Shown: piece by piece, positions 1 through 64,000 of the stretch
Numbering within the stretch: the stretch's first letter is position 1
How the letters are laid out: each line of letters opens with the position of its first letter
Assembly: GCA_001184205.1 (NCBI GenBank)
Contig: LBMP01000006.1
Coordinates: 124,001-188,000, forward strand
Direction of reading: 5' to 3'
DNA: 64,000 bases
DNA from: Desulfocarbo indianensis
GTDB taxonomy: Bacteria; Desulfobacterota; Desulfarculia; Desulfarculales; Desulfarculaceae
The notes under the pieces: generated by a model
What the model was told of the DNA's origin: nothing
Database searches by the model: none
Seen by the model: the letters and a program-made list of their open reading frames with translations, nothing else
Translations under genes and position numbers: made by a program

Positions 1-1528
1 AGCCGACCTCATAGGTGGTGGTGTATTCAGGGTCCACGTCATGCTTGATCACGTCCCGGCTGGTGCTGAGCACGTTGTAGGCCCCGGAGCGGTAGCCCTG
101 GTAGATGGTGGCGTAGAGTCTTTGGCCAGGGATGAACTCATAGGCGGCGCTTACCCTGGGCAGGAGGGCCAGCCAGTCTTGATCATCCTCGAACTTTTCC
201 GCGCCGTAACCGATCCCGTTCATGCCGTATGAGGTCTTCCAGTCCACCTCGATCCGTTCCCAGTCCATCCTCAGGGCGGCGGTGAATTCCACCTTGGGCC
301 AGGGGCGGTATTGGACCTGGCCGAACAGGGCCGCGTTGTCGGTGGTCAGCTCCGAATAGGATTTTTGGAACATGCCCGGATAACTTCCCCAAGCCGCGGC
401 CTGGGAGCCGAAGCTGAAGTCCAAATCGTAGGTGCCCTTTTGGCGCATCAGGTACAGTCCGGCCATCCATTGCCAAACCGCGTCCTGGTCGGTGGTGGAG
501 AGGCGCAGTTCCTGGGATATAGTCTGGTAGTCTTCCTGATAGTCCAGGATAATGCCGTCCAGCTGGCTCATGTCCTGGTCCATCAGCATGTCAGCGGCGG
601 TGGTGTCCACATAGGCGGTCAGGGAGGTCAGCTCCAGGGAGCCGAAACGCTTCCGCACCCGCAGGCCAGGGGAGAACATGGAGCCGTCATCATGACCCAC
701 CAGGTTGTTTAGGGTGTGAATGCTCCCGCCCTTGTCCACGTTGGTGAAACTGTCGTTGCCCGAGTCGAAGCGGTCCACATTCAGGGAAAGGGTCATGTCG
801 CAGGTGTCGCTGGGGGTGAAGACTATCTTGCCCCTGCCGGAGGCCTGGCTGCCGTCATTGGTGTCATCGCGGTGGTGATAGTCGTTTTCTATCCAGCCGT
901 CCGTGCTGGTGAAGCGGGCGGCAAACCTGACACCCACCTGGTCGGTCACCGGGCCGCCTGCCGCGCCGGTCACCTCATAGGTGTTGAAACTGCCGTAGCG
1001 GGCCCTTACCTGGGCGTTCAGGGTGTCGCCCGGGTCCTTGGTTATGATGTTCAGGTGGCCGGCGTGGGTGTTGCGGCCGAAAAGCGAACCCACGCCGCCG
1101 CGCACCACCTCGATCCGCTCCACGTCGAAAAATGCGTCACTGCCCACATAGGGCATGGAAACGCCGTCCAAGCTGGAGTAGCTGGTGAAGACCATGTTGC
1201 TCATGGCCCCCATGCCCCGGAAGCTGATCTCCGTCCAGTGGTTGCCGGGTTTCAGGTAATTGACATTGGGCAGGAAATTCGTCAGTTGGTCGGCCTGGCT
1301 GATCTGGTAGTCATCCAGATCATCTCCGCTCAGGACCGATATGCTCATGGGAAGCTGGTTAACGTCCTTGCTGGTGGTTTTGTCGGCCGTGACCATCACC
1401 GCGTCCAGCTTGACCGCTTCCTTATCCTCCGCGGACGGCGAGGTCTCCCCCGCCATGGTGTCGCGCCCTCCGGCGATGGCGAGTAACAGCGTCAGAAGCA
1501 CTATGAGGCCATATTTTTTCAGCGGCAT
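1..1528 (-). CDS. TonB-dependent outer-membrane receptor, 3' end beyond the window
   Basis: Reading the minus strand from an ATG at 1528 (RBS AAGGGGA just upstream) gives 509 uninterrupted residues running off the left edge. A hydrophobic signal peptide (about residues 1-26) is followed by a TonB-box-like LDAVMVTADK (41-50) and a plug domain with FDVERIEVVRGG (134-145) and LFGRNTHAGHLNIITK (149-164), then beta-barrel sequence; the last visible residues are the barrel motif YTTTYEVG. The family imports ferric siderophores, haem, cobalamin or other large ligands using TonB-ExbBD energy. It is similar in style to the receptor at 4337-6469. The DtxR-type gene on the same strand and the feo genes nearby suggest an iron ligand, but the substrate is inferred. 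The missing part is perhaps the last 150-200 residues. Confidence 0.93.
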   Translation of the reverse strand, partial: MPLKKYGLIVLLTLLLAIAGGRDTMAGETSPSAEDKEAVKLDAVMVTADKTTSKDVNQLPMSISVLSGDDLDDYQISQADQLTNFLPNVNYLKPGNHWTEISFRGMGAMSNMVFTSYSSLDGVSMPYVGSDAFFDVERIEVVRGGVGSLFGRNTHAGHLNIITKDPGDTLNAQVRARYGSFNTYEVTGAAGGPVTDQVGVRFAARFTSTDGWIENDYHHRDDTNDGSQASGRGKIVFTPSDTCDMTLSLNVDRFDSGNDSFTNVDKGGSIHTLNNLVGHDDGSMFSPGLRVRKRFGSLELTSLTAYVDTTAADMLMDQDMSQLDGIILDYQEDYQTISQELRLSTTDQDAVWQWMAGLYLMRQKGTYDLDFSFGSQAAAWGSYPGMFQKSYSELTTDNAALFGQVQYRPWPKVEFTAALRMDWERIEVDWKTSYGMNGIGYGAEKFEDDQDWLALLPRVSAAYEFIPGQRLYATIYQGYRSGAYNVLSTSRDVIKHDVDPEYTTTYEVG

Positions 1529-2187
1529 TTAGTCGTCCCCTTGCGATGGCGTAAAAGGCCTGGCCAAAACGGGCGGCACTGCCGCTCCCTTTCGGGCCAC
1601 CAACTGACTGGCGGGATATTTTCCCCCTGCGGGTCCCCGCGCGGGCGCGGTCCAAAACCGTGGCCGCATTGCGGAGCCTGCCCGACGGCGCCAGGCATGC
1701 ACGCCATGATCCCGCCCGCATACTCACCTTCCCGCTTGAGCCCTTAACCCGACCCCAAGCGATGGTATGCGCGAAAACTAGCAGCGGGCATCACCAGGGT
1801 CTTGAACGCGGCGATGAATTTTTTGAATATCCTGAAGAATAAAGAGGAGCCCGCTTGGCTGGCGCCAGGCCCGCCAGCGGTGGAACCCGAATCGCGCATA
1901 TACATGGGCAGGACGGTAGCGTGGAATCGAAAAGTGCCTGAGGCTGGTTGTTTAGGAGTGGTCGAGACCAGTGGACAGACGATCGCGCCGCCGGCGCGAG
2001 GAGGGGCGATAAATGGCCAAGCTGACTTAACCCGATCCAGGATAAGGTCATCGCATCTCAAGTGCGTGCTAGCTTGGCCTCTAAATCAGGGCTGAGGGCA
2101 AAAAGAAAGGCGTTTTATGAAGGGCCAGGATGCACCCCTGGGGTTGGCCGCAGTCGCGGGTGGCGAGGTTGGCCAGGAGTGGCGCTT
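1529..2187. other. intergenic region, no gene recognised
   Basis: About 660 bases separate the receptor start from the DtxR-type gene. The short open frames on both strands here lack good ribosome sites and any recognisable family, so I call none. The stretch next to 1528 must hold the receptor promoter and leader. I looked on the minus strand for a cobalamin riboswitch B12 box and did not find one. Small self-complementary words are present (for example TGGCGCCA near 1859-1868), but no convincing terminator. Confidence 0.5.
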
Positions 2188-2715
2188 CTATTTATCATAC
2201 AGGTTGGCCAGGCACTGGCCGATGCACTCCTTGCAGTTGCCCTTGTCCTGGCCGCCCCAGCAGAACTTGTCGAAGGAATCGATCCAGACCTTGTTGGTGC
2301 GGGGGCATTTATGCATGAATTCCAGGAACTGGACCATGCGCTCAATGACCTCCTCGTCGAGAACATGCTCGGCGCGGCAGGCGTTCTGCTCCGCCTTTTC
2401 CCGGGAGATGCGCAAAACTTGATTCAGGTAGGTGGTCAGAGTCTTATGGCGGTGGATGATGCGCTGGGCCAGTTCCTCGCCTGCCTTGGTGAGGGTTATG
2501 TGGCTGTAGGGCTGGTAGTTTATCAGGCCCTTTTCGCTCAGGCTCTTGAGGGCGGAGGTCACGGTGCCCCGGGCCACGCTCAGCCGGTCGGCGATGTCCT
2601 TGGCCCGGGCCACGTGGTCTTCTTGCTGCAAAGCCGCGATGACCTCCAGATAATCCTCCAAATGAGAGGTCAGATCCTCGGGGTCTCTCGTTAAAGGACT
2701 GCTTACTATGGACAT
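2188..2715 (-). CDS. DtxR/MntR-family metal-dependent repressor with Cys-rich C-terminus
   Basis: A 175-residue protein from the ATG at 2715; an upstream in-frame extension to 2766 has no better ribosome site. Residues about 15-75 form the winged helix (VARAKDIADRLSVARGTVTS) and about 80-140 the dimerisation/metal domain, with HRHKTL and ACRAEHVLDEEV supplying the His, Cys, Glu and His ligands expected in DtxR-type regulators; the Cys is more DtxR-like (iron) than MntR-like. Unusually, the protein ends in a Cys-rich tail (CPRTNK... FCWGG... NCKECIGQC) rather than an SH3-like domain. Such tails could sense metal or redox, which is an inference. It lies among TonB receptors and feoAB, so it probably represses iron uptake when ferrous iron is plentiful, and may also act on the promoter at 34.1 kb. 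Confidence 0.88.
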   Translation of the reverse strand: MSIVSSPLTRDPEDLTSHLEDYLEVIAALQQEDHVARAKDIADRLSVARGTVTSALKSLSEKGLINYQPYSHITLTKAGEELAQRIIHRHKTLTTYLNQVLRISREKAEQNACRAEHVLDEEVIERMVQFLEFMHKCPRTNKVWIDSFDKFCWGGQDKGNCKECIGQCLANLYDK

Positions 2716-2732
2716 GGAGTGTTCACTCTCTT

Positions 2733-2745
2733 TTAACTTGGTTAA
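2733..2745. promoter_or_regulatory. inverted repeat upstream of the DtxR-type gene, possible operator
   Basis: TTAAC-TTG-GTTAA is a perfect 5-bp inverted repeat with a 3-base spacer, 18 bases before the start codon of the DtxR-type repressor. A second small repeat, GAGTG-TT-CACTC (2717-2728), sits over its ribosome-binding region. The position suits autoregulation, but the sequence is not a textbook DtxR box, so this is tentative. Confidence 0.35.
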
Positions 2746-3168
2746 TATGCTCAAAATATAGCACAAAAGGCATTAAGCCCCAACCAAGCTCGAACCGGCT
2801 ATAGGCCGCTGCGGGGCTGGTGGTCTTTTCGCGTTCAGAGCTATGGGCGCAAAGGGGCCGCCAACCTGGATCAATAGTTAGCCAAGGCGCCAGGCTGCTG
2901 AGGCCGGGTCGCGCGCAGCTTCGGGGAGCGGTTCAGCCGCGAACGCGGCGACGCCTGGCGGTGGAGGAGGGTGGGGCAACGCATTTTGAAAGATGTTGAC
3001 AACAATGCCGCGCCATGGAATTATTTCGTTTAATAGTTTGAGCACTCAAACAATAGCATCGACCAAAATGCCGGACGGGAATTAATTAGCAACTTCCGAC
3101 GCGGCCTACATTGCCCGCCAAACCCCTGCGATTGCTGAAGACGGCGAAGGTACGAACGTGGCCAAAAA
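2746..3168. other. divergent intergenic region between repressor and AraC regulator
   Basis: About 420 bases contain the back-to-back promoters of the DtxR-type gene (minus) and the AraC-type gene (plus). The part from 3000 on is AT-richer than its surroundings. It contains GTTTGAG-CA-CTCAAAC at 3036-3051 (listed separately). No open frame here looks like a gene. Confidence 0.5.
3036..3051. promoter_or_regulatory. 7-bp inverted repeat, candidate operator of the AraC-type gene
   Basis: GTTTGAG-CA-CTCAAAC has perfect 7-bp arms with a 2-base spacer, in an AT-rich stretch about 120 bases before the AraC-type start. AraC proteins usually bind direct repeats, so this palindrome may belong to another regulator. 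Confidence 0.4.
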
Positions 3169-4167
3169 ATGACGCAACCCATTTCGTTCAATCCATTCAA
3201 CGATGAAGCCATCCGCCAGAATTTGCATTCCCTCAAAGCGCGGCACATCGATACCTTCAATGGAATCCTGTTGACGCAGGTGGATTTCTTCTCTCCCCAA
3301 AACCAGGCTCCGAAAGTGCGAGTCACAAACCCTTTGTTGGAGTTTTCCTTTCACCTCACCGGACGGGCCAAGGGTTATCTACGTGATGGGCGGTCTAAGG
3401 TTGGCGAGGTGTCAGTGGTCCCCGCCACCAGCCTGGTCTCCTATAACCCCGACGTGGTCTGCCAGATCGAAGTGCAGGGCGGCGAACATTTCCGCGCTCT
3501 CAACGTTTACCTGCCGCCTGATTTGTTGGGGCAGCTATTGGGAGAAGAGCTGAACGCTTTGCCGGCGCCTTTGCAGAGAATCGCCTCCGGCGGGCGTTCG
3601 ATGCCCTTCAATATTGCCGGACGGGTGGATCCGACCATGAAGATGATCGTGGATCAGATAACCAACTGCCCGTTCACCGGCGCTGTAAAGAGAGTCTATT
3701 TGCAGGGCAAGGCCATGGAGCTGATAGCCTGCCGGTTGGCCCATTTCAGATCAGGCGCGGGGGCTGAGGACGGGGCCTGCAAGCTCACGGCTCGGCAGGT
3801 GCGTATGGTGCAGGAGGCCAAGGAGCGGCTGCTGGAACGCTTTGACGACCCGCCGTCCCTTGCCTCGCTCGCCCGCCAGGCCGGGATGAATCCCGGCAAG
3901 CTTACCGAGGGGTTCCGCCGCCTTTACGGCGTCACGGCCTACGGACTGCTGCGCCAGGAACGTATCGCCAGGGCGCGGGAGGCCCTGGAGGGCGGGCAGA
4001 TGAACATCACCGAGACGGCCCATTTTTTCGGCTACAGCGACGCCTCCCATTTCATCCGGGAGTTCGCGCGGCATTACGGAACCACTCCCGGCGTTTTCCT
4101 GAAGGCCCGCAACCGATTGAGCCCCCACCGGGCGACGGCCCTAAAGGCCGATGATGCCGATCAATAG
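3169..4167 (+). CDS. AraC-family transcriptional regulator, PchR-like
   Basis: A 332-residue protein. Residues 1 to about 220 form a ligand-sensing part like that of PchR-type regulators. The last ~110 residues are the two-helix-turn-helix AraC domain: LTARQVRMVQEAKERLLERF, then SLASLARQAGMNPGKLTEGF and ITETAHFFGYSDASHFIREF, ending with the typical HYGTTPGVFLKAR. PchR-like proteins activate TonB-dependent receptor genes when the cognate ferric siderophore is present. The receptor gene starts 170 bases downstream on the same strand, which fits a local activator. The start has only a weak ribosome site; no better in-frame start lies nearby. The effector is unknown. Confidence 0.9.
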   Translation: MTQPISFNPFNDEAIRQNLHSLKARHIDTFNGILLTQVDFFSPQNQAPKVRVTNPLLEFSFHLTGRAKGYLRDGRSKVGEVSVVPATSLVSYNPDVVCQIEVQGGEHFRALNVYLPPDLLGQLLGEELNALPAPLQRIASGGRSMPFNIAGRVDPTMKMIVDQITNCPFTGAVKRVYLQGKAMELIACRLAHFRSGAGAEDGACKLTARQVRMVQEAKERLLERFDDPPSLASLARQAGMNPGKLTEGFRRLYGVTAYGLLRQERIARAREALEGGQMNITETAHFFGYSDASHFIREFARHYGTTPGVFLKARNRLSPHRATALKADDADQ

Positions 4168-4228
4168 GCAGCCCTACAAAAAGAGAACCAAATACAATTT
4201 CTCGTGACCCAAGTTCTATCCCCAATAT

Positions 4229-4250
4229 TTGACTCGCCTTAGAATATTCT
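4229..4250 (+). promoter_or_regulatory. possible promoter and palindrome upstream of receptor-feoAB
   Basis: TTGACT (4229-4234) looks like a -35 element. It is followed by the perfect 10-bp palindrome AGAATATTCT (4241-4250), within a TTAGAATATTCT context that loosely resembles the TTAGGATATCTAA site at the feo promoter near 34.09 kb. A clear -10 box is not obvious. It lies about 90 bases before the receptor start. Confidence 0.35.
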
Positions 4251-4336
4251 CCGGTTAAAACATTATGAACGGACCGGTGTCGGCGCTCCCGCGGATGCCG
4301 CCATTTGCTCCACCAGGGGGATAGGGGAGGTAACGG

Positions 4337-6469
4337 ATGATGCTAGGACGCCAAGGGATCAAAGCACTTTTGCCTGCAATGCTCATCTGGTTGCTTTTGG
4401 CCGGTCTGCCCGCCTCTGCCCAAGACAAACCAGCCGACCAGGCCCAATCATCAGAGGCGGTCCCCTTGGCCACCATGAAGGTGACCGCCGAGAAGCGCGA
4501 CGCCAGCGCCCAGGAAACCGCGGTGAGCATCACCACCATTTCCGAGAACACCGTGGAGGACGCCCAGCTCTGGTCCACCGAGGACCTGGTCCGCCTGGTG
4601 CCCAATCTCCACATGGTGAAAACCGGCAACCACTCCCTGGCCGGATTTCTGGCCATCCGCGGCATAACGAGCTGGATGGGCGGCGAGCCCACGGTGGGGT
4701 TCTATATAGATGATGTGTACTACTCCAACTACGACACCGAGCTCTTGGACGTGGAGCGCATCGAGGTGCTGAAAGGGCCGCAAGGGACGCTTTACGGGCG
4801 CAACACCGAAGCCGGCGTGGTGAACGTGGTTTCCGCCGAGCCGGCCAAGGAAAGCTGGGAGGGCAGGGCCTCTGCCTCGCTGGCCAACTACAACACCCAG
4901 ATGTACCGGGCGCATGTAACCGGGCCGGTGGTGGACGATAAATTTTTCATCCGCATAGCGGCCAAGCAGACCATCTCCGACGGTTATTTCAAGAATACCC
5001 ACCTTGATGACGGCAAGGCCGACGACCTCGATGATTTCAGCGCCCGCCTCACCGCCCTCTGGACGCCAAGCGACGCATGGGACATCGAGTTCAGCTCCGA
5101 GCTTATGAGGTTCCGGGACGGCAACGCCTCCTTTGCCCCGCTGGCCCAACTGCGCGATCATCCCAACGACGTGTCAGTGGATTACAACGGATACGCCGAC
5201 TATGACGCGACGACCCAGAGGGTGCGGTTGAAATACAAGGGCAGTTCCTTCAATGCCACCGCCATTACCGCTTACCGCAAGGAGGAGAACAAGGACGAAA
5301 ACGACCTGGACTTCAGCTCCATGGACCTGATGCGTCTGGCCACGGATACCGAAAACGATATGTTCAGCCAGGAGATCAGATTCTCATCGCCGGACGACGG
5401 CAGGGCTCTGCAGTGGCTGACCGGAGCGTTTTTCTTCAACGAAAAGAGAAACCAGGACGTGGGCATGGAGTCCCGGATGCAGACCATGCTGCCGCCCTTC
5501 ACCTATATGACCACCAGCGATGTCGACGTAAACGGTTATGCCGTCTTCGGCCAATGCTCTTACCGTTTTTTCGATGCGCTCCGTTTGACCTTGGGTTTGC
5601 GTTACGACCACGAGGAAAAGGATTTCAACTCCAAGCAGTATTATTCCCCGGACTTGAGCGTCTACGGCATGACGCCCACCCATGAAGCGGCCGACGCCTC
5701 CTGGAACGAACTCCTGCCCAAGTTTTCCGTGGATTATACCTTCCGCAAGGGGCTGATGGCCTACGCCAGCGTGGCCAAGGGTTATAAAAGCGGCGGCTTC
5801 AACAGCCTGGCCCCGGCGTCCTATAAATCCTACGACCCGGAGTACACCACCAATTACGAAGTGGGCTTGAAAAGCTCCTGGGCCGACGACCGCCTGGTGA
5901 TCAACCTGGCCCTGTTTCACATTGACTGGACAGACCAGCAGATCGAGCAACAGGCCTATCCCCAGGCCATCACCAAGAACGCGGGAGAGTCCACCAGCCA
6001 GGGCTTTGAAATCGAAATGGCGGCCAAGCCCATGCGCGGCCTGGAGCTCAGCGCCGGCTTCGGATATGTGCAGGCCACGTTCGACGATTACACCGACGAC
6101 ATCCTGGACGGCACCACGGGCCAGAAGATCGGCCAAGTGGATTACGCCGGAAACGACATCCCCAACGTGCCGGAATACACCTTCAACCTGGCGGCCCAAT
6201 ACAGCTCACCCAGCGGCCTCTTCGCCCGGGCTTCGTTGTACGGTGTGGGGCCGTTCTATTGGGATTCGGCCAACACCCAGAAGGAGGACGCCTACGAGAC
6301 CATCAACGCCAAGCTGGGCTGGGAATGGGAAAACCTCCGGTTCTACTTATGGGGCAAGAACCTCTTTGACAAGGATTATGTCACCCGCGCTTTCGAGATG
6401 GAAGGCGTCTGGTACGGCCGCTCCGGAGACCCGGCCACCTACGGCATAACCCTGGAAGGACGCTTCTAG
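4337..6469 (+). CDS. TonB-dependent receptor (putative ferric-siderophore)
   Basis: A complete 710-residue receptor. GGGGAGG (4324-4330) is the ribosome site. Signal peptide about 1-29, with cleavage near PASAQD; TonB box around ATMKVTAEKR (45-54); plug with VERIEVLKGPQGTLYGRNTE (about 135-154); beta-barrel with TTNYEVGLKSS and the terminal ITLEGRF ending in the Phe typical of outer-membrane proteins. Downstream of a PchR-like regulator and one base before feoA, so the operon couples outer-membrane uptake with inner-membrane ferrous-iron transport. A ferric-siderophore ligand is likely but not proved, since a reduction step would be needed before FeoB. Confidence 0.95.
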   Translation: MMLGRQGIKALLPAMLIWLLLAGLPASAQDKPADQAQSSEAVPLATMKVTAEKRDASAQETAVSITTISENTVEDAQLWSTEDLVRLVPNLHMVKTGNHSLAGFLAIRGITSWMGGEPTVGFYIDDVYYSNYDTELLDVERIEVLKGPQGTLYGRNTEAGVVNVVSAEPAKESWEGRASASLANYNTQMYRAHVTGPVVDDKFFIRIAAKQTISDGYFKNTHLDDGKADDLDDFSARLTALWTPSDAWDIEFSSELMRFRDGNASFAPLAQLRDHPNDVSVDYNGYADYDATTQRVRLKYKGSSFNATAITAYRKEENKDENDLDFSSMDLMRLATDTENDMFSQEIRFSSPDDGRALQWLTGAFFFNEKRNQDVGMESRMQTMLPPFTYMTTSDVDVNGYAVFGQCSYRFFDALRLTLGLRYDHEEKDFNSKQYYSPDLSVYGMTPTHEAADASWNELLPKFSVDYTFRKGLMAYASVAKGYKSGGFNSLAPASYKSYDPEYTTNYEVGLKSSWADDRLVINLALFHIDWTDQQIEQQAYPQAITKNAGESTSQGFEIEMAAKPMRGLELSAGFGYVQATFDDYTDDILDGTTGQKIGQVDYAGNDIPNVPEYTFNLAAQYSSPSGLFARASLYGVGPFYWDSANTQKEDAYETINAKLGWEWENLRFYLWGKNLFDKDYVTRAFEMEGVWYGRSGDPATYGITLEGRF

Positions 6470-6470
6470 G

Positions 6471-6740
6471 ATGGAAGTCGGTTCGAGCATGCGCTTGGAT
6501 GAGTTGCAGCCTGGCGGCCGGGCCCTGATTAGCGAGGTCCGCGGGAAGCCGCTGTTCATCAGCCGGGTTTGCGCCCTGGGGTTCACACCGGGAACCGAGG
6601 TGCTGATGGTGCGCAACCACAGGAGAGGACCCTTGATCGCCTACCTGCGCGACACCCTGGTGGCCTTGGGAAGGCCGGAGGCGGCGGGCGTGCGCCTGCT
6701 CGCCCGCCAACAACGGCCGGTTGCGGAGGAAAGAGGATAG
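6471..6740 (+). CDS. feoA: FeoA-family ferrous iron transport accessory protein
   Basis: An 89-residue SH3-like FeoA domain with LDELQPGGRALISEV, ALGFTPGTEVLMV and a final strand near VRLLARQ. GGAAGGA (6454-6460) supports the ATG at 6471; the ATG at 6489, giving a more typical MRLDEL start, is the alternative. FeoA binds or modulates the FeoB G protein at the cytoplasmic face. It starts right after the receptor stop, and its end overlaps or abuts the feoB start region, so the three genes are surely cotranscribed. Confidence 0.92.
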   Translation: MEVGSSMRLDELQPGGRALISEVRGKPLFISRVCALGFTPGTEVLMVRNHRRGPLIAYLRDTLVALGRPEAAGVRLLARQQRPVAEERG

Positions 6741-6744
6741 ATCA

Positions 6745-8808
6745 GTGCAAGCCATCGAACCTGGCGCTGAGTTGCGCGTGGCCCTAGCCGGCCAGCCCAA
6801 CACCGGCAAGTCGACCCTGTTCAACCGCCTGACCGGGCTGAACCAGCACGTGGGCAACTGGCCCGGCAAGACCGTGGAGAAGAAGGAGGGCAGCTTCTCG
6901 GTCAACGGATTCAGGGGCCAGGTCATTGATCTGCCCGGCACCTACAGCTTGACGGCCAACTCCCTGGAGGAAAAGATCGCGCGCGATTTCCTCATCAACC
7001 AGGGAGCGGACGTGGTGGTGGTGGTGGTGGACGCCTCCCAACTGGAGCGCTCGCTATACATGGCGGTGGAGGTCCTCCTGCTACCCGTAAAGGTGGTCGT
7101 CGCCCTCAACATGGTGGACGTGGCCGAAAAAATGGGCCTGTCGCTGGATAGCAAGGCGCTGGCGGCCTCCCTGCGGGTTCCCGTGGTTCCCATGGCCGCC
7201 GCAAAGGGGCGGGGCATGGAGGAGCTTCTGGAGACCCTGATCCGGGTGTCAGCCCAGGCCGGGCCGGTACAGGAGCGCGGCGCCAGATTGGAGCAAGCCT
7301 TCGAGGAGATGGTCGGCAGCGTAAGGGAAATCATCCACGGCGCGGTGCCCAGGCCCTACACCGAATCCTGGATGGCGCTGAAGCTGGTGGAGCAAGATGG
7401 TGAGGCGGCCGAAATAATGAAGGCTCGCCTCGATGACCAGTCCTGGCGCGCGTTGCAAGACCTGCTGGCCGGCCGTCAAGACGCGCTCGCGGCGGGGTCG
7501 GCGGCGCGCTTCGAGTGGATCAAGGAGGCGCTATCATCGGCCGCTCAGGAGAAGGAGCGCCAGACCGGTGTGTTTACGCGCTGGGGTTTCGACCGGGCGG
7601 CCACCCACCCCCTGTGGGGCAAGCTCATAGCCGGCGCGGTCCTGATCCTTTCCGTCCTGGCCACCTACATCGCCTGCCTACCGCCCATGACCTTGGGCTT
7701 GGGGCTTTTGATCATGCCCAATATCTTGCGCAACGCCCTGTCCGGCGAACTGCCGGGCTGGCTGCTGGCCATGGTGTGCGACGGAATCCTGACCGGCCTG
7801 GGGGTGGCCACCTGCGTCGCCGCCTTCATCGCCGGCGTTTTTCTGGTGCTGGGCTTCTTGGAGGATATCGGCTATCTGGCGCGGCTGTCGTTCGTGTTCG
7901 ACCGTTTCATGCGCCGTCTGGGTCTGCATGGAAAGTCCTTCATACCGCTCACCATGGGCTTTGTCTGCAACATCATGGCCGTCACAGGCACCCGAGTCAT
8001 CGACGGATGGCGCCAGCGCCTGATTACCCTGCTGCTGGCCCCCCTGGTGCCCTGCAAGGGCCTGCTGGTGGTGATCTCCTTTGTCAGCGTGGTTTTTTTC
8101 GGCCCGGACGCCGCCCTGGTGCTGGCGGCTCTGGCCGTGGTCATGGCCGGCCAATTGTTGTTGACTTCCTTTCTCCTGCGGAGAGGCCTGGTCAAAGGCG
8201 AGGATTGCGGCTTGGTAATGGAACTCCCCCCCTATCACAAGCCCAACTTCAGGACCATCTGGTCTTACGCCGTATCCCGAGTCAGGGCGTTCTTGCGCCA
8301 CGGTTATTGGATCATCGTGATCGCGGCCTTTTTTACCTGGGTGGGGGTCTATTATCCCGACGGCCAGATAGAGACCAGCTACCTGGCCCGCTTCGGGCGG
8401 GCGGTGGAGCCCTTCGGCAGGCTGATGGGCATGGACTGGCGCTTGCTGATGACCTTTCTGGTGGCGTTCAGTTCCAAGGAGGCGACCCTGGGGGCCATGG
8501 CGGTCATATACGGCGCGGGCAACACCTCGCGCACGGCCATAGAGGGTCTTTACATGGACCAGGGGTTGATGATGAACATCCAAACCCAATTGGGAGCCTT
8601 TTTAACCACCGCCGGGATATCGCAAGCCAGCGCCCTGGCCTTTTTGTTCGCCATATTTTTCTCTTTGCCATGTTTGGGCACCCTGGCCGCCATACACGCG
8701 GAGACCGGCTCCTACAAATGGACCCTGGGGGCCCTGGCCTATTATTTATTCACCTCAGTGTTCATGGGTGCGGCCGCCTACCAGGCGGGATTGCTAATTT
8801 TCCGCTAA
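6745..8808 (+). CDS. feoB: ferrous iron transporter FeoB
   Basis: A GTP-gated Fe(II) importer of the inner membrane, 687 residues from GTG 6745. I chose this start because AGGAAAGAGG lies just before it and the upstream in-frame TTG has none. The G domain has G1 GQPNTGKST (16-24), G3 DLPGTYSL and G4 NMVD. The membrane part has two Gate domains with the FeoB core: GFLEDIGYLARLSFVFDRFM, the short GFVCNIMAV and CKGLLV segments, and a C-terminal FLFAIFFSLPCLGTLA. It is shorter than the second FeoB at 31-33.6 kb, and without that protein's large loop insertion, so the two are not recent duplicates. Operon: receptor-feoA-feoB. Confidence 0.96.
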   Translation: MQAIEPGAELRVALAGQPNTGKSTLFNRLTGLNQHVGNWPGKTVEKKEGSFSVNGFRGQVIDLPGTYSLTANSLEEKIARDFLINQGADVVVVVVDASQLERSLYMAVEVLLLPVKVVVALNMVDVAEKMGLSLDSKALAASLRVPVVPMAAAKGRGMEELLETLIRVSAQAGPVQERGARLEQAFEEMVGSVREIIHGAVPRPYTESWMALKLVEQDGEAAEIMKARLDDQSWRALQDLLAGRQDALAAGSAARFEWIKEALSSAAQEKERQTGVFTRWGFDRAATHPLWGKLIAGAVLILSVLATYIACLPPMTLGLGLLIMPNILRNALSGELPGWLLAMVCDGILTGLGVATCVAAFIAGVFLVLGFLEDIGYLARLSFVFDRFMRRLGLHGKSFIPLTMGFVCNIMAVTGTRVIDGWRQRLITLLLAPLVPCKGLLVVISFVSVVFFGPDAALVLAALAVVMAGQLLLTSFLLRRGLVKGEDCGLVMELPPYHKPNFRTIWSYAVSRVRAFLRHGYWIIVIAAFFTWVGVYYPDGQIETSYLARFGRAVEPFGRLMGMDWRLLMTFLVAFSSKEATLGAMAVIYGAGNTSRTAIEGLYMDQGLMMNIQTQLGAFLTTAGISQASALAFLFAIFFSLPCLGTLAAIHAETGSYKWTLGALAYYLFTSVFMGAAAYQAGLLIFR

Positions 8809-8992
8809 ACGCGCAAAGCGAGCGCCGGTTCTTTGTTTAGGCAGGCGGGTTTGGCCTGTTGCGGGCAAAGGCCCGCCACTACCAACCGCGCGCGGCTCGC
8901 CTCCGCTCCCCGCGGGGACGGTCTTTCCTACGAAGGCGGGCTGGCCGCGGAGTTCGCCTTGCCAGCCGCGAGCGTTTCAAACTCCGCCATTA

Positions 8993-9604
8993 TTAATGGG
9001 ACCTAAAAGCTCCCGACAGCAAGGCCCTGGACACCAGCCTACTGGTCCTTTGCATATAGGCCTCGTATTCGTGGCCGAACTGGCTGATCATGAAAGCCTC
9101 TTCCCGGTGGATACGCGTGACGTACAATATGCTGAAGCCGAACAAGTAACCTGGACCGGCCAACCAATTGCCCACCAGGAGCAACTGGGCTAGGCACATC
9201 AGGAAAACGGCGGTGTACATGGGATGCCGCACGTATCCGTACACCCCGTTGGTGATCAGCCGGTGGTCGTCGTTTAGCTCGAGCTTGGGCGACCACTGGG
9301 TCCCCAGGTCCCTGTGCGAGCGCCAAAAGAGCCAGAGGGAGGGCGGTATCAGCAAGGCGCCCAAGACACCGCACGGCATGGGCACTTGGTAATCAGCGAA
9401 GCTAAGGAGCGGCGTGAACAAGTACACCGCAGGCAGCACCAACCCTCCCAGGAACGCGAGGAACAGGCCCGCCTTTTCTTTTAAATCGAACTGCGCCTTG
9501 ACGATGGACGCCTTGCGCCTGGCCCTGGCATATGGCCAGCGAATTACGAAAGTGCCCGCGAACATCACAAGAAACAGCCAGTCATAGATATTCCAACCCA
9601 GCAT
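8993..9604 (-). CDS. isoprenylcysteine carboxyl methyltransferase-like membrane protein
   Basis: A 203-residue integral membrane protein from the ATG at 9604 (ribosome site GGAAG). There are about four to five hydrophobic helices, then HRLITNGVYGYVRHPMYTA, the conserved ICMT/phospholipid-methyltransferase motif (RHPMY) that binds S-adenosylmethionine, and EEAFMISQFGHEYEAYM, which matches the family's final EE...Y..Y motif. The substrate in bacteria is usually unknown (a lipid, a thiol or a small isoprenoid). It stands alone between two iron loci, converging on feoB, and its role there is not clear. A longer in-frame extension to 9733 lacks a ribosome site. Confidence 0.82.
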   Translation of the reverse strand: MLGWNIYDWLFLVMFAGTFVIRWPYARARRKASIVKAQFDLKEKAGLFLAFLGGLVLPAVYLFTPLLSFADYQVPMPCGVLGALLIPPSLWLFWRSHRDLGTQWSPKLELNDDHRLITNGVYGYVRHPMYTAVFLMCLAQLLLVGNWLAGPGYLFGFSILYVTRIHREEAFMISQFGHEYEAYMQRTSRLVSRALLSGAFRSH

Positions 9605-10154
9605 ATTAATTCTTCCATCATTGGTTGATTGTCGGATATGGGCCGCGACCGTTATTGACGCTACCCGATCGCCGGAAAACACCACTTTCCCCCAGCAGCG
9701 CAAAGGACTTCTGGGAAACCTATTATCCACCAATAGCCAGGATAGGCCCTGGTCGGGCCGCTGGATAGAATATGCGGAACAAAATATAGAAATTTAAAGG
9801 CCAACTATGGTTAAGCCAGAAGGCAGGCGCCCCGGAGCGGTCATTCCTCTTGGAATATCGGCGGTCGCGGCCCTGATTTATAGCTTGAAATCCTAGTCGT
9901 TTGCTAACGTTGCCTTAAGTGATTTAGCTTGACTCGATATGTTTAAGAAAATATAATGCACCGCTACTGGCTCCCAAAGAGGGCTGTTTTATTTGTATTG
10001 CGATATGTTTAATAAAAAATAACGAAAGCCGATATGCATCACCAGATTACGCGGCAACGGCCCATCGGGCCAGCAAGCAGCGCCAGCAAACTGAGAATTT
10101 TGGGATAGCGGATGCGAGCCAAGCGGATACCCCCCAAAGCATGGAGAAGATAAA
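9605..10154. other. intergenic region upstream of the third TonB receptor
   Basis: About 550 bases without a gene. The half nearer the receptor is AT-rich and has the direct repeats CGATATGTTTAA listed separately. No riboswitch or small RNA was recognised. The section next to 9604 should contain the methyltransferase promoter. Confidence 0.5.
9935..10036. promoter_or_regulatory. direct repeats upstream of the third TonB receptor
   Basis: CGATATGTTTAA occurs at 9935-9946 and again at 10001-10012, each followed by an A-rich tract; a shorter CGATATG is at 10030-10036. Spacings are 66 and 29 bases. The repeats lie 120-220 bases before the receptor start. Direct repeats of this kind are typical of AraC/PchR-type activator sites, but no known box matches, so the binding protein is unknown. 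Confidence 0.4.
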
Positions 10155-12062
10155 ATGCCCCTGTCATGTCATAGGTTGATTGTCGCGTTACTCATTCCTT
10201 TCTTGCTGCTGGCGAACCTCGCCATGGCCCAGGCTAGGGAGGCGGAAAAGAGCGAGGTGATGGAGCCGATCGTAGTCTCGGCCACCCTGATGGAACAGAA
10301 GCTATCCGAGACGCCCTCCACGGTGCAGGTCATCAGCAAGGAACAAATCCAGCAGATGGGTGCGGATTCCGTGGCCCAGGCCCTGCAAGAGGCGGTGGGC
10401 ATGACGCTCAGCACCGAGTCGGGACGGGTGGTCCGGCCTTCCATCCGGGGCACCGGCCCATTTCACACCCTGGTGCTGGTGGATGGCCGCCGCCTGGCCC
10501 TCGGCTTCAGAGGCATGAGCGATATCAACCAGATTCCGCCGGTGATGATCGAGCGCATCGAGATCATCCGGGGGCCGACCTCGGCCCTGTTCGGCAGCGA
10601 CGCTGTGGGCGGCGTGATCAACATAATCACCAAGAAGCCGCCAAGGAAAAAGACCGTGGCCGGCCTGGACCTGAAGGCGGGCACCAACACCAGAAGCGGC
10701 GGCGATGCCTTTGCGCCCCAGGCCTATGTGGGCTCGGACCTGGGCCCCTTTCGCTTCATCCTGGGCGGCGAACACGTGAGCCGCAATGGCTGGGATTATG
10801 ACAACGAGCCCCCGGACGACGGCGACGACCTGAAGCAGCAATATGTCTCGGGCCAGGCCGCCATAGACCTGGGCGAACGGCACGCCCTCAGCTTTGGCGG
10901 CTCTTATAACGACTTTAAGCGCACCGGCGCGCGGGACCTGCAAAACAAAGTCACCGAGCGCGAGGCCACGGATGAAACCAGCGATGTATTCCTGCGCTAC
11001 GACGGCGCCTTCACGGACAAGTACAACCTCATGCTCCAGGCCTATCATACCCGCTATTCCCTGGACATCGGCCTGACCCCCGAGATCTCCGACCCCTTTT
11101 CCAGCAACGAGGAGGAATACACGCGGACCCAGTATGAGGGCCGCTTTTCCGCCAAAATTAACCAGAATATCACCGCCACCGCGGGTGCGGAATACCGCGA
11201 GGACAAGCGCGGAGCGGACAGCCTTTCGCCCGAATATGAAAACCACAACACCGCCGGCTTTGGCCAGCTGGACATGCTGTTCCTGGAGCGCCTGAACCTG
11301 GTGGCCGGAGTGCGCTGGGACGATCACAGCGAGTTCGGCTCCGAGTGGAGCCCCCGCGTCGCCCTGAGCTGGATTTTCAACGACTACCTGCGCCTCAAGG
11401 GCGGCTATGGCCACGGCTTCCGCGCGCCCATCCCCTATGAGCTATATGTGACCTCCTACCGGCGGCAGGGCAAGGACGTCTACCTGGCCAACCCCGACCT
11501 GAAGGCCGAGACCTCGCGGACCTACGAAGCGGGCTTGCAGGCCAGCCTGCCCGCGGGCAAGGGTCTAAATCTGGAGTTGACCTACTTCCACATCGACATC
11601 GACGACATGATCGAATCCGTGCTGCAATCGCGCACCGCCAAGGGGGCCACTTATAAATACGAAAACATCTCCGAGGCCGAGACCAGCGGCGTGGAGTTTC
11701 TGGCCCAGCTCAGGTTGCCTTACGGCTGGAACCTGGGCGCGAGCCTTACCTATCTGGACAGCGAAAACGCCGAAACCGGCGAAAGATTGGCCTATCAACC
11801 CGAGATCAAGGGCAATGTCAATGCCCAGTGGCATATCGACAAGCTAGGCCTGTGGCTGCGCGCCTCCTACACCTGGTGGTCGGGCATGGAGGACGGCGCC
11901 GGCGGCTCGCTGGATGACAGCTCCTCTCTCGACGCCTGGATCGGCAAGGACCTCCCCGCCGGCGTGCAGCTCTACGCGGGCATGAAAAACGTCCTCGACC
12001 AGGATGACACCTATAACGTCTCGCCGCCCTTCGTCTATCTCGGCGTCAAATGGGACTACTAG
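10155..12062 (+). CDS. TonB-dependent receptor, CirA/BtuB-like
   Basis: A 635-residue outer-membrane receptor with ribosome site GGAGAAG six bases before the ATG. Signal peptide about 1-26 (ANLAMAQA); TonB box near PIVVSATL (38-45); plug with TPSTVQVISKEQIQQMGADS, LVDGRRL, and IERIEIIRGPTSALFGSDAV followed by GGVINIITKK; barrel ending FVYLGVKWDY. The GR.L-LFG-GGVINIITK form is that of CirA/BtuB/catecholate and haem receptors, distinct from the two FecA/Pup-style receptors earlier in the window. Two small membrane proteins follow closely on the same strand and may form an operon with it. Confidence 0.95.
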   Translation: MPLSCHRLIVALLIPFLLLANLAMAQAREAEKSEVMEPIVVSATLMEQKLSETPSTVQVISKEQIQQMGADSVAQALQEAVGMTLSTESGRVVRPSIRGTGPFHTLVLVDGRRLALGFRGMSDINQIPPVMIERIEIIRGPTSALFGSDAVGGVINIITKKPPRKKTVAGLDLKAGTNTRSGGDAFAPQAYVGSDLGPFRFILGGEHVSRNGWDYDNEPPDDGDDLKQQYVSGQAAIDLGERHALSFGGSYNDFKRTGARDLQNKVTEREATDETSDVFLRYDGAFTDKYNLMLQAYHTRYSLDIGLTPEISDPFSSNEEEYTRTQYEGRFSAKINQNITATAGAEYREDKRGADSLSPEYENHNTAGFGQLDMLFLERLNLVAGVRWDDHSEFGSEWSPRVALSWIFNDYLRLKGGYGHGFRAPIPYELYVTSYRRQGKDVYLANPDLKAETSRTYEAGLQASLPAGKGLNLELTYFHIDIDDMIESVLQSRTAKGATYKYENISEAETSGVEFLAQLRLPYGWNLGASLTYLDSENAETGERLAYQPEIKGNVNAQWHIDKLGLWLRASYTWWSGMEDGAGGSLDDSSSLDAWIGKDLPAGVQLYAGMKNVLDQDDTYNVSPPFVYLGVKWDY

Positions 12063-12100
12063 GCCGGACGGGATCATCGTTCAGCGGATAGGACAAAATC

Positions 12101-12664
12101 ATGTTGCAGCCAAAATCATTGGGACGCGTGACCGCCAGCCGTTTCATGCTGGCTTCCCTGGTGTTTCTCCTGCTTGGCGTGCTGGAGGGGCTGATGCACC
12201 CCACCAAGTTCTTCCTGAAGGATTTCTACGCCGCGCTTTTGGGCATAGACCCCCAATACATCAAAACCTTCTTCGGCTATTTCATCACCAAGATCCACAC
12301 CCACATCACCCTGGTGGGCTGGGTGACCACCGCCTTGATGGGGTTGCTCTACTTCGCCGCCGAGGAGATAAAAGGCGGTCACCGCTATCTGGCCTGGCTG
12401 TGCCTGGCCAACTTGATCCTCCATGTGGCGGGGGTGGTGCTCTTGGCCGTGGGCTTCCATCTCATCGGCATCATGGCCGTGCCCACGGGCTATCAGCCGG
12501 GCAGCCCGGAATTCCGCGCCGCAGCCCAGGGCGTAAGGCCGTTGGTGGTGGCGGGCGGTTTGGTGCTGCTGGCCTCCAGCCTTATTTTCATCTATCACAT
12601 GGCCGCAACCCTGCTGGCGCGGGGCCAAGCCCCAGAGGAGGCAGCCGGCGCGAGGGAAAAATAA
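12101..12664 (+). CDS. small membrane protein resembling part of haem-copper oxidase subunit I
   Basis: A 187-residue protein with four predicted membrane helices. The stretch ITKIHTHITLVGWVTTALMG resembles the H-x-H helix of cytochrome oxidase subunit I/NorB-like proteins, but the length is only about a third of those. Conserved-looking His residues (around H65 and H67, plus LHVAG and YHMAA) could bind haem. It follows the CirA-like receptor by 38 bases. My inference is a haem-bearing or electron-transfer membrane partner for the metal taken up by the receptor; function is not established. Confidence 0.6.
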   Translation: MLQPKSLGRVTASRFMLASLVFLLLGVLEGLMHPTKFFLKDFYAALLGIDPQYIKTFFGYFITKIHTHITLVGWVTTALMGLLYFAAEEIKGGHRYLAWLCLANLILHVAGVVLLAVGFHLIGIMAVPTGYQPGSPEFRAAAQGVRPLVVAGGLVLLASSLIFIYHMAATLLARGQAPEEAAGAREK

Positions 12665-12765
12665 TCCTCGAGCTGGAAATTGCGGCGCTCAAGAGGATTG
12701 AACGGCAAGGGCTCATATAAAACTGGACTCTACATACCCGGTTATGGGTGAGGCGGATAATTCAA

Positions 12766-13635
12766 ATGTCGGAAAACAGCTGGCAAGGACGGGTTCTGAC
12801 TTCTCTAATGGCCATGGCGGGGTTTGCGCTGTCCGGCTTGTCCGGGCTTATCCTATATTTCGAACCCCACGGCAGGGTGGCCTATTGGACCCATTGGGGC
12901 TTTTGGGGCCTGAGCAAAAACCAGTGGGATGATATTCACGTTTTAAGCAGCGTCATGTTTTTGGTGGCCGGGGGATTCCATATTTACTTCAATTGGAAAC
13001 CCCTGGTTGGCTACCTGACCAAAAAGGCGGCGCAGGCCCTGCGCTATAAAAGGGAGCTGGTTCTCAGCATGGTGGTGGGATTGTGGCTGGTGGTCAGCGG
13101 GATACTCAGCCTGCCGCCCTTGAGCTATGTCACCCAGTTCGGCGGTTATCTCAAATCGGCCTGGGTGACCTCCCCGGAGCTGGAGCCGCCTTTTGGCCAT
13201 GCCGAACTCTTATCGCTAAAGGTGTTTTGCCAGCGGATGCAGATTCCCCTGCCCAAGGCGATGGAGGCGCTGAAAGGCTGGAACATCCAGGTCAAGGGAC
13301 CTGGCCAATCCTTGGAGGAAATGGCCATCGCCAATGGCGTGACCCCCATGCAGATATACGCCTACATCAATCACCTGGAACCCAAGCCCCAGCCAATGGG
13401 GCCCGACGCCGGCTACACCAAAGAGCAGGTGGAGAATATGTTCGCCGGCAGCGGACTGGGGCGCAAGAAGTTCAAGTTTTTGGTCAAGGAACTCGAGCTC
13501 GACCCGCAGGTGGCCAGGCAGCGTCTCGCGGCGCAGGGCATGACCATAGACGACGATCAGACCCTCAAGGAAGCCGCCCAGGCGGCGGGCAAAACACCTT
13601 TGGCAGTGGTGATGATCTTACTGGACGCCAAGTAG
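12766..13635 (+). CDS. DUF4405-type membrane cytochrome-like protein
   Basis: A 289-residue protein from ATG 12766, preceded by GTGAGGCGG; the in-frame GTG at 12748 is the alternative. The N-terminal ~110 residues carry three helices with the DUF4405 pattern, including DDIHVLSSVMFLVAGGFHIY, where the two His residues are 14 apart as in b-type haem helices. A further helix lies at LVLSMVVGLWLVVSGIL. The C-terminal half is soluble, with a repeated Ala/Leu-rich three-helix unit (SLEEMAIANGVTPMQIYAYI and TLKEAAQAAGKTPLAVVMIL look alike). DUF4405 proteins are thought to be membrane cytochromes. With the receptor before it, a ferric-reductase role is plausible but inferred. Confidence 0.72.
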   Translation: MSENSWQGRVLTSLMAMAGFALSGLSGLILYFEPHGRVAYWTHWGFWGLSKNQWDDIHVLSSVMFLVAGGFHIYFNWKPLVGYLTKKAAQALRYKRELVLSMVVGLWLVVSGILSLPPLSYVTQFGGYLKSAWVTSPELEPPFGHAELLSLKVFCQRMQIPLPKAMEALKGWNIQVKGPGQSLEEMAIANGVTPMQIYAYINHLEPKPQPMGPDAGYTKEQVENMFAGSGLGRKKFKFLVKELELDPQVARQRLAAQGMTIDDDQTLKEAAQAAGKTPLAVVMILLDAK

Positions 13636-14083
13636 GCGGCTCCGCGGGCGGCGATGTACTCGCCGCGGTTGGTTACGCCATAGCAGGCGTGGAAAAAGCC
13701 ATCGGCGACAGCATTGTCATCGCGGTCGCCTGGCCGCGCAGGTTGCAATGCGGGTCTTGCCGGGCCAGGGGAGCCTGATTATGCCTGAAGCAATGCTGGC
13801 TGTCCCGGTCTGAGTGAACCACTTCCGTTTGGGGCGTCCGCGCCTAAATCCCGCCGCTGCCACGGACGAGTGCGCTCCGAGTCCGTGCCGGCCTTATAAT
13901 TCCTATCCGCCTTTGCCTCTGGTCTCCGCCCGTGCATGCCTTCGCCTTGCGGCGTGGCTTGGTGGGAAAATAAAATTGAGCTTGCATACCGGTGCCAGCG
14001 CGGTAAAATTTAGCTGCCGCGCCAGCCGGAGGCGGTTTTTTAAGGCGGCTAGTTATACTTTGCATAAAATAACGGCAAGTATT
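13636..14083. other. intergenic region upstream of the molybdate transporter
   Basis: There is a GC-rich hairpin GCGGCGA-TGTAC-TCGCCGC (13648-13666) soon after the preceding stop, which may help end that transcript although no T-run follows. The rest has no convincing gene; an open frame from 13814 lacks a ribosome site and family. The ModE-type operator lies at the end of this region. Confidence 0.5.
14052..14073. promoter_or_regulatory. ModE-type molybdate operator
   Basis: GTTATAC (14052-14058) and AAATAACG (14067-14074) are inverted half-sites. The outer GTTAT and ATAAC arms are separated by 12 bases, a total of 22 bases, the same length and arm sequence I recall for the Escherichia coli modA operator. 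It lies about 140 bases before modC and overlaps a -10-like TATACT. In the family, molybdate-bound ModE represses uptake here; no modE gene is in the window. Confidence 0.7.
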
Positions 14084-14206
14084 GTGGAATTGCGAATCAA
14101 AGACAAGAGTTTCAATTGCAGCGCTGAACTGATTGCCGCCGCCTTGGCCGGCGAGACCGTACACTTGGCGCGCGAGCAAACCTTGTCCTGCGTAGGTGAG
14201 GAGTAG
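14084..14206 (+). CDS. possible 40-residue leader ORF before modC
   Basis: A GTG at 14084 opens a 40-residue frame (VELRIKDKSFNCSAELIAAA...) that ends five bases before the modC ATG, so translation could be coupled. The peptide has no family I recognise and its ribosome site is weak. It may be no more than a transcribed leader between the ModE site and modC. Confidence 0.22.
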   Translation: MELRIKDKSFNCSAELIAAALAGETVHLAREQTLSCVGEE

Positions 14207-14210
14207 CCGT

Positions 14211-14969
14211 ATGGCCTGCCCTGTCCGCGCCCCCGCCGCCAAGCTGGGCAACCTGCGCCTGGAAGTTCGCCAGCCCCTGCCCAATTTCACCTTGGCCCTG
14301 GAACTGACCTGTGCGCCGGGTGAGGTGCTGGCCCTGGTGGGGCCATCGGGTTCCGGCAAAACCACCCTCCTGCGCCTGATAGCCGGCCTGGAGCGCCTGG
14401 AGCAGGGCTACGTCAGCCTGGGCGGCAAGGATTGGTGCCGCCAGCCCGGCGGCGTGCAGCTCACCCCGCGCCAGCGCCAGGTGGGCCTGGTTTTCCAGGA
14501 CTATCCCTTGTTCCCTCATCTGAGCCTGGAGCAGAACGTGGCCTTTGCCGCGGCCGACCCCCGCGAAGTGACTCCGCTCCTGGAGCGCTTCTCCATCTCC
14601 CATCTGGCCGGACGCCGGCCCAGGGAGGTCTCGGGCGGCGAGCGCCAGCGGGCCGCCATTTGCCAGGCCCTGGCCAGGCGGCCGGCGGTGCTGCTCCTGG
14701 ACGAGCCTCTTTCGGCCCTCGACGTGGACACCCGCTCCCAGGCCCGCCGTTGTTTTCAGGAAACGGCGGCCCGCTGGGGCATTTGCCTGGTGATGGTCAC
14801 CCACGATCTCCTGGAGGCGGTGGCCGCCGGCGGCAGAGTGGAGGCCTTGATCGAGGGCAAGCTGAACCGGGGGTGGCTTACCAGCCGGTTGGCCCTGTTG
14901 CGAGAAGAAATGGCCGAATTGCTGACCGTGGAGCAATGCGGCCCGCGCGCCGCGAGCATCGTGGAATAG
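14211..14969 (+). CDS. modC: molybdate/tungstate ABC transporter ATP-binding protein
   Basis: A 252-residue ABC ATPase that powers oxyanion import with the ModB-like permease. GAGGAG precedes the ATG. Walker A GPSGSGKTT, Q-loop FQDYPLFPHL, signature SGGERQR, Walker B VLLLDEPLSALD and the H-loop TH are all intact. It is shorter than typical ModC (about 350 residues) because the C-terminal molybdate-binding TOBE domain is absent, so feedback sensing by that domain is not expected. First gene of modC-modA-modB behind a ModE-type site. Confidence 0.88.
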   Translation: MACPVRAPAAKLGNLRLEVRQPLPNFTLALELTCAPGEVLALVGPSGSGKTTLLRLIAGLERLEQGYVSLGGKDWCRQPGGVQLTPRQRQVGLVFQDYPLFPHLSLEQNVAFAAADPREVTPLLERFSISHLAGRRPREVSGGERQRAAICQALARRPAVLLLDEPLSALDVDTRSQARRCFQETAARWGICLVMVTHDLLEAVAAGGRVEALIEGKLNRGWLTSRLALLREEMAELLTVEQCGPRAASIVE

Positions 14970-14983
14970 AAAGGAGAACGGCG

Positions 14984-15712
14984 ATGAGAGCGAGGTCATG
15001 GCAAGCGGTCCTGCTGGCCTGCGTTTTGATCCTGTTGGCCGGAGGAGCGGCCCAGGCCCTGACCATCGCCGCCGGCGCCGGCTACCGCCGCCCGGTGGAT
15101 GAGCTGAGCCGGCGCTTCCAGACTGACACCGGCATCAAGGTGGATATGGTCTACGGCAACATGGGGCAGGTGACGGGGCAGATCAAGGCCGGCGCGCCGG
15201 TGGACCTCATGCTGGGGGATCAGGCCTTCCTGGAGAAGTCCAAGCTGAACACTGTCTCCGTCACGCTCGTGGGGCGCGGACGCCTGGTCCTGGCCTTTGC
15301 CAAGGGCGTGTCCCTGGCTTCGCCCCAAGACCTGGCCCAGCCCCGCATCAAGCGCCTGGCCATGCCGGATCAGGCCAAGGCCATCTACGGCAGGGCCGGT
15401 CAGGAGTTCCTGACCCGTAGCGGACTGGCCCCGGCGGTGAAAGACAAGCTCTTGGTGGTGGGCACGGTGCCCCAGGTTACCACCTATCTGCTCAGCGGCG
15501 AGGTGGACGCGGGGCTGCTCAATCTTACCGACGCGCTGGCTATCAAGGATCGCATCGGCGGCTACCTGGAGATCGACCCCAAGCTTTACAGCCCCATCCG
15601 GATCGTGGTCGGGTTTTTAGCCACGGCCCCCCAGCCCGACCAGGCCCGGCGATTCCTGGAATTCCTGGCCAGTCCGGCGGCGCAAAAAATAGTGGCGGCC
15701 CACGGATTGTGA
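14984..15712 (+). CDS. modA: molybdate/tungstate-binding periplasmic protein
   Basis: A 242-residue secreted solute-binding protein with AAGGAG before the ATG and a signal peptide about 1-24 (ILLAGGAAQA). The motif AAGAGYRRPVDELSRRF at the start of the mature protein, GNMGQVTGQIKAGAPVDLML and VGTVPQVTTYLLSGEVDAGL match the ModA family fold. It binds molybdate or tungstate in the periplasm and passes it to ModBC. The stop codon overlaps the modB start. Tungstate as the true ligand cannot be excluded; the ModE site favours molybdate. Confidence 0.88.
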   Translation: MRARSWQAVLLACVLILLAGGAAQALTIAAGAGYRRPVDELSRRFQTDTGIKVDMVYGNMGQVTGQIKAGAPVDLMLGDQAFLEKSKLNTVSVTLVGRGRLVLAFAKGVSLASPQDLAQPRIKRLAMPDQAKAIYGRAGQEFLTRSGLAPAVKDKLLVVGTVPQVTTYLLSGEVDAGLLNLTDALAIKDRIGGYLEIDPKLYSPIRIVVGFLATAPQPDQARRFLEFLASPAAQKIVAAHGL

Positions 15713-16398
15713 GCGACTGGGGGCAATTGCTGCTGGACCCGGTCTCCGGGCGGGCGGTGCTGTTGACCCTCAAGGCCCTGGGGATCGCCACCTGTCTGTT
15801 CGTGCTGCTGGGCATACCCCTGGGGGCCTGGTTGGGGCGGCGCTCCTCGCGCCTGAGTCAGGCCGTGGAGTTTTTGGTCAGCTTGCCCCTGGTCTTTCCG
15901 CCCATCGCCACGGGCTTCATCCTGCTCATGCTCTTGGGCCGCCGCGGGCCTTTGGGGCAAGCGTTGGCCGAGGGATTGGGCCTGGAGGTGATCTTCTCCT
16001 TTTGGGCCCTGGTGGTGGCGTCGTTCATCACCGGCCTGCCCCTGATGGTCAAGCCCATCCAGGCCGCCTTCCGCGAGGAGATACAGCGCCTGGTGGAACT
16101 GGCTCAGGTGCTGGGCCGCAGCCGGCGGCAGATATTTTTGCAGGTGGTGCTGCCCAACATCCGGCGCAGCGTGACCGCCGGCCTGTTTCTGGCCATCCTG
16201 CGCAGCCTGGGCGAGGTGGGGGTGAGCCTGATGCTGGGCGGGAACATCGTGGGGCGCACCAACACCGTTTCCCTGGAGATATACAACGCCGTGTTCACCG
16301 GCGAGTATGCGCGGGCCGCAAGCCTCACCGTGCTCTTGAGCATTATTTCCCTGGGGGCGGTGCTGCTGCTGCGCCGCCTGGAACTTGAAAAAAGCTAG
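15709..16398 (+). CDS. modB: molybdate/tungstate ABC transporter permease
   Basis: A 229-residue permease starting at GTG 15709, overlapping the modA stop by four bases (GTGA), which indicates translational coupling. There are five to six helices; the cytoplasmic EAA loop that contacts ModC is LVELAQVLGRSRRQIFLQVV followed by LPNIRRSV. Forms the inner-membrane channel of the molybdate importer that feeds the three molybdenum hydroxylases found further right. No terminator is obvious after it. Confidence 0.9.
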   Translation: MSDWGQLLLDPVSGRAVLLTLKALGIATCLFVLLGIPLGAWLGRRSSRLSQAVEFLVSLPLVFPPIATGFILLMLLGRRGPLGQALAEGLGLEVIFSFWALVVASFITGLPLMVKPIQAAFREEIQRLVELAQVLGRSRRQIFLQVVLPNIRRSVTAGLFLAILRSLGEVGVSLMLGGNIVGRTNTVSLEIYNAVFTGEYARAASLTVLLSIISLGAVLLLRRLELEKS

Positions 16399-16593
16399 CC
16401 GCGGGTTCCGGGGAGATTCTTCACTGGGTTTTGGCGAGGGAGCGGCAGCCGTGAAGTAGCCCGGCAGAAGAGCGGCCAGGTCCATGGCCGGTTTTTCGTG
16501 ACCTCGCCAGGTCCCAACCCATAAACCCAAGCCGCTGGATGCGTAGCGTCAACAGGACCGCCAGTTAACCCTCAACCTCTCGGCCAACAGCGG

Positions 16594-17370
16594 CTAAGTG
16601 CCGCCGTCTTCGGTAGAGGGAGATGTCCCGGCATCCGGGTCGGTTGATTTCAGGCGGACCGTGAGCAGGGCCGCGGCTTTGGGGGGCAGCCAGAAACGCA
16701 GATTGCCCGGCGTGGCCACCGCGACGGGGTCCTTTTTAGTCAGGCAGATGGTCTCGGCCGGCTTTACCGCCTCCAGCACCAGCTTGTCGCCGATGACCAG
16801 CCCCATGCCTTTGATGCGCTCCCTGGACCGAGGCCCGCCCAGGATTTTTCCCAGCGCAAACTCCTTGCCGGCGCCAGTGGCGGCGAACTGCATCTTCTGC
16901 CCGCCGCTTTCGCCCCACAGCTTGGCGGCCATGCCGCCGGGCAGGCTGATCCTGCTTTTTCGGTTTACCAGGGTTACGTATTCCATGGAGGGCAGCCTGC
17001 GATCGAACTGGACCGGGTCGTTTTCATGCAAGCCCAAGGTGCGGTAGGTTTCGGCCAAGGCCGAGCCGGGCAGGCAGGTGACGCCCTCCAGGTGCCCCTT
17101 TTCTCCGGGATTCATTTCCATGAGCGGCACGATCCGACCGTCGTCCAGATGCACCACCAGGCCGGCGGCCATGTTGGCGCTCAAGATCACCTCGCCCCAG
17201 GGGCCGCGCAGCCTCACCGGCTGCACCAGGGCCACCTCCTCTTCCAGGCGGATCAGTTCGCGGCCGGGCTCTATGCCCAGCTTGGCCAGTTCCCTGGCCA
17301 GGCCTTCATGGTGCACGCCCACCACCACCAGCGGTTTTCCAATCGGAGCGTCTTTCAGAGAGGTTGTCAT
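16594..17370 (-). CDS. protein made of three FeoA-like domains
   Basis: A 258-residue soluble protein. Three consecutive segments each look like a FeoA/SH3-like domain: about 5-75 (PIGKPLVVVGVHHEGLAREL, KLGIEPGRELIRLEE), about 82-155 (MNPGEKGHLEGVTCLPGSAL, GLHENDPVQF) and about 160-240 (GKEFALGKILGGPRSRERIK, GMGLVIGDKLVLE). Single FeoA proteins of about 75-90 residues modulate FeoB. The triple form is rare in my experience. It begins at the base after the P-type ATPase stop, so it is the last gene of the metal-compartment operon and may gate or dock onto the ATPases or FeoB; this role is inferred. Confidence 0.72.
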   Translation of the reverse strand: MTTSLKDAPIGKPLVVVGVHHEGLARELAKLGIEPGRELIRLEEEVALVQPVRLRGPWGEVILSANMAAGLVVHLDDGRIVPLMEMNPGEKGHLEGVTCLPGSALAETYRTLGLHENDPVQFDRRLPSMEYVTLVNRKSRISLPGGMAAKLWGESGGQKMQFAATGAGKEFALGKILGGPRSRERIKGMGLVIGDKLVLEAVKPAETICLTKKDPVAVATPGNLRFWLPPKAAALLTVRLKSTDPDAGTSPSTEDGGT

Positions 17371-19536
17371 TCAGCAACTTTCCATTGTCAGCCATACGGG
17401 TTTTTCGCCGCTGACCTTGTCCCGCCGCCCATCGGAATCCGACGGCACCCTGGGTTTGGCCAGGCTAGCCCTGGCGGCATAGCCCAGGATGCCCACGGTG
17501 CTCAGGTTATGCAGAATCGCGGAGACCAGAGGGGACAACATTCCCAAGCTGGCCATGGCCAATACCGCGCTGTTCAAGCCTATGGTGGAGACAAAGCAGC
17601 GGTTCAATACTTCCTGGCTCTTTTGGGCGATGGCCCTGGCCGCCACCAGGCCGTTCAGGTCATCCTTCAGCAGAACCACCTTGGCCGACTCCCGGGCCAG
17701 GTCCGCGCCGGCCGGCATGCACACGCCCACATCGGAGGTCACCAGAGCCGGAGCGTCGTTCACGCCGTCGCCCACGAAAGCCACCTTGCCGCCGCCATCC
17801 TGCAGTTCCTTGATGATGCGGGCCTTGTCCTCGGGCCTCAGCTCCCAATGGATGAGGTCCACCGCCTCCAATTCACCGGCCAACCTGCGGGCCGAATCCC
17901 GGTGATCGCCGGTGAGCACCACCAGCTTGCGGACCCCCATCCGCTTCAGGCTTTGCAAAACCCGTGGCGCTTCCGGGCGAAGCTGGTCCTTCAGGGTGAT
18001 GATGCCCTCCAGGTGGTTTTCATGGGCCACGTAGAGGATGGACTTGCCATCGGCCCGCAGGGCGGAGCAGCGCTCCTCGACCTGGGAGCAATCCACCCCT
18101 TCGTCTTCGGCAATGAAATGGTAGCTCCCCACCAGCACCCTTTGGCCGTCCACAAAGGTGGAAACCCCGTGGGCCACCACGAAGTCCACCCGGCTGAGGG
18201 CGGGCAGGACCAAGCCCCGCTTCTGGGCCTCCCTGGTGACCGCCTTGCCCACCGGGTGGCTGTAATGCTCCTCGGCGCTGGCCGCCAGCGCCAAAAGCTG
18301 GTCGGCGCTCATGTCGTCCATGGGGAGCACCTCGTCCACCTGCAAGGCGCCGGTGGTCAGGGTGCCGGTCTTGTCGAAGATGAAGGTGTCGGCCTGGGCA
18401 AAGGCCTCCAGGCCCTGGGCGCCCTTTACGATCACCCCCTGACGGCCGGCGGAGTACATGCTGGTTTTCACCACCACCGGACTGGCCAGTTTCAACACGC
18501 AGGAATAGTCCACCGTAAGGACCGAAGCGGCCCGGCGCAATTGCCGGAAGAGGATCAACTCCCCGGCCGCGATGCCAAGGCTCACCGGAACCAGCCGGTC
18601 GGCCAACTCCGAGATGCGCAGCTCCGGTTCGGACTTTCCCCTGAGGGAGCGCTCCAGAAAACGGTGCATGCGGGCCATGGTGGTGTGGCTACCCACGTTA
18701 CGGGCGTCGATGGTTATGCGGCCTTCCTCCACCACCGCGCCGGAGGCCACCTGGTCGCCGGGCTCCACCTTGTCCGGCACCGACTCGCCGGTGATGGAGC
18801 TTTTGTTGATGAAGGCCTCTCCCTTGGCGACCACGCCGTCCACCGGTATCAACTCGCCCGGCCCGCAGATGACCATGCTGCCGATTTCCAGCTGATCGGC
18901 CGGCATGGCCAGCTCGACGCCGTCCTTCTCCACCCAGACGGTTTCACTCCCCGAGCGCAAGAGGCTTTTCAAGAGTTCGGTGGACTTGTAATCGCTCACC
19001 TGCTCCAGATAGCGGCCCAGGGCCAGCAGGGTGACGATGGCGTTGGCCGTGAAATAATCCCCCCGCCAGAGACTGATGCCCACCGCGCTGGCGTCGAGTA
19101 TCTCCACCTTGAGCCCCCGCTTGATCAGGGTTTCCAGACCTGCCCAGAGGGTGGGGGCGGCCGCGGCCAGGCTGAGCAGGGCGGCCGCCGGGCGCGGCAA
19201 AAGAGGGCTCAATAAAGTTAAGAGACCCAGGGAGACCAATCTGGCCGGGTCCACCTCTCTTGCCGGCTCCAGCTGGGGCAGATAGGCCTCCCTGGGGATG
19301 TGGTTCAAAAGGTGCAGGCAGCTTTGCCTGGTTTTTTTCTCTCCGTCATAGTGGATCACGATGCTGGCGGCGTTGCTGTTTACGCGCACCTCCCGCACGC
19401 CGGGCATGGCCAAGAGCATGGCTCTCAGGTATTCGCGATCCAGGGCGGGATCGGCCGCCCTGGCGTAGCGCAGCCTCATCCGTCCCGGTATCTCGTGCAG
19501 CACCCGCACGCGGTTTGCGCTTTTCTCGTCTGACAA
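17371..19536 (-). CDS. P-type metal ATPase 1 (P1B-6/FezB-like) with SC-x6-P membrane motif
   Basis: A 721-residue P-type ATPase. The N-terminal ~85 residues form an HMA-like domain without CxxC but with HEIPGRMRLRY (14-24). A-domain SSITGESVPD with intact TGES (249-252); membrane metal motif YSCVLKLASP (344-353) in place of CPC; phosphorylation site DKTGT (388-392); N-domain HYSHPVG; hinge GDGVNDAP. The P1B-6 group with an Arg-rich N-terminus includes FezB, needed for ferrosome formation; I assign by resemblance. No gap to the genes on either side (triple FeoA protein after, two-helix peptide before). Probable role: moving iron, or another divalent metal, across an inner or organelle membrane. 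Confidence 0.83.
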   Translation of the reverse strand: MSDEKSANRVRVLHEIPGRMRLRYARAADPALDREYLRAMLLAMPGVREVRVNSNAASIVIHYDGEKKTRQSCLHLLNHIPREAYLPQLEPAREVDPARLVSLGLLTLLSPLLPRPAAALLSLAAAAPTLWAGLETLIKRGLKVEILDASAVGISLWRGDYFTANAIVTLLALGRYLEQVSDYKSTELLKSLLRSGSETVWVEKDGVELAMPADQLEIGSMVICGPGELIPVDGVVAKGEAFINKSSITGESVPDKVEPGDQVASGAVVEEGRITIDARNVGSHTTMARMHRFLERSLRGKSEPELRISELADRLVPVSLGIAAGELILFRQLRRAASVLTVDYSCVLKLASPVVVKTSMYSAGRQGVIVKGAQGLEAFAQADTFIFDKTGTLTTGALQVDEVLPMDDMSADQLLALAASAEEHYSHPVGKAVTREAQKRGLVLPALSRVDFVVAHGVSTFVDGQRVLVGSYHFIAEDEGVDCSQVEERCSALRADGKSILYVAHENHLEGIITLKDQLRPEAPRVLQSLKRMGVRKLVVLTGDHRDSARRLAGELEAVDLIHWELRPEDKARIIKELQDGGGKVAFVGDGVNDAPALVTSDVGVCMPAGADLARESAKVVLLKDDLNGLVAARAIAQKSQEVLNRCFVSTIGLNSAVLAMASLGMLSPLVSAILHNLSTVGILGYAARASLAKPRVPSDSDGRRDKVSGEKPVWLTMESC

Positions 19537-19791
19537 TTAAGCGCTCCGGACCCCGGTTCCATACAGGGAGTAATGCCACAGGGAAAAACCCACCAAGCTT
19601 AAACCGGATAACACGTGCAGGGTCCTCACCGTCCGGGAGCGGTTGCCCCCCAGGCCCTCCATGATGCCGGTCGCGGCCAGGACCCCCAGGGAGGCGGTCA
19701 TGCCGGTTTTAGCCAGCGAGCGCTTCCTCCGCAGATCGCCGGCCCGCTGAGCGGGCGCGGCGAGCGAGGCTTGGGATCTGTTCCTAGGCAT
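19537..19791 (-). CDS. 84-residue two-helix membrane peptide with paired histidines
   Basis: Two hydrophobic helices (about 31-48 and 56-78) after a basic N-terminus. The second helix reads HVLSGLSLVGFSLWHYSLY, with His59 and His73 14 residues apart; the DUF4405 protein at 12766-13635 has the same HVLS...H pattern and spacing. This suggests a miniature haem-binding relative. It overlaps the upstream gene by eight bases and abuts the ATPase gene, so it is certainly part of the same transcript. A role as electron carrier or ferric reductase for iron loading is an inference. Confidence 0.68.
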   Translation of the reverse strand: MPRNRSQASLAAPAQRAGDLRRKRSLAKTGMTASLGVLAATGIMEGLGGNRSRTVRTLHVLSGLSLVGFSLWHYSLYGTGVRSA

Positions 19792-20170
19792 CAGCGGGCT
19801 CCTCTTTGGCCGAAGCCTTCATCTCTTGCTTGTAATGCAACTCAGCCTTGATGTCGTTGATCTGCTCTTTTACTTCCTCTATGCCGTACTGCAGGCCCGA
19901 CCAGGCCTTGGCCAGGCCCTTGAGCACGGTTTTCTGCACCTTGGGGTTGGCCACCAAAAGCGTGACGCCGGCGGCCAGAAGCAAGCCCTTCAGGTATTGC
20001 GGGTTCTGGAAATCAAACCAGCCCGAGGTGAAGGACTGAGGCGCGCTCTGGTAGCCCTGGGCATAGTATGAATAGTAGGGGTCTTGGGGGTTGGCCTGGG
20101 CCGCCCCGCCATAGAACTGCGGATACTGGCTCTGATAGGCGTAGTAGTTTTGGTATGGATCATGACTCAT
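19784..20170 (-). CDS. Tyr/Gln-rich single-span membrane protein, YtxH-like tail
   Basis: A 128-residue protein with AAGGAG before the ATG. Residues 1-55 are rich in Tyr, Gln, Ser and Pro and look disordered. One membrane helix follows (YLKGLLLAAGVTLLVANP, 59-76), then an amphipathic, charged helix (EEVKEQINDIKAEL) like YtxH proteins. The segment K-G-x3-[GA]-A-x3-LL-[IV]-x2-P is shared with the Gly/Pro/Gln-rich protein encoded two genes upstream. No family function is known; a membrane-shaping or content-organising part of a metal compartment is my inference. Confidence 0.7.
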   Translation of the reverse strand: MSHDPYQNYYAYQSQYPQFYGGAAQANPQDPYYSYYAQGYQSAPQSFTSGWFDFQNPQYLKGLLLAAGVTLLVANPKVQKTVLKGLAKAWSGLQYGIEEVKEQINDIKAELHYKQEMKASAKEEPADA

Positions 20171-20217
20171 GGCTTGATATCTCCTTTATGCGCTACGGCC
20201 GCGGGGCCGTTGCGCTT

Positions 20218-20640
20218 TTACTTCTTGGTGGACTTTTTGGGCTTGGCGGCCTTGGGAGCCTCCGCCGCCTCGGCCTGGCCAGTGGCGACCAGTTCCCGCG
20301 AGGAACTATCGGTGGCCGAGTTCCAAAGGTATTTCACTCCGGTGGCCACCCCGAACATGGCCACCAGCGAAAGCGCTCCGCCCAGGCCCAGCGCCCCCGC
20401 CACCGCCGCGCCGGCGGCGGTGGAGAGTCCGGAGCCGGCGGCCTCCTTCAGCACCTCGCGGGTGGCTTGGACGCCGGACATCCGGTTGCCTCTCACCTCG
20501 GGGATTGCCTTGGCGGCGGCGGCGGCTCCGCCCACCAGGGCGCCGACGACGCCCAGATTAAGGCTGGCTCTGGAAACCAGCCCGGCGGTCTGGCCGCTAT
20601 AGGTTCTCACGCCGGTTTGATAATTATAGTAGTTGGACAT
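20218..20640 (-). CDS. MamC/Mms13-like Gly/Ala-rich membrane protein
   Basis: A 140-residue protein from ATG 20640 (ribosome site AGGAGG). After a Tyr-rich start, LNLGVVGALVGGAAAAAKAI (27-46) and AGALGLGGALSLVAMFGVAT (81-100) form two Gly/Ala-rich helices around an amphipathic loop; GVKYLWNSAT and a Lys-rich tail follow. From memory the magnetosome protein MamC has VGVLGALVGGAAALAKN, a KETVGAGLAT-like loop and AAKYAWD in the same order and spacing, so homology looks real. MamC lines magnetosomes and influences magnetite growth through its lumenal loop. Here no other mam genes are seen; the neighbours are P-type ATPases and low-complexity membrane proteins, which suggests another iron compartment. 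Confidence 0.78.
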   Translation of the reverse strand: MSNYYNYQTGVRTYSGQTAGLVSRASLNLGVVGALVGGAAAAAKAIPEVRGNRMSGVQATREVLKEAAGSGLSTAAGAAVAGALGLGGALSLVAMFGVATGVKYLWNSATDSSSRELVATGQAEAAEAPKAAKPKKSTKK

Positions 20641-20641
20641 A

Positions 20642-21661
20642 TTAAACCTCCTCGCCCGTCTCCGGGGCGTTTGCATGCTCCTTGTCGCCCTTGCCGGTCA
20701 ACCCGGAAAACAGGCCGGAAATGGTCTCCGAGACCAAGGGGCTGGAAATCAAGAGCGCCAGGGCCGCGCCCATTACGGCGCCTTTCCAGAACCTGGCATC
20801 CAGGCTTCCCAGCCAACCGGCCATCTTGGACATTTCCGCCTTGCCGTTGATCACGTCCTCGAACATGCCCATTAAGTCGCCGAACTGGCCGGCCTGCTGA
20901 AAAGGCGCCTGGGCGTTGGGGAAGGGCATGCCGCCAAAGCCGGGATGGCCGCCGAAATTCATGCTGGGCCCTTGTCCGGGGAAGTGGCCGGGCATGGGAC
21001 CGGCGCCTTGACCAGGGAATGGGCCGGGCATGGGACCGGCGCCTTGTCCGGGGAAAGGACCAGGCATGGGACCGGGGCCTTGTCCGGGGAACTGGCCGAA
21101 CATGTTGGCTGCCTTGGCGCCGTCATGGTTGCAAACGTGGCCCATGCCCGGAACCTGGCCTGCCGGCCCGCCGGGATGAGGCGGCTGATTCGTGGCGGGC
21201 TGGCCCATCTGGGGTCCGCCCCAACCGCCGGGTTGCGCGGGCTGAGGGAACTGGGGAGCGCCCCAGCCGCCGCCCTGGGGAGCGTTGGGGGCCTGGTGGC
21301 CGCCAAAGGAAGCGGCGGGCTGGCCCATGGCCGGTTGGCCGTAGCCGCCCATGGCTTGCGCGGGCTGGGCCTCGCCGCAACCGCAAGAGGCCTTTTCCAT
21401 GCCGCCCCCGCCGTTGCCGCCCGCCACCGGGCCTTGGGGGGCCATATTGGCCGGTCCCTGCTGTTGATACTGGTTGGCGGCGGTATAGCCGCCCTCGGCT
21501 TGCGGGCCGGCCATGCTTTGGGCCTGACCCCAGGCCGCCTGGGCTTCCGGAGCCGGGCCGCCCTGGCCCTGACCCTGGCCGCCCTGGCTCTGGCCGGCCT
21601 CGTTGCCTTTGGCGCAAGATTCCTGGCCAGCCGGCATGTTTTGCTGATCGAATTGCGACAT
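20642..21661 (-). CDS. Gly/Pro/Gln-rich repeat protein with one membrane helix
   Basis: A 339-residue protein. Residues 1-250 are low-complexity (Gly, Pro, Gln, Ala, Met), with isolated Cys/His spots (ESCAKG, KASCGCGE, GHVCNHDGA) and a 12-residue tandem repeat FPGQGAGPMPGP (191-232). Residues 291-312 hold a single helix (FWKGAVMGAALALLISSPLV) with the K-G-x3-[GA]-A-x3-LL-[IV]-x2-P pattern also found in the 128-residue protein downstream. The Cys/His spots might bind metal. The design, a long disordered arm on a membrane anchor, suits a scaffold or lining of a compartment; that is inference. It has no known family. Confidence 0.75.
   Translation of the reverse strand: MSQFDQQNMPAGQESCAKGNEAGQSQGGQGQGQGGPAPEAQAAWGQAQSMAGPQAEGGYTAANQYQQQGPANMAPQGPVAGGNGGGGMEKASCGCGEAQPAQAMGGYGQPAMGQPAASFGGHQAPNAPQGGGWGAPQFPQPAQPGGWGGPQMGQPATNQPPHPGGPAGQVPGMGHVCNHDGAKAANMFGQFPGQGPGPMPGPFPGQGAGPMPGPFPGQGAGPMPGHFPGQGPSMNFGGHPGFGGMPFPNAQAPFQQAGQFGDLMGMFEDVINGKAEMSKMAGWLGSLDARFWKGAVMGAALALLISSPLVSETISGLFSGLTGKGDKEHANAPETGEEV
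20966..21091. repeat. 36-bp tandem repeats coding FPGQG[AP]GPMPG[PH]
   Basis: Three full 36-bp units and a half unit, in frame within the Gly/Pro/Gln-rich gene, encode residues 191-232. Units differ by a few substitutions. In-frame repeats like these can change copy number without breaking the gene. Confidence 0.85.
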
Positions 21662-21683
21662 TTAATCCTCCATGGTTTGGGAC

Positions 21684-22019
21684 CTAAATCTTGAGGCCTA
21701 ATGATTGGGCCACCCGTCCGCTAAGTTCCTCGATCCTCGCGGCGTCGCGGCTGGTGAAAAGTTCGCTTATCACCTCGGGCGCCAGAAGATCGGGATCATA
21801 ATCAATGATCAAGGAGCCTGCCGCGGCGTTGAGCCTGGTGTTTATGATGGCGGCGGCTCCATCGCCGTTGCCCCAGGAGCTTAAATCCACCGAACGGGCC
21901 AGCTTGATGGCCATGATATCGCCGAACAGGCCGGGTTTCAGTTTCAGGCGGATCCTGCCCGGTATGTGGTGGGCCACCGCCAGGTAATCCCTCAGTTTCA
22001 ACAAAATTGCTGCATCCAT
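21684..22019 (-). CDS. stand-alone HMA-like domain with PGRIR motif
   Basis: A 111-residue soluble protein. HHIPGRIRLKLKPG (17-30) matches the N-termini of both neighbouring ATPases, and the rest follows a beta-alpha-beta ferredoxin-like pattern (INTRLNAAAGSLIIDYDPDL resembles the NS/TNxxxxSLxVxY strand of the ATPase N-domains). The CxxC metal site of classical HMA domains is absent. First gene of the scaffold block; 22 bases separate it from the repeat protein. It may act as an exchangeable partner or regulator of the ATPases; this is inferred. Confidence 0.7.
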   Translation of the reverse strand: MDAAILLKLRDYLAVAHHIPGRIRLKLKPGLFGDIMAIKLARSVDLSSWGNGDGAAAIINTRLNAAAGSLIIDYDPDLLAPEVISELFTSRDAARIEELSGRVAQSLGLKI

Positions 22020-22095
22020 TCTCGAACCGGTCTTTCTGAAAGAGAGCGGTAAAATCAGCCGATGAGGTCAACGCCCTAGCGTCCCATCCACGGCT

Positions 22096-24471
22096 TCACG
22101 GTTGTGGCGTCGGCGACCGGCCGACAACGGCCCCCCCTGGGGAACTCTCCGCTCCGCTGACTGCGGTCAGGAATCCTCTCCTGGCAGCGGCGCGGCCGGC
22201 CGAGGGAGTTTTTCCCGCGTCGTGGTTTGGCGTTGCTGCCTCAGTCTGTCCGGTCAAGAAACCGGCCGGCTCCCCGCGCTCCAGGGCGGGAGCCCGATAA
22301 CTCAGAAGCCGGGAAGAGTTGGCCAGGATTCCCAGGGTGTGGGCAATGTGCAGGAAACCGGCGGCCAGAGGGGAGAGCAGGCCCAAAGCGCCCAGGGCCA
22401 TGCCGGCCAGGTTGGAGCCGGTGGCTATCCAGAAGTTCTGCTGCACCACCCGCATGGTGGAGCGGCTCAGGCTGCGCAGGTAGACGATGCCTTCCAGGTT
22501 GTCGTCCACCAGGGCGATGTCCGCCGCCTCGATGGCCACCTCCGATCCGCCGGCGCCCATGGCGATGCCCACCTGGGCCTCGGTAAGGGCAAAGGCGTCG
22601 TTGATGCCGTCGCCCACCATGAGCACCCGCCTGCCGGGCTCCTTCAGGCCGGCCACGATCCTGGCCTTGTCCTCGGGCAGCACCGAGCAATGGAACTCGT
22701 CCATGCCCAGCTCGAGGGCCAGGCCTTGCGCGGTGCGCCGCTCCTCGCCGGTGATCATCACCAGGCGCGCCACGCCGTCCTCGCTCAGGTAACGCATTAC
22801 CTTTTTCGCCTCGGGCCTGATCGTGTTGGCGAAGCCCAGAACGCCCAGCATCTCGCCGGAAAGGGCCAGGAAAGCCACGGCCAGGCCCTGTTTTTCCATG
22901 GCGCGGGCCTTCTCACCGGCCTGGCCCAGAGGGATGCGGTGGCGTCTCATGAAGCGCCGGTTGCCCACGTAGATGCTTTTGCCGTTCAAGCGGGCGGTGA
23001 CGCCCTCGCCCAGTTGGTATTGGCAGACCACGTGGCCGGTGGGGCGCAGGCCCTTGCGGGCGGCTTCGTTTTTGATGGCCATGGCCAGGGGGTGATAGTT
23101 GTGCATCTCGGCGGTGCAGGCCAGCTCCAGGAGATGATCGTCGTCCAGGTCGGAAAGGTTGTTGATCTCCCTGAGGGCCGGCATGCTCATGGAAAGGGTG
23201 CCGGTCTTATCAAAACAAACCACGTCGGTTTCGCCCACCTCTTCCAGGTAGCGGCCGCCCTTGATGAGGATTCTGCGTCGGGCGGCGGCGTTCAGGGCCG
23301 CGCTGATGGGCGCCGAGGCGGAAAGCACCGTGGCGCAGGGGCAGGCCATGACCAGAAGCACGGTGAAGGCCCGCCAGAAGCTGGCCGTGACAAGCAAGGT
23401 GCCCAGGGTGAGCGCGCCGCCCAGCTTGAGCAGGCGCAGCGCCAGGCGGTCCGCCGCTCCCTGGACGGGGGCTTGGTTTTCCTGGGCCATCTCCACCAGG
23501 TGGAACACCCTGGCCAGATAGGTGTCGTCGCCCACCTTTTGGGCGCGCACGAAGATGACGCCTTCGCGCACCAGGGTGCCGGCCAATACGGCGTCGCCCT
23601 TTTGGCGCAGGACGAATTCCGAAACGCCGTTGATGGGCGATTCGTCCACCATGGCCTTGCCGCTCTCCACCACGCCGTCCACCGAAATTTTTTCATCGGT
23701 GTGCAGCACCACCAAGTCCCCCGGCCGGACCCGCTCCACCGGCACCTCGACCTCCTGGCCGTCCAGGCTGATGAAGGTGTTCTTGCCGGTCACTTGCAGT
23801 ATCTCGGAGATGGCTCTGCGCGAACGCCGGCTGATCCAGCTTTTGAGGAACTCGGCCCCGCTGTCTATCCAGAGCACTTCCAGCGCGGTGAGGGCCTCGC
23901 CCATGCCCACCGCGGTCAATATGCTGGCGGCCAGGAAGCCGTCCAGGCCGAAACGCCGCTCGCGCAGATCCTGGAAGGATTTCTTGAACAGGGGATAGGT
24001 CGCCACGGCGGCCAGGATGCCCAGAGGGCTGAAGAGGGTCTGCCGCACCGGGAGCTTCAACACGAAGCTGCGCACGAACACGCCGATCATAACCAGGGAA
24101 AGCCCGGCGAAACGAAGCGCGGCCCGGCGCACCGAGCGGTCATCGTCAGCAGCGGGCCGGCACGACGGGCAGGCCCCATCGGGCCGGCAGGGCGCGCAGG
24201 CCGGCGCAGCAGCTTCCGGCGGCGCGCAAAGAGACAAAAGGCGCTCTAAAAGCGTCAGTATTTGTTTCTCGCCGGTCTTGGCCGGCAGGTAGCCCACCGC
24301 CAGGCTGGCGCAGGTCTCATTCGTCCTGACCCAGATCACGCCCTCGTTATCCAGAAGCTCCTGACGCAGGGCCTCGGCCAGCCGGTAATTTCTTCTCAGC
24401 GCCGGCATCTTGTAGCGCACCCGGCCGGGAAGCGAGTGCAGCTTTTTTATTTTGTCGGTTTTTTTGCTCAT
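22096..24471 (-). CDS. P-type metal ATPase 2 with CPC motif but altered TGES
   Basis: A 791-residue P-type ATPase. N-terminal HSLPGRVRYKM (12-22) starts an HMA-like domain; a linker holds five Cys (82, 92, 95, 101, 104). The membrane metal motif is ACPCATVLSAS (CPC 377-379), phosphorylation site DKTGT (421-425), N-domain YHPLAMA, hinge GDGINDA. Oddly the actuator loop reads DESPINGVSEFV: the usual TGES is NGVS (281-284), losing the Glu needed for dephosphorylation in well-studied pumps. The C-terminal ~70 residues are Pro/Ala-rich and disordered-looking. Sits at the head of the scaffold block. It may be slow, regulatory or differently wired. CPC points to a soft metal, or iron in ferrosome-type enzymes. 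Confidence 0.83.
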   Translation of the reverse strand: MSKKTDKIKKLHSLPGRVRYKMPALRRNYRLAEALRQELLDNEGVIWVRTNETCASLAVGYLPAKTGEKQILTLLERLLSLCAPPEAAAPACAPCRPDGACPSCRPAADDDRSVRRAALRFAGLSLVMIGVFVRSFVLKLPVRQTLFSPLGILAAVATYPLFKKSFQDLRERRFGLDGFLAASILTAVGMGEALTALEVLWIDSGAEFLKSWISRRSRRAISEILQVTGKNTFISLDGQEVEVPVERVRPGDLVVLHTDEKISVDGVVESGKAMVDESPINGVSEFVLRQKGDAVLAGTLVREGVIFVRAQKVGDDTYLARVFHLVEMAQENQAPVQGAADRLALRLLKLGGALTLGTLLVTASFWRAFTVLLVMACPCATVLSASAPISAALNAAARRRILIKGGRYLEEVGETDVVCFDKTGTLSMSMPALREINNLSDLDDDHLLELACTAEMHNYHPLAMAIKNEAARKGLRPTGHVVCQYQLGEGVTARLNGKSIYVGNRRFMRRHRIPLGQAGEKARAMEKQGLAVAFLALSGEMLGVLGFANTIRPEAKKVMRYLSEDGVARLVMITGEERRTAQGLALELGMDEFHCSVLPEDKARIVAGLKEPGRRVLMVGDGINDAFALTEAQVGIAMGAGGSEVAIEAADIALVDDNLEGIVYLRSLSRSTMRVVQQNFWIATGSNLAGMALGALGLLSPLAAGFLHIAHTLGILANSSRLLSYRAPALERGEPAGFLTGQTEAATPNHDAGKTPSAGRAAARRGFLTAVSGAESSPGGAVVGRSPTPQP

Positions 24472-24521
24472 GTCTTATCGCTGTCTCTGTATGTCTCTCC
24501 AAGCCCGCAGCCTTGCCTTGC

Positions 24522-24563
24522 CGGGCGCCCACGCCCGATGGCGGGCCGGCCGCCTTTGGCCGG
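24522..24563. other. two adjacent hairpins between DUF4198 gene and ATPase 2
   Basis: CGGGCG-CCCA-CGCCCG (24522-24537) and CCGGCC-GCCTTT-GGCCGG (24546-24563) lie in the 95-base gap. There is no T-run on either strand, so they may be processing or stabilising structures rather than a terminator; they could separate the scaffold block from the upstream genes. Confidence 0.45.
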
Positions 24564-24566
24564 TTC

Positions 24567-25427
24567 TTAGTGCGAAGACGACTTGGTCCTTTTGGGTTGG
24601 TTGTCGATCTGGAACACCAGGGTGGCGGTGTTCTTCAAATGAAGGCAGTGCTCCTTTTCCGGGCCGGTCGGCTCGGTCTTTATGTAGTAGCGCACGAACC
24701 AGCGGCCGGGACGGGGGATGAATATCTTAAGCGTGGATCCCGTGGTCTTGGCCCTGGGATAGAAATTGTCCTCTGATTCGGTGGAGAAGCCGTTATAGGT
24801 GGCGTCCCAATGGGCTTCGCCCTCATAGGGCTTTCCGTCGAAGTAAACCTGCAGCTCCAGGGTGTCGCCCGCTTTAAGCTGGGTGATGTCGCTGGTGGGC
24901 ACCAGCTCCAGTCTTTGGCCGATGCGGGCCGGGAACTTCTCGGAAGGAGCCTGGCAGACCACGTAGGTCTTGGTGAACTGCTTGCTGTGCAGGCTGGTGG
25001 TGATCTCTTTGGCGTTTTCCATGACGGCGCTTTTGGGTTTGACCGCGTGACGGTCGCGCCCCTTCTTGTCTATGTAGATGGTGTAGTAGCCGGGATTGGT
25101 TTCGGCGGAGAGCACGTAGGTGCCCGGCTCTTGGTAGGGCACCATGTAGGATTGCAGGCCGGTTTCCTGGCGGATGGTCATTTTTTCCACCTTTCCGCTG
25201 GGCGTCAGAACTTCCACCGATTTCAGCTTTTTGCCCCGAACCCCGTCATCCACTGGAATGTGGTGCCCATAGCAGAAAAACAGGGGAGCCTGCTTGCCCA
25301 CATTCACCTTGTAGCGGCTGGACTGGATATATAGTGAGTGGGCGTGACAAACCGAGGGCGCCGAAGCCAAGGACAGGGCAAGGCTTAAACCGAACAGCAA
25401 GTAAAACGAGTTCTTGAACTTTTTCAT
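24567..25427 (-). CDS. periplasmic DUF4198-type protein
   Basis: A 286-residue secreted protein from ATG 25427 (RBS AAGGAT), signal peptide about 1-30 (LASAPSVCHA). The mature part begins HSLYIQSSRYKVNVGKQAPL, includes FCYGHHIPVDDGVR with a His pair, and has an all-beta DUF4198-like pattern with a second domain near LKAGDTLELQVYFDGKP. DUF4198 proteins are often encoded near nickel, cobalt or iron transporters and TonB systems and are thought to bind metal. Its neighbours are an ABC exporter set upstream and ATPase 2 downstream. A second DUF4198-like protein is at 29516-30340. Confidence 0.72.
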   Translation of the reverse strand: MKKFKNSFYLLFGLSLALSLASAPSVCHAHSLYIQSSRYKVNVGKQAPLFFCYGHHIPVDDGVRGKKLKSVEVLTPSGKVEKMTIRQETGLQSYMVPYQEPGTYVLSAETNPGYYTIYIDKKGRDRHAVKPKSAVMENAKEITTSLHSKQFTKTYVVCQAPSEKFPARIGQRLELVPTSDITQLKAGDTLELQVYFDGKPYEGEAHWDATYNGFSTESEDNFYPRAKTTGSTLKIFIPRPGRWFVRYYIKTEPTGPEKEHCLHLKNTATLVFQIDNQPKRTKSSSH

Positions 25428-25473
25428 GACATCAATCCTTTTGAGTTGGTTTGGCAAAACCACATCAGGCCCT

Positions 25474-26745
25474 TCACTCCTCCAGAGGCAGCACCGTCAC
25501 CGCGATCAGGCCGTATGCCCCCGTAAGCAGGACCACCAGGCCGTCGGCCCAAATGCCCGTGCCGCCACTCCTGCGGCGCAGGGCATAGACCAGGAACAGC
25601 GCCGCGGCCCAGGCCAGGGCAATCAGCGAGTGGGTGCCCCAGCCTTTGAGCTGGAACGCGAAATAGCCCGAGTTGGGGTCTTCCAGGTCTATGCGGAAAG
25701 GCGCCAGGTAGCTGAACACGCTTTGGGCGGGGGTAAGCTCCGCGCCGGGCATGGTGTGTTGATAGCTCACCAGGGGGCGGTAGTCCTTGTCCAGGACCAC
25801 GGCCCGGATAATCTTGTCGTCGGAATACACCGCCGTGCGGTACAGGGGGTTTATGATCAGCTTGAAATCCATGCCATCGGGGTCGTATCCCTCGAGGGGA
25901 AGGGGTGTCAGCCGGTAATTGTCGGAGGAAAGCAGAAAGAGCCGATCATCATTGCTCAGCAGCAGGGCGCGGAACTCCTTGCGCCTGTTTTCCGAAACCT
26001 TGATGGACCTGACTCCCAGCGCCGGATCAATGGGCGTTTTCACCACCCAGGGCTCGCCCTTCACCCTTTTCAGATGAAAGACGGCTCCGCTGGCATCCAC
26101 CAGAAAAAACCCGTTGTCAAACGGCTTCAGGATGGTGTTGTTGCCGGCGGCCAAGCGAAGCGGAAAGGCCACGCCCGCTTTTTTGAGCGCCTGGTTGAAT
26201 TTGCGGCTCAGTTCCTGATCCGGACGGTTGAAATCAGCGTTGATGAACTCCAGTCCGCCCGCCAGGCGGAAGCGTTCTTCGGGAAACGCCAAACGCGCGG
26301 CGTCCGGCTGGGATTCCAGGAGCGGATACACCTGTTCGTCCGGCGAGCGCCCGGCGATCTGTTTGGGCTTCAGCTCCACCACCTGCCGGTCGGCTCTTAT
26401 GGCCTCTTTGTCAAAAGATGCGCCGTCTATCTTCAGCGGCAAAAGCCCCCACAGCTCCATGTTCTTGTAATAGATGAAGGGAAGCAGCTTTTCGAATTCT
26501 TGCCTGGTGTAGCGCTTGCCGTCTTGATCCATCTGCACGAACTGGGCGTGGTGCACCTCTTCCAGGCTTTCCTCGGCGGGCCGCAGCAGCTTGTCGCGCC
26601 AGATGAACTTCTTGCTAACCGGGCTGTAGAAGAGATGGGTTTTGGGGACCCGCTCGCCAAAGGACATATCGAAGAGCATGGGCAGGTAGACGGCCATGAC
26701 TATTACGGCGGGCAGGATGAGAGCGTAGCGGGCCAGATGAAGCAC
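25474..26745 (-). CDS. membrane-anchored protein, DUF4857-like, of an ABC exporter set
   Basis: A 423-residue protein with one helix at 7-27, a large extracytoplasmic region (about 30-365) of beta-rich sequence with repeated strand-turn units (FLVDASGAVFHLKRV, LLLSNDDRLFLLSS), and two helices at the C-terminus (around 372-420). It resembles DUF4857 proteins that accompany ABC transporters, an assignment I hold only loosely. Three bases separate it from the permease gene, so the two are translated together. Confidence 0.6.
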   Translation of the reverse strand: MLHLARYALILPAVIVMAVYLPMLFDMSFGERVPKTHLFYSPVSKKFIWRDKLLRPAEESLEEVHHAQFVQMDQDGKRYTRQEFEKLLPFIYYKNMELWGLLPLKIDGASFDKEAIRADRQVVELKPKQIAGRSPDEQVYPLLESQPDAARLAFPEERFRLAGGLEFINADFNRPDQELSRKFNQALKKAGVAFPLRLAAGNNTILKPFDNGFFLVDASGAVFHLKRVKGEPWVVKTPIDPALGVRSIKVSENRRKEFRALLLSNDDRLFLLSSDNYRLTPLPLEGYDPDGMDFKLIINPLYRTAVYSDDKIIRAVVLDKDYRPLVSYQHTMPGAELTPAQSVFSYLAPFRIDLEDPNSGYFAFQLKGWGTHSLIALAWAAALFLVYALRRRSGGTGIWADGLVVLLTGAYGLIAVTVLPLEE

Positions 26746-26748
26746 GGC

Positions 26749-27417
26749 CTAGTCCTTCCTGTAGCGGAACCGGTAGGCCGGGAGCAGCACCGAGGGGGTG
26801 AAGGCCAGCACCAGGATGAAAAGCAGCGGCAAGATGCGCTGGTAGGCACCGGGAGCCCCCTGGTGCAGGAAAAGGCCGGTAAGGCCAAGCGAAACAGCCA
26901 GATTGAAGACCCGCAGGCGCCAGCCGGGCTCCAGCAGCACCAGGGCGGCGCCAAGATAGGCAGTGAGCCCGGCCAGCAGCCAGGGCAGGGCGGTGGCGAG
27001 GGTGACGGCCACCACCTCGGCCGGGAAATAGAGGCTGGTCATCGCCGCCAAGGCCAGCAGGTCCGCGGCCAGGATCAGCACCACCGCGCCGAGCCCCACC
27101 AGCACATGGCCCAGCACTATCAGATGGGGCGCCAGGGGCAGGTGCAGGGAAATGCGGAAGCGGTGGTTTTTCATCTCGGGCAGAAACTGGGCCACGGCCA
27201 TGAACAGGCCGGTGATGACCGGCAGGTACATGAAGGGATCATAGAAGGTTTGGCCCAGGTGGATCACCCGGTACCAGACGACTTCGGCGTGGTCCAGCGC
27301 GAACAGCTTGCGTAGCGCCACCAGGACATAGCCCGCCACGCAGAGGTTCAAGGCCAGGCCGGCCAGCCAGAAGGCCTTCAGCTTGGTGTATTCCTTTAGA
27401 AGTATGGACCTGAACAA
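26749..27417 (-). CDS. ABC transporter permease-like membrane protein
   Basis: A 222-residue protein with six predicted helices and the N-terminal ILLKEYTKLKAFWLAG typical of ABC-2-type permeases. Lies eight bases after the ATPase gene and three before the DUF4857-like gene. The set probably forms an exporter or membrane-remodelling complex. Its substrate is unknown; the location between feo genes and the metal ATPases suggests a part in the same metal system. Confidence 0.7.
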   Translation of the reverse strand: MFRSILLKEYTKLKAFWLAGLALNLCVAGYVLVALRKLFALDHAEVVWYRVIHLGQTFYDPFMYLPVITGLFMAVAQFLPEMKNHRFRISLHLPLAPHLIVLGHVLVGLGAVVLILAADLLALAAMTSLYFPAEVVAVTLATALPWLLAGLTAYLGAALVLLEPGWRLRVFNLAVSLGLTGLFLHQGAPGAYQRILPLLFILVLAFTPSVLLPAYRFRYRKD

Positions 27418-27425
27418 GGCTGCTC

Positions 27426-28313
27426 CTAATATCTGCCGGTGAAGCCGATGAAGGCGTCCTCGAAACTCATGGGCCGGATCTCAAGCTTTTGGCTGGCAAA
27501 GCCCTGTTCGGCGAGGCAGCGGCCCACGGCTTCCGGTCCCTCGAAGGAATACAGCAGGTATTCGTCCCTGGACTCCTCCACGTTCTTGATGGCCGCGCCC
27601 CTGCGGGGAGTCTTGACGCCGTTGTCTTTGGGAAGGCAATACTGCCTGAAGCCGCGCAGAAAGCTTTCCAGGGGCATCTGGGTGGCCAGGCCGCCCTTTT
27701 CCAGAAAAATGACCTCGTCCACGAATCTTTCCAGGTCCTGCACGATGTGCGAGGTGACCAGCACCGTCTTGTCGCCCTCGGCCAGGTATTCGGCCAGATA
27801 ATCCAGAAAGAGCCTGCGGTAGCCGGCGTCCAGGCCCATGGTGTAATCGTCCAGGATCATCAGATCCGGCTGCTGGGCCATGATGAGCCCCAGCACCACC
27901 TGGGAGCGCTGGCCCTCGGACATGTTGCCTATCTTGTGGCTGCCGGGCAGCCCGAGCTTGTCGGTGAGGCCGTAGTAGAGCTCCGGCTGCCATTGGGGGT
28001 AGAAGGACGCGAAGAAGCGCTCGACGCTCTCGATGCTCATGAACTCGTAGGCCAGGTGGCCTTCGAACAAAAGCCCCACCCGGCGGCGGGTCTCGGGCGA
28101 TAGATTGTGGGATTCATCGCCCAGGATGCGGCAGGCGCCTCCGGCGGGGCGCAGGAATCCCATGAGTATTTTGATGAGGGTGGTTTTGCCCACGCCGTTC
28201 TTGCCCAGAAGAGCGAAGACTTTCCCCCGGGGAACCTTGAAATTCAGATCCCGGTAGATCACCCGCTTGCCGTAGCTGTGCCTCAGGCCGTCAACCTCTA
28301 TGGCGAATTCCAT
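27426..28313 (-). CDS. ABC transporter ATP-binding protein with Asp in place of catalytic Glu
   Basis: A 295-residue ATPase. Walker A GKNGVGKTT (37-45) is normal; the signature is NMSEGQRSQ instead of LSGGQ; Walker B is LMILDDYTMGLD, where the usual E-P after the Walker B Asp is D-Y (156-157); the H-loop TSHIVQD is present. Asp can partly replace the Glu, with slower hydrolysis. The C-terminal ~75 residues are an extra domain. The start codon overlaps the stop of the GGDEF gene (TGATG), showing translational coupling. Confidence 0.85.
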   Translation of the reverse strand: MEFAIEVDGLRHSYGKRVIYRDLNFKVPRGKVFALLGKNGVGKTTLIKILMGFLRPAGGACRILGDESHNLSPETRRRVGLLFEGHLAYEFMSIESVERFFASFYPQWQPELYYGLTDKLGLPGSHKIGNMSEGQRSQVVLGLIMAQQPDLMILDDYTMGLDAGYRRLFLDYLAEYLAEGDKTVLVTSHIVQDLERFVDEVIFLEKGGLATQMPLESFLRGFRQYCLPKDNGVKTPRRGAAIKNVEESRDEYLLYSFEGPEAVGRCLAEQGFASQKLEIRPMSFEDAFIGFTGRY

Positions 28314-29410
28314 CAGCTTTTCTCCGGCTCCGTCGCGGCGGGCGGTTTCGGGGCGGCGGAGCCTGCCTTGTCAGGGCCGGCGGCCAGGACCACCCGGTTG
28401 CCGCCCTGGGCCTTGGCCTGATAGGCGGCCTGATCTGCCTTCTGGATGAACCGAGCGACGCACTCCACCTGACTGCGCAGCTCGTCTTTCTCATAACCGG
28501 CCACTCCCACGCTCAAGGTGGCCTCCCCGACGCGGTGCTTCAGGAATTCGCTCCGGATGCGTTCGGCCGGCTTCAAGGCCTGTTCCGCGGTAAGCCCCAT
28601 GCAGATCGCGCCGAACTCGTCGCCGCCGTAACGGAAGGGCAGGTCATCGTGCTTGCGCACGTTGAGATGGATGATCTCGGCCAGGCGCTTCAGCAGGCGA
28701 TCGCCGGCCTGGTGGCCGAAGGAGTCGTTCACGCTCTTGAAATGGTCGCAATCAATGAAAAGAATGGAGAGCGGGCGCTTGGTGATCGCGGCCTCGTTGG
28801 CCATTTCCACCAGGCGCTGTTCAAAGCAGCGGCGGTTGGCCAGACCGGTCAGGGGGTCCAGGTTGGAGAGGGATTCAAAGCGATTCTTGTCTTCATGCGC
28901 GCCTTCCAGGGCGGCATGGAGCCAGGATTCGCGATGAGAAATCACGTGGGCCATCCAATTGAGATTTCTTTTAAGCACGATGATATCGTGCTCGTCGCTT
29001 TCTTCGTCCGGCAAGTCGAAATGGACGCTGTAATCTCCGTTCTTCAGCCTGGCGCAAAACTCTTCGATGCTTTTGAGTTCTCTGGACACAAGCAGGTAGA
29101 TCAAGGCGTTGGAAAGGGGCACGAAGCAGATGATGCCCGCCAGCAGGACTATGGCCAATATCAGCTTCAGCCGAGCGGGGTGGGTTTCCAGCATGACCAG
29201 CGCGCTCAGAGCCGGCAGTATGAAGAAGATGAGGAGAAAGAGCCTGACCTTCAGGCTTACGCCCCAGGAAACGATGGCATCGGTCATCCAGGCGAAAGGA
29301 CGCGCCAACCGGCTAGCCATGCGCCCAAGCGCGCTCCGAGCGGCGGCGCCTATTTCGTCGCCGGCTTGAGCGGAGTAGGTCTTGGCCGGGTTGGATGAGC
29401 TTTCTCGCAA
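28313..29410 (-). CDS. membrane-bound diguanylate cyclase (GGDEF)
   Basis: A 365-residue protein. Two helices (about 52-73 and 83-107) frame a very short periplasmic loop; a HAMP-like segment follows (SRELKSIEEFCARLKNGDY); then a GGDEF domain with DPLTGLANRR, DHFKSVNDSFGHQAGDRLL and the signature FRYGGDEFG. The GGDEF site is intact, so it should make cyclic di-GMP. In register, the inhibitory I-site is K-x-x-D rather than R-x-x-D, so product inhibition may be weak. The start at 29410 is TTG with a poor ribosome site; ATG 29320 is possible. Coupled to the ABC ATPase gene. Confidence 0.85.
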   Translation of the reverse strand: MRESSSNPAKTYSAQAGDEIGAAARSALGRMASRLARPFAWMTDAIVSWGVSLKVRLFLLIFFILPALSALVMLETHPARLKLILAIVLLAGIICFVPLSNALIYLLVSRELKSIEEFCARLKNGDYSVHFDLPDEESDEHDIIVLKRNLNWMAHVISHRESWLHAALEGAHEDKNRFESLSNLDPLTGLANRRCFEQRLVEMANEAAITKRPLSILFIDCDHFKSVNDSFGHQAGDRLLKRLAEIIHLNVRKHDDLPFRYGGDEFGAICMGLTAEQALKPAERIRSEFLKHRVGEATLSVGVAGYEKDELRSQVECVARFIQKADQAAYQAKAQGGNRVVLAAGPDKAGSAAPKPPAATEPEKS

Positions 29411-29452
29411 TTCAGCGTCCGGGTTTGCTTGTTATATTGCTTGGCGCGGTAA

Positions 29453-29496
29453 CCCGGATGGAACGCCGGGCTTGAAAGCCAGTCGTTCCATCCGGG
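29453..29496 (-). terminator. long hairpin after the feo-proximal genes
   Basis: CCCGGATGGAACG (29453-29465) and CGTTCCATCCGGG (29484-29496) form a perfect 13-bp stem around an 18-base loop that itself has a small stem. No T-run follows on the minus strand, so it could be a partial terminator or an mRNA-end stabiliser separating the five feo-proximal genes from the GGDEF-ABC genes. Confidence 0.55.
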
Positions 29497-29515
29497 AGCT
29501 TGGCGCAAGAAGGAA

Positions 29516-30340
29516 TTACTTTTTCATGTCCACGGCCTTGAACCAGATGACCGCGTCCTGGGAAAGTTCCTTGCCGTTGGCCTCCTTGTCCGGGCCGCTG
29601 CCCAGGGCGCAAATGCCCCACCAGCCGGCATGGGGGATGCCCACGGTGAATTCGCCGTTGGCGTTGGTCTTGATGCCCATGGTCACGAAGCTGTCGTGGG
29701 GAGCTTCGGTGATGCCTTCCTTTTGGAAGCTATTCTTGCCGGCCTCAGGCGGATGGTTCATGAACTCCACTTCCAGGTCCGCGTTGGGCACCGGTTTGCC
29801 GTTGGAAAGGACCACCCCGCGGAACACGCCGCCGGTCCAGTTGGCATAGGGCTTGTCCAAAGGCACGATCTCGGTGGGGAGCCCGACCGGTTCGGCCCAG
29901 TTGCCGGGCATGCCGCCCACGTTGGCCACCACCTTGGTGATCTGCTGAATGTAGATGCCCTCTTCCTTTTCCAGGTAGGGACCGGGCACCAGCACGAACA
30001 CGTAGTCGCCCATGGAGCGCACGACCTTTTTGGGCAGCTTGGCCTCGTAGGCCGCGCCGGAGTTGGTGAGGCTGGTCCAGGTGATTTTCTTCAGGTAGGA
30101 CATCAGGTCGGTTTTTTGGGGCTTGCCCTCTTCACCCCGCTGGCTCACCACGTAGAACTCCTTCACCGGCGCCATGTCCATGGTGTGGCCGGCCTCGAAG
30201 GGATGGGTGAACACGAGCTTCAGGTCAAGCTCCTTGCCTTCGCTCATGGCGATTTCGGGGGTATAGATCATTTGAAAATGCGCCAGGGCCGGAGAGGCCA
30301 CGAAAAGCGCCAGGGCCACAGCCATCAAAAGCCGTTTCAT
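29516..30340 (-). CDS. periplasmic DUF4198-type metal-associated protein
   Basis: A 274-residue secreted protein from ATG 30340 (ribosome site GGAG), signal peptide about 1-20 (LFVASPALA), mature start HFQMIYTPEIAMSEG. The His right after the cleavage site, FTHPFEAGHTMDM and the later GIKTNANGEFTVGIPHAGWW are features of DUF4198 proteins, some of which bind nickel or cobalt for uptake. In this place, behind feoAB and a Cys-rich FeoB partner, iron is the simpler guess. Longer in-frame extension upstream is without ribosome site. Confidence 0.78.
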   Translation of the reverse strand: MKRLLMAVALALFVASPALAHFQMIYTPEIAMSEGKELDLKLVFTHPFEAGHTMDMAPVKEFYVVSQRGEEGKPQKTDLMSYLKKITWTSLTNSGAAYEAKLPKKVVRSMGDYVFVLVPGPYLEKEEGIYIQQITKVVANVGGMPGNWAEPVGLPTEIVPLDKPYANWTGGVFRGVVLSNGKPVPNADLEVEFMNHPPEAGKNSFQKEGITEAPHDSFVTMGIKTNANGEFTVGIPHAGWWGICALGSGPDKEANGKELSQDAVIWFKAVDMKK

Positions 30341-30436
30341 GCTTCGCTCCTTTTTCCGCTCGTTATCGTTATCCTTGCTACCAACTGGCTGGAGCGGTCC
30401 CCCAACGGCCCGAGGGCCCATGAGCCGCCCCCCTCG

Positions 30437-30757
30437 TTACTGAACGATGTCAGCCCCTTTGATTTCGATCACATGGCCCTCGCCGGCGTCGAACACCACC
30501 ATGTAATCGCCCGCGGGCTTTTTGAACTCAAAGTCGCTGTTTCCCGACATCTTGCCTTCGATGAGGACCTTGCCGGAGCCGTCCTTGACCATCATGCGCA
30601 CCCCAGAGGCAGAGGAACCGTCCGAGAATCCGCCTTCGCAGGTTACGGTTCCGTCGCCGTTGTCAAAGCACGAGCAAACCGGGGTGTGGGCAAAGGCCGC
30701 GGTGGCGGCGAAAAGCAAGGCGCAGGCAAAGCCCAGCATCATCATGGTTCTCTTCAT
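30437..30757 (-). CDS. small secreted protein of the feo operon
   Basis: A 106-residue protein with ribosome site AAAGGAG and signal peptide about 1-23 (ATAAFA). The mature part begins HTPVCSCFDNGDGTVTCEGG, with a His at the N-terminus and three Cys, followed by a short beta-sandwich like sequence (GVRMMVKDGSGKVLIEG, GDYMVVFDAGEG). No named family is known to me. The free N-terminal His and Cys-x-Cys could hold a metal in the periplasm, and the gene lies between the FeoB-associated peptide and a DUF4198 gene, so it may deliver or scavenge iron. Confidence 0.72.
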   Translation of the reverse strand: MKRTMMMLGFACALLFAATAAFAHTPVCSCFDNGDGTVTCEGGFSDGSSASGVRMMVKDGSGKVLIEGKMSGNSDFEFKKPAGDYMVVFDAGEGHVIEIKGADIVQ

Positions 30758-30873
30758 TTTTTTTCTCCTTTAAGTTGTCGCCGGCTTTGCGGCCGGTTGG
30801 TGATTAATAACTTTTTGATCTCCGCGGCGCCGTCGCCGGCCGCCCGCGGCCGCTGATTGGCTTCGGCTCCGCT

Positions 30874-31125
30874 TCAGTTAGGGCGGGTGGGATCGTTCGT
30901 CTTGCCCGAGCCGTTGCCGCCGGCGGCGGGCGGCGTTTTACGCTCCGGCCCGGCCGGGGGCTCTCCGCCCCCCGCGCAGCAGGGCGGGGAGGAGTTTTTC
31001 AGATCGCCGCAGGCGCAGCCCCCTCCGCAGGAGCAGCTATTGGAGGAACCTTTGTTGGGCCGGAATTTTTTCCACACGTAGTACACGGCCCAGGCGAAGA
31101 TGGCGGCTACGATCACATATTCCAT
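30874..31125 (-). CDS. FeoB-associated Cys-rich membrane protein
   Basis: An 83-residue protein with AGGAGG before the ATG: one N-terminal helix (YVIVAAIFAWAVYYVWKKF), then a Cys-rich run (NSCSCGGGCACG and PPCCAGGG) and a Gly/Pro-rich tail. This is the layout of the small FeoB-associated Cys-rich family, encoded next to feoB in many anaerobes. The Cys cluster might bind Fe(II) or a cluster as iron leaves FeoB. It starts nine bases after the feoB stop. Confidence 0.85.
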   Translation of the reverse strand: MEYVIVAAIFAWAVYYVWKKFRPNKGSSNSCSCGGGCACGDLKNSSPPCCAGGGEPPAGPERKTPPAAGGNGSGKTNDPTRPN

Positions 31126-31134
31126 GTCGCCCTC

Positions 31135-33645
31135 CTACGTTTGCTCCACATAGGTCGGCTGGGGGTGTTTCATGAGGGGATCGGGGATAAAGGCCAACCC
31201 CGCGGCCAGGGCAAGCGCCAAGACGTAAAACACCTTCATGGCCTCCACTCCGCTGAGCCCCAAAGCGCCGCCCAGGGTGTAGACCGCGCTGGCGGTGACG
31301 AGCCCCAAGACGGTGGGGAAGATGATGGAAAAGAACATCCATTTATAGGAGGCGGTCTGGACCTTCACCATGATGGTGGTGGCCAGGCAGGGCGGGTAGA
31401 GCGCGAAGAAGATGATGATGGCCAGCGCCCCCAGGGGCGTGCGGCCGCCGCTCTTGCCTTCGGCTTCCATGCGGCTCTCCAGGGTGGCGCCCTCGTCGGC
31501 CTTTTCCTGGAAAAGAGCGCCCAGGGTGGCCACCGAGGATTCCCGGGCCGCGAAGCTGCTGATCAGGGCTATGTTCACCTTCCAGTCGAAGCCGGCGAAC
31601 TGGGTGACCGGCTCCAAAGCTCTCCCCACCCGGCCGAAGAAGCTGGTCTCGATTTTTTCGCCCCTGATCTCGCGGCGGATGGTTTTTCTGGTCTTGGAGA
31701 GATTCCTCAGCAGGCCGGTGATCTTTTTGGCTGCCTTGTCCTTGCTGCGGGCGATGAGGGGATAAAGTTCGGGATAAGCCGCCTGGTACTCGCCATCCAC
31801 CGAGCTGGCACCGGTGCCGGCCGCCATCTTGGCCGCGCGGTAGCCGTCGTAAAGCAGGAGCAGCTTTTCCAGATTTTCGCCTTCCCAATACTTTTGATAG
31901 GCTTCGCCGCCCGCTTTGGCCGCCTTGACCCTGAAGTCGGCCATGGACTTTTCCATGCGTCCGGTGTAGTTCAGCATGCTTTCATCAGGGATGCCCGGGA
32001 ATTGCAGCAGAATGAAGACGCACACCGAAACCGCCACCACGATGGTTCCCACCTTCTTGATGTATTGCCAGGTGCGCTCGTAGGCCCTCTGCAGCACGCC
32101 CTTGACGGTGGGCGTGTGATAGGCGGGCATTTCCATGACAAAGGGGGCGGTCTCCTTGCCGCGCAATACGAAGTAGGTGAGCACCTTGGCGATGATGAGC
32201 GCCATGATGATGGTTATGGTGGAGATAAAAAACAGGGCCCATGATTTGTCGGCCGCGAAATATATGTTGATCAAAAGGATGTAGAGCGGGGCCTTGGCCA
32301 GGCAGTTCATGTAGGGCACCGTCAGGATGGTGGCCAGGCGCGAGCGCTCGTCCGGGATGCCCTTGGTGGCCATGACCCCCGGCACCGCGCAGCCTCCGGC
32401 GAACACCCCCCCCAGGATGAAGGGCAGGGTGGATTGCCCGTGCAGGCCGAAGCTGTGGAAGATGCGATCCAGGATAAAGGCGATGCGCGCCATGTAGCCG
32501 GAGTCTTCCAGCACGGCGATGAGCATGAAAAGGATGAAGAAGATGGGCACGTAGTTCAAAAGGGTGTTGGCGCTGTCCACCATCCACAGGACCAGAGAGC
32601 GCAGCAGGGAGTCCTCCAGCAGCTCGGGAGGAGGCAGGAGGGAGCTGACCGCCTCCCGCAGCCAGGCCAGCACGGGCCAGGTGTATTCGGTCAGCTTGTA
32701 ACCCTGGACGATTGATATCTCATAAATGAGGTAAACCGAGAGCACCAGCACAAAGGGGGCCAGCACGCGGTTCAGCACCACCCGGTCCACCTTTTCGGAA
32801 ATCGATACCCCGTTCTCTTTTTCCCGGGTCAGGCAGGCCTTGACCATGCGGGCAGCCAGCCGATCCCGGCAGATCACGATATGGTCGGCCGGGCTGTGGT
32901 TGGTTCCCTCCTCAAAGGACTGGATCATGGTTTGCACCATCTGACGCAGGTTGACGGCGTCCGGATGGGTGGCGTCCAGGATGCGGAAGGCCTCTTCGTC
33001 GCCCTCCAAGAGCTTCACCGCCAGCCAACGGGGTGGCGCGGTGATGGCCAGGTTGGTGTGTTCGGCGAGCTTCTTTTCGAGCATCCCGATGTGGGGCTCC
33101 AGTTCCTCGTAGGCGATCAGGTTCTTGGGGCCGGAGGCTTTTGCCTCCGCGGCCTGCCTGACGGCCTTTTGCAGGTCGGCCTTGCCGTGACCCTTGCGCC
33201 CCACCATGGGCACCACCGTAACGCCCAGGGACGATTCCAGGCGCTTCACATCGACCTTTTGGCCGGTGGACTCGGCGATATCCATCATGTTGCAGGCCAG
33301 CACCACGGGAAGGCCCATCTCCATGAGCTGGAAGGTGAGGTAAAGGCTCCTTTTGAGCTGGGAGGCGTCAACTACGTTGATCACCACGTCCGGCTTCTCG
33401 CCCAAGAGGAAATCCCTGGCGACCCGCTCTTCCAGGGAGAATGACGTCAGGCTATAGGTGCCGGGCAGGTCCACAACCTCCACCCGGCCCTGGGCGTCCC
33501 GGTAGGCGCCGCTCTTTTTGTCTACGGTGACTCCGGGGTAGTTGGCGATGTGCTGGTTGGCTCCGGTGAGCAGATTGAATATGGTGGATTTGCCTGCGTT
33601 CTGCTGCCCGGCCAGACCCACCAGAAGGGATTTTCTTGCTGCCAT
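31135..33645 (-). CDS. feoB: ferrous iron transporter FeoB, long form
   Basis: An 836-residue FeoB from ATG 33645; an in-frame TTG at 33654 is the alternative. G domain: GQQNAGKST (13-21), DLPGTYSLTSFSLEERVARD, NMMDI. The membrane part includes VLEDSGYMARIAFILDRIFH, GCAVPGVMATK, and FAARESSVATLGALF. A soluble insertion of about 100 residues (around LLLLYDGYRAAKMA and ITGLLRNLSKTRKTI) sits before the second Gate region, a feature of the long FeoB type in anaerobes. It differs from the FeoB at 6.7 kb and is in operon with feoA, a Cys-rich partner and periplasmic proteins, so it is probably the main Fe(II) importer for the island. Confidence 0.95.
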   Translation of the reverse strand: MAARKSLLVGLAGQQNAGKSTIFNLLTGANQHIANYPGVTVDKKSGAYRDAQGRVEVVDLPGTYSLTSFSLEERVARDFLLGEKPDVVINVVDASQLKRSLYLTFQLMEMGLPVVLACNMMDIAESTGQKVDVKRLESSLGVTVVPMVGRKGHGKADLQKAVRQAAEAKASGPKNLIAYEELEPHIGMLEKKLAEHTNLAITAPPRWLAVKLLEGDEEAFRILDATHPDAVNLRQMVQTMIQSFEEGTNHSPADHIVICRDRLAARMVKACLTREKENGVSISEKVDRVVLNRVLAPFVLVLSVYLIYEISIVQGYKLTEYTWPVLAWLREAVSSLLPPPELLEDSLLRSLVLWMVDSANTLLNYVPIFFILFMLIAVLEDSGYMARIAFILDRIFHSFGLHGQSTLPFILGGVFAGGCAVPGVMATKGIPDERSRLATILTVPYMNCLAKAPLYILLINIYFAADKSWALFFISTITIIMALIIAKVLTYFVLRGKETAPFVMEMPAYHTPTVKGVLQRAYERTWQYIKKVGTIVVAVSVCVFILLQFPGIPDESMLNYTGRMEKSMADFRVKAAKAGGEAYQKYWEGENLEKLLLLYDGYRAAKMAAGTGASSVDGEYQAAYPELYPLIARSKDKAAKKITGLLRNLSKTRKTIRREIRGEKIETSFFGRVGRALEPVTQFAGFDWKVNIALISSFAARESSVATLGALFQEKADEGATLESRMEAEGKSGGRTPLGALAIIIFFALYPPCLATTIMVKVQTASYKWMFFSIIFPTVLGLVTASAVYTLGGALGLSGVEAMKVFYVLALALAAGLAFIPDPLMKHPQPTYVEQT

Positions 33646-33679
33646 GACACCCAATGCCGAGTTAAAGTGGGGAACAAGC

Positions 33680-33994
33680 TCAGTTGTTGACTATCTCGAT
33701 CTGATCCGCTTCGTGCTTGCGCAGGGTGATGAAGGAATCGCCCACCTTGACCTCCATGGGGTCTCCCAGGGTGGCCACTCGCATCACTTCCACCTCCGCG
33801 TTGGGCACGAAGCCCATGTCCAGCAGGCGCTGCCGCACAGCGCCGTGGGCGTGATGCCTGCGTATGCGGCAGCGGCAGCCCTTGACCACGCCGCTCAGGG
33901 CGCAGTCACAGCCGTTCAGCATGCCGGGTCCCAGGCAGGGGGCGGCGCCGGCTTCGACGTTTTGGCAATTGTTCCTACGGCGGTTCCAGAACAT
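33680..33994 (-). CDS. feoA: FeoA protein with Cys-rich N-terminal extension
   Basis: A 104-residue protein with AGGAGG before the ATG. The first ~45 residues hold five Cys (NNCQ, APCLG, NGCDCA, KGCRCR), then a FeoA domain follows with RQRLLDMGFVPNAEVEVMRV and GDSFITLRKHEADQI. Ordinary FeoA lacks such Cys; they could sense iron or redox state. First gene of the minus-strand iron island, 35 bases before feoB and behind a strong promoter. Confidence 0.9.
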   Translation of the reverse strand: MFWNRRRNNCQNVEAGAAPCLGPGMLNGCDCALSGVVKGCRCRIRRHHAHGAVRQRLLDMGFVPNAEVEVMRVATLGDPMEVKVGDSFITLRKHEADQIEIVNN

Positions 33995-34085
33995 GACAGC
34001 CTCCTGTCTAATTGCGTTTTTCCCGCGGGACCCGGTTTGGCGGTGCGGGCATGTGGGATTCTCGGATTTGAGTTAGCATGATAAG

Positions 34086-34115
34086 TTAGATATCCTAAAC
34101 TCTATTTGATGTCAA
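34086..34115 (-). promoter_or_regulatory. sigma-70 promoter of feoA-feoB with overlapping DtxR-like palindrome
   Basis: On the minus strand, TTGACA (34110-34115), a 17-base spacer and TATCTA (34087-34092) form a near-consensus promoter about 90 bases before feoA. TTAG-GATAT-CTAA (34086-34098) overlaps the -10 box. It recalls the TTAGG...CTAA halves of DtxR/IdeR-type operators, so binding of the DtxR-type regulator with iron would block RNA polymerase. The regulator assignment is inferred. Confidence 0.7.
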
Positions 34116-34172
34116 TACCTGCTTTTGCTTTTTTTGCGCGGCAAGTCCCGGCGCGCCGCTGGGCGGGCCATA

Positions 34173-34201
34173 ATAATATTAATGCATATTATCAATATTA
34201 T
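34173..34201. promoter_or_regulatory. AT-rich inverted repeat, weakly Fur-box-like
   Basis: ATAATATT (34173-34180) and AATATTAT (34194-34201) are perfect 8-base arms around 13 bases. The minus strand includes TTGATAATATGCATTAATAT, which partly matches the GATAAT/ATTATC repeats of Fur boxes. It lies upstream of the feo promoter -35 box. It may be a second iron operator. Confidence 0.35.
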
Positions 34202-35219
34202 ATGTGCTTAACTCTCCTGCTGGCCGGCCCATGGCCCATAGCCAAGCTCTGCCGCCTCAAACATTTGTAAGGATTGGTTGTTGAGGAATTCAAACTGGCG
34301 AATTGCCAAGCCATCAATTGGGGATTCGGCTCAGTACGCTGGCCAGTGCAATGCTTGCCGGTGTCTGTTGTTTTGCTCAGATATTGCGATGGCATCTGCA
34401 TTCGCCAAGCAGACGACGGGCAAGGCGTTGGCGCGCCTTCAGCGCCGGCAATCAGACCATTCCCAGAAGTCGGATCGCCTGGTGCATCGCCGGCAAAATA
34501 TCATGTAATGGAAAGCATCGCCTGTATCGCCAGGCATCCGCCCCGGCCTGGCGGCTACCCTCTGCCAAAGGCCATGGGCTACCTCAAACGCTTAAGTGGT
34601 CTATATGTGACAAATAATTGATACTAGGGCACAATAAACGCATTCAAAGGCAAAGGGCTTGATTGGAAAGCCATTATATAGCTTGAGCGGTAAAACTTGT
34701 GCGGTTGCCAGGGGCGCTTACCATGCCGGCCTGATTAGTACCCTGGTTGAGCCGCCAAGCCAGGCCGTATAATAGAAAAAGGCTATCCACGGCAGGATTG
34801 GAAGATAAATTTGGGCTCTCCGCCCGGAAAAATCCATGATTTGCTCCCGGGAGGAGGCGGGATTCTCTTCTGAGCTTCTATTCTGTATAGTAAAATGCTC
34901 GCCAAGGTCAGGTCAGCCACCGGCTGCTTGAATTTTTAGAGTTCCCAGGCCGATTCCGTGCGACGTTGAACCTGAGCCACACCAAGGCGGGCATACTTGC
35001 GCCTTCAACGCGGAAAGCTCTGCGCGGCCGCTCAGCTTGAGGCAAACACCCGCCATTGGTGCGTCATCCCGCGCCACCCGCGACGCGAAGACAATTATAT
35101 ATTCCTAGTAAAAATAGGCCTTAGCCAGCGTGCTCCTCCCATGGTTTGAGGGGCTAACTTGCTTAAATATCAAAAAAAACAGAATAAGTCAACGGCGAGC
35201 AAGCATGTTCAAAAAGCGC
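34202..35219. other. long intergenic region between divergent islands
   Basis: About 1 kb without a convincing gene. Short open frames at 34274-34621 lack ribosome sites and family resemblance; the DNA is less GC-rich than its surroundings and has the look of a decayed or junction segment separating the minus-strand iron island and the plus-strand catabolic island. I found no insertion-sequence ends, tRNA or attachment repeat in it. Confidence 0.45.
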
Positions 35220-35255
35220 TTGCAATTTGAATTTAGTATGTAATATATTACATAC
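35220..35255 (+). promoter_or_regulatory. promoter and perfect palindromic operator of the GntR gene
   Basis: GTATGTAATATATTACATAC (35236-35255) is a perfect 20-bp palindrome ending 20 bases before the GntR start codon. It covers the -10-like TATATT (35244-35249), which lies 18 bases after TTGCAA (35220-35225). GntR/FCD regulators bind short palindromes, so this is very likely the autoregulatory operator, controlling the catabolic genes that follow. Confidence 0.75.
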
Positions 35256-35275
35256 ACTCAAGCAAGGGATGTGTT

Positions 35276-35968
35276 ATGGGGAAATTGGTTTCCATAGAAA
35301 TGCCGAATTCACTCAACCGGATCGCCTATAAGGCGCTCCGGGAAGCCATCCTCGGCGGCCGGCTTAAATCCGGCGAGATGTACAACGAGATGAAGCTGGC
35401 CGAGGAACTGGGCATTTCGCGCACCCCAGTGCGGGAAGCACTGTTGGAGCTTTCGGCCAAAGGGCTCATCACCTTCATCCCCCGCAAAGGGGTGCAGGTG
35501 AGCAGCTTCACCCTTGAGGACGTCAACCAGGTCTGGGAAGTGCGCATGGCCCTCGAGCTGTTCGCCATGGCCCAGCTAAAGACCAGGGCTGAAAATCTGG
35601 ACTTGCAACTGCTCAAAGAGAGCATCGCCCTGCAAGAGGCGGCGATCGACGGGTTGGATTATCCCACCTATCTGTCCGCCGACCGCGAGTTTCACAGCCA
35701 GCTTTGCGGATGGTTCGGCAACCGCAGGCTTCAGACGACTCTGGAAGAAATTAGGGATTTGATCGACCTGATGGCATTGGGCGCTCTGAATTTGGAAGGC
35801 CGCATGGTGGCCGTGTTGAGAGAGCACCAGAAGATGCTGACGGCCTTGGAAAACGGGGATTTTATCGGAGCCGTCAAGGCCTTGGAGCATCATCTGATCG
35901 CCAGCCAAACCGCCGTCATCGAAGGCACCCACTTGAGGGCGCAGGTTGATGCCGAGAACAACAAATAA
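35276..35968 (+). CDS. GntR-family regulator, FadR/FCD type
   Basis: A 230-residue regulator. Winged helix at about 12-78 (AYKALREAILGGRLKSGEMY, LAEELGISRTPVREALLELS, GLITFIPRKGVQV), then an all-helical FCD ligand domain (RMALELFAMA, ADREFHSQLCGWFGNRRL, HQKMLTALENGDFIGAVKAL followed by HHL), with the Asp and His residues that often hold a metal for binding a carboxylate ligand. It heads the molybdenum hydroxylase island, 42 bases before the first structural gene, and would derepress it when the substrate or an intermediate binds. Confidence 0.92.
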   Translation: MGKLVSIEMPNSLNRIAYKALREAILGGRLKSGEMYNEMKLAEELGISRTPVREALLELSAKGLITFIPRKGVQVSSFTLEDVNQVWEVRMALELFAMAQLKTRAENLDLQLLKESIALQEAAIDGLDYPTYLSADREFHSQLCGWFGNRRLQTTLEEIRDLIDLMALGALNLEGRMVAVLREHQKMLTALENGDFIGAVKALEHHLIASQTAVIEGTHLRAQVDAENNK

Positions 35969-36009
35969 GGCATAACTCTAATTTCTCAGGTGAAAACGGA
36001 GAATTTCTG

Positions 36010-36894
36010 ATGCGTATCAAGCCTTTTGAATATCATGCCGCCTCTGATTTGCGGGAAGCCGTGCAGATGCTGAGCGAGGAAGGCGCTGACGCCAGGGCGC
36101 TGGCTGGTGGCACCGACCTGGTCCTGGCCATGAAGCACAAAGCCGTCCTGCCCAAGAAAGTCGTGAGCCTGCACCGCATAACGGAGATGGCCGCCATCAA
36201 TACCGAAGGCGATGAGATCAAAATCGGCGCCTTGGCCACCCATTCGGAACTGGCCGCCCACCTCGAATTGCAAAAGGTTGTGCCGATTCTCTGTCAAGCC
36301 GTCTCGTTGATAGGCTCCTGGCAAATACGCAACTCCGCGACCATCGGCGGAAATCTGGCCCATGCCTCCCCGGCGGCCGATTCGGCTGCGCCGCTTTTGG
36401 CCCTGGACGCCACGCTCGTCACCACTTCTCCGTCTGGAGATGAAAATATTCCCTTGGCATCATTCTTTTCAGGCCCTGGGGCCACGATTCTACACCCCGG
36501 ACAAATCATCAAAGAGATAATTATTCTCAGGCCCCAGGGCCGATCTTCCGGCCGTTACCTGAAATTGATGCGCAAAAGGGCGGTGGACCTCTCTCAGGCG
36601 GGCGTGGCCTTCCAGGCCGAACTGGACCCGGCCGGGGAGAAGTTGGCCAAGGTAGCCATAGGCTTGGGCGGCATGGCCCCCACCCCCATAAGGGCGCCGG
36701 AAGCCGAGGGCATGCTGGAGGGGCTGAGCTGCGCCGAGGCCCTCAAGAAGATACCTTCGGTGGCCAGAGCCGTGGTTGCTGCCACCAGCCCCATAGACGA
36801 TATCCGGGCCAGCGCCGCTTACCGAAAATTGGTGGCGGAGGCCTTTTTCAAGCAAGCCGCCCAAGAGGTCCTTACCTCACTGACGGCCGGGTAG
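36010..36894 (+). CDS. molybdenum hydroxylase I, FAD-binding (medium) subunit
   Basis: A 294-residue CoxM/XdhB-type flavoprotein. FAD motifs ALAGGTDLVLAMKHKAV (near residues 30-46) and RNSATIGGNLAHASPAADSA (near 107-126) are clear; the C-terminal CO_deh_flav_C domain includes RKRAVDLSQAGVAF and DDIRASAAYRKLVAE. It takes electrons from the 2Fe-2S subunit to the final acceptor. The three subunits are encoded in order FAD, 2Fe-2S, Mo with very short gaps, the usual order of a heterotrimeric hydroxylase. Confidence 0.94.
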   Translation: MRIKPFEYHAASDLREAVQMLSEEGADARALAGGTDLVLAMKHKAVLPKKVVSLHRITEMAAINTEGDEIKIGALATHSELAAHLELQKVVPILCQAVSLIGSWQIRNSATIGGNLAHASPAADSAAPLLALDATLVTTSPSGDENIPLASFFSGPGATILHPGQIIKEIIILRPQGRSSGRYLKLMRKRAVDLSQAGVAFQAELDPAGEKLAKVAIGLGGMAPTPIRAPEAEGMLEGLSCAEALKKIPSVARAVVAATSPIDDIRASAAYRKLVAEAFFKQAAQEVLTSLTAG

Positions 36895-36904
36895 GGGATG
36901 ACTT

Positions 36905-37384
36905 ATGAAAATACCAATAGAATTTGTAGTCAACGGAGAGCCCCAGGCCTTGTTCGTCAAGCCCAACCACACCCTTCTCGACGTCTTGCGGGATGATCTG
37001 GGACTTTTGGGCGCCAAAAAGGGCTGCGGCGAAGGCAAATGCGGCACCTGCACCGTCATCATGGACGGCAAGCCGGTTAACTCCTGCCTGATACTGGCGC
37101 CCCGGGCCGATGGATCGGACATCATTACCGTGGAAGGCCTGGCCGACGGCGAACCCCACCCCATGCAAAAAGCCTTTGTGGAGCAGGGCGCGGTGCAGTG
37201 CGGTTTCTGCACGCCGGGGATGATCATGACCGCCTGCGCCCTTTTGGATGAAAAATCCGATCCCAGCGAGGAAGAGATACGCCTGGCCCTGTCAGGCAAC
37301 CTCTGCCGGTGTACCGGCTACGCCAAGATCGTGGAAGCGGTGCAGGTTTGCGCCCAACGCATCCAACAGGACAAGGGGGCCTAG
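36905..37384 (+). CDS. molybdenum hydroxylase I, 2Fe-2S (small) subunit
   Basis: A 159-residue iron-sulfur subunit. The plant-ferredoxin-like cluster is GCGEGKCGTCTVIMDG with the outlying NSCLI; the second cluster is QCGFCTPGMIM and GNLCRCTGY. All eight Cys are present. Transfers electrons between the molybdopterin and FAD subunits. It sits between the two other subunit genes, ten bases after the first and two before the next. Confidence 0.95.
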   Translation: MKIPIEFVVNGEPQALFVKPNHTLLDVLRDDLGLLGAKKGCGEGKCGTCTVIMDGKPVNSCLILAPRADGSDIITVEGLADGEPHPMQKAFVEQGAVQCGFCTPGMIMTACALLDEKSDPSEEEIRLALSGNLCRCTGYAKIVEAVQVCAQRIQQDKGA

Positions 37385-37386
37385 TA

Positions 37387-39669
37387 ATGCCGAAAATTCA
37401 AATAGTGGGCCGCTCCTATCCCCAGATAGACGGAATGGAAAAAGCCACCGGACGCACTCGTTTCGCCTCTGATATAAAGCTGGCCGGCATGCTGCACGCG
37501 CGGGTGCTGCGCTCCCCTTATCCCCACGCCCGCATCCTCAATATAGACACCAGCCGCGCCAAAGCCCTGCCGGGAGTCAAGGCGGTGGTCACCTACGCCG
37601 ACACGCCGGGTATAAAGTTCGGCCCCCGCAGCGACGATTGGACCATCTTCGCCGACGATAAAGTCCGTTTCTGCGGAGACGAAGTGGCGGCGGTAGCGGC
37701 GGTGGATGAAGACACGGCCGAAGAGGCGCTGGAACTGATAAGGGTCGAATACGAAGAGCTGCCTTTTGTGGAAAGCCCCTTGGAAGCCTTGAAGCCCGGC
37801 GCGCCGCTGGTGCACGAGGATCATCCCGGCAACGTGGCGGCCGAGTTCAAAGTGGAGGCAGGCGATGTGGATCGGGCCCTGGCCAACTCCCACGTTGTTT
37901 GTGAAGAGAGTTTCTATACCAACCAGACTTATCAGGCCTACCTGGAGCCCATGGGGGCGGTGGCTGACGTTGATCTCGCCGGCCGCATCACCCTGTACGC
38001 CGGCAACCAGATTCCGAGCATGATCCGGGTTCCCTATGCCAAGGCCCTGGGACTCACCCTGGACCAGGTAAGGGTGGTGTTGCCTGATTACGGTGGCGGC
38101 TTCGGGGCCAAAATGGAGACCAACACCCATTTGGTCGCCATGCTGCTGGCCCAAAAGACCGGCAGGCCGGTGCGCCATTTCAATACCAGGCATGACGACT
38201 TCATCGCCGGCAACCCCCGGGTTCCCATGTACATCGACATCAAGTTGGGAGCCGACAAAGAGGGCGTCATCACCGGCAAAGAGGTGAAGGTGATCGGCGA
38301 CGCCGGCGCCCGGATCGTCTACAGCCAAATCATCGTGGCCACCGCCTGCTACCGGGTGGATTCCCTGTACCGGTTCAAGAACGTCCGGGCCAAGGGCATC
38401 ACCGCCTACACCAACACCGTGCCCACCAGCTGCTTCCGCGGCTTCGGCAACACCCAGGCCACCTTTGTCCTGGAATCGGCCATGGACATTCTCGCTCACA
38501 AGCTGGGCATGGACCCGGCCGAGATGCGCGTCAAAAACAGCATCGGGCCCGATTCGGTGAGCGTGCACGGCTGGAAGATAAACAGCTGCGGGCTGAAGGA
38601 ATGCGTGGAAGAGGCCACGAAGATGTCCGGTTGGGCCGAGAAGAAGGCCAAGAAGCGCCCGCTGAAAGGCATCGGTCTTTCCTGCTGCAATCACGTTTCC
38701 GGCAACCGCGCTTTCGCCAGGGAGTTCGACGGCGGGGCCGGCATAGTGCGCATAGGCAGGGACGGCAGAATCTCGGTCTACCACGGCGAGTCCGACATGG
38801 GCCAGGGCCAGAAGACGGTCTACGCCCAGATCGCGGCCGAGACCCTGGGCGTGCCCCTGGATTGGGTCTCGGTCATGCAGGTGGACACGGACATCTCCCC
38901 CTGGGGGTTCGGCAGCTTCGCCACCCGGGGCACCCTCATGGGCGGCAACGGGGTTTTGGCCGCCTCCAAGGACGCCTTTATCAAATTGGCGCAAGTGGCG
39001 GCCGACATGATGGAGTCCAACGTCGACGACGTGGTCTGCGAAGGGGGCCGCTTCTACGTAAAAGGCTCGCCGGACAAAAGCCTGGACTTCAAGGAGGTGG
39101 CGCTCAACGCCACGGACTCCAATCATGGCAGCCCGGTAATGGGAACCGGCTTCTATGATCCGCCCACGGTATTGCCCGATCCCAAGACCAAGCAGGGCAA
39201 CATTTCGCCGGCCTATCCCTTCGGTTGCCAGATAGCCGAAGTGGAAGTCGATCCGACCACCGGCAAGGTGACGGTGACCAATTTCGTGGCCGCCCATGAC
39301 GTGGGCCGGGCCATCAACCCCATGGCCTTGGAGGGCCAGATTCAGGGCGGCGTGGCCCAGGGGTTGGGATGGACCTTGATGGAGAACATGGTCACCAACA
39401 AAGGCAAGGTGGCCAATGCGAATTTCCTGGATTACTTGATCCCCACCGCTCTTGACATGCCTCCGGTGGAGCCGAAGCTCATCGAACCCTACGAACCCAA
39501 CGGGCCTTACGGAGCCAAGGGAATCGGCGAGCCGGCCATCAATCCCACCATGTCGGCCATCACCAACGCCATCTATGACGCGACAGGAGTCAGGATTACC
39601 GAGCTGCCGGTGTCCCCCGAGAAATTGCTGGCTGAAATGGAAAAGCTGAAGGGGAGCCATGAAGGCTGA
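37387..39669 (+). CDS. molybdenum hydroxylase I, molybdopterin-binding (large) subunit
   Basis: A 760-residue catalytic subunit. Conserved features include DKVRFCGDEVAAVAAVDEDT, YGGGFGAKMETN, SCFRGFGNTQ with the active-site-region Arg, ESDMGQGQKTVYAQIAAETL with the cofactor Gln, and GAKGIGEPAINP with the catalytic Glu. The family adds oxygen from water to a carbon next to a ring nitrogen or an aldehyde carbon. The exact substrate is not clear; it is not the CO-dehydrogenase type because the AYRCSFR loop is absent. Confidence 0.94.
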   Translation: MPKIQIVGRSYPQIDGMEKATGRTRFASDIKLAGMLHARVLRSPYPHARILNIDTSRAKALPGVKAVVTYADTPGIKFGPRSDDWTIFADDKVRFCGDEVAAVAAVDEDTAEEALELIRVEYEELPFVESPLEALKPGAPLVHEDHPGNVAAEFKVEAGDVDRALANSHVVCEESFYTNQTYQAYLEPMGAVADVDLAGRITLYAGNQIPSMIRVPYAKALGLTLDQVRVVLPDYGGGFGAKMETNTHLVAMLLAQKTGRPVRHFNTRHDDFIAGNPRVPMYIDIKLGADKEGVITGKEVKVIGDAGARIVYSQIIVATACYRVDSLYRFKNVRAKGITAYTNTVPTSCFRGFGNTQATFVLESAMDILAHKLGMDPAEMRVKNSIGPDSVSVHGWKINSCGLKECVEEATKMSGWAEKKAKKRPLKGIGLSCCNHVSGNRAFAREFDGGAGIVRIGRDGRISVYHGESDMGQGQKTVYAQIAAETLGVPLDWVSVMQVDTDISPWGFGSFATRGTLMGGNGVLAASKDAFIKLAQVAADMMESNVDDVVCEGGRFYVKGSPDKSLDFKEVALNATDSNHGSPVMGTGFYDPPTVLPDPKTKQGNISPAYPFGCQIAEVEVDPTTGKVTVTNFVAAHDVGRAINPMALEGQIQGGVAQGLGWTLMENMVTNKGKVANANFLDYLIPTALDMPPVEPKLIEPYEPNGPYGAKGIGEPAINPTMSAITNAIYDATGVRITELPVSPEKLLAEMEKLKGSHEG

Positions 39670-40028
39670 GCTGGTCAGAACAGCGGCCATTGCCGGCGCC
39701 GGGGCCAGGGGGGCCGTCATGGCCCCACCATGGACCCGGGCCGCCGCAAGCATGCCTCTGTTTTGCCGCGGCCCGGCGAACTCCGATAAAGACGAGCCCG
39801 CAAAGAGCCGGGCCAACCAGCCTGGGCCGGCCGCCGGATGGCAGGGAAACACAGGTGACGGCAACGCGGGGCGATGTCCCTCAACGCCATGCCCAATATC
39901 CAGAGCCTGCCTCCCTGACCGGCCGACCGGTGGAGGAGGTGACCTTTAAAAATTCGATTTGGAGGCCGCAGGGGCTTCCCCGTTCTTAAGTGTTGAAGAA
40001 ATCCTTTCAACTGCAACAGGAGGCAGCA
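39670..40028. other. gap between hydroxylase I and TRAP transporter, no gene
   Basis: An open frame from 39659 overlaps the hydroxylase stop but its 96 residues show no family and unusual composition. I regard the gap as non-coding, with AGGAGG at 40018-40023 acting as the ribosome site of the next gene. Confidence 0.5.
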
Positions 40029-41063
40029 ATGGCGATGAAAAAATTATGTGCTTTAACGGTGGTAGCCCTGGTGAGCTTGGGCCTGATCATGGCCGTCAGT
40101 GCGGCGGCCGCTGACCAAAAGTTTTCCTGGCGTATGCAGACCTACGCCTCTCCGGGCACTCCTGGCTTCAAATCCCAGGAAATCGCCCTGGACAATCTGC
40201 GCACGGCGACCAACGGCCGGCTGGACATCAAACTGCTGGGCGGTGGAACCATCGTAAACAACAAAGACATGCTCGAGGCCGTCGGCAGAGGCAACTTTGA
40301 GATGGGCCACAACGTCGACGCCTACTTTTCCGGAAGGGATCCCGGCTTTTCGCCCATCTTCAGCGCCATCGCCCTGTGGACCGATCCCCGGGAAGTGCGG
40401 GTCTGGATCGAGTCCTTCGGCGGCAAGGAGTTGATGGCGAAGGCCTATAAAAAGTACGGCGTCGTGTATGTGGGCTCCACTCTGATCGGCGCCGAGCCCA
40501 TCATGTCCAAGAAGCCTCTGAAGACCCTGGAGGACTTCAAGGGGTTGAAGATCAGGACCACCAGCGGCCTGACCAGCATGCTCTTCAAGAAACTGGGCGC
40601 CGTCCCGGTGGCCATAGCCGGCGGCGAGATTTACTCGGCCCTGGACACCAACGTGATCGACGCGGCCGAATTCGTCACCCTGGGCGAGGACGTGGGCATG
40701 GGCCTGCACGAGGTCACCCAATACGTGCTCTATCCCTCCTTCCACGGCCCCATCGCGGTGGTCAACTGGGGCGTGAACCAGAAGGCCTGGGACTCCCTGC
40801 CTCCCGACCTGAAGACCGCCCTGCAGATGGCCGCCAAGGAGGCGGACTACTACTATGACATCCTTTCCGCCGCCTCGGACTACAAGGCCCTGGCGGAGAT
40901 CAAGAAGAAGGGCCTGACTATCTCTCAGCTTTCCGAGGCCGACATGGTCAAGGCGCGCCAGCTTTCCATGGAAGTCGCCATGGAGTTCGCCAAGAGCAGC
41001 GAGCTTTCCAAGGAAGTCATCGATTCGATCATCGCCTTCCTGAAGATAGGCGGCAAAATCTAG
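40029..41063 (+). CDS. dctP: TRAP transporter substrate-binding protein
   Basis: A 344-residue periplasmic protein; AGGAGG five bases before ATG 40029 fixes the start. Signal peptide about 1-28 (MAVSAAAADQ). The body has the DctP pattern: FEMGHNVDAYFSGRDPGF, LKTLEDFKGLKIRT, KKLGAVPVAIAGGEIYSALD, and a C-terminal helix with ELSKEVIDSIIAFL. It binds an organic acid, often a carboxylate, in the periplasm, and probably captures the island's substrate. Followed by a strong hairpin and then the two membrane genes. Confidence 0.94.
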   Translation: MAMKKLCALTVVALVSLGLIMAVSAAAADQKFSWRMQTYASPGTPGFKSQEIALDNLRTATNGRLDIKLLGGGTIVNNKDMLEAVGRGNFEMGHNVDAYFSGRDPGFSPIFSAIALWTDPREVRVWIESFGGKELMAKAYKKYGVVYVGSTLIGAEPIMSKKPLKTLEDFKGLKIRTTSGLTSMLFKKLGAVPVAIAGGEIYSALDTNVIDAAEFVTLGEDVGMGLHEVTQYVLYPSFHGPIAVVNWGVNQKAWDSLPPDLKTALQMAAKEADYYYDILSAASDYKALAEIKKKGLTISQLSEADMVKARQLSMEVAMEFAKSSELSKEVIDSIIAFLKIGGKI

Positions 41064-41074
41064 AAGACTTGAAA

Positions 41075-41110
41075 GCGGCGGATCCCGCGTGGAGGCGCGG
41101 GGTCCGCCGC
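41075..41110 (+). terminator. intercistronic hairpin after dctP
   Basis: GCGGCGGATCCCGCG and CGCGGGGTCCGCCGC form a 15-bp stem with one G-T pair around a 6-base loop, 11 bases after the dctP stop. No T-run follows. Such a structure usually protects the binding-protein message, giving more DctP than DctQ/DctM. Confidence 0.7.
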
Positions 41111-41174
41111 GGCTCTAGTTGCGCCCATCGAATTGGGCTGGAAAACCGGACCCGGAGAGAGGTGGCAGGTTCTT

Positions 41175-41675
41175 ATGGAGAAGATTTTAAAGGGCATCGA
41201 GTTGATCAGCGAGTGGCAGGGCAAGATATTCTCCATGCTTCTGATCGTGGCCACTTTGCAGATCTGCTACGAACTGACCCGGCGCTACTATTTCAACTCC
41301 CCCACCGATTGGGGGCTGGAACTCACCATCATGTTCTGCGGGACCACCTACGTCATGAGCGGGGCCTTCGCCTACCTGCATGACACACATATCAGGGTGG
41401 ACATTTTCTACTTGAATTGGACTAAACGAACCAAGGCCTGGGTGGATCTGTTCTTCACGGACATGGTTCTGTTCGCCTTCTGCGGCGTCCTGGTCTGGCA
41501 AAGCGGCTTGTGGGCCTACGATGCCATGGTAAGCGGCACCACCACCGGTTCCATATGGGACCCGCCGGAATGGCCCATGCGCACCATGCTGTTTGTGGGG
41601 TCGCTCACCCTGTTGCTACAGGGAGTTGTCAAATTCGTACGTGACATTCAGGTAGTCGTGTCGGAGAGGAATTAG
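41175..41675 (+). CDS. dctQ: TRAP transporter small permease
   Basis: A 166-residue protein from ATG 41175, with four helices. Motifs include RRYYFNSPTDWGLELTIMFC, YLHDTHIRVDIFY and PPEWPMRTMLFVGSLTLLLQ, as in DctQ subunits. It pairs with DctM in the inner membrane to drive uptake by the sodium or proton gradient. Two bases before dctM. Confidence 0.92.
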   Translation: MEKILKGIELISEWQGKIFSMLLIVATLQICYELTRRYYFNSPTDWGLELTIMFCGTTYVMSGAFAYLHDTHIRVDIFYLNWTKRTKAWVDLFFTDMVLFAFCGVLVWQSGLWAYDAMVSGTTTGSIWDPPEWPMRTMLFVGSLTLLLQGVVKFVRDIQVVVSERN

Positions 41676-41677
41676 CC

Positions 41678-42994
41678 ATGAGCCCGGGTGAGGCCACACT
41701 GTTGATGTTCGGGTCGTTCTTCGCGCTTTTGATGCTTGGGGTCCCCCTTGCCTGGACCGCCGCTTTTGTAGGCGTGCTTTTCGGATTTATTTTAGGCGGC
41801 GTGGGCAATCTCAATATGATTGTGCTGCGCTTCTATGACACTGTCATCAGTTTCAGTCTGATCGCCATACCGCTTTTCGTTTTCATGGGCAATTTGCTGC
41901 AGCACTCGGGCATTGCGCATGATCTTTTCCGCGCCATCCAGGTATGGATGGGGAAGGTCAAGGGCGGCCTGGCGGCGGCTACCATAGTCCTGTGCTGTAT
42001 TCTGGCCGCCATGATCGGCACGGTGGGGGCGGACGTCACCATCACCGGGCTCATCGCTTTGCCCTTCATGCTGAAGCGGGGATACGACCGCCAGATGGCT
42101 TTGGGAGCCATCTCCGCCGGCGGCGCCCTGGGGGTGCTCATACCGCCCAGCATCATGTTCATCGTCTATGGCGTCACCACCGGTCAATCCATCGGCAAGC
42201 TGTTCATGGGCGGCGTGGGGCCGGGCCTCTTGTTCGGCGCCTTGTACATCGGCTACATCCTGATCAAATGCCATCGCAATCCCGCGGCCGGGCCGCCCGC
42301 CACCGAGGAAGAGGCCGGCATGCCGCTGAGCCAGAAACTCGCCCTGCTCAAATCCCTGATCCTGCCCATCCTGCTCATCCTGGGCGTGATGGGAGCCATC
42401 TTCGGCGGGGTGGCCACCCCGGGCGAGGCTTCGGGCATCGGCGCCCTGGGCGCCATGGTCTGCGCGGCCCTGCGGAAGAAGCTGACCTGGAAGACGCTCA
42501 AGGAGTCGGCCTATTCCACCATGATGACCGTGGGACTCATCATGTGGATCGTTTTCGGAGCCATGATCTTCATCGCCACCTTCACCCAGGCCGGCGGCGC
42601 CGAATTCGTGCAGCAGACTCTCACCGCGTTGCCCCTGGGCCCCTGGGGCGTGTTGATCCTGATCCAGATCATCCTCTTGGTGCTGGGCATGGTGTTGGAC
42701 ATCATCGGCATCACGGTGCTGTTGGCCCCCATGTTCGCTCCGGTGATCGTGGCGCTGGGATTCGACCCACTCTGGTTCGGAGTGCTCTTCAATCTCAACC
42801 TGCAGATCGCCTATCTCTCGCCGCCCTTCGGGTACTCCATGTTCTACCTGAAGGCGGTGGCTCCGCCAGATGTGACCATGGTCGAGTTGTACAAGTCGGT
42901 CATGCCCTACCTGATCCTCCAGATCGTGGGCATGATCCTGTGCATGGTGTTCCCGCAGATAATCACCTGGCTGCCTAACATGATGCTGCGCTGA
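41678..42994 (+). CDS. dctM: TRAP transporter large permease
   Basis: A 438-residue protein with about twelve helices. Typical DctM motifs are AIPLFVFMGNLLQHSG, GGLAAATIVLCCILAAMIG, SAGGALGVLIPPSIMFIVYG and NLQIAYLSPPFGYSMFYLKA. It is the transport channel of the TRAP system. The P1-type HIRVDIFY segment in DctQ and this gene suggest a carboxylate substrate, in keeping with the FCD-type regulator. Confidence 0.95.
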   Translation: MSPGEATLLMFGSFFALLMLGVPLAWTAAFVGVLFGFILGGVGNLNMIVLRFYDTVISFSLIAIPLFVFMGNLLQHSGIAHDLFRAIQVWMGKVKGGLAAATIVLCCILAAMIGTVGADVTITGLIALPFMLKRGYDRQMALGAISAGGALGVLIPPSIMFIVYGVTTGQSIGKLFMGGVGPGLLFGALYIGYILIKCHRNPAAGPPATEEEAGMPLSQKLALLKSLILPILLILGVMGAIFGGVATPGEASGIGALGAMVCAALRKKLTWKTLKESAYSTMMTVGLIMWIVFGAMIFIATFTQAGGAEFVQQTLTALPLGPWGVLILIQIILLVLGMVLDIIGITVLLAPMFAPVIVALGFDPLWFGVLFNLNLQIAYLSPPFGYSMFYLKAVAPPDVTMVELYKSVMPYLILQIVGMILCMVFPQIITWLPNMMLR

Positions 42995-43032
42995 GTCGCA
43001 GGCTTTAACCCAAAACGGCAAGGAGACAGACA

Positions 43033-43377
43033 ATGCCCAAGCCAGAGATTGAATTCACCGATTACGACACCGCATATGAGTGGCGTCCCATCGAGGGCGA
43101 CACCCTGGGCATCAAGGAGAAGATTCTCTCCTATGATCCCGACACCGGGGATTACACCCGGGTGCTCAAGTTCCCTCCCGGGATCGAAACCTCCGAGACC
43201 CTGGTCCACGATTTCTGGGAAGAGGTCTGGCTGGTGGAAGGAACCCTCTACGACATAGCCAAAAAAGAAACCTACCTTCCCGGCTTCTACGCTTGCCGTC
43301 CGCCGGGAATGACCCACGGCCCCTACCGTATACCCAACGGCTGCGTCACCTTCGAGATCCGTTACTACAAGAAATAG
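43033..43377 (+). CDS. small cupin-domain protein
   Basis: A 114-residue single cupin with AAGGAG before its ATG. The barrel includes LKFPPGIETSETLVHDFWEE, VWLVEGTLYDI and PGFYACRPPGMTHGPYRI, with His, Glu and His residues placed as metal ligands of the cupin family. It resembles cupins found in catabolic operons that act as isomerases, lyases or binding proteins. Its role in this pathway is unknown. Confidence 0.8.
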   Translation: MPKPEIEFTDYDTAYEWRPIEGDTLGIKEKILSYDPDTGDYTRVLKFPPGIETSETLVHDFWEEVWLVEGTLYDIAKKETYLPGFYACRPPGMTHGPYRIPNGCVTFEIRYYKK

Positions 43378-43435
43378 GCGGGAGGACGGGGCTGCCTGAC
43401 GCGCCGCCCCCTTCTTCCCATAGAGAGGTGCTAAA

Positions 43436-44134
43436 TTGCGTTTGGACCTGATATTAGAGCAGCGTGAAGGAGGCGGAGCCTTTTCCTTTGAGTTTACCCG
43501 CATGGTCAATGCCGGCTATGTGGGACGCAACCAGGAGGAGGTCCGCCGGCACATCGAAGAGTTAGCGGCCAAAGGAATTCCCGGCCCCAAACGTACTCCC
43601 GTGCTTTTCCCGGTAGTGCCCAGGCAAATATTGCTTGATGAGCAGATCGAGGTTTATGGCAACGATACCTCCGGCGAGGTCGAGTACGTATTGCTCATTA
43701 AAGACGAGAATACGATCTATGTGGGCCTGGGCAGCGATCACACCGATCGCCATCTGGAAGAAACCGATATCCCCCGTTCCAAACAGATCTGCCCCAATGT
43801 GATCAGCCGGTCAGTGTGGCCTTTGCAGGAGATCGAGAAGCATTGGGACCAGCTGACCATAAAAGCCGACGTGGTGAAGGACGGCCAGCAGACCGCCTAC
43901 CAGGAAGGCAAATTGGAACTGATCATGAATCCCGCCACCCTGATGGACTTCGTGCGCAACGAAATCGGCGGTCCCCTTCGCGACATGGTGATCTACTCGG
44001 GCACCATCGGCCTCCTCACGGGCGAATTCGTCGCCGGTGAGAAATTCAAGGCGAGGCTGGACGATCCCGTGCTGGGCCGCAGCCTCAACTTGGCGTACGG
44101 GGTGCTTCCCCTGAACTATCTGGCAGTGGACTAA
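43436..44134 (+). CDS. DUF2848 family protein
   Basis: A 232-residue protein starting with TTG at 43436, backed by GAGGTG seven bases before. The pattern GLGSDHTDRHLEETDIPRSK and the conserved PNVISRSVWPLQEI are those I associate with DUF2848, a group related in shape to fumarylacetoacetate hydrolases. LIMNPATLMDFVRNEIGG and VIYSGTIGLLTGEFVAGEKF form the C-terminal part. It could hydrolyse a C-C or C-N bond in a ring-opened intermediate; not established. Confidence 0.78.
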   Translation: MRLDLILEQREGGGAFSFEFTRMVNAGYVGRNQEEVRRHIEELAAKGIPGPKRTPVLFPVVPRQILLDEQIEVYGNDTSGEVEYVLLIKDENTIYVGLGSDHTDRHLEETDIPRSKQICPNVISRSVWPLQEIEKHWDQLTIKADVVKDGQQTAYQEGKLELIMNPATLMDFVRNEIGGPLRDMVIYSGTIGLLTGEFVAGEKFKARLDDPVLGRSLNLAYGVLPLNYLAVD

Positions 44135-44151
44135 AGAGGGGAGACCGGCAA

Positions 44152-44928
44152 ATGCTGATAGCTTCAATACAGCTTAGCGTTATCCACGGCGACAAGGCGG
44201 CGAACGTAGACAAGGCGGTGCAAAAGATAGCTCAGTGTGGCCGGGCCGATTTGGTGATTCTCCCCGAGATATGGAACGTGGGGTTCATGGATTTCGACAG
44301 CTACGTACCCCAGGCCGAGACCGCCGACGGCCCCACGCTCAGCGCGCTCAGGCAGGCCGCCCAAGACGCCGGAGTCTACCTGCACACCGGCAGTTTTGTC
44401 GAACGCCAGGGCGACGACTATTACAACTCCAGCTATCTGGTATCTCCCTCGGGGGAGTTGTTGGCCAACTACCGCAAGATCCACCTCTTCGGCCACAACT
44501 CCCGCGAGACTCAAATACTGACCCCAGGCAAGGAAGTGGTGGTGGTCGATACGCCCTTGGGACGCCTGGGCATGGCTACTTGCTACGACCTGCGCTTCCC
44601 CGAGCTGTTTCGCCGCATGGCCGAACAAGGGGCGCAGCTATTCATGATTTGTTCGGCCTGGCCCTACCCCCGTCTCGAACACTGGATCATGCTCAACCGG
44701 GTGAGGGCTTTGGAAAATCAGTGCTTCCTGGTCTCGGCCAACTCGGTGGGGCCGCAACTGGCAGGCACTTTCGTGGGACACAGCATGATCACCGGCCCGT
44801 GGGGCACCATTCTCGCCAGCGCCGGCGACGACGAAACCATCATAAGCACTGAAATAGATTTTTCCGACATGGAGAGCGCCCGGGAACGATTCTCTGCCTT
44901 CAACGACCGGGTGGATTGGCTGCGTTAG
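44152..44928 (+). CDS. carbon-nitrogen hydrolase (nitrilase superfamily)
   Basis: A 258-residue amidase. The catalytic triad is visible: Glu39 in LVILPEIWN, Lys109 in NYRKIHLFG and Cys144 in MATCYDLRFPE. It is closest in look to omega-amidase/YafV-like members. It cleaves an amide or carbamoyl group from a small substrate in the cytoplasm. In a pathway for a nitrogen ring compound it would release ammonia after ring opening (inference). 17 bases after the DUF2848 gene. Confidence 0.9.
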   Translation: MLIASIQLSVIHGDKAANVDKAVQKIAQCGRADLVILPEIWNVGFMDFDSYVPQAETADGPTLSALRQAAQDAGVYLHTGSFVERQGDDYYNSSYLVSPSGELLANYRKIHLFGHNSRETQILTPGKEVVVVDTPLGRLGMATCYDLRFPELFRRMAEQGAQLFMICSAWPYPRLEHWIMLNRVRALENQCFLVSANSVGPQLAGTFVGHSMITGPWGTILASAGDDETIISTEIDFSDMESARERFSAFNDRVDWLR

Positions 44929-44966
44929 TTAACATCATCTTTGCGGAAACACATGAGGAGAAAAAA

Positions 44967-46160
44967 ATGGCCAACTTGGAAATAGAGTTTTGCGGAGTCA
45001 AGATGAAAAACCCGGTGGTGGCCGCTTCGGCCGAACCCACCTTGAACGCGCACAATATGACCAAGTGCATCGACGCGGGAGCCGCTGGCGTCATCGTCAA
45101 GACCATGAGCGACTCCCCGGACATGCGCGAGCTCACCACCCGCTCCAAATGGCGCTTCCTCAATGAAAGGCACGAAGTCTGCCGGGGCAAGGTGCCCAGG
45201 GCTTTCAGCCTTTACGGCCGTTCCGGCCTGGCCCTGGAGACGCCGGACGAGTATCTGCCCGAGGTGGAAAAGGCCGTGAAACACGCGGCCGAGCGCGACG
45301 CCGTGGTGATCGGCTCGGTGGGCTCCACCACCACCGAGGGCTGGGTGACCCTGGCCAAGCAGATGGAAGGGACCGGGGTGCCCCTTTTGGAATGCAACTT
45401 CGGCTGCCCCCACCCCCACATGATGCCCGGCGTGCGCACCGGCATGGAAGTGGGCCAGGACTTTGATTACGCCTGCGAGGTCACCGAGGCGGTGTGCAAG
45501 GCGGTGAGCATTCCGGTGATGATCAAGGTCACCCCCCAGGTCACCAGCCTGATCGATTTCGCGGGCCGGCTCAAGAAAGCGGGCGCTTCGGCGGTGACCC
45601 TGACCAACCGCTTCATCGGTTTCGTGCCGGACATCGAGACGGGCAAGCCCCTGGTCTACGGCCAGGCCGGCATCGGCGGACCCTGGGTCAAGCCCCTTAC
45701 CCTGCGCTGGGTTCACAATATCCGCCAGCACTACAAGGACGAATTGTTCATCGCCGGCACCAACGGCGCTTATGACTGGCGGGACCTGGTCATGTTCATC
45801 ATGTGCGGAGCCCACATCGTGGAGATGTGCTCGGCGGTGATGGTCTACGGCTATGAATGGCTGGGCAAGCAGGTGGCGGGCCTGGAAAAATGGATGAATG
45901 AGAAGGGGCACGCCTCGCTGAGCGACATCCTGGGCGTGGCCTCGGACGCGGCCATGCCTTACTCAGAAATGCCGCGGGAAAAGGCGAAGGTGGACCCTGA
46001 TGCCTGCACCAACTGCGGGCGTTGTCTCAAGGCTTGTTTCTACCAGGCCATGCAGCAAGGCGACGGCGCGACTTATGTGAAAACCGAAAACTGCATCGGA
46101 TGCGGCGGCTGTTACTCCGTGTGCCCGGCGGAAGGCGCCATCAATATCTCGTTGGCCTGA
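44967..46160 (+). CDS. preA: dihydropyrimidine dehydrogenase-like flavoprotein with two 4Fe-4S clusters
   Basis: A 397-residue protein from ATG 44967 (ribosome site GAGGAG). FMN-binding barrel of the dihydroorotate dehydrogenase type, with NFGCPHPHMM (active-site Cys147), VMIKVTPQVTSLIDFA and FIAGTNGAYDW; then two cluster motifs CTNCGRCLKAC and CIGCGGCYSVCP. This is the architecture of PreA, which reduces or oxidises a pyrimidine ring. The PreT partner (NADH part) is absent nearby, so ferredoxin from KorAB may be the electron source. Probably reduces a hydroxylated ring made by the hydroxylases. A terminator follows. Confidence 0.88.
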   Translation: MANLEIEFCGVKMKNPVVAASAEPTLNAHNMTKCIDAGAAGVIVKTMSDSPDMRELTTRSKWRFLNERHEVCRGKVPRAFSLYGRSGLALETPDEYLPEVEKAVKHAAERDAVVIGSVGSTTTEGWVTLAKQMEGTGVPLLECNFGCPHPHMMPGVRTGMEVGQDFDYACEVTEAVCKAVSIPVMIKVTPQVTSLIDFAGRLKKAGASAVTLTNRFIGFVPDIETGKPLVYGQAGIGGPWVKPLTLRWVHNIRQHYKDELFIAGTNGAYDWRDLVMFIMCGAHIVEMCSAVMVYGYEWLGKQVAGLEKWMNEKGHASLSDILGVASDAAMPYSEMPREKAKVDPDACTNCGRCLKACFYQAMQQGDGATYVKTENCIGCGGCYSVCPAEGAINISLA

Positions 46161-46176
46161 TTTGCGCTGGATTGAG

Positions 46177-46206
46177 CATTCCTCCCCTTTCGGGGAGGAA
46201 TGTTTT
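46177..46206 (+). terminator. rho-independent terminator after preA
   Basis: CATTCCTCCCC (46177-46187) and GGGGAGGAATG (46192-46202) form a perfect 11-bp stem with loop TTTC, followed by TTTT. It lies only 17 bases after the preA stop and 22 before the next gene, so it splits the island into two expression units or attenuates the second hydroxylase. Confidence 0.9.
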
Positions 46207-46223
46207 CAACTTGGAGGAAAAGC

Positions 46224-47117
46224 ATGCGCTGGGACAGCTATCTGGTCATGTCCTCGACCGAAGATACCTTGGCCGCCTTGGCCGAGGCGGAAGGACGCGC
46301 CAGAATCATAGCCGGCGGCACTGATCTGTTGGTTGAATTAAAGCGGGAGCAGGGCCATGCGCAGCCGCTCAAGCTGCTGGACATCCGGCGGGTGCAGGCC
46401 CTTGGCCGCATAGAGCAGCAGGAAGAAAGCCTGGTCATCGGGTCGGCCGCCACCATGTCCTCTGTGACGGGTTCGCCCGTGGTGGCCTCGGCAGCCCGCG
46501 CCTTGGCCCAGGGAGCGGGATTCATGGGCTCCCCTCAGATACGCAACCTGGCCACGGTGGGCGGCAACCTGGTGAACGCCATGCCGGCGGCGGATACGGC
46601 GGTGCCCCTGATGGCTCTGGGAGCCCAGGCTCATGTCGCTTCCGGGCAAACGGAGCGGACCCTGCCGGTTGAGGAACTTTTCCTGGGAGTGGGGAAGAGC
46701 GCGATCGATCCATCTAAGGAACTCCTCACCCACCTGACTATTTCCCAATGCGGCGGGCCGCGGCGCGCCAGCGCCATGAAGAGGATGGCTCCCCGCAAGG
46801 CCTTTACCCTGCCCCAGTTATCCATTGCGGTGATGATCGAACTGGATGCCGCGCTGGCCGCCTTTGAAAACGTGCGCATCGTCATGGCTCCGGTGGCCCC
46901 CACCCCCAAGCGGGCCAAACAAGCGGAGTCCTTTTTGATCGGCCAACCGCCGACCGCTCAGGCCATAGAGCAGGCCGCGGCCCTGGCCCGGGAGGAGGCC
47001 AATCCTCGGGACAGCATTCGCGGCGGCGCCGCTTACCGCAAAGACATGGTGCGGGTGATGGTGAAGCGGGCTTTGAGCGACGCCTTGGCCCAGTTGGGAG
47101 TGGAAATCCATGGCTGA
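46224..47117 (+). CDS. molybdenum hydroxylase II, FAD-binding subunit
   Basis: A 297-residue flavoprotein from ATG 46224 (ribosome site GGAGG). FAD motifs RIIAGGTDLLVELKRE and GSPQIRNLATVGGNLVNAMP, then the C-terminal FAD domain with MKRMAPRKAFTLPQLSIAVM and NPRDSIRGGAAYRKDMVR. It overlaps the next gene by eight bases. Accepts electrons from the 2Fe-2S centre, as in hydroxylase I, though the two are not near-identical copies. Confidence 0.93.
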   Translation: MRWDSYLVMSSTEDTLAALAEAEGRARIIAGGTDLLVELKREQGHAQPLKLLDIRRVQALGRIEQQEESLVIGSAATMSSVTGSPVVASAARALAQGAGFMGSPQIRNLATVGGNLVNAMPAADTAVPLMALGAQAHVASGQTERTLPVEELFLGVGKSAIDPSKELLTHLTISQCGGPRRASAMKRMAPRKAFTLPQLSIAVMIELDAALAAFENVRIVMAPVAPTPKRAKQAESFLIGQPPTAQAIEQAAALAREEANPRDSIRGGAAYRKDMVRVMVKRALSDALAQLGVEIHG

Positions 47118-48849
47118 AATAAAGTTTACCCTGAACGGCCGGCCCCGCACGGTGACCGCGGCCGATGACACCGTTCTGTTGGAACTGCTGCGGGATGATT
47201 TGGGCCTCACCGGCACCAAGGAAGGCTGCGGAGACGGCGAGTGCGGCGCCTGCACCGTGTTGCTGGACGGGCAGCCGGTGACCTCCTGCCTGGTGCCGGC
47301 CGCGTCCGTCGAAGGCCGGCAGGTGGAAACCATCGAGGGCGTGGGCGAGCGCCAGAAGCTCCATGCCCTGCAAAAGCAGTTTCTCGAACAAGGCGCGGTC
47401 CAGTGCGGCTTCTGCACGCCGGGCATGCTCATGTCCTCCCTGGCCCTGCTCCGCAACAACCCTTCGCCTTCGGAAGCCGACGTGCGCCAGGCCATAGTGG
47501 GCAACCTTTGCCGCTGCACCGGCTACGTCAAGATCGTGCGGGCGGTTTTGGCCGCCGCGGCCGAACTGCGCGGGGAGACGGTTACCCAACGGGAAGACAT
47601 GAGTAAGGCCGGCGCTCTGGGCAAGTCGGTGAAGCGGCTGGACGGCGTTGATAAAGTCATGGGCACCGCCAAATTCGCGGCCGATATCAGCCGGCCCAAC
47701 ATGCTGCACGCGGCCATGGTGCTCAGCCCCCATCCCCACGCCCGCATATTGAAAATCGACCCGGGGCCGGCCCTGGAAATCGAGGGGGTGGAGCGGGTGC
47801 TCACCGCCGCTGATATCCCCGGCAAGGCTAAATACGGGGTGATCGTAAAAGACATGCCCTTCCTGCCGGTGGACGAGGTGCGTTTCGTGGGCGAAGCGGT
47901 GGCCGTGGTCCTGGCCGAAAGCCCCCGCCTCGCCCGTATAGCGGCGAAGCAGGTCAAGGTGGAATACGAGCCCCTGCCCGCGATCTTCGATCCCCGCGAG
48001 GCCATGAAGCCGGAAGCCCTGTTGGTTCACGAGAGGGGCAATATCCTGCTGCACCGCAAGATACGCAAGGGCGATATCGAGGAAGGCTTCGCCAAGGCGG
48101 ACCACATCGTGGAGCGCAGCTTCAAGACCCAGACCATGGACCACGCCTACCTGGAGCCGGAGGCCGCCTTGGCCTACCTGGACGGGAACCTGCTGGTCGT
48201 GGAGTGCTGCAGCCAGGGAGCCCACTACCACCGGGTGGAGGTGGCCCGCATGCTGAACCTGCCGGTGAGCCAGGTGCGGGTGATCCAGGCGGTGACCGGC
48301 GGCGGCTTCGGAGGCAAGATAGATTTGCTTCTGCAGCATTTCGTGGCCCTGGGAACCTATGTGACCGGCCGCCCGGTCAAGATGGTTTGGAGCCGGGGCG
48401 AATCGCTCACCACCAGCACCAAGCGTCACGCCTTTTATCTCAAGTATCGTTTCGGGGCCGACCGCGACGGCCGCCTGACCGCGGCCCAGGCCGAGGTGAT
48501 CGGCAACACCGGCGCCTATGCCTCTTTCGGCCCGGCGGTGCTGACTCGTTCGGCCACCATGGCCCTGGGACCTTATGACTGCCCCAACGTTTGGGTGGAC
48601 GCCTACGCGGTCTACACCAACACCCAGATCTCCGGAGCCATGCGAGGATTCGGCGCTCCCCAGATGTCGCCTTGCCATGAGCCCATGCTGGACGAGATCG
48701 CCCGTCTCTGCGGCATCTCGCCGATTGAGATGCGCCGCAGAAACCTGGTGCGGGTGGGCTCCTCCACGGTTACCCAGCAGGTTTTGACCGCCGGGGTGGG
48801 AGCCTTGGAGACCTTGGAGAAGGTGGCGGAAAGAGCTGGTGAGCTATGA
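47110..48849 (+). CDS. molybdenum hydroxylase II: 2Fe-2S domain fused to the N-terminal half of the Mo subunit
   Basis: A 579-residue fusion. Residues 1-160: both clusters, GCGDGECGACTVLLDG and QCGFCTPGMLM with GNLCRCTGY. Residues 170-579: the first half of a Mo subunit (VKRLDGVDKVMGTAKFAADI, DEVRFVGEAVAVVLAES, TGGGFGGKIDLL, AMRGFGAPQMSP). The GQG and catalytic-Glu parts are missing here and occur in the next gene. Overall this mirrors nicotinate dehydrogenase of Eubacterium barkeri, where the Mo subunit is split into two polypeptides, but with the iron-sulfur part fused here. Confidence 0.9.
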   Translation: MAEIKFTLNGRPRTVTAADDTVLLELLRDDLGLTGTKEGCGDGECGACTVLLDGQPVTSCLVPAASVEGRQVETIEGVGERQKLHALQKQFLEQGAVQCGFCTPGMLMSSLALLRNNPSPSEADVRQAIVGNLCRCTGYVKIVRAVLAAAAELRGETVTQREDMSKAGALGKSVKRLDGVDKVMGTAKFAADISRPNMLHAAMVLSPHPHARILKIDPGPALEIEGVERVLTAADIPGKAKYGVIVKDMPFLPVDEVRFVGEAVAVVLAESPRLARIAAKQVKVEYEPLPAIFDPREAMKPEALLVHERGNILLHRKIRKGDIEEGFAKADHIVERSFKTQTMDHAYLEPEAALAYLDGNLLVVECCSQGAHYHRVEVARMLNLPVSQVRVIQAVTGGGFGGKIDLLLQHFVALGTYVTGRPVKMVWSRGESLTTSTKRHAFYLKYRFGADRDGRLTAAQAEVIGNTGAYASFGPAVLTRSATMALGPYDCPNVWVDAYAVYTNTQISGAMRGFGAPQMSPCHEPMLDEIARLCGISPIEMRRRNLVRVGSSTVTQQVLTAGVGALETLEKVAERAGEL

Positions 48850-48865
48850 GGCTAGGAGTGGAATC

Positions 48866-49858
48866 ATGATCAAGAAAGGCCGCGGATTCGCCTGCATCTA
48901 TTTTGGCATGGGCAATACCGCCAAACCCAACCCGGCGTCCGCCTACGTGGAGATGGCGGAGGACGGTTCGGTCTTGGTGCGCAGCGGCGCCGCCGATCTG
49001 GGCCAGGGCTCCGACATGGTGCTGACCCAGATAGCTGCCGAGACCTTGGGCCTGGAACCCCAGAGCGTTTCCATCATATCCGCCGACACCCTGACCACGC
49101 CCGAGGCGGGCAATAGTTCGGCCAGCCGCCAGACCTATGTTTCGGGCAACGCGGTGCGGCTCGCCGCCGAGGAAGCCAAGAGAATACTGCTGCGGGAAGC
49201 CTCCGAGCTGCTGGAGTCCAACCTGGACGACCTGGTGCTGGAGAACGGCCAGATATACGTGATCGGCTCTCCCGACCGGGGCATTTCCATCCAAAAGGTA
49301 TGCGCCAGCCTGCGCGGCCGGGGAGAACTCATCACGGCCTCGGGCTACTTCAATCCGCCCACCCCCCACATGCTGGACGCGGAGACCGGAGCCGGGATTC
49401 CCTACGGCGCTTATCACTACGCCACTCAGATGGTGGAAGTGCAGGTGGACGATGAGACCGGTCAGTTCGAGGTGCTCCGGGTGGTGGCCGGCCACGACGT
49501 GGGCCGGGTGGTGAACCCCATGGCCCTGGAAGGCCAGATCGACGGCGGCGTGGTGATGGGTTTGGGCTTCGGCGCCCTGGAAAACCTGGTGGTGGAAGAC
49601 GGCGTCGTGAAAAACACCGGTTTCGGAAGCTATCTCTTGCCCACCTCCCTGGACGCCGCGCCGGTGGAGGCCATCCTGGTGGAAGAGCCCGAGCCTACCG
49701 GCCCCTTCGGGGCCAAGGGGGCCGGAGAGCCGCCGGCCTGCCCCACGGCCGCGGCTTTGGTCAGCGCCATCCGCGACGCGGTGGGGGTGGACATCACGTC
49801 CCTGCCGGTGACCGCGGAAAAAGTCTATCTGGCCCTCAAGGAGCTGAGAGGCCAATAA
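48866..49858 (+). CDS. molybdenum hydroxylase II, C-terminal half of the Mo subunit
   Basis: A 330-residue protein from ATG 48866, with its own ribosome site AGGAG eight bases before, 16 bases after the preceding stop. It contains the cofactor Gln motif GAADLGQGSDMVLTQIAAET and the catalytic Glu in GAKGAGEPPACP, completing the half encoded just upstream. The independent start and good motifs show a genuine split gene, although an old frameshift fixed by a new start cannot be fully excluded. Confidence 0.9.
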   Translation: MIKKGRGFACIYFGMGNTAKPNPASAYVEMAEDGSVLVRSGAADLGQGSDMVLTQIAAETLGLEPQSVSIISADTLTTPEAGNSSASRQTYVSGNAVRLAAEEAKRILLREASELLESNLDDLVLENGQIYVIGSPDRGISIQKVCASLRGRGELITASGYFNPPTPHMLDAETGAGIPYGAYHYATQMVEVQVDDETGQFEVLRVVAGHDVGRVVNPMALEGQIDGGVVMGLGFGALENLVVEDGVVKNTGFGSYLLPTSLDAAPVEAILVEEPEPTGPFGAKGAGEPPACPTAAALVSAIRDAVGVDITSLPVTAEKVYLALKELRGQ

Positions 49859-49902
49859 CCCTGAAGAGCCGACATTATTCCTTTTAGAAAGAGCATTCAA
49901 CA

Positions 49903-51021
49903 ATGGCATTGACATTAATGGAAGGAAACGAGGCTATTGCCTGGGGCGCTTTCGATGCGGGCTGCCAGTTTTTCGCCGGCTATCCCATCACGCCGGCCAC
50001 CAGCATCTACAGCGCCATGCTCCAGCTCTTGCCTCCCGAAGGCGGCATAGTGCTGCAAGGCGAGGACGAGATAGCCTCCATGGGCTATTGCCTGGGGGCC
50101 TCCATGTGCGGCCACAAGGCCCTCACCGCCACCTCTGGCCCGGGCATCAGCCTTTATAGCGAGCACATCAGCTTCGCCATCGGCTCGGAGATACCGCTGG
50201 TCATCGTGAATGTCCAGCGCCTGGGGCCCAGCACCGGCTCGGCCACCCGCGGCGCGGACGGCGATATTCAGTTCATGCGCTGGTCCAACACCGGCGGGCT
50301 GCCGGCCATCGTGCTGGCGCCGGTGGACGCGGCGGATTGCTACACGCTCACTATTCATGCGTTCAATTTATCCGAGCGGTTCCGTTGCCCGGTCTTCATC
50401 GCCTCCAATAAGGAGATCGGCCTCACCAGGGAGTCGGTGGATTTCGACGCGCTGGAAAAGCCGGCCTTGGTCGAGCGCGTCGTCGCTCCCGAGGGGCAGC
50501 CCTATCTTCCCTTCCGGCCGTCTCCGGATTCCGAGGTGCCTTACTTCCTGCCCATAGGCGGAGAGCGGATCAGCCGCCAGACTTCCTCCACCCACGGCGA
50601 GAACGGCTACATCACCACCTCCCCGGCGGAAATCTCCGCCCAGATCGAGCGGCTGGAGCGCAAGCTGGTTTCGGCGGTGGATTCCTACAGTTTTCATGAG
50701 GCTGATTTGAGCGCGGGGGCCGACACGCTGGTGCTCACCTACGGGGTGAGCGCCAGGGCGGCCCGGCAGGCGGTCAATGAACTGCGCGGAAAAGGCCAGG
50801 CGGTTTCCTTGGCGGTGCTCAAGACTCTCTGGCCGGTCCCCACGGCGTTGCTCCGCCAATTGGCCCAGGGCCATAAGCGGGTCTTGGTGGTGGAGATGAA
50901 CCTGGGCCAGTACAGCCGGGAAGTGCAGCGGGTACTGACCGGCCATGAAGTCCAGCACGTGGGCCAGATGGACGGAGTTCTGATCAAACCCTCGCAGATC
51001 AAGGAGGCGGTCCATGCCTGA
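49903..51021 (+). CDS. korA: 2-oxoacid:ferredoxin oxidoreductase, alpha subunit
   Basis: A 372-residue KorA-like subunit. FAGYPITPATSIYSAML, LQGEDEIASMGYCLGASMCG, ATSGPGISLYSEHI and a C-terminal transketolase-like domain (TLVLTYGVSARAARQAV, VLVVEMNLGQYSREV) are typical. With the next gene it oxidises a 2-oxoacid to an acyl-CoA and reduces ferredoxin. In this island it could process a 2-oxoacid product of ring cleavage and supply ferredoxin to the PreA-like enzyme. The stop overlaps the next start by eight bases. Confidence 0.93.
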   Translation: MALTLMEGNEAIAWGAFDAGCQFFAGYPITPATSIYSAMLQLLPPEGGIVLQGEDEIASMGYCLGASMCGHKALTATSGPGISLYSEHISFAIGSEIPLVIVNVQRLGPSTGSATRGADGDIQFMRWSNTGGLPAIVLAPVDAADCYTLTIHAFNLSERFRCPVFIASNKEIGLTRESVDFDALEKPALVERVVAPEGQPYLPFRPSPDSEVPYFLPIGGERISRQTSSTHGENGYITTSPAEISAQIERLERKLVSAVDSYSFHEADLSAGADTLVLTYGVSARAARQAVNELRGKGQAVSLAVLKTLWPVPTALLRQLAQGHKRVLVVEMNLGQYSREVQRVLTGHEVQHVGQMDGVLIKPSQIKEAVHA

Positions 51022-52324
51022 GACAACCCTGCTGAACAGCCAGCGTCCTCCGCTTTTTTGCCCCGGATGCAGCCACGACTCCGTGCTCAAGGTGCTTGAC
51101 AAGGTATTCGTGAACATGGGGCTTGCCGCCAACCAGATATGCATGGTCTCCGACATAGGCTGCTCGGGATTGTTCGATACTTTTTTCAACACCCACGCCT
51201 TCCATGGCGTGCACGGCCGGGCGCTCACCTACGCCACGGCCATGAAGCTGTGCCGGCCCGAGCTGAACGTGGTGGTGACCATGGGCGACGGCGGCTTGGG
51301 CATCGGCGGGGCCCACGTGCTATCGGCCTGCCGCCGCAACGCGGACATCACCCTTTTGGTGCTGAACAATTTCAACTTCGGCATGACCGGCGGTCAATGC
51401 TCGGCCACCACTCCCCAAGACGCGGTGGTGGGATCGGGCTTTCTGAACCGCCTCGATCTGCCCCTGGACCTGCAAAAAGTGGCCAGGGCGGCGGGCGCGC
51501 CCTATGTGGCGGTGGCCTCTACCTACCAGAAAGACCTGGGGGCGATTCTGCGGGAGGCCATCGAATACAAAGGCTTCTCCGTGGTTGAAATCCAAGGGCT
51601 TTGCCCTGGGCGCTATACCAAGCGCAACCAGATAAGCCCCAAAAGCATAGCCGAGGAAATCGCCCCGGCCCAGGAGTTCAACGGCGAGGTGAAAGAGAAC
51701 GTGAGGCCTGACTATGGCCAGGCCTACCGGGCGCAGGCCGCGGCCCAGCGCAAGGTTCCCCGGCCCGCCGGCTTGCAAGCGCTGTACAAGCCTCCCCAGG
51801 AGGACGGCCGGCAGACCGTGATGCTGCTGGGCGCGGCGGGGCAACGGGCCATAACCGCCGGCGAGCTGGCCGGCATGGCTGGCCTGCTGGCGGGCCTGCA
51901 GGTCACCCAAAAGAACGAATACAACATCACCGTGCTGCGGGGCCCGTCCATCACCGAGCTGATCTTCTCCGCCACCCCCATAGACTACACCGGCATTACC
52001 CAGCCGGACGTGGTGTTGGCCCTGGCCCCGGAAGGGGTTGAAAGGCGTTACGGCGTTTTCGCCCAGTTGCCTTCTCAAACCCTGGTGATCCGGGCCGCCG
52101 GCGTGGAGCTGCCCGAGACCCGGGCCCAGGTGGAGACCGTGGACTTCAAGGCCCTGGGGCTGAACAAGCTGGATTGGGCCTTGGGCTCCTTGGCGGTCAT
52201 GGCCAAGATGAACAAGGTCATCAGCAGGGAGATGCTGCAAGCCGCCCTGGAAGCGCGCTTCAGGGGCAAGGTACTGGAGGCGTCCAACCAGGTGGTCGAC
52301 AAGGTCTATGCCGGGGCGGCCTGA
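51014..52324 (+). CDS. korB: 2-oxoacid:ferredoxin oxidoreductase, fused beta and gamma subunits
   Basis: A 436-residue protein. Residues 1-250 are the thiamin diphosphate beta subunit: LFCPGCSHDSVLK, VTMGDGGLGIGGAHVLSA and LNNFNFGMTGGQCSATT. Residues about 265-436 are a gamma-type domain (VMLLGAAGQRAITAGELAGM, VTQKNEYNITVLRGPSITEL, DVVLALAPEGVERRYGVF). The usual order is separate genes, so this is a fusion. No ferredoxin-like delta subunit is encoded next to it. Confidence 0.92.
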   Translation: MPETTLLNSQRPPLFCPGCSHDSVLKVLDKVFVNMGLAANQICMVSDIGCSGLFDTFFNTHAFHGVHGRALTYATAMKLCRPELNVVVTMGDGGLGIGGAHVLSACRRNADITLLVLNNFNFGMTGGQCSATTPQDAVVGSGFLNRLDLPLDLQKVARAAGAPYVAVASTYQKDLGAILREAIEYKGFSVVEIQGLCPGRYTKRNQISPKSIAEEIAPAQEFNGEVKENVRPDYGQAYRAQAAAQRKVPRPAGLQALYKPPQEDGRQTVMLLGAAGQRAITAGELAGMAGLLAGLQVTQKNEYNITVLRGPSITELIFSATPIDYTGITQPDVVLALAPEGVERRYGVFAQLPSQTLVIRAAGVELPETRAQVETVDFKALGLNKLDWALGSLAVMAKMNKVISREMLQAALEARFRGKVLEASNQVVDKVYAGAA

Positions 52325-52500
52325 ACTGAATAACTCATGGGAGCCGAACTGCGGGCGTGTCGGTATGCTTTGCTTCCCTGCCACAATGTGAGGAACACAC
52401 GCGACGTTTGCGCTATAGTTGAATTTAACCTTATCGAGGAGAGAGGCCAGCCGCCTTGCCTGATGGGCGGCTGGCGTCTTCTCCCGCCTGGAAAGCAGCG

Positions 52501-53391
52501 ATGACAGAGGCTGATAGCGTTGAGGCGGTCATCCGGATGCTGTCCCAAAGCGGTTATTATTGCGACGACGATCTTGCCATGGGGGTGTTTCTGGCCATCA
52601 AGCTGGGCAAGCCCTTGTTCCTGGAGGGCGAGCCCGGCGTGGGCAAGACCGAGATGGCCAAGGTGCTGGCCAGCAGTTTGGGCCGCAGGCTGATTCGCCT
52701 GCAATGCTACGAAGGCCTGGACGTGAGCACGGCCGTTTATGAATGGAACTACGCCAAGCAGTTGCTGAGCCTTAAATTGGCGGGAGAGGCGGGGGCCGGA
52801 CCGGAGCATCTGGAGGATGTGTTCGGCCCGGAATACCTGCTGAGCCGCCCGTTGTTGGAGGCCATCCGCTCCGAGTCCCAGGGGCAGCGCGTGGTGCTGC
52901 TCATAGATGAGCTGGACCGGGCCGACGAGGAGTTCGAGGCGTTTCTGCTGGAGCTGCTCTCGGACTTTCAGGTCACGATTCCGGAGATGGGAACCGTGGC
53001 TTCCCCGACCATACCCCTGGTGGTGCTCACCTCCAATCGAACCAGGGAGATACACGACGCCATCAAGCGCCGCTGCCTGTACCACTGGATTGATTATCCC
53101 AGCCTGGAAAAAGAGTTGCAGATAGTGCAGGCCAAGGTGCCCGGCATCGACCAGCGCCTGGCCCAGGAGATTTGCCAGCTTATGCGCCGCCTGCGCCAGG
53201 ATGACTACCTGAAGCGCCCCGGCGTGGCCGAGAGCCTGGACTGGGCCCAGGCCCTGGTCCTGTTGCACCGGGATCACCTGGACGTGGACATCGTGCGGCA
53301 AACCAAGAGCTGCCTTTTCAAGAACCGCCAGGATCTGCGCCGGTTCCAGGACGGCATCGCCAGATATATCGGCGGAGCCTTCGAAGAATAA
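52501..53391 (+). CDS. CoxD/MoxR-type AAA+ ATPase
   Basis: A 296-residue ATPase from ATG 52501 (GGAAAG before it); a TTG at 52456 is the alternative. Walker A FLEGEPGVGKTEMA, Walker B VVLLIDELDRADEEFEAF, sensor-1 VVLTSNRTREI, then a helical lid. This is the CoxD-like group that acts with CoxE to complete the sulfurated Mo active site of xanthine-oxidase-type enzymes. It overlaps the CoxE-like gene by one base. Confidence 0.92.
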   Translation: MTEADSVEAVIRMLSQSGYYCDDDLAMGVFLAIKLGKPLFLEGEPGVGKTEMAKVLASSLGRRLIRLQCYEGLDVSTAVYEWNYAKQLLSLKLAGEAGAGPEHLEDVFGPEYLLSRPLLEAIRSESQGQRVVLLIDELDRADEEFEAFLLELLSDFQVTIPEMGTVASPTIPLVVLTSNRTREIHDAIKRRCLYHWIDYPSLEKELQIVQAKVPGIDQRLAQEICQLMRRLRQDDYLKRPGVAESLDWAQALVLLHRDHLDVDIVRQTKSCLFKNRQDLRRFQDGIARYIGGAFEE

Positions 53392-54602
53392 TGGAATCCC
53401 ATTCGCCAGGCAAAACGCTGCCGGGCAGCCTGGTGATGGCGCTTCTGGCCTTTGCCGGGCGTTTGCGCGCCGACGGCTTCAGCATCAGCCCCGCCCAGGT
53501 GAGCGATTGCCTGCGGGCCATGGAGCTGGTGGGGCTGGCCAGCCGCAACCGCCTGCGGGCGGCCATGGAGCACGTTTTTGTTTTCAAGCAAAAAGATCTG
53601 CAAAGGTTCCGGCGGCACTTCGAGGAATTCTGGCGCATGGAGCCTTGGCCGGCCCAGGACGACGACCCCTCCCTGGCCTTGGACCTGGAAGGCCCCAAGG
53701 AGGCCCGCAGCGTCCAATCCATGCATGAGAACGCCAGCGAGGAGGCGGACCGGGAGACCATCGGAGCCGGCCTGGAGGTGGTCAAAGCGTCCGTGGATTT
53801 CAGCAGGCTCCAGTTCGACGACCTGGAGCAGGTGCGGGAGCAGGTCTCGCGCATGGCCCGCAAACTGGGCAAACGCCTGAGCCGGCGCCAGGTGAATCGA
53901 AAACGCGCTTACAAGCTGGACATACGCCGCAGCGTGCGGCGCGGCCTGCAACATGGCGGCGAATTGGTAAAGCCGGTTTTCCGCAAGCGCCGTGAAGGCC
54001 GCTTGCAGATATACGCCCTGGTGGACGTCAGCGGCTCCATGGCGGTGTACGGCTATTTTTTTCTGCTCTTCCTGCACAGCCTGCAGAAAGTCTGGCCCTC
54101 CACCTATTCGTTTGTTTTCAGCACCCACCTGACCCCGGTGGGACAGAGCCTGGCAGAGAACGACTTCGGCCGGGCCTGGAACCAGGTGCTCGCCTCCGGC
54201 GCCAACTGGTCCGGCGGAACCAACATGGGCGACTCTTTCATGAAGTTTTACCGCAGCCATCTGCGGCCCGCCTCGGCTTCCCGGGCGCTGGTGATCATCG
54301 TGAGTGACGGCTGGGACAGAGGGGCTCCCGAGCGCCTGGACGAGTCGCTGGGCTTGATCAGCGGGCATTGCCGCCGGCTCTATTGGCTCAATCCGCTTCT
54401 GTCCGGCCCCAACTACCAGCCAATCTGCCAGGGCATGAGCGTCGCGCTGCCTCATCTGGATTATTTTTTGCCTTTTTATAATCTCAAGACACTGGAAGAT
54501 TTTTGCCGCCGCCTGGAAGGCGCGGATGATATGGCTCGTTGGAGCGGAGAACGTATTTGGGCGGAGGCTTGCGAGGCGGTCGAGGCCGGAAAGGAACTGT
54601 AG
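53391..54602 (+). CDS. CoxE-like von Willebrand factor A domain protein
   Basis: A 403-residue protein. The C-terminal half has a VWA domain with an intact metal site (LVDVSGSMAVYG, then GGTNMGDSF, SDGWDRG). The N-terminal half has SLVMALLAFAGRLRADGFSI, the CoxE start motif. CoxE works with CoxD (the adjacent ATPase) in maturing molybdenum hydroxylases. The start codon overlaps the stop of the preceding gene, so they are translationally coupled. Confidence 0.92.
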   Translation: MESHSPGKTLPGSLVMALLAFAGRLRADGFSISPAQVSDCLRAMELVGLASRNRLRAAMEHVFVFKQKDLQRFRRHFEEFWRMEPWPAQDDDPSLALDLEGPKEARSVQSMHENASEEADRETIGAGLEVVKASVDFSRLQFDDLEQVREQVSRMARKLGKRLSRRQVNRKRAYKLDIRRSVRRGLQHGGELVKPVFRKRREGRLQIYALVDVSGSMAVYGYFFLLFLHSLQKVWPSTYSFVFSTHLTPVGQSLAENDFGRAWNQVLASGANWSGGTNMGDSFMKFYRSHLRPASASRALVIIVSDGWDRGAPERLDESLGLISGHCRRLYWLNPLLSGPNYQPICQGMSVALPHLDYFLPFYNLKTLEDFCRRLEGADDMARWSGERIWAEACEAVEAGKEL

Positions 54603-54605
54603 ACC

Positions 54606-55406
54606 ATGTCTCTTCATCTCACGGTATTGGTAAAAGGCGCGGGCGAGATGGCCACCGGCGTGGTGCAGCGGCTGCATTGCTGCCATCTGCGGGTGGCGCT
54701 GACCGAGGTGGCCGCTCCCCTGGCGGTGCGCAGGGCGGTCTCCTTTTGCGAAGCGGTTTATGACCAGCGCAAGGTGGTGGAGGGCGTCGCCGCGGTTTTG
54801 GTGAATCGCCCGGAGGAAATGGAAGCGGTTTGGCAAAAGGGCGAGATCCCGCTGCTGGTGGACCCGGAAACCGAGGTGCTGGATTATCTGAAACCCGATG
54901 TCCTGGTGGAGGCCACCCTCAACAAACACAATACCGGCGTCAGCAAGGCGGACGCCCCCTTGGTGATCGCCCTGGGGCCGGGCTTCGAGGCCGGGGTCGA
55001 CGCGCACGTGGTGATCGAGAGCAACCGCGGCCATAACCTGGGGCGGCTCATCGAAGAGGGCCGGGCCGAGCCCAACACCGGGGTGCCGGGCAATACGGCA
55101 GGCTACACCATCGAGCGGGTGCTGCGAGCGCCGGCCGACGGCGTGTTCGACTGCGACTGCGCGCTGGGAGATAGGGTGGAAAAGGGCCAGGTGGTGGGCC
55201 GGGTCGCTTCCCAGCCGGTGGTGGCCCAGGTGGGGGGCATATTGCGGGGCCTTATCAGACCTCAATCACGCGTATGGGAGGGCCTCAAGATCGGCGACGT
55301 GGACCCGCGCAGCGATAAGGCGTTCGTGCACACCATCAGCGAAAAAGCCCGCGCTCTGGGCGGATCGGTGGTGGAAGCCATCATGCGGGTTTATAACCGG
55401 CCATAA
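54606..55406 (+). CDS. yqeB: YqeB/EF2563-like protein of the selenium-dependent molybdenum hydroxylase system
   Basis: A 266-residue protein. N-terminal Rossmann-like VLVKGAGEMATGVVQRLHCC, DVLVEATLNKHNTGVSKADA and ALGPGFEAGVDAHVVIESNR, then RAPADGVFDCDCALGDRVEK in a C-terminal barrel. These match the YqeB/EF2563 family, whose genes co-occur with selenium-dependent molybdenum hydroxylases. It is last in the CoxD-CoxE-YqeB group, three bases after CoxE. The EF2568-like desulfurase at 57.6 kb is a second member of the same system. Confidence 0.87.
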   Translation: MSLHLTVLVKGAGEMATGVVQRLHCCHLRVALTEVAAPLAVRRAVSFCEAVYDQRKVVEGVAAVLVNRPEEMEAVWQKGEIPLLVDPETEVLDYLKPDVLVEATLNKHNTGVSKADAPLVIALGPGFEAGVDAHVVIESNRGHNLGRLIEEGRAEPNTGVPGNTAGYTIERVLRAPADGVFDCDCALGDRVEKGQVVGRVASQPVVAQVGGILRGLIRPQSRVWEGLKIGDVDPRSDKAFVHTISEKARALGGSVVEAIMRVYNRP

Positions 55407-55413
55407 AAATTAC

Positions 55414-55443
55414 GGGCGGCCCTCCCGCAGGCGGCGGCCGCCC
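55414..55443 (+). terminator. terminator-like hairpin after yqeB
   Basis: GGGCGGCC (55414-55421) and GGCCGCCC (55436-55443) form an 8-bp stem with a 14-base GC-rich loop, seven bases after the stop; TGTTT follows. It ends the catabolic island. Confidence 0.7.
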
Positions 55444-55743
55444 TGTTTCAGGTTACAGGCTTTTCGCGCTGCTATATGAAGCCGGCAACGTTTCAGCAGC
55501 GCCGCCGATTAAGTCCCATAATCCATTCATTCCGGAGCGGCCTTGGCGTCGTCTGAGGCCGCGGACGCCTCATCTCAGCAACCCACACATCATTTGACCG
55601 GCCCGCGCCCATAGGGCTATGATAGCAGCCGCTGGACGGGAATGTGGTTCGGGCCCGGGGCGGCCCGAATTCAAAGAGCGCTACGGCGGCACGGGCCGAT
55701 AAGATTCATGGCTCCCTGGCGGGCCGCATCCCAAGGTTAGGTC
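55444..55743. other. intergenic region before cstA
   Basis: About 300 bases with no gene. It should hold the cstA promoter; no clear -35/-10 pair or riboswitch was seen. Confidence 0.45.
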
Positions 55744-57495
55744 ATGAACACATTAATCGTAAGCATCATAATATTAGTCTGGTTCGCCCTGGCCTATTTC
55801 TTCTATGGCCGCTTCATCGCGGGCGCCCTGGTCAAACCAGACAACGGCAATGCCACCCCGTCCCATCTGCTCAACGACGGCCTGGACTACAGCCCCAGCA
55901 AACGCCGCTTTTTGTGGGGCAACCACTTCGCCTCCATCGCCGGGGCCGGCCCCATAATCGGACCCATCGTGGCCATCTCCTATTTCGGCTGGGGCCCCAC
56001 CCTCTTGTGGGTGGCCATCGGCGCGGTGTTCATGGGCGCGGTGCACGATTACCTGGCGCTCATGATGTCGGTGCGCCACCAGGGGCGCGGCATCAGCGAG
56101 CTGGCCTCCCTCACGGTGGGCCGCGCGGCGGCCGCCATGTTCGCCATCATGCTTTATTTCGTGCTGGTGCTGTTGATCGCCGTTTTCATGGTGAGCGTGG
56201 CCCACGCGCTCATCAACATGCCCGCCCTGGTCATACCCACCTTCGGCCTGGTGGGCGTGGCGGTTCTCCTGGGCCTGGCCCTGGAGCGCTGGCGCATTCC
56301 CGAACTCATCGCCTCTCCCCTGGCCGTGTTTCTGGCCTATTTCCTGATCTGGGTGGGCTACCATCTGCCCATCTCGCTGCCCGCGTTTTTGGGCGAGCAG
56401 GGCGTCATGGCGGTGTGGCTGGTAGTGCTGGCCGCCTATTGCCTCCTGGCCTCGGTGGCGCCCATGTGGCTCTTGCTCAAGCCCCGCGACTTCATCTCCG
56501 GCATCAAGCTCGCCGTGGGCATGCTCCTGGGCTTCGCGGCCATCCTGGTGGTGCAGCCGGCCATCAACGCGCCCTTTCATGAGGGCGTCCTGGTTTCGCA
56601 CGGCAAACCCTTGTGGCCCATCCTCTTTATATTGGTGGCCTGCGGCGCCATCAGCGGCTTCCACGCCATAGTGTCCACCGGCACCACCGCCCGCCAGCTC
56701 GACCGGGAAAGCGACGGACGCCCCATAGCCTTCGGCGGCATGCTCATGGAGGGCGCGCTGGCTCTGTTGGTGATCATGGTGGTATCGGCCGGGCTCAAGT
56801 GGGGCGAGGCCCCGGCCGGCCTGGGCGCGGAGGCGGCCAATCATTATTTCGCCACCGCCTTGAGCAAAGGCTGGATCGTGGCCTTCGGCTCCGGCTTCGG
56901 CCACGTGGTGAGCGCGTTGGAAATCCCGGTGCTCACCGCCGGCATCGCCGCCCTGTTGGGCGCGGTCATGGTCAAGAGTTTCATCCTGACCACCCTGGAC
57001 GCCGGCACCCGCCTGGCCAGGTTCTTGATCAACGAATCCCTGGGCAAGAAAATCCCGGTCCTGGGCGGGCTGTGGATAGCCTCGGCGCTGGTGCTGGCGC
57101 CGGCCTTTCTGCTGGCGCTCACCAACACCTATTCCCAGGTGTGGAAGCTCTTCGGCGCGGCCAATCAGCTCATCGCCGCCGTGACCCTGCTCACCATCAC
57201 CGCCCTCTTGGCCACCAAGAACCTGCCCAGGCGCTACACCCTGGCGCCGGCGGTGTTCATGTTGGTCACCACCAGCGCCGCGCTCTTGTGGGAGATGTTC
57301 AGCCCCAAGAGCGGCTATTTCACCGGCCCGCAGCCGGACTGGTACCTGGGCGGCATCGCCGCCGTGCTCATCATTCTGGAGTCGGTGGTGGTCTTCAAAA
57401 GCTGGCAAGCCATCCAAGCCGCTAAGACGCCAGCGGTCCCCTCGGAGCCCACGGGCCTCCAGGTGGAGAGAACCGGCCACAAGCTGGCGCTGTAA
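55744..57495 (+). CDS. cstA: CstA-family peptide/pyruvate transporter
   Basis: A 583-residue protein with about sixteen helices. Diagnostic CstA motifs are ATPSHLLNDGLDYSPSKRRF, GNHFASIAGAGPIIGPI, GAISGFHAIVSTGTTARQLD and the C-terminal FGAANQLIAAVTLL. CstA members carry peptides or pyruvate across the inner membrane. It is alone between two islands. It may provide carbon under starvation, or take up a related 2-oxoacid; the substrate is not known. Confidence 0.94.
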   Translation: MNTLIVSIIILVWFALAYFFYGRFIAGALVKPDNGNATPSHLLNDGLDYSPSKRRFLWGNHFASIAGAGPIIGPIVAISYFGWGPTLLWVAIGAVFMGAVHDYLALMMSVRHQGRGISELASLTVGRAAAAMFAIMLYFVLVLLIAVFMVSVAHALINMPALVIPTFGLVGVAVLLGLALERWRIPELIASPLAVFLAYFLIWVGYHLPISLPAFLGEQGVMAVWLVVLAAYCLLASVAPMWLLLKPRDFISGIKLAVGMLLGFAAILVVQPAINAPFHEGVLVSHGKPLWPILFILVACGAISGFHAIVSTGTTARQLDRESDGRPIAFGGMLMEGALALLVIMVVSAGLKWGEAPAGLGAEAANHYFATALSKGWIVAFGSGFGHVVSALEIPVLTAGIAALLGAVMVKSFILTTLDAGTRLARFLINESLGKKIPVLGGLWIASALVLAPAFLLALTNTYSQVWKLFGAANQLIAAVTLLTITALLATKNLPRRYTLAPAVFMLVTTSAALLWEMFSPKSGYFTGPQPDWYLGGIAAVLIILESVVVFKSWQAIQAAKTPAVPSEPTGLQVERTGHKLAL

Positions 57496-57614
57496 AGAGG
57501 GAGGGGCCGCAAACGGGGCAGGGCTTTCGCGGGTTGGCGTTTTCTAAAACCGCCGCCCATCCTTGAGCGCGCCGCCGCCTGACCTAGAGGCGTCCGATGC
57601 CATCTTGCAATAAT

Positions 57615-58760
57615 TCAGCTCTTAGCGCCCAACATTTCCGCCAAGGCAGAGAGTAAGGCCTCCACGTCTTCGCCGGTGCTGTAGCGGCCCAGGCTGGCGC
57701 GTATGGCGCCGGCGTCGCCGTTGCCCAGGTCCTCATGCGCCAGGGGAGCGCAGTGCAGGCCGGCGCGCACCGCGATGCCGTAATCGCCGTCCAGCACCAT
57801 GCCCGCGTCGCCAGGCGACCAGCCCGCCAGGTTGAAAGAAACCAGGGGCACGCGTTGCGGGCCGTGGCCGGGGCAATGCAGGGTGACCCCGGCCAAATCC
57901 TGCAACCCCTCCACCAGCCGTCGGTGCAGGGTCGCCTCGCGCCGGCCCGCCTCCTGGGCCTCGGGGGTTTGCAGGTAATCCAGGCAGCGGCCCAGCATGA
58001 GGATGCCCAGGAGATTCACCGTGCCCGCTTCCAGACGTTCGGGATATTCCCGACTGGGCAGAGGGCTGGCCGAGTCCAGGCCGGTGCCGCCGAAACGGCT
58101 GGGCCGCACCTCCAGCGCGGGGTCCAGCACCAGGCCGCCTATGCCGGTGGGGCCCAGCAGCGACTTGTGGCCGGTGAAGGCCAGGCCGGCCACGCCCCAT
58201 TGGCGCATGCGGATGGGCGTCACCCCGGCGCTTTGGGAAACGTCCAGGATCAAGGGAACGCCCCGCTCTTGGCAGACGGCGCCGATCTCCGCGGCCGGCT
58301 GCACCGTGCCCAGGACGTTGGAGGCGTGGTTGAGCACCACCAGCTCCGTGGCGGGGCGGATGGCCCGGGCCACGGCCTCGGGCTCCACCAGACCCAGGCG
58401 GTTGCAGGGAACCAGATCATAGGTGCAGACGCCGGCTTCCCGCAGGTGGTGCAGGGGACGCAGAACCGAGTTGTGCTCCAGGCGGGTGCTGACCACGTGG
58501 CCGCCCGGCTTCACCAGGCCCTGCAGCAGGGTGTTGAGGGCGTCGGTGGCGTTGTAGCCGAAACAGGTGACAAAGCCTTCCCCTCCGAAGAAGGCCGCCA
58601 CCTGCTCCCGCACCGCCCGCACCCTCTCCTGGGCCAGGACGGCCGCGTCATAGCCGCCGCGGCCGGGCGAGGCGCTGATCTGAAAATACTCGGACAAGGC
58701 CTGCTCATGGCAGCGCTGGGGCTTGGGAAAGCTGGTGGCGGCGTTGTCCAGGTAAATCAT
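57615..58760 (-). CDS. cysteine desulfurase family protein (EF2568-like)
   Basis: A 381-residue class V aminotransferase-fold enzyme using pyridoxal phosphate. MIYLDNAATSFPKP, LNHASNVLGTVQPAAEIG, FTGHKSLLGPTGIGG with the Schiff-base Lys, and AGLHCAPLAHEDLG with the catalytic Cys are intact. The TSFPKP form is typical of the EF2568 branch, which co-occurs with selenium-dependent molybdenum hydroxylases, rather than of housekeeping IscS/SufS. Last in an operon with a Mop-type oxidoreductase and a TusE-like protein, so it likely supplies sulfur or selenium to the Mo centre. Confidence 0.88.
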   Translation of the reverse strand: MIYLDNAATSFPKPQRCHEQALSEYFQISASPGRGGYDAAVLAQERVRAVREQVAAFFGGEGFVTCFGYNATDALNTLLQGLVKPGGHVVSTRLEHNSVLRPLHHLREAGVCTYDLVPCNRLGLVEPEAVARAIRPATELVVLNHASNVLGTVQPAAEIGAVCQERGVPLILDVSQSAGVTPIRMRQWGVAGLAFTGHKSLLGPTGIGGLVLDPALEVRPSRFGGTGLDSASPLPSREYPERLEAGTVNLLGILMLGRCLDYLQTPEAQEAGRREATLHRRLVEGLQDLAGVTLHCPGHGPQRVPLVSFNLAGWSPGDAGMVLDGDYGIAVRAGLHCAPLAHEDLGNGDAGAIRASLGRYSTGEDVEALLSALAEMLGAKS

Positions 58761-58787
58761 GCTTACGCTTCCCGCGCGTCGGGTTAC

Positions 58788-59150
58788 TCAGTTGCAGGTC
58801 TTGGGGTTGGGCAGGCCGGCCAGGCGGCGGGCGCCGTCCTTGAGGCCGCCGGGGAAAAGCCCTTGCAGCTCCAGCAAGCTGAGGCCGGCGCCTTTCTTAA
58901 GGTCCCGGTTCAAGGGCGCCCGCCCGTGGTACTCGTAATACTCCCGCAAGAAACGGATGATCCGCCAGTGGTCCTCTTGCAGCTTCGCCAGGCCGCTTTC
59001 GGCGGCCAGCTCTTGGGCGGCCTCCTCGTTCCAGTCGTCGTAGCTCCAGAAAAAGCCCTCCGCGTCAAAGGCGATATCCCGGCCGGCGACCCTCCTCAAA
59101 TGCCTGCCGCCGGCGGCGGCCTGGCCTGTGGCCTCCTTGCCTTGGCCCAC
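58788..59150 (-). CDS. TusE/DsrC-like sulfur carrier
   Basis: A 120-residue protein, GTG start at 59150. The DsrC-like fold is seen in GFFWSYDDWNEEAAQELAAE, EDHWRIIRFLREYYEYHG and the C-terminal AGLPNPKTCN. The penultimate Cys is present but the second Cys found ten residues earlier in true DsrC is replaced (GARRLAGLP), so it is TusE-like and unlikely to serve sulfite reduction. It lies between the Mop-type gene and the desulfurase gene, which suggests relay of sulfur or selenium to the molybdenum enzyme. Confidence 0.85.
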   Translation of the reverse strand: MGQGKEATGQAAAGGRHLRRVAGRDIAFDAEGFFWSYDDWNEEAAQELAAESGLAKLQEDHWRIIRFLREYYEYHGRAPLNRDLKKGAGLSLLELQGLFPGGLKDGARRLAGLPNPKTCN

Positions 59151-59153
59151 GGC

Positions 59154-61826
59154 CTAGGCTTTCCGCGCGCCCATGGCCGCCAGAATCTTTTCCGGCGTGG
59201 CCGGCAGATCGCAGATAAAAACCCCGATGGCGTCCTTGATGGCGTTGATCACGGCGGGCGCGGTGGGCACCATGCACATCTCCCCCACGCCGGTGCAGCC
59301 CAGGGGGCCCTTGTCGCGGGGCGTCTCCCGGATGATGACCTCGTGGGCGAAGGAGGTGTTGATGGTGGGGAACTTGAAGGTGCGCCAATCCTTGGTCTTG
59401 CCGGCCACGTATTGCTCGCGCAGGGCCAGGCCCACCCCCATGTCGGCCCCGCCTTCCAGTTGCCCGGTCAGGTTGAGCGGATTGATCACCGGCCCGGCGT
59501 CCACCGCGGTGGTCATCTTCAGCACGGAGACCTCTCCGCGCTCGGTGTCCACCTCCAGCTCCACCATCTGCACCGCGTGCACCTGGGATTCGAAAGATGG
59601 TCCCTGGCCGGTTTCCGGGTCCAGCGGCCCGGCGTCTTCGTTGTTCTTGCGGCCCAGGTAGCGCGCGGGTTTGCCGGCGGCCGTTAGTTCGCCGGCTGTG
59701 CGCGCGCCGCTGGCGGCCATGGCCTCCTTCAGCCGGTTGATGGCGTCCACCAGCGCGCCGCCGATCATGTAGGTGATGCGGCTGCCCGCCGCCGGGCCCG
59801 AGGCCGCGGTCTGATCGGTGGAGCGGGTGTGGAGGCGAACCTTGTCCAGCGGCAGGCCCATGAGCTGGGCGGCCAACTGGGTAAGCATGGAGTCGTTGCC
59901 CTCGCCGGGATCGGCCGCGGCCGCGTAGATGCTGAGGCCGCCGTCCTGGTCCAGCTCCACCGCCGCCACTGAGGAATCGCCCGGACCGCCGATGCCGAAG
60001 GAGCCGGTGGCCAGACCCACCCCCCGCCGCATGCGCCCATTTGAGGTTGCGGCGGCCTCTTGCTTGGCCTTTTGGTAATGGGGCCGCATGGCCTCCATCA
60101 GCTCGGGAATCGGCCATTGGCTGACCGCGCGGCCGGTGGACTTTTCCTGCCCCGGCTTCAGGAAATTTTGCAGGCGGAACTCGAAGGGGTCCAGGCCCAG
60201 CCGGTCGGCCAGCATTTCCATGGCCACCTCCAGGGCGAAGTTGACCTGGGGCGGCCCCGCGCCCCGGGCGGCCGCGCCCCAGGGGTTGTTGGTGTAGACC
60301 AGCTTGCTGTCGGCCTTGACGTTGGGAATATGGTAGGAGCCGGAAAGCATGAGCATGGCCCGGGTGACCACCACGTTGCCCATGGAATGGTAGGCGCCGT
60401 TATCCACCAGGATGTCGTTGCAATAGGCGGTGAGCTTGCCGCCGGCGTCCGCGGCCAGCTTGACGTCCATGCGGAAGGGATGGCGCTTGGGGGTCATGAG
60501 CATGGATTCATGCAGGCTGGGGATGTAGCGCACCGGCTGGCGGAAGTGGATGGCCGCCGCCGCGCAGAGGCCCTCGCTCACCACGTCGATCTTGATGCCG
60601 AACTGGCCGCCGGTGAAGGACTCTTCGTAGCGCATGTTTTCCCAGCCCAGGGCTTCCTGCAGCATGCCCAGGTGATGGTGGATGTTGATGCTGCGGCCCA
60701 CCACCACCAGTTGGGGCTCGTCCTCGTCGTCCTCATGATCCCAATAGGCCACGGTGGCCTCGGGCTCCAGGGGCGCCTGATGATTGAGCTGAGTTTGGAA
60801 GCGGGCCTCCATCACGGCGGCGGAGCGGGCCAGGGCGCTATCCGCGTCGCCTTTGATCTGGGGCTGGCGAAAGCAGAGGTTGGGCCGGTCGTGGTCGGCG
60901 TGCAGTTGCAGCGCGTCTTCGGCCATGGCCTCTTGCGGGCTGTGCAGCGCCGGCAGGGGCTCCAGCTCCACCGCCAGGACGCGGAGCGCGGCCTCGGCCT
61001 CGGCCTTGCTGCGGGCGGCCACCAGCGCGATGGCGTCGCCCACGTAGCGCACCCGGTCGGGGCACAGCACCGGACGGTCCGCCACCAGGTACTTGAGGAT
61101 GTTGGTGCCTCGGATGTCCTTGGCGGTCATCACCCCGGCCACGCCGGGCATGGCCTCGGCGGCGGCGGCGTCGATGGATTTAATAATGGCGTGCGGAACC
61201 TCGCTGCGCAGCACCGCAATTTCCAGCGCGCCGGGAATTTTATAATCGGCGGTGAAGCGGGCGACGCCGCAGGCCTTGGCCAGGGCCGAGGGCCGGGGAT
61301 GGGAAACGCCCATGGCGCCTTCCGAGGGCTTGGGCGCCACCTCTTGGGGGGTGGTTTCGCCGCGCAAGAAGCGCGCCGCCAGCCTGACCGCCGCGATGAT
61401 CTTGAGGTAGCCGGTGCAGCGGCAGAGGTTGCGCCGCAGGGCCTTTTTGATGGCGTCGTCGTCGGGGTCCGGGCTGCGGTCCAAAAGCGCCTTGGCGGCC
61501 ATGATGAGGCCGGGAGTGCAAAAGCCGCACTGCACGGCGCCCGCCAGGACAAAGGCCTGCTGGATCAGATGGGGATTGTCCGGGGTGCCCAGCCCCTCCA
61601 CGGTGATTACTTTGGCTCCGTTCAGGCTTCTCAGTTTGGCCAGGCAGGACATCGCCGCCTTGCCGTCCACGATCACGGTGCAGGCTCCGCACTGGCCCTT
61701 TCGGTCGCAGGATTGTTTGGTCCCGATCAAACCCAAATCATCGCGCAGGTAGTCCAGCAGGACCTGATCCTTGTCCGCCAGCACCTCGCGCCGCAGACCG
61801 TTCACCTCGAAAACCACCTTTTTCAT
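59154..61826 (-). CDS. Mop-type aldehyde oxidoreductase, fused 2Fe-2S and Mo subunit (molybdenum hydroxylase III)
   Basis: An 890-residue protein from ATG 61826 (ribosome site GGGAGC), close to the ~907 residues of Desulfovibrio gigas Mop. Residues 1-160 hold two clusters (DRKGQCGACTVIVDG, QCGFCTPGLIM, NLCRCTGYLK). The rest is the Mo part: RVRYVGDAIALVAARS, TGGQFGIKIDVV, AARGAGPPQ and CTGVGEMCM with the catalytic Glu. The cofactor motif is DPGEGND, where most relatives have GQG. It has no FAD domain, as in Mop. Probably oxidises aldehydes to acids. A frame extension to 61988 lacks a ribosome site. Confidence 0.93.
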   Translation of the reverse strand: MKKVVFEVNGLRREVLADKDQVLLDYLRDDLGLIGTKQSCDRKGQCGACTVIVDGKAAMSCLAKLRSLNGAKVITVEGLGTPDNPHLIQQAFVLAGAVQCGFCTPGLIMAAKALLDRSPDPDDDAIKKALRRNLCRCTGYLKIIAAVRLAARFLRGETTPQEVAPKPSEGAMGVSHPRPSALAKACGVARFTADYKIPGALEIAVLRSEVPHAIIKSIDAAAAEAMPGVAGVMTAKDIRGTNILKYLVADRPVLCPDRVRYVGDAIALVAARSKAEAEAALRVLAVELEPLPALHSPQEAMAEDALQLHADHDRPNLCFRQPQIKGDADSALARSAAVMEARFQTQLNHQAPLEPEATVAYWDHEDDEDEPQLVVVGRSINIHHHLGMLQEALGWENMRYEESFTGGQFGIKIDVVSEGLCAAAAIHFRQPVRYIPSLHESMLMTPKRHPFRMDVKLAADAGGKLTAYCNDILVDNGAYHSMGNVVVTRAMLMLSGSYHIPNVKADSKLVYTNNPWGAAARGAGPPQVNFALEVAMEMLADRLGLDPFEFRLQNFLKPGQEKSTGRAVSQWPIPELMEAMRPHYQKAKQEAAATSNGRMRRGVGLATGSFGIGGPGDSSVAAVELDQDGGLSIYAAAADPGEGNDSMLTQLAAQLMGLPLDKVRLHTRSTDQTAASGPAAGSRITYMIGGALVDAINRLKEAMAASGARTAGELTAAGKPARYLGRKNNEDAGPLDPETGQGPSFESQVHAVQMVELEVDTERGEVSVLKMTTAVDAGPVINPLNLTGQLEGGADMGVGLALREQYVAGKTKDWRTFKFPTINTSFAHEVIIRETPRDKGPLGCTGVGEMCMVPTAPAVINAIKDAIGVFICDLPATPEKILAAMGARKA

Positions 61827-61986
61827 CGCCTGCTCCCAACTGGCTCCAACTCGATGCAATGTTTCTATGTCGTTGATTGGTCGCGTGGAGTTTAGGGTAA
61901 TGGACTGAAGCAATAATATCACTAAAGCCCATGCAAGCCTGTCTTCCGGCCGAGCTTTTAGCCATGGCGGGAATTCCGCAATCCGC

Positions 61987-62019
61987 AAAAGAAAGCCCGC
62001 GCGAAGGTCTCGCGCGGGC
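61987..62019 (-). terminator. rho-independent terminator of the protease gene
   Basis: GCCCGCGCGA (61995-62004) and TCGCGCGGGC (62010-62019) form a perfect 10-bp stem with a 5-base loop. On the minus strand it is followed by TTTCTTTT. It lies 65 bases after the protease stop and insulates it from the aldehyde oxidoreductase operon. Confidence 0.9.
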
Positions 62020-62083
62020 CTAAGGATTGCTTTAATGATAGGGCCGTGCTGCCGGCCCCACGCTTAGGGCTGGAAGCCCTGGT

Positions 62084-62956
62084 TTATTTTTGGGCCTTGG
62101 CCGTATCCAGCATGCGGGGGAAGTTGGAGTCGAAGTAGGGGCCCTGCACCATCTGGTCGCAAAAGGCATAGCCGGCGGAGACCACGCTGTTTACTTTCAG
62201 GCCATCCTCTTTTGATATGAGCCAGGGGCCTCCCGAGGAGCCGCTGGTGAAGGACGACCCCACCCAAATCGGTTTGGGCTCGCCCATGCTGTCGTTGGCC
62301 GCGCCGAAGGCGGATTCGTTATACCAGAGACGGTAGCCGTCGTAGGCGGGCTCTCCCGGATAGCCGGCTTGCTGCCAGGTGTGATAATAGCCCTCTGTCC
62401 AGGCCGTGCCCAGCCAGCCGGTGGTGTGGCCCGGCGTGCTGTGCAATTTCACCATGGCGTAGTCGAAACGGAAATCGCCGTAATTGATCCACGACGCCCA
62501 GGCCCAAAGGTATTTTCCGTAATGCAGGCCGAAGGGAGCCGAATCGTTGCGATAGCCCGGCACGAATACCATCTGGCTGGACCACACGCCGTTGTAGACC
62601 ACGCAATGGCCGGCGGTTATGATCAGGTTTGCTTCCACCAGGGAGGCGCTGCAGGCGTACCATTGGTCGCCCTGCTTGACGAAGAGCCTGCCAATGGCTG
62701 AATGGGGATAGGCGGTGGTGTTGGTTTCCTCCCAGGTGCGATAAGGCGAGGGAGGGCAGGAGGGCGTTTCGCTGACGCCGAAGGGGGAGTCCAGTTTCAC
62801 GTCCAGGGGTTTGGCCTGGGCGGCGATTTCCGCCAGGTTCAGTTCGGACAGGCTGAAATCGCGTTCTATCTCCTTGCCCACCAGTTCCGGACCGGCCCAG
62901 GCCGGAGCCCAGAGGGCCGTCAACAGCAGCATCAGCATCAACAGCTTGAATTTCAT
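62084..62956 (-). CDS. secreted trypsin-like serine protease (V8/Glu-endopeptidase type)
   Basis: A 290-residue protein with signal peptide about 1-21 (TALWAPAWA) and a ~60-residue propeptide-like segment. The catalytic triad is visible: His in LIITAGHCVV, Asp in RFDYAMVKL and Ser in TSGSSGGPWLI. The layout (SAIGRLFV, CSASLV, TAGHC) fits S1B bacterial proteases that act outside the cytoplasm. No partner gene or inhibitor is adjacent; it has its own terminator. Substrate unknown. Confidence 0.9.
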   Translation of the reverse strand: MKFKLLMLMLLLTALWAPAWAGPELVGKEIERDFSLSELNLAEIAAQAKPLDVKLDSPFGVSETPSCPPSPYRTWEETNTTAYPHSAIGRLFVKQGDQWYACSASLVEANLIITAGHCVVYNGVWSSQMVFVPGYRNDSAPFGLHYGKYLWAWASWINYGDFRFDYAMVKLHSTPGHTTGWLGTAWTEGYYHTWQQAGYPGEPAYDGYRLWYNESAFGAANDSMGEPKPIWVGSSFTSGSSGGPWLISKEDGLKVNSVVSAGYAFCDQMVQGPYFDSNFPRMLDTAKAQK

Positions 62957-63245
62957 CTTTGCATCCTCGCCAGGTCTTCGAATTTTTCGGTCCAGCGGGC
63001 GGCGCTCGCTGCCAGCCCCAAAAAACTAAACTAGTAACGAGTGAAGTAGCATTTTATAGGTGATCGTCGCGATTGTTCAAGTCGAAATTGGGTGAAATCT
63101 TGTCATATATGCCAACGCCTTACCGGAGGGGTTATTTAAAGAGGGGTGTCTGGGCGGTCATATATCGCTTCTGGTATAGTGCCACCATGGGTTCCATAAC
63201 GGGGCCTTGCCCGGCAACCCGCAACCCTCACGAACGTCGAACGTC

Positions 63246-64000
63246 ATGGCCAAAAGGCCCAAAACCCATCCGTCCCCGGCAAAAAAGAAGCGGTCGCCAG
63301 CGCGGAACGCGAAAAAGGCAAGCCGCCGCGGAGCCTTTTCCTGGCGCTGGCTGGGCGTGAAATCCGCCCTGTGGGCCATTTTGATCCTGGCCGCGGCCGG
63401 CGGCTTATACGCCTGGTATTTATCGCACACCATAGAATCACGTTTCGCCGGGCGGCTCTGGAGCATCCCCTCCAGGATTTACGCGGACAGCACCATGCTC
63501 TTCGCCGGCCAGGCCCGCGACCAGCGGCAAGTGCTGGCCATCCTGGCGGCCCTGGGTTATCGCCGGGATTGGGACGGCGGCCTGGCCCCCGGCCAGTACC
63601 GGCTTGCCCCCCAGGGCCTGGAGGTATGCCTGCGGCCGCTGGCCATGCCGGGCCACGGCCGCGCCGCCCTGGCCGTGGGCCTGAGCTTCGACCGCAGCGG
63701 CATCAGGGACATCCGCCGCCTGGATGGAAAGGGTTCGCCGGGGGTGGTGGAGTTGGAGCCCCGGCAGATCGCCCAGTTGTTCGGCCCGGAACGGGAGAGC
63801 CGCATCGTGGTTTCCCGCTCGCAGATACCCCTGCATTTGACCAGGGCGGTGCTGGCCGCCGAGGACGCTGATTTCTACCAGCATCCCGGCGTGGACTTGT
63901 TCGGGGTCCTGCGCGCGCTGTGGGTGAACCTGAAGGCCGGCGGCATACGCCAAGGCGGCTCCACCATTACCCAGCAATTGGCCAAGAGCTATTTCCTGAC
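63246..64000 (+). CDS. bifunctional penicillin-binding protein 1B-like, 3' end beyond the window
   Basis: The plus strand reads open from ATG 63246 to the right edge (251 residues). A Lys/Arg-rich cytoplasmic start is followed by one helix (SALWAILILAAAGGLYAWYL), a UB2H-like region (ILAALGYRRDWDGG, AVGLSFDRSGI), and the start of the GT51 glycosyltransferase: AVLAAEDADFYQHPGVD, with the catalytic Glu, and GGSTITQQLAKSYFL. These build and cross-link peptidoglycan at the outer face of the inner membrane. The transpeptidase part is outside the window. Confidence 0.93.
   Translation, partial: MAKRPKTHPSPAKKKRSPARNAKKASRRGAFSWRWLGVKSALWAILILAAAGGLYAWYLSHTIESRFAGRLWSIPSRIYADSTMLFAGQARDQRQVLAILAALGYRRDWDGGLAPGQYRLAPQGLEVCLRPLAMPGHGRAALAVGLSFDRSGIRDIRRLDGKGSPGVVELEPRQIAQLFGPERESRIVVSRSQIPLHLTRAVLAAEDADFYQHPGVDLFGVLRALWVNLKAGGIRQGGSTITQQLAKSYFL

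Follow-up and report, generated by a model that had tools for sequence, protein, structure and literature searches.

An ATPase with an altered actuator loop

The window analysed here, a 64,000-nucleotide stretch of Desulfocarbo indianensis DNA, carries a P1B-type ATPase gene, ATPase 2 (22096..24471, minus strand), whose 791-aa product is without the TGE glutamate of the actuator (A) domain. The protein begins with an HMA_2-like domain (24226..24447) that contains HxxPGRxR, has no CxxC and is arranged as beta-alpha-beta-beta-alpha in the model. This is followed by a Cys-rich linker (24160..24228) with cysteines at positions 82, 92, 95, 101 and 104. As a preliminary description of this DNA had stated, the TM4 metal motif (C377-P378-C379; 23335..23343), the phosphorylation motif (D421-K-T-G-T; 23197..23211) and the GDGxND motif (GDGINDA; 22594..22614) are intact. 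H460-P is also present, HP and CPC being found in 41/41 members of the clade described below, and TM6 carries H708-x-x-H711 (22339..22350). All of these features lie on the minus strand. No plasmid match was found.

ATPase 2 scores 478 bits against TIGR01525 (heavy-metal P-type ATPase), passing the cut-off of 346. Its AlphaFold2 model (pLDDT 86, pTM 0.78) has its best fold matches among P1B ATPases (7qbz, Z 34.8; HMA4, Z 31.9; CopA, Z 31.4; ZntA, 4umv, Z 29.7). Together the profile score, the CPx and HP motifs and the whole-chain fold identify ATPase 2 as a P1B-type heavy-metal ATPase.

The TGE glutamate is regarded as indispensable to P-type ATPase turnover. In ATPase 2 this hallmark of canonical cycling is replaced by V283. 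The actuator loop, DESPINGVSEFV, includes the degenerate TGES at codons N281-G282-V283-S284 (23620..23631, minus strand), with E285 next (23617-23619). HMMER aligns the loop gap-free with 'vdesmiSGEP' of a CopA (3j08) and with 'vdesmvTGEP' of 3rfu, a copper efflux ATPase, and V283 therefore occupies the catalytic Glu position. Misalignment of the loop was rejected on the strength of this gap-free alignment to solved structures and of 121 controls. The window copy also has G259 changed to D, and reads T-G-E576 in place of TGD (22744..22752, minus strand). Within the clade D576E is confined to the window copy; D stands there in 98% of the clade and in 100% of the 121 others.

Loss of the glutamate throughout the ATPase 2 clade

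We defined the clade of ATPase 2 from profile searches as 41 sequences including the window copy, taking the score gap as its border: members score at least 773 bits, and the other sequences of that set at most 627. The comparison set comprised 121 other P1B homologues from many phyla. The TGE glutamate is present in 0/41 clade members versus 121/121 non-clade homologues, a contrast that rules out chance. The earlier reading of T-G-E-S as N-G-V-S is confirmed. A 42nd member found later has the loop SGRAD, so that the glutamate is missing in 42/42 known members, spread over ~12 families that all belong to the window's phylum. In a tree of 127 sequences the branch setting the 41 members apart has an SH-aLRT value of 100; the clade is monophyletic and lies close to that of the partner ATPase.

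The residue at the Glu position is R in 37 of the 41 members, C in two, Q in one and V in the window copy. Conservation of NGVS, which the preliminary description had proposed to inspect, thus holds for the loss of Glu across the clade and fails for V, which is limited to the window copy and is mostly R elsewhere. Since the nearest relatives, in the window's own family, read NGRAE, the N is a family trait and the V is the window copy's own.

Close pairs within the clade have dN/dS values of 0.04-0.33, as does the partner gene to a similar degree, and the clade is under purifying selection. We examined 31 columns whose conservation in ordinary P1B ATPases reaches 97% or more. Wholesale losses in the clade fall at E283, at P386 (after CPC in TM4), at D549, which becomes N, and at L179, which becomes F. 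Columns of the phosphorylation half (DKTGT, HP, GxG, TGD, PxxK, GDGxND) are 93-100% conserved in the clade. C377, C379, H708 and H711 form a metal-site signature peculiar to the clade and are invariant in all 41 members, and the H711 site holds S in 84/121 others; H708 and H711 together with CPC are likely to be the metal ligands of ATPase 2, a putative assignment made from these patterns.

The window copy has V rather than R, plus D576E, and on its own could be taken for a sequencing error, a strain-specific mutation or a decaying gene. The earlier claim that the frame is genuine is upheld by the 791-aa open frame and by the absence of the glutamate from the whole clade. A sequencing slip or strain-specific change was rejected, as the homologues also lack the glutamate in open frames, and a decaying pseudogene was rejected by the dN/dS of relatives, which are under purifying selection. 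We consider the probability of any such artefact negligible. Given that the whole clade lacks the glutamate, and that its iron-cluster setting beside a complete pump is conserved, the loss is an old and maintained feature.

The clade was not found in 299 genomes of a betaproteobacterium's phylum or in 95 genomes of a Rokubacterium's phylum, in searches that scored a few best candidates per genome. Known member G617 was missed in this way, and since few candidates were scored these negatives are not proof of absence. Among 299 genomes of the Clostridioides mangenotii phylum, six matches scored 668-691 bits, which puts them inside the score gap and below every clade member, and 6/6 keep TGES. 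Among the matches listed in a contig scan, all were ordinary TGE ATPases, and these served as controls. As a separate observation, L206, L208 and L211 from the phylum of Clostridioides are related HMA_2-type ATPases with TGES and DKTGT in which GEGINDS replaces GDGxND, a mirror-image change in another catalytic motif.

The linker had been described as Cys-rich and unusual. Its five cysteines are confirmed, whereas such linkers are common in the cluster-associated members. CxxC occurs in only 15/40 members, so Cys-richness is common but follows no single fixed motif.

An acid displaced by two residues

Two residues beyond the lost glutamate, E or D is present in 37/41 clade members versus 0/121 other P1B ATPases (Fisher p ~2e-32, ancestry ignored). 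The clade loop follows the pattern TGR[A/S][E/D]; the window copy reads NGVSE, its acid being E285. The exceptions carry V, Q, Q and M at this position (L027, L028, L034 and L033, respectively), with no fixed alternative acid. The +2 acid, although not universal, is the strongest hint in these alignments that the loop may have been re-engineered rather than merely broken. A fixed salt bridge between the Arg and the displaced acid was rejected as not strict: R occurs without the acid in L027, L033 and L034, and the acid without R in the window copy, L031 and L032.

The partner ATPase

ATPase 1 (17371..19536, minus strand) is a partner P1B ATPase with TGES and a DYSCV motif in TM4, a P1B-6/FezB-like combination. 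The preliminary description gave it a normal TGES and took this to suggest a working pump. The TGES is confirmed; the metal site is unusual, DYSCVLK standing where the CPC motif is expected, and its clade has D[YF]SC(A/V/T). All ATPase 1 homologues have TGE and nearly all have D[YF]SC in TM4. Because ATPase 1 is without CPC and ATPase 2 without TGE, neither ATPase is fully classical.

The proposed pairing of ATPase 2 with a TGES-bearing neighbour proved to be conserved, with a complete partner ATPase in 32/37 ATPase 2 neighbourhoods. Four of the five neighbourhoods without one lie near contig ends. L141 has no partner within ~8 kb, and in L135 the adjoining ATPase is a different TGE-bearing P1B ATPase. 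Among 199 genomes of one order, ATPase 2 occurs in 26 and ATPase 1 in 26/26 of those, a co-occurrence confounded by shared ancestry. Two genomes appeared to have ATPase 1 only; one carries ATPase 2, and the contig of the other ends too soon.

In four lineages ATPase 1 is missing, and within ~1.6 kb of ATPase 2 lies a P2-type ATPase that bears TGES and has an N-terminus of HMA_2-like type. These ~1000-aa P2-type (PEGL) proteins lie beside the ATPase 2 homologue in four other families (L138, 4231-7431; L142, 3218-6280; L143, 3995-7123; L144, 4651-7674). Eight clusters have a further ATPase-1-like gene, mostly with the AC-type TM4 variant. In L176, L178-L181, L183, L184 and L192 a third, ATPase-1-related ATPase, mostly D[FY]AC, follows the FeoA gene.

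The iron gene cluster

Between the two ATPase genes, on the same minus strand, are five syntenic genes. Next to ATPase 2 is a small HMA_2-like protein of 111 aa (21684..22019), followed by a G/P/Q-rich protein whose C-terminus holds a conserved hydrophobic segment (20642..21661). In relatives the length of this protein varies widely (186-442 aa), and a C-terminal FWKGA...LTNxxV segment is conserved. A MamC-like protein (20218..20676) scores 54.3 bits (E=1.3e-14) against NF038051, below the equivalog cut-off of 100 bits, and by this score is MamC-related without being an equivalog. The remaining two are a 128-aa protein with one hydrophobic segment (19784..20170) and an 84-aa, DUF4405/FezC-like protein with two hydrophobic segments and invariant H59 and H73 (19537..19791). 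DUF4405 matches 18/21 homologues of the latter (best E 3.6e-5); the window copy on its own reaches only E=0.27. A FeoA-domain protein (16594..17370, minus strand) is the final gene of the block.

The order ATPase 2 - HMA_2 - G/P/Q-rich - MamC-like - 128-aa - 84-aa - ATPase 1 - FeoA recurs in 27 neighbourhoods, some of the small genes being undetected in places, and the block often adjoins FeoB, DUF4198 and GGDEF genes. In the window the same island contains the ferrous iron transporter FeoB (31135..33654, minus strand) with a Cys-rich FeoB-associated protein (30874-31125). It also contains two DUF4198 proteins (24567-25463 and 29516-30421, minus strand), the second of which travels with FeoB in other genomes together with a 106-aa protein (30437-30757). 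The stretch between the ATPase and Feo blocks (25474-28313, minus strand) encodes an ABC transporter ATPase along with a DUF4857 protein and a likely membrane protein. No classical Fur box was found within the window.

P1B-6 ATPases carry an SCA-type motif. Their listed substrate is Fe(II) (PMC7558416). In ferrosomes, FezB is a putative ferrous iron transporter and FezC a DUF4405-like dimeric haem protein (PMC11334425). The operon may therefore be a ferrosome-type (fez-like) iron cluster; the resemblance in gene content is good but indirect, FezB and FezC being known by description.

Interpretation of the altered loop

These data allow us to propose, tentatively and with a probability of about 0.45, that ATPase 2 is a functional non-classical P1B metal ATPase with altered dephosphorylation and a partner role in iron handling. 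ATPase 2 would bind metal and ATP and form the aspartyl-phosphate, and hydrolysis of its E2P state would be slow, or controlled by a switch other than the usual one, so that the enzyme would dwell in the phosphorylated state. Together with the complete partner pump it could act as a gating, regulatory or alternating subunit in the loading of iron into a membrane-bound store, a role other than that of a fast efflux pump. The preliminary description went further in speaking of a pump trapped in the phosphorylated state and of a slow or sensing partner; these statements were extrapolated from mutants of other pumps and are only partly supported. A bolder form of the proposal strikes us as rather unlikely: the A-domain phosphatase would be permanently rewired (TGE to TGR[A/S][E/D]), and a long-lived phosphoenzyme would be an obligate switch or gate for the partner P1B-6 iron pump in an iron-storage organelle, both ATPases forming one complementary transport unit.

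The displaced acid suggests another explanation, in which E285 or its counterpart activates the water for dephosphorylation; ATPase 2 would then cycle as an ordinary pump, its loop having been re-engineered. Consistent with this, the +2 acid occurs in most of the clade and in none of the 121 others, the window copy retains it though the Arg is gone, and the phosphorylation motifs are intact. The four members without a +2 acid or any fixed substitute speak against it, and where the loop is tight, a side chain two residues further on would probably face another way; we know of no E2P structure of such a loop. We regard a relocated acid as possible but doubtful. The loss of three near-invariant residues (E283, P386 and D549), to which the window copy adds D576E, would also fit a scaffold that has ceased to cycle and whose sole role is the binding of metal or partner proteins, as would the conserved pairing with a complete ATPase. 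However, there is hardly any variation in DKTGT, GDGxND, HP, GxG or the Lys of PxxK, sites of a kind usually lost in pure scaffolds, and the dN/dS of ATPase 2 resembles that of the partner pump, making a scaffold improbable.

The losses in the two ATPases are complementary, ATPase 1 having TGES without CPC and ATPase 2 CPC without TGE, and the two are strongly co-inherited. This could indicate a heterodimer in which one ATPase supplies the glutamate in trans and completes the cycle of the other. In known P-type ATPases, however, the A domain works in cis, and the L141 homologue lies without a partner within ~8 kb, so that we hold this arrangement to be very improbable.

A natural clade in which the glutamate is completely gone while the phosphorylation half and the metal signature persist offers a direct test of three possibilities: that the glutamate is essential, that it can move by two residues, or that a partner pump makes it dispensable. 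Should the cluster prove to be of the ferrosome kind, a second ATPase, itself conserved, would also enter a young field whose iron-loading mechanism is unsettled.

Comparison with known systems

ATPase 2 shares its fold, CPC, DKTGT, HP and GDGxND with the P1B-1, P1B-2 and P1B-4 ATPases (CopA, ZntA, 7qbz). Unlike these, it has no TGE glutamate, has P386 and D549 replaced, and carries an extra invariant H711 in TM6 and an HMA_2-like N-terminus without CxxC. The ER Mg2+ ATPase ERMA/TMEM94 likewise has a P-type fold without TGES and is reported to be functional (PMC13322241). In contrast to the ATPase 2 clade, which keeps GDGxND and the N-domain motifs, its GDGxND loop is missing too and its nucleotide pocket is occluded, and it is a eukaryotic protein of a different subfamily.

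Together with its TGES motif, the A domain forms a phosphatase built into the pump, and in KdpB with a phosphorylated TGES serine the loop serves as a device of regulatory inhibition, which is its likeness to ATPase 2 (PMC10654040). KdpB keeps the glutamate, blocked by serine phosphorylation, whereas in ATPase 2 it is permanently missing. The window's cluster resembles fez clusters in the D[YF]SC of its ATPase 1 clade, the DUF4405/FezC-like neighbour and the surrounding iron genes. The fez operons of Grant et al. 2022 and Pi et al. 2023 reportedly have one P1B-6 ATPase; the cluster described here differs in adding a second ATPase, without TGE.

Follow-up and report, generated by a model that had tools for sequence, protein, structure and literature searches.

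The window, that is, the whole stretch of 64,000 nucleotides of Desulfocarbo indianensis DNA that was analysed (contig LBMP01000006.1, positions 124,001 to 188,000), contains two separate gene systems that meet tail to tail (Table 1). The plus strand carries the selenium-cofactor side, in which a 2-oxoacid oxidoreductase pair (IorAB-like) lies between a nicotinate-dehydrogenase-like molybdenum hydroxylase and the run CoxD-CoxE-YqeB, and the minus strand carries an operon of three genes, here called the triad, in the order hydroxylase, DsrC/TusE-like protein and EF2568-like desulfurase. The CstA-like transporter sited between the convergent units is probably outside both mechanisms. Scanning for tRNA genes in the window and in four loci found none. 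A preliminary description had placed a single maturation set for selenium-dependent hydroxylases at 54606-61826. The YqeB/EF2563-like gene that it named is present there (TIGR03309, 344 bits vs. a cut-off of 220, E=5e-103), as is the EF2568-like gene, although the latter narrowly missed the cut-off of its family (TIGR01977, 368.1 vs. 377 bits). The CoxD/CoxE-like factors exist but lie outside that interval, and the three hydroxylases are all in the window but only one of them is inside it. The DsrC/TusE-family ORF between the EF2568-like gene and the hydroxylase had been overlooked.

Table 1. Coordinates of the features discussed, in window numbering
Product	Coordinates	Strand	Remarks
Hydroxylase	36010-39669		One of three within the window
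FAD subunit, nicotinate-dehydrogenase-like hydroxylase	46200-47117	+	PF00941, PF03450
Fused [2Fe-2S] and NdhL-like Mo subunit	47110-48849	+	Best PDB match 3hrd_A
NdhM-like Mo subunit, 330 aa	48866-49858	+	Best PDB match 3hrd_B; ATG at 48866
CoxD-like AAA+ ATPase	52456-53391	+	NF047784 (MadB_ATPase) E=9e-79, under cut-off; AAA_5; 1-nt overlap with CoxE
CoxE-like VWA-domain protein	53391-54602	+	PF05762 (VWA_CoxE) 175 bits; ends 3 nt before YqeB
YqeB (EF2563 family), Se-cofactor trait accessory protein	54606-55406	+	TIGR03309
CstA-like transporter	55744-57495	+	PRK15015 (CstA) 212 bits vs. cut-off 1188
EF2568-like PLP cysteine desulfurase, possible selenocysteine lyase	57615-58760	-	Triad gene 3
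DsrC/TusE-family protein	58788-59150	-	Triad gene 2; 120 aa, single C-terminal Cys; candidate persulfide/selenopersulfide carrier
Single-chain Mo hydroxylase, D. gigas aldehyde oxidoreductase type	59154-61835	-	Triad gene 1

The plus-strand genes, together with SelD and YqeC encoded elsewhere in the genome, represent the known selenium-cofactor trait, with which the studies of Haft and Self (2008) and Zhang et al. (2008) are reportedly associated. The genome contains selD (375.9 bits vs. a cut-off of 125), on whose presence the selenium reading of the preliminary description depended, as well as yqeC (139 vs. 73 bits) and yqeB, and the signature SelD, YqeB and YqeC published for this trait (excerpt of PMC5029168) is therefore complete. 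The selD gene is itself a selenoprotein gene, with one in-frame TGA at the position of the catalytic cysteine; a degenerate DNA pattern tried on the selD locus gained nothing. In addition, the genome has selA, two xdhC genes, several hydroxylases and a second yqeB (363.9 bits), which adjoins xdhC. The inventory of SelD, two YqeB, YqeC, XdhC and several hydroxylases resembles that of the trait, but here the genes are spread across contigs rather than gathered in a single cluster, SelD also serves Sec (selA being present), and YgfJ is weak, a MocA/YgfJ-like protein being detected, but at 96.3 bits at best vs. the TIGR03310 cut-off of 186.45. YgfJ/MocA is frequent in the trait and not defining for it, and the MocA-like gene in the YqeB cluster of Desulfotruncus arcticus DSM 17038 also falls slightly below the same cut-off, at 184.2. 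With xanthine and with uric acid, a C. difficile yqeB deletion behaves as selD mutants do (excerpt of PMC11448449). The plus-strand system thus likely makes at least one selenium hydroxylase, although scores for TIGR03311, the model of selenium-dependent xanthine dehydrogenase, remain below the cut-off, YgfJ is weak, the IorAB-like genes within the run from hydroxylase to YqeB are unrelated, and CoxD/CoxE adjoin YqeB in few relatives only (L189, with CoxD alone, L190 and L200).

Judging from sequence, the hydroxylase at 46200-49858 is the best candidate for an enzyme with molybdenum-bound selenium. It is on the same strand as CoxD-CoxE-YqeB and runs towards them; the expectation of a selenium-dependent hydroxylase nearby is in keeping with SelD, YqeB and YqeC in the genome, but the likeliest enzyme lies outside the interval first proposed. 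Its Mo subunit is split into NdhL- and NdhM-like chains, as in enzymes of the nicotinate dehydrogenase type, and the division falls at the same boundary as in E. barkeri nicotinate dehydrogenase (PDB 3hrd): residues 169-578 of the NdhL-like chain aligned with residues 7-417 of the 425 in the large subunit 3hrd_A (E=1e-117), and the NdhM-like chain aligned with 3hrd_B (330 aa) from residue 1 of the latter (E=3.2e-81). Here, however, the [2Fe-2S] domain is fused to the L-like chain, and the residue that we take to be Y13 of M is Phe, so that one active-site residue would be changed relative to nicotinate dehydrogenase. For the FAD subunit, 3hrd_C was among the PDB matches, with CO dehydrogenase flavoproteins scoring above it. 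The best NCBIfam model for the NdhL-like chain was TIGR03311 (Se_dep_XDH), at 561 bits under the cut-off of 830, and the NdhM-like chain scored 151 bits with the same model. The crystal structure 3hrd reportedly shows selenium bound to Mo. That the E. barkeri enzyme contains selenium is stated in the literature.

In the triad, the DsrC-like gene starts 3 nt past the hydroxylase stop and the EF2568-like gene 27 nt past the DsrC-like stop. The hydroxylase, for which the ATG at 61835 was taken as the start (the open ORF extends to 61988), contains the Pfam domains Fer2, Fer2_2, Ald_Xan_dh_C, MoCoBD_1 and MoCoBD_2, that is, two 2Fe-2S and Mo domains without FAD, and its best PDB match was D. gigas aldehyde oxidoreductase (1sij/1vlb, E=8.7e-175, residues 7-889). 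The two enzymes are alike in domain order, absence of FAD, full-length match and catalytic glutamate; the latter is E852 in the triad hydroxylase, where it is invariant in 19 of 19 sequences and aligns with the D. gigas residue that we take to be E869. They differ in that the triad enzyme is encoded with DsrC-like and desulfurase genes and scores 775.6 bits with NF045668, under the cut-off of 1100; it is also under the cut-off of TIGR03311 (582 vs. 830).

The DsrC-like protein exceeded both family cut-offs (TIGR03342, 76.6 vs. 53.5; Pfam DsrC PF04358, 93.8 vs. 24.9, E=1e-26) and matched DsrC structures in the PDB (best 1ji8, E=3.7e-23). Its C-terminal cysteine is conserved in the window copy and all 21 related loci, and in all of these the CysB position, 11 residues before CysA as read by eye from the sequence tails, is occupied by Arg; the two cysteines of DsrC proper are thus not both present. 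TIGR01977 was matched by all 19 triad desulfurases scanned (best E=1.3e-129), with the PLP lysine Lys199 and Cys337 invariant in 19/19. Membership of this family is shared with EF2568/SclA of E. faecalis, but the window protein is under the TIGR01977 cut-off and far below that of SclA (selenocysteine lyase, NF040779; 286.8 vs. 525), and has no selD neighbour.

The triad DsrC proteins form one side of a tree branch with support of 99/99. The hydroxylase (58-79% identity) is directly upstream in all 21 loci of this clade and EF2568 is downstream in 20, the remaining locus being at a contig end, whereas other DsrC-family loci have the hydroxylase in 0/59 and any EF2568 match in 2/59. Found in at least four phyla, the triad is kept in all eight relatives from the window's order with a hydroxylase of 66-80% identity (in one of which, L042, the sequence runs out just after EF2568 has begun) and is present in none of seven loci with a hydroxylase of 37-44% identity. 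In one Chloroflexi class, the DsrC-like gene occurs in 8 of 151 genomes, with EF2568 adjacent in 8/8 and the hydroxylase visible in 7/8. The three genes are co-inherited, their distance matrices being correlated at r=0.75-0.83 (n=17), a level reached by none of 5000 permutations. Within about 6 kb of 22 loci, no gene cluster beyond the triad genes was common outside close kin; simple ORF clustering also groups antisense ORFs, and only the three triad-gene clusters were taken as genes. Partner genes for TusA, TusBCD or MnmA were absent from these common clusters, and no XdhC-like or MocA-like neighbour is conserved beside the triad.

The preliminary description had combined EF2568 and YqeB, and a reading in which these, CoxD/E and the triad hydroxylase form one selenium-maturation set, with the triad enzyme a YqeB-dependent selenium hydroxylase, could appeal to YqeB in all nine genomes of the order that have the triad hydroxylase, to selD in 19 of 20 triad genomes, and to E. 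faecalis, where EF2563, EF2567 (SelD), EF2568 and EF2570 are at one locus (excerpt of PMC2432076). However, YqeB and EF2568 converge from opposite strands with a transporter in between, and YqeB is absent from 9 of the 20 triad genomes, ruling out a common operon. Moreover, of the 17 genomes of the order that have YqeB, 8 lack the triad hydroxylase, and D. arcticus has both the triad (L073) and, separately, a full YqeB cluster (L208), in which the split hydroxylase of the plus-strand system occurs with YqeB, XdhC, YqeC, the MocA-like gene and a different EF2568, scoring 375 with the SclA model. We therefore regard the one-set reading as highly unlikely; because the EF2568-like gene is in a conserved hydroxylase-DsrC-EF2568 operon that occurs without YqeB, it belongs to the triad and not to the YqeB maturation set.

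The presence of selD in 19 of 20 triad genomes could also favour a self-contained, YqeB-independent selenium route, in which EF2568, as a selenocysteine lyase, would charge the DsrC-family carrier and selenium would be inserted directly on the hydroxylase Mo. SclA (EF2568) of E. faecalis favours Sec over Cys (excerpt of PMC13188914), and in the Chloroflexi class selD is present in 7/8 genomes with the DsrC-like gene vs. 59/143 without it (Fisher one-sided p=0.013), an association weakened by kinship among the genomes and by their differences in size and completeness. On the other hand, one triad genome, the MAG G032, lacks both selD and selA, and selA accounts for selD in 12 of the 14 triad genomes from other orders and is present in 22 of 25 genomes examined, so that orphan selD was rejected as proof of selenium use by the triad. 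These data and the genomes without YqeB leave it unproven that the triad uses selenium, and with the window protein scoring below both the SclA cut-off and the D. arcticus YqeB-cluster protein, such a route appears rather unlikely.

The data may be better explained by two systems, with the triad as a dedicated chalcogen-loading module for its own hydroxylase, a reading to which we assign a probability of about 60%. With cysteine as substrate (or selenocysteine, if the cargo is selenium), the PLP desulfurase would form a persulfide on Cys337, which would then be handed to the cysteine at the end of the DsrC-like C-terminal arm. The arm would bring the cargo to the hydroxylase, or to the cofactor of that enzyme, where it would become the terminal Mo=S (or Mo=Se) ligand required in this enzyme family; we infer that sulfur is favoured over selenium as the cargo by about three to one. 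In A. vinosum DsrC, persulfuration occurs on the penultimate cysteine only, with IscS and cysteine, or sulfide, as donor (excerpt of PMC3397948). Against the loading module, the two XdhC-type chaperones in the genome could load the triad enzyme instead, and the EF2568-like protein is under both relevant cut-offs.

The proposed module resembles the IscS-TusA-TusBCD-TusE relay of tRNA thiolation and DsrEFH-DsrC in combining a desulfurase with a DsrC/TusE protein that has a single reactive C-terminal cysteine, but triad loci have no TusA/TusBCD-like genes in common, and the partner gene encodes a Mo hydroxylase instead of MnmA or DsrAB. Desulfurase-derived sulfur also becomes the terminal Mo ligand in the NifS4-XdhC system of R. 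capsulatus XDH and with eukaryotic ABA3/MOCOS, and CoxD provides this ligand for CO dehydrogenase from a source that is not known (excerpts of PMC4240915 and PMC2997495). The triad route would be similar, but its carrier would belong to the DsrC family rather than being XdhC, CoxD or a MOSC domain. It is rather unlikely that the DsrC-like protein is instead a substrate carrier, a redox partner (with thiol-bound substrate, or a persulfide oxidised by the enzyme) or a regulator, kept charged by EF2568 and not a donor to Mo. The DsrC of sulfur oxidisers has been proposed to bring substrate sulfur to DsrAB (excerpt of PMC3397948), and the lack of a conserved XdhC-like or MocA-like neighbour would suit such a role, but the hydroxylase retains the usual catalytic Glu and resembles aldehyde oxidoreductases along its entire length, and the DsrC-like protein is without the second cysteine required for the DsrC disulfide cycle.

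In the titles and abstracts of the open-licence literature, we found no DsrC/TusE protein described in an operon with a Mo hydroxylase, xanthine dehydrogenase, aldehyde oxidoreductase or desulfurase (the text of PMC10920352 mentions DsrC and aldehyde oxidoreductase), nor, in that literature, an earlier description of a Mo hydroxylase paired with its own desulfurase and a DsrC-family carrier. Were the triad to handle selenium in this YqeB-independent manner, its DsrC-family protein would be a selenium carrier of a new kind, and bacteria would have one more way of placing selenium in a product, besides Sec, selenouridine and the YqeB route. If the loading module is correct, the triad gives the DsrC family a new role, and the loading step could be rebuilt from three purified proteins, the hydroxylase, the desulfurase and the single-cysteine carrier.

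The preliminary description assigned to positions 54606-61826 a selenium maturation set comprising YqeB, an EF2568-like protein, CoxD/CoxE-like factors and three hydroxylases. All of the named genes exist, but that interval holds one hydroxylase and neither CoxD nor CoxE, and a DsrC/TusE-family ORF within it had been overlooked. The genes form two convergent groups, one on the plus strand, running to YqeB (CoxD/CoxE/YqeB gaps of -1 and 3 nt), and one on the minus strand, a triad of hydroxylase, DsrC-like protein and EF2568-like enzyme (gaps of 3 and 27 nt). Upstream of the triad, at 62084-62956, lies a gene that we assigned from its sequence to a trypsin-like secreted protease and that has no match in the related loci.

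Features of the window, and selD elsewhere in the same genome (G000)
Feature	Position	Strand	Score (bits)	Cut-off (bits)
Hydroxylase, upstream	36010-39669			
Hydroxylase, upstream	46200-49858			
IorA/B-like genes	49903-52324	+		
CoxD-like	52456-53391	+		
CoxE-like	53391-54602	+		
YqeB	54606-55406	+	344	220
CstA-like transporter	55744-57495	+		
EF2568-like PLP enzyme, third in triad	57615-58760	-	368.1	377 (near miss)
DsrC/TusE-family ORF, second in triad	58788-59150	-		
Single-chain hydroxylase, first transcribed of triad	59154-61835	-		
selD (locus L024)	G000:C1:157070-157993	-	375.9	125

The selenium signature proposed earlier is real and is backed at the genome level, since searches found both selD and yqeC (139 bits, cut-off 73) besides YqeB; the search for a ygfJ-like gene did return a YgfJ/MocA-like protein, but a weak one (96.3 bits, cut-off 186.45). 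The selD gene contains one in-frame TGA, at what we take, by placement from E. coli SelD, to be the catalytic Cys position, and SelD itself is probably a selenoprotein. In addition, selA is present (605.6 bits), so that selenocysteine is probably made, and the genome encodes two XdhC and two YqeB; the Mo-binding domain MoCoBD_1 occurs in 12 of its proteins. SelD, YqeB and YqeC, complete in this genome, are described as a trait signature (PMC5029168; PMC2276186), and the trait is of an already known kind. On xanthine and uric acid, a C. difficile yqeB deletion is reported to resemble selD mutants; for deletion of yqeC no obvious phenotype is described (PMC11448449). The complete signature, together with the yqeB phenotype, makes it likely that the genome produces at least one selenium hydroxylase. 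The second YqeB (contig C301, L211:9607-11504), 57% identical to that of the window, adjoins XdhC and has a three-subunit hydroxylase nearby, as is classical, and on contig C268 (L212:5953-9309) paralogues of CoxD and CoxE, 88% and 71% identical to the window copies, are directly followed by XdhC in place of YqeB. Unlike the window YqeB, that of several relatives (L193, L202, L205 and L210) adjoins YqeC and/or XdhC.

The best candidate for the selenium enzyme is the hydroxylase at 46200-49858, on the same strand as YqeB and about 4.7 kb before it. Its Mo subunit is split into two chains, the first with 3hrd chain A (nicotinate dehydrogenase) as top PDB match (E=1e-117; the match stops at residue 417 of 425) and the second with 3hrd chain B (E=3.2e-81), matched from residue 1. 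Taking the ATG at 48866 as start gives the second chain 330 aa, just as many as 3hrd_B has. The nicotinic acid hydroxylase of E. barkeri is listed among the few characterised selenium hydroxylases (PMC2276186). Desulfotruncus arcticus DSM 17038 (L208) has the same Mo split (425 + 330 aa; 45.6% and 44.6% identity to the window chains), with YqeB (308.7 bits), an XdhC-type protein and YqeC (166 bits) as neighbours, as well as a MocA-like protein just below its cut-off (184.2 bits) and an EF2568-family protein above its own (475.7 bits); these genes form a compact cluster with a TRAP transporter. In the window, this hydroxylase is preceded, at 39990-46160, by genes for a TRAP transporter, a DUF2848 protein, a nitrilase-family amidase and a PreA-like dihydropyrimidine dehydrogenase, an arrangement that resembles a cluster for N-heterocycle catabolism.

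The EF2568-like gene, which had been counted in the selenium set, belongs instead to the triad, a new element outside the SelD+YqeB+YqeC signature; the literature searched yielded no description of such an operon. Using the window DsrC-like protein aligned with counterparts from eight relatives, we scanned 84,980 species genomes and obtained 88 DsrC-like relatives, the best 80 of which fell into two non-overlapping groups: identity was 54-76% in 21 loci and did not exceed 43% in the other 59. A hydroxylase (58-79% identity) lies directly upstream in all 21 high-identity loci, and EF2568 directly downstream in 20, the contig stopping there in the remaining one; among the 59 low-identity loci of these best 80, none has the hydroxylase neighbour and two have an EF2568 match (29% and 40%). 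The 21 loci, all from MAGs except that of Desulfotruncus, occur in Desulfarculaceae, Syntrophobacteraceae, Syntrophaceae, other deltaproteobacteria, Chloroflexota, Actinomycetota and Bacillota (Desulfotruncus), and share no further gene, save among a few loci. One Syntrophobacteraceae MAG, bog_1154, carries two differing copies (L059 and L065). The triad DsrC-like proteins are set apart from the others by a single branch (support 99/99), in a short alignment with long branches among the other rows. Distance matrices of the three genes were correlated (r=0.751, 0.808 and 0.828; n=17; none of 5000 permutations reached such values), which reflects shared species history too. Within the order of D. 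indianensis, all eight relatives with a 66-80% identical hydroxylase carry DsrC and EF2568 (L042 shows just the initial 38 aa of the latter). Seven further hydroxylase loci have identities of 37-44%, and neither gene lies within 1.5 kb of them.

Among 20 triad genomes, six of them the same assemblies as members of the order, as identical coordinates show, selD was above the cut-off in 19 and YqeB in 11. The nine genomes missing YqeB include Chloroflexota, an actinomycete and a deltaproteobacterium, which argues that the triad functions independently of YqeB, with the proviso that MAGs may miss genes. Usually selA accompanies selD in the genomes examined, so selD is not an orphan there; in the exceptional triad genome, G032, neither was found. 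In the Limnocylindrales MAG G029 the triad occurs together with selD and YqeB, and selA is absent; if complete, this genome is a candidate for selenium use through hydroxylases only. Its selD (L170) and YqeB (L210) lie in open frames of 744 and 608 aa, respectively. In one Chloroflexi class of 151 genomes, eight have the DsrC-like gene, and selD is present in seven of these vs 59 of the 143 others (Fisher one-sided p=0.013), a difference confounded by kinship, genome size and completeness that hints at selenium as the element handled by the triad.

All 21 triad DsrC-like proteins have a C-terminal Cys, at one of the final three positions, and an Arg at the second DsrC cysteine site. In Allochromatium vinosum DsrC, sulfur is reported to be bound by the penultimate Cys only, the donor being IscS with cysteine, or sulfide; organisms without DsrAB are said usually to have another residue in place of the other Cys (PMC3397948). 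The PLP Lys and active-site Cys are kept in 19/19 triad EF2568-like proteins; the hydroxylase, which matches the D. gigas aldehyde oxidoreductase across its full length, retains the catalytic Glu in 19/19. In R. capsulatus, the terminal Mo ligand sulfur is described as passing from the desulfurase NifS4 to the cofactor held by XdhC (PMC2997495), and in CO dehydrogenase sulfur is introduced after folding, although the Mo of that enzyme is buried at a depth of about 17 A (PMC4240915). To reach a Mo site at such depth, a DsrC-type arm ending in Cys would be a plausible tool. A rival explanation is that the DsrC-like protein acts instead as a substrate carrier or regulator. We infer that the triad's DsrC-like arm may transfer sulfur to Mo, and we favour delivery of sulfur rather than selenium by the triad at odds of about 3 to 1.
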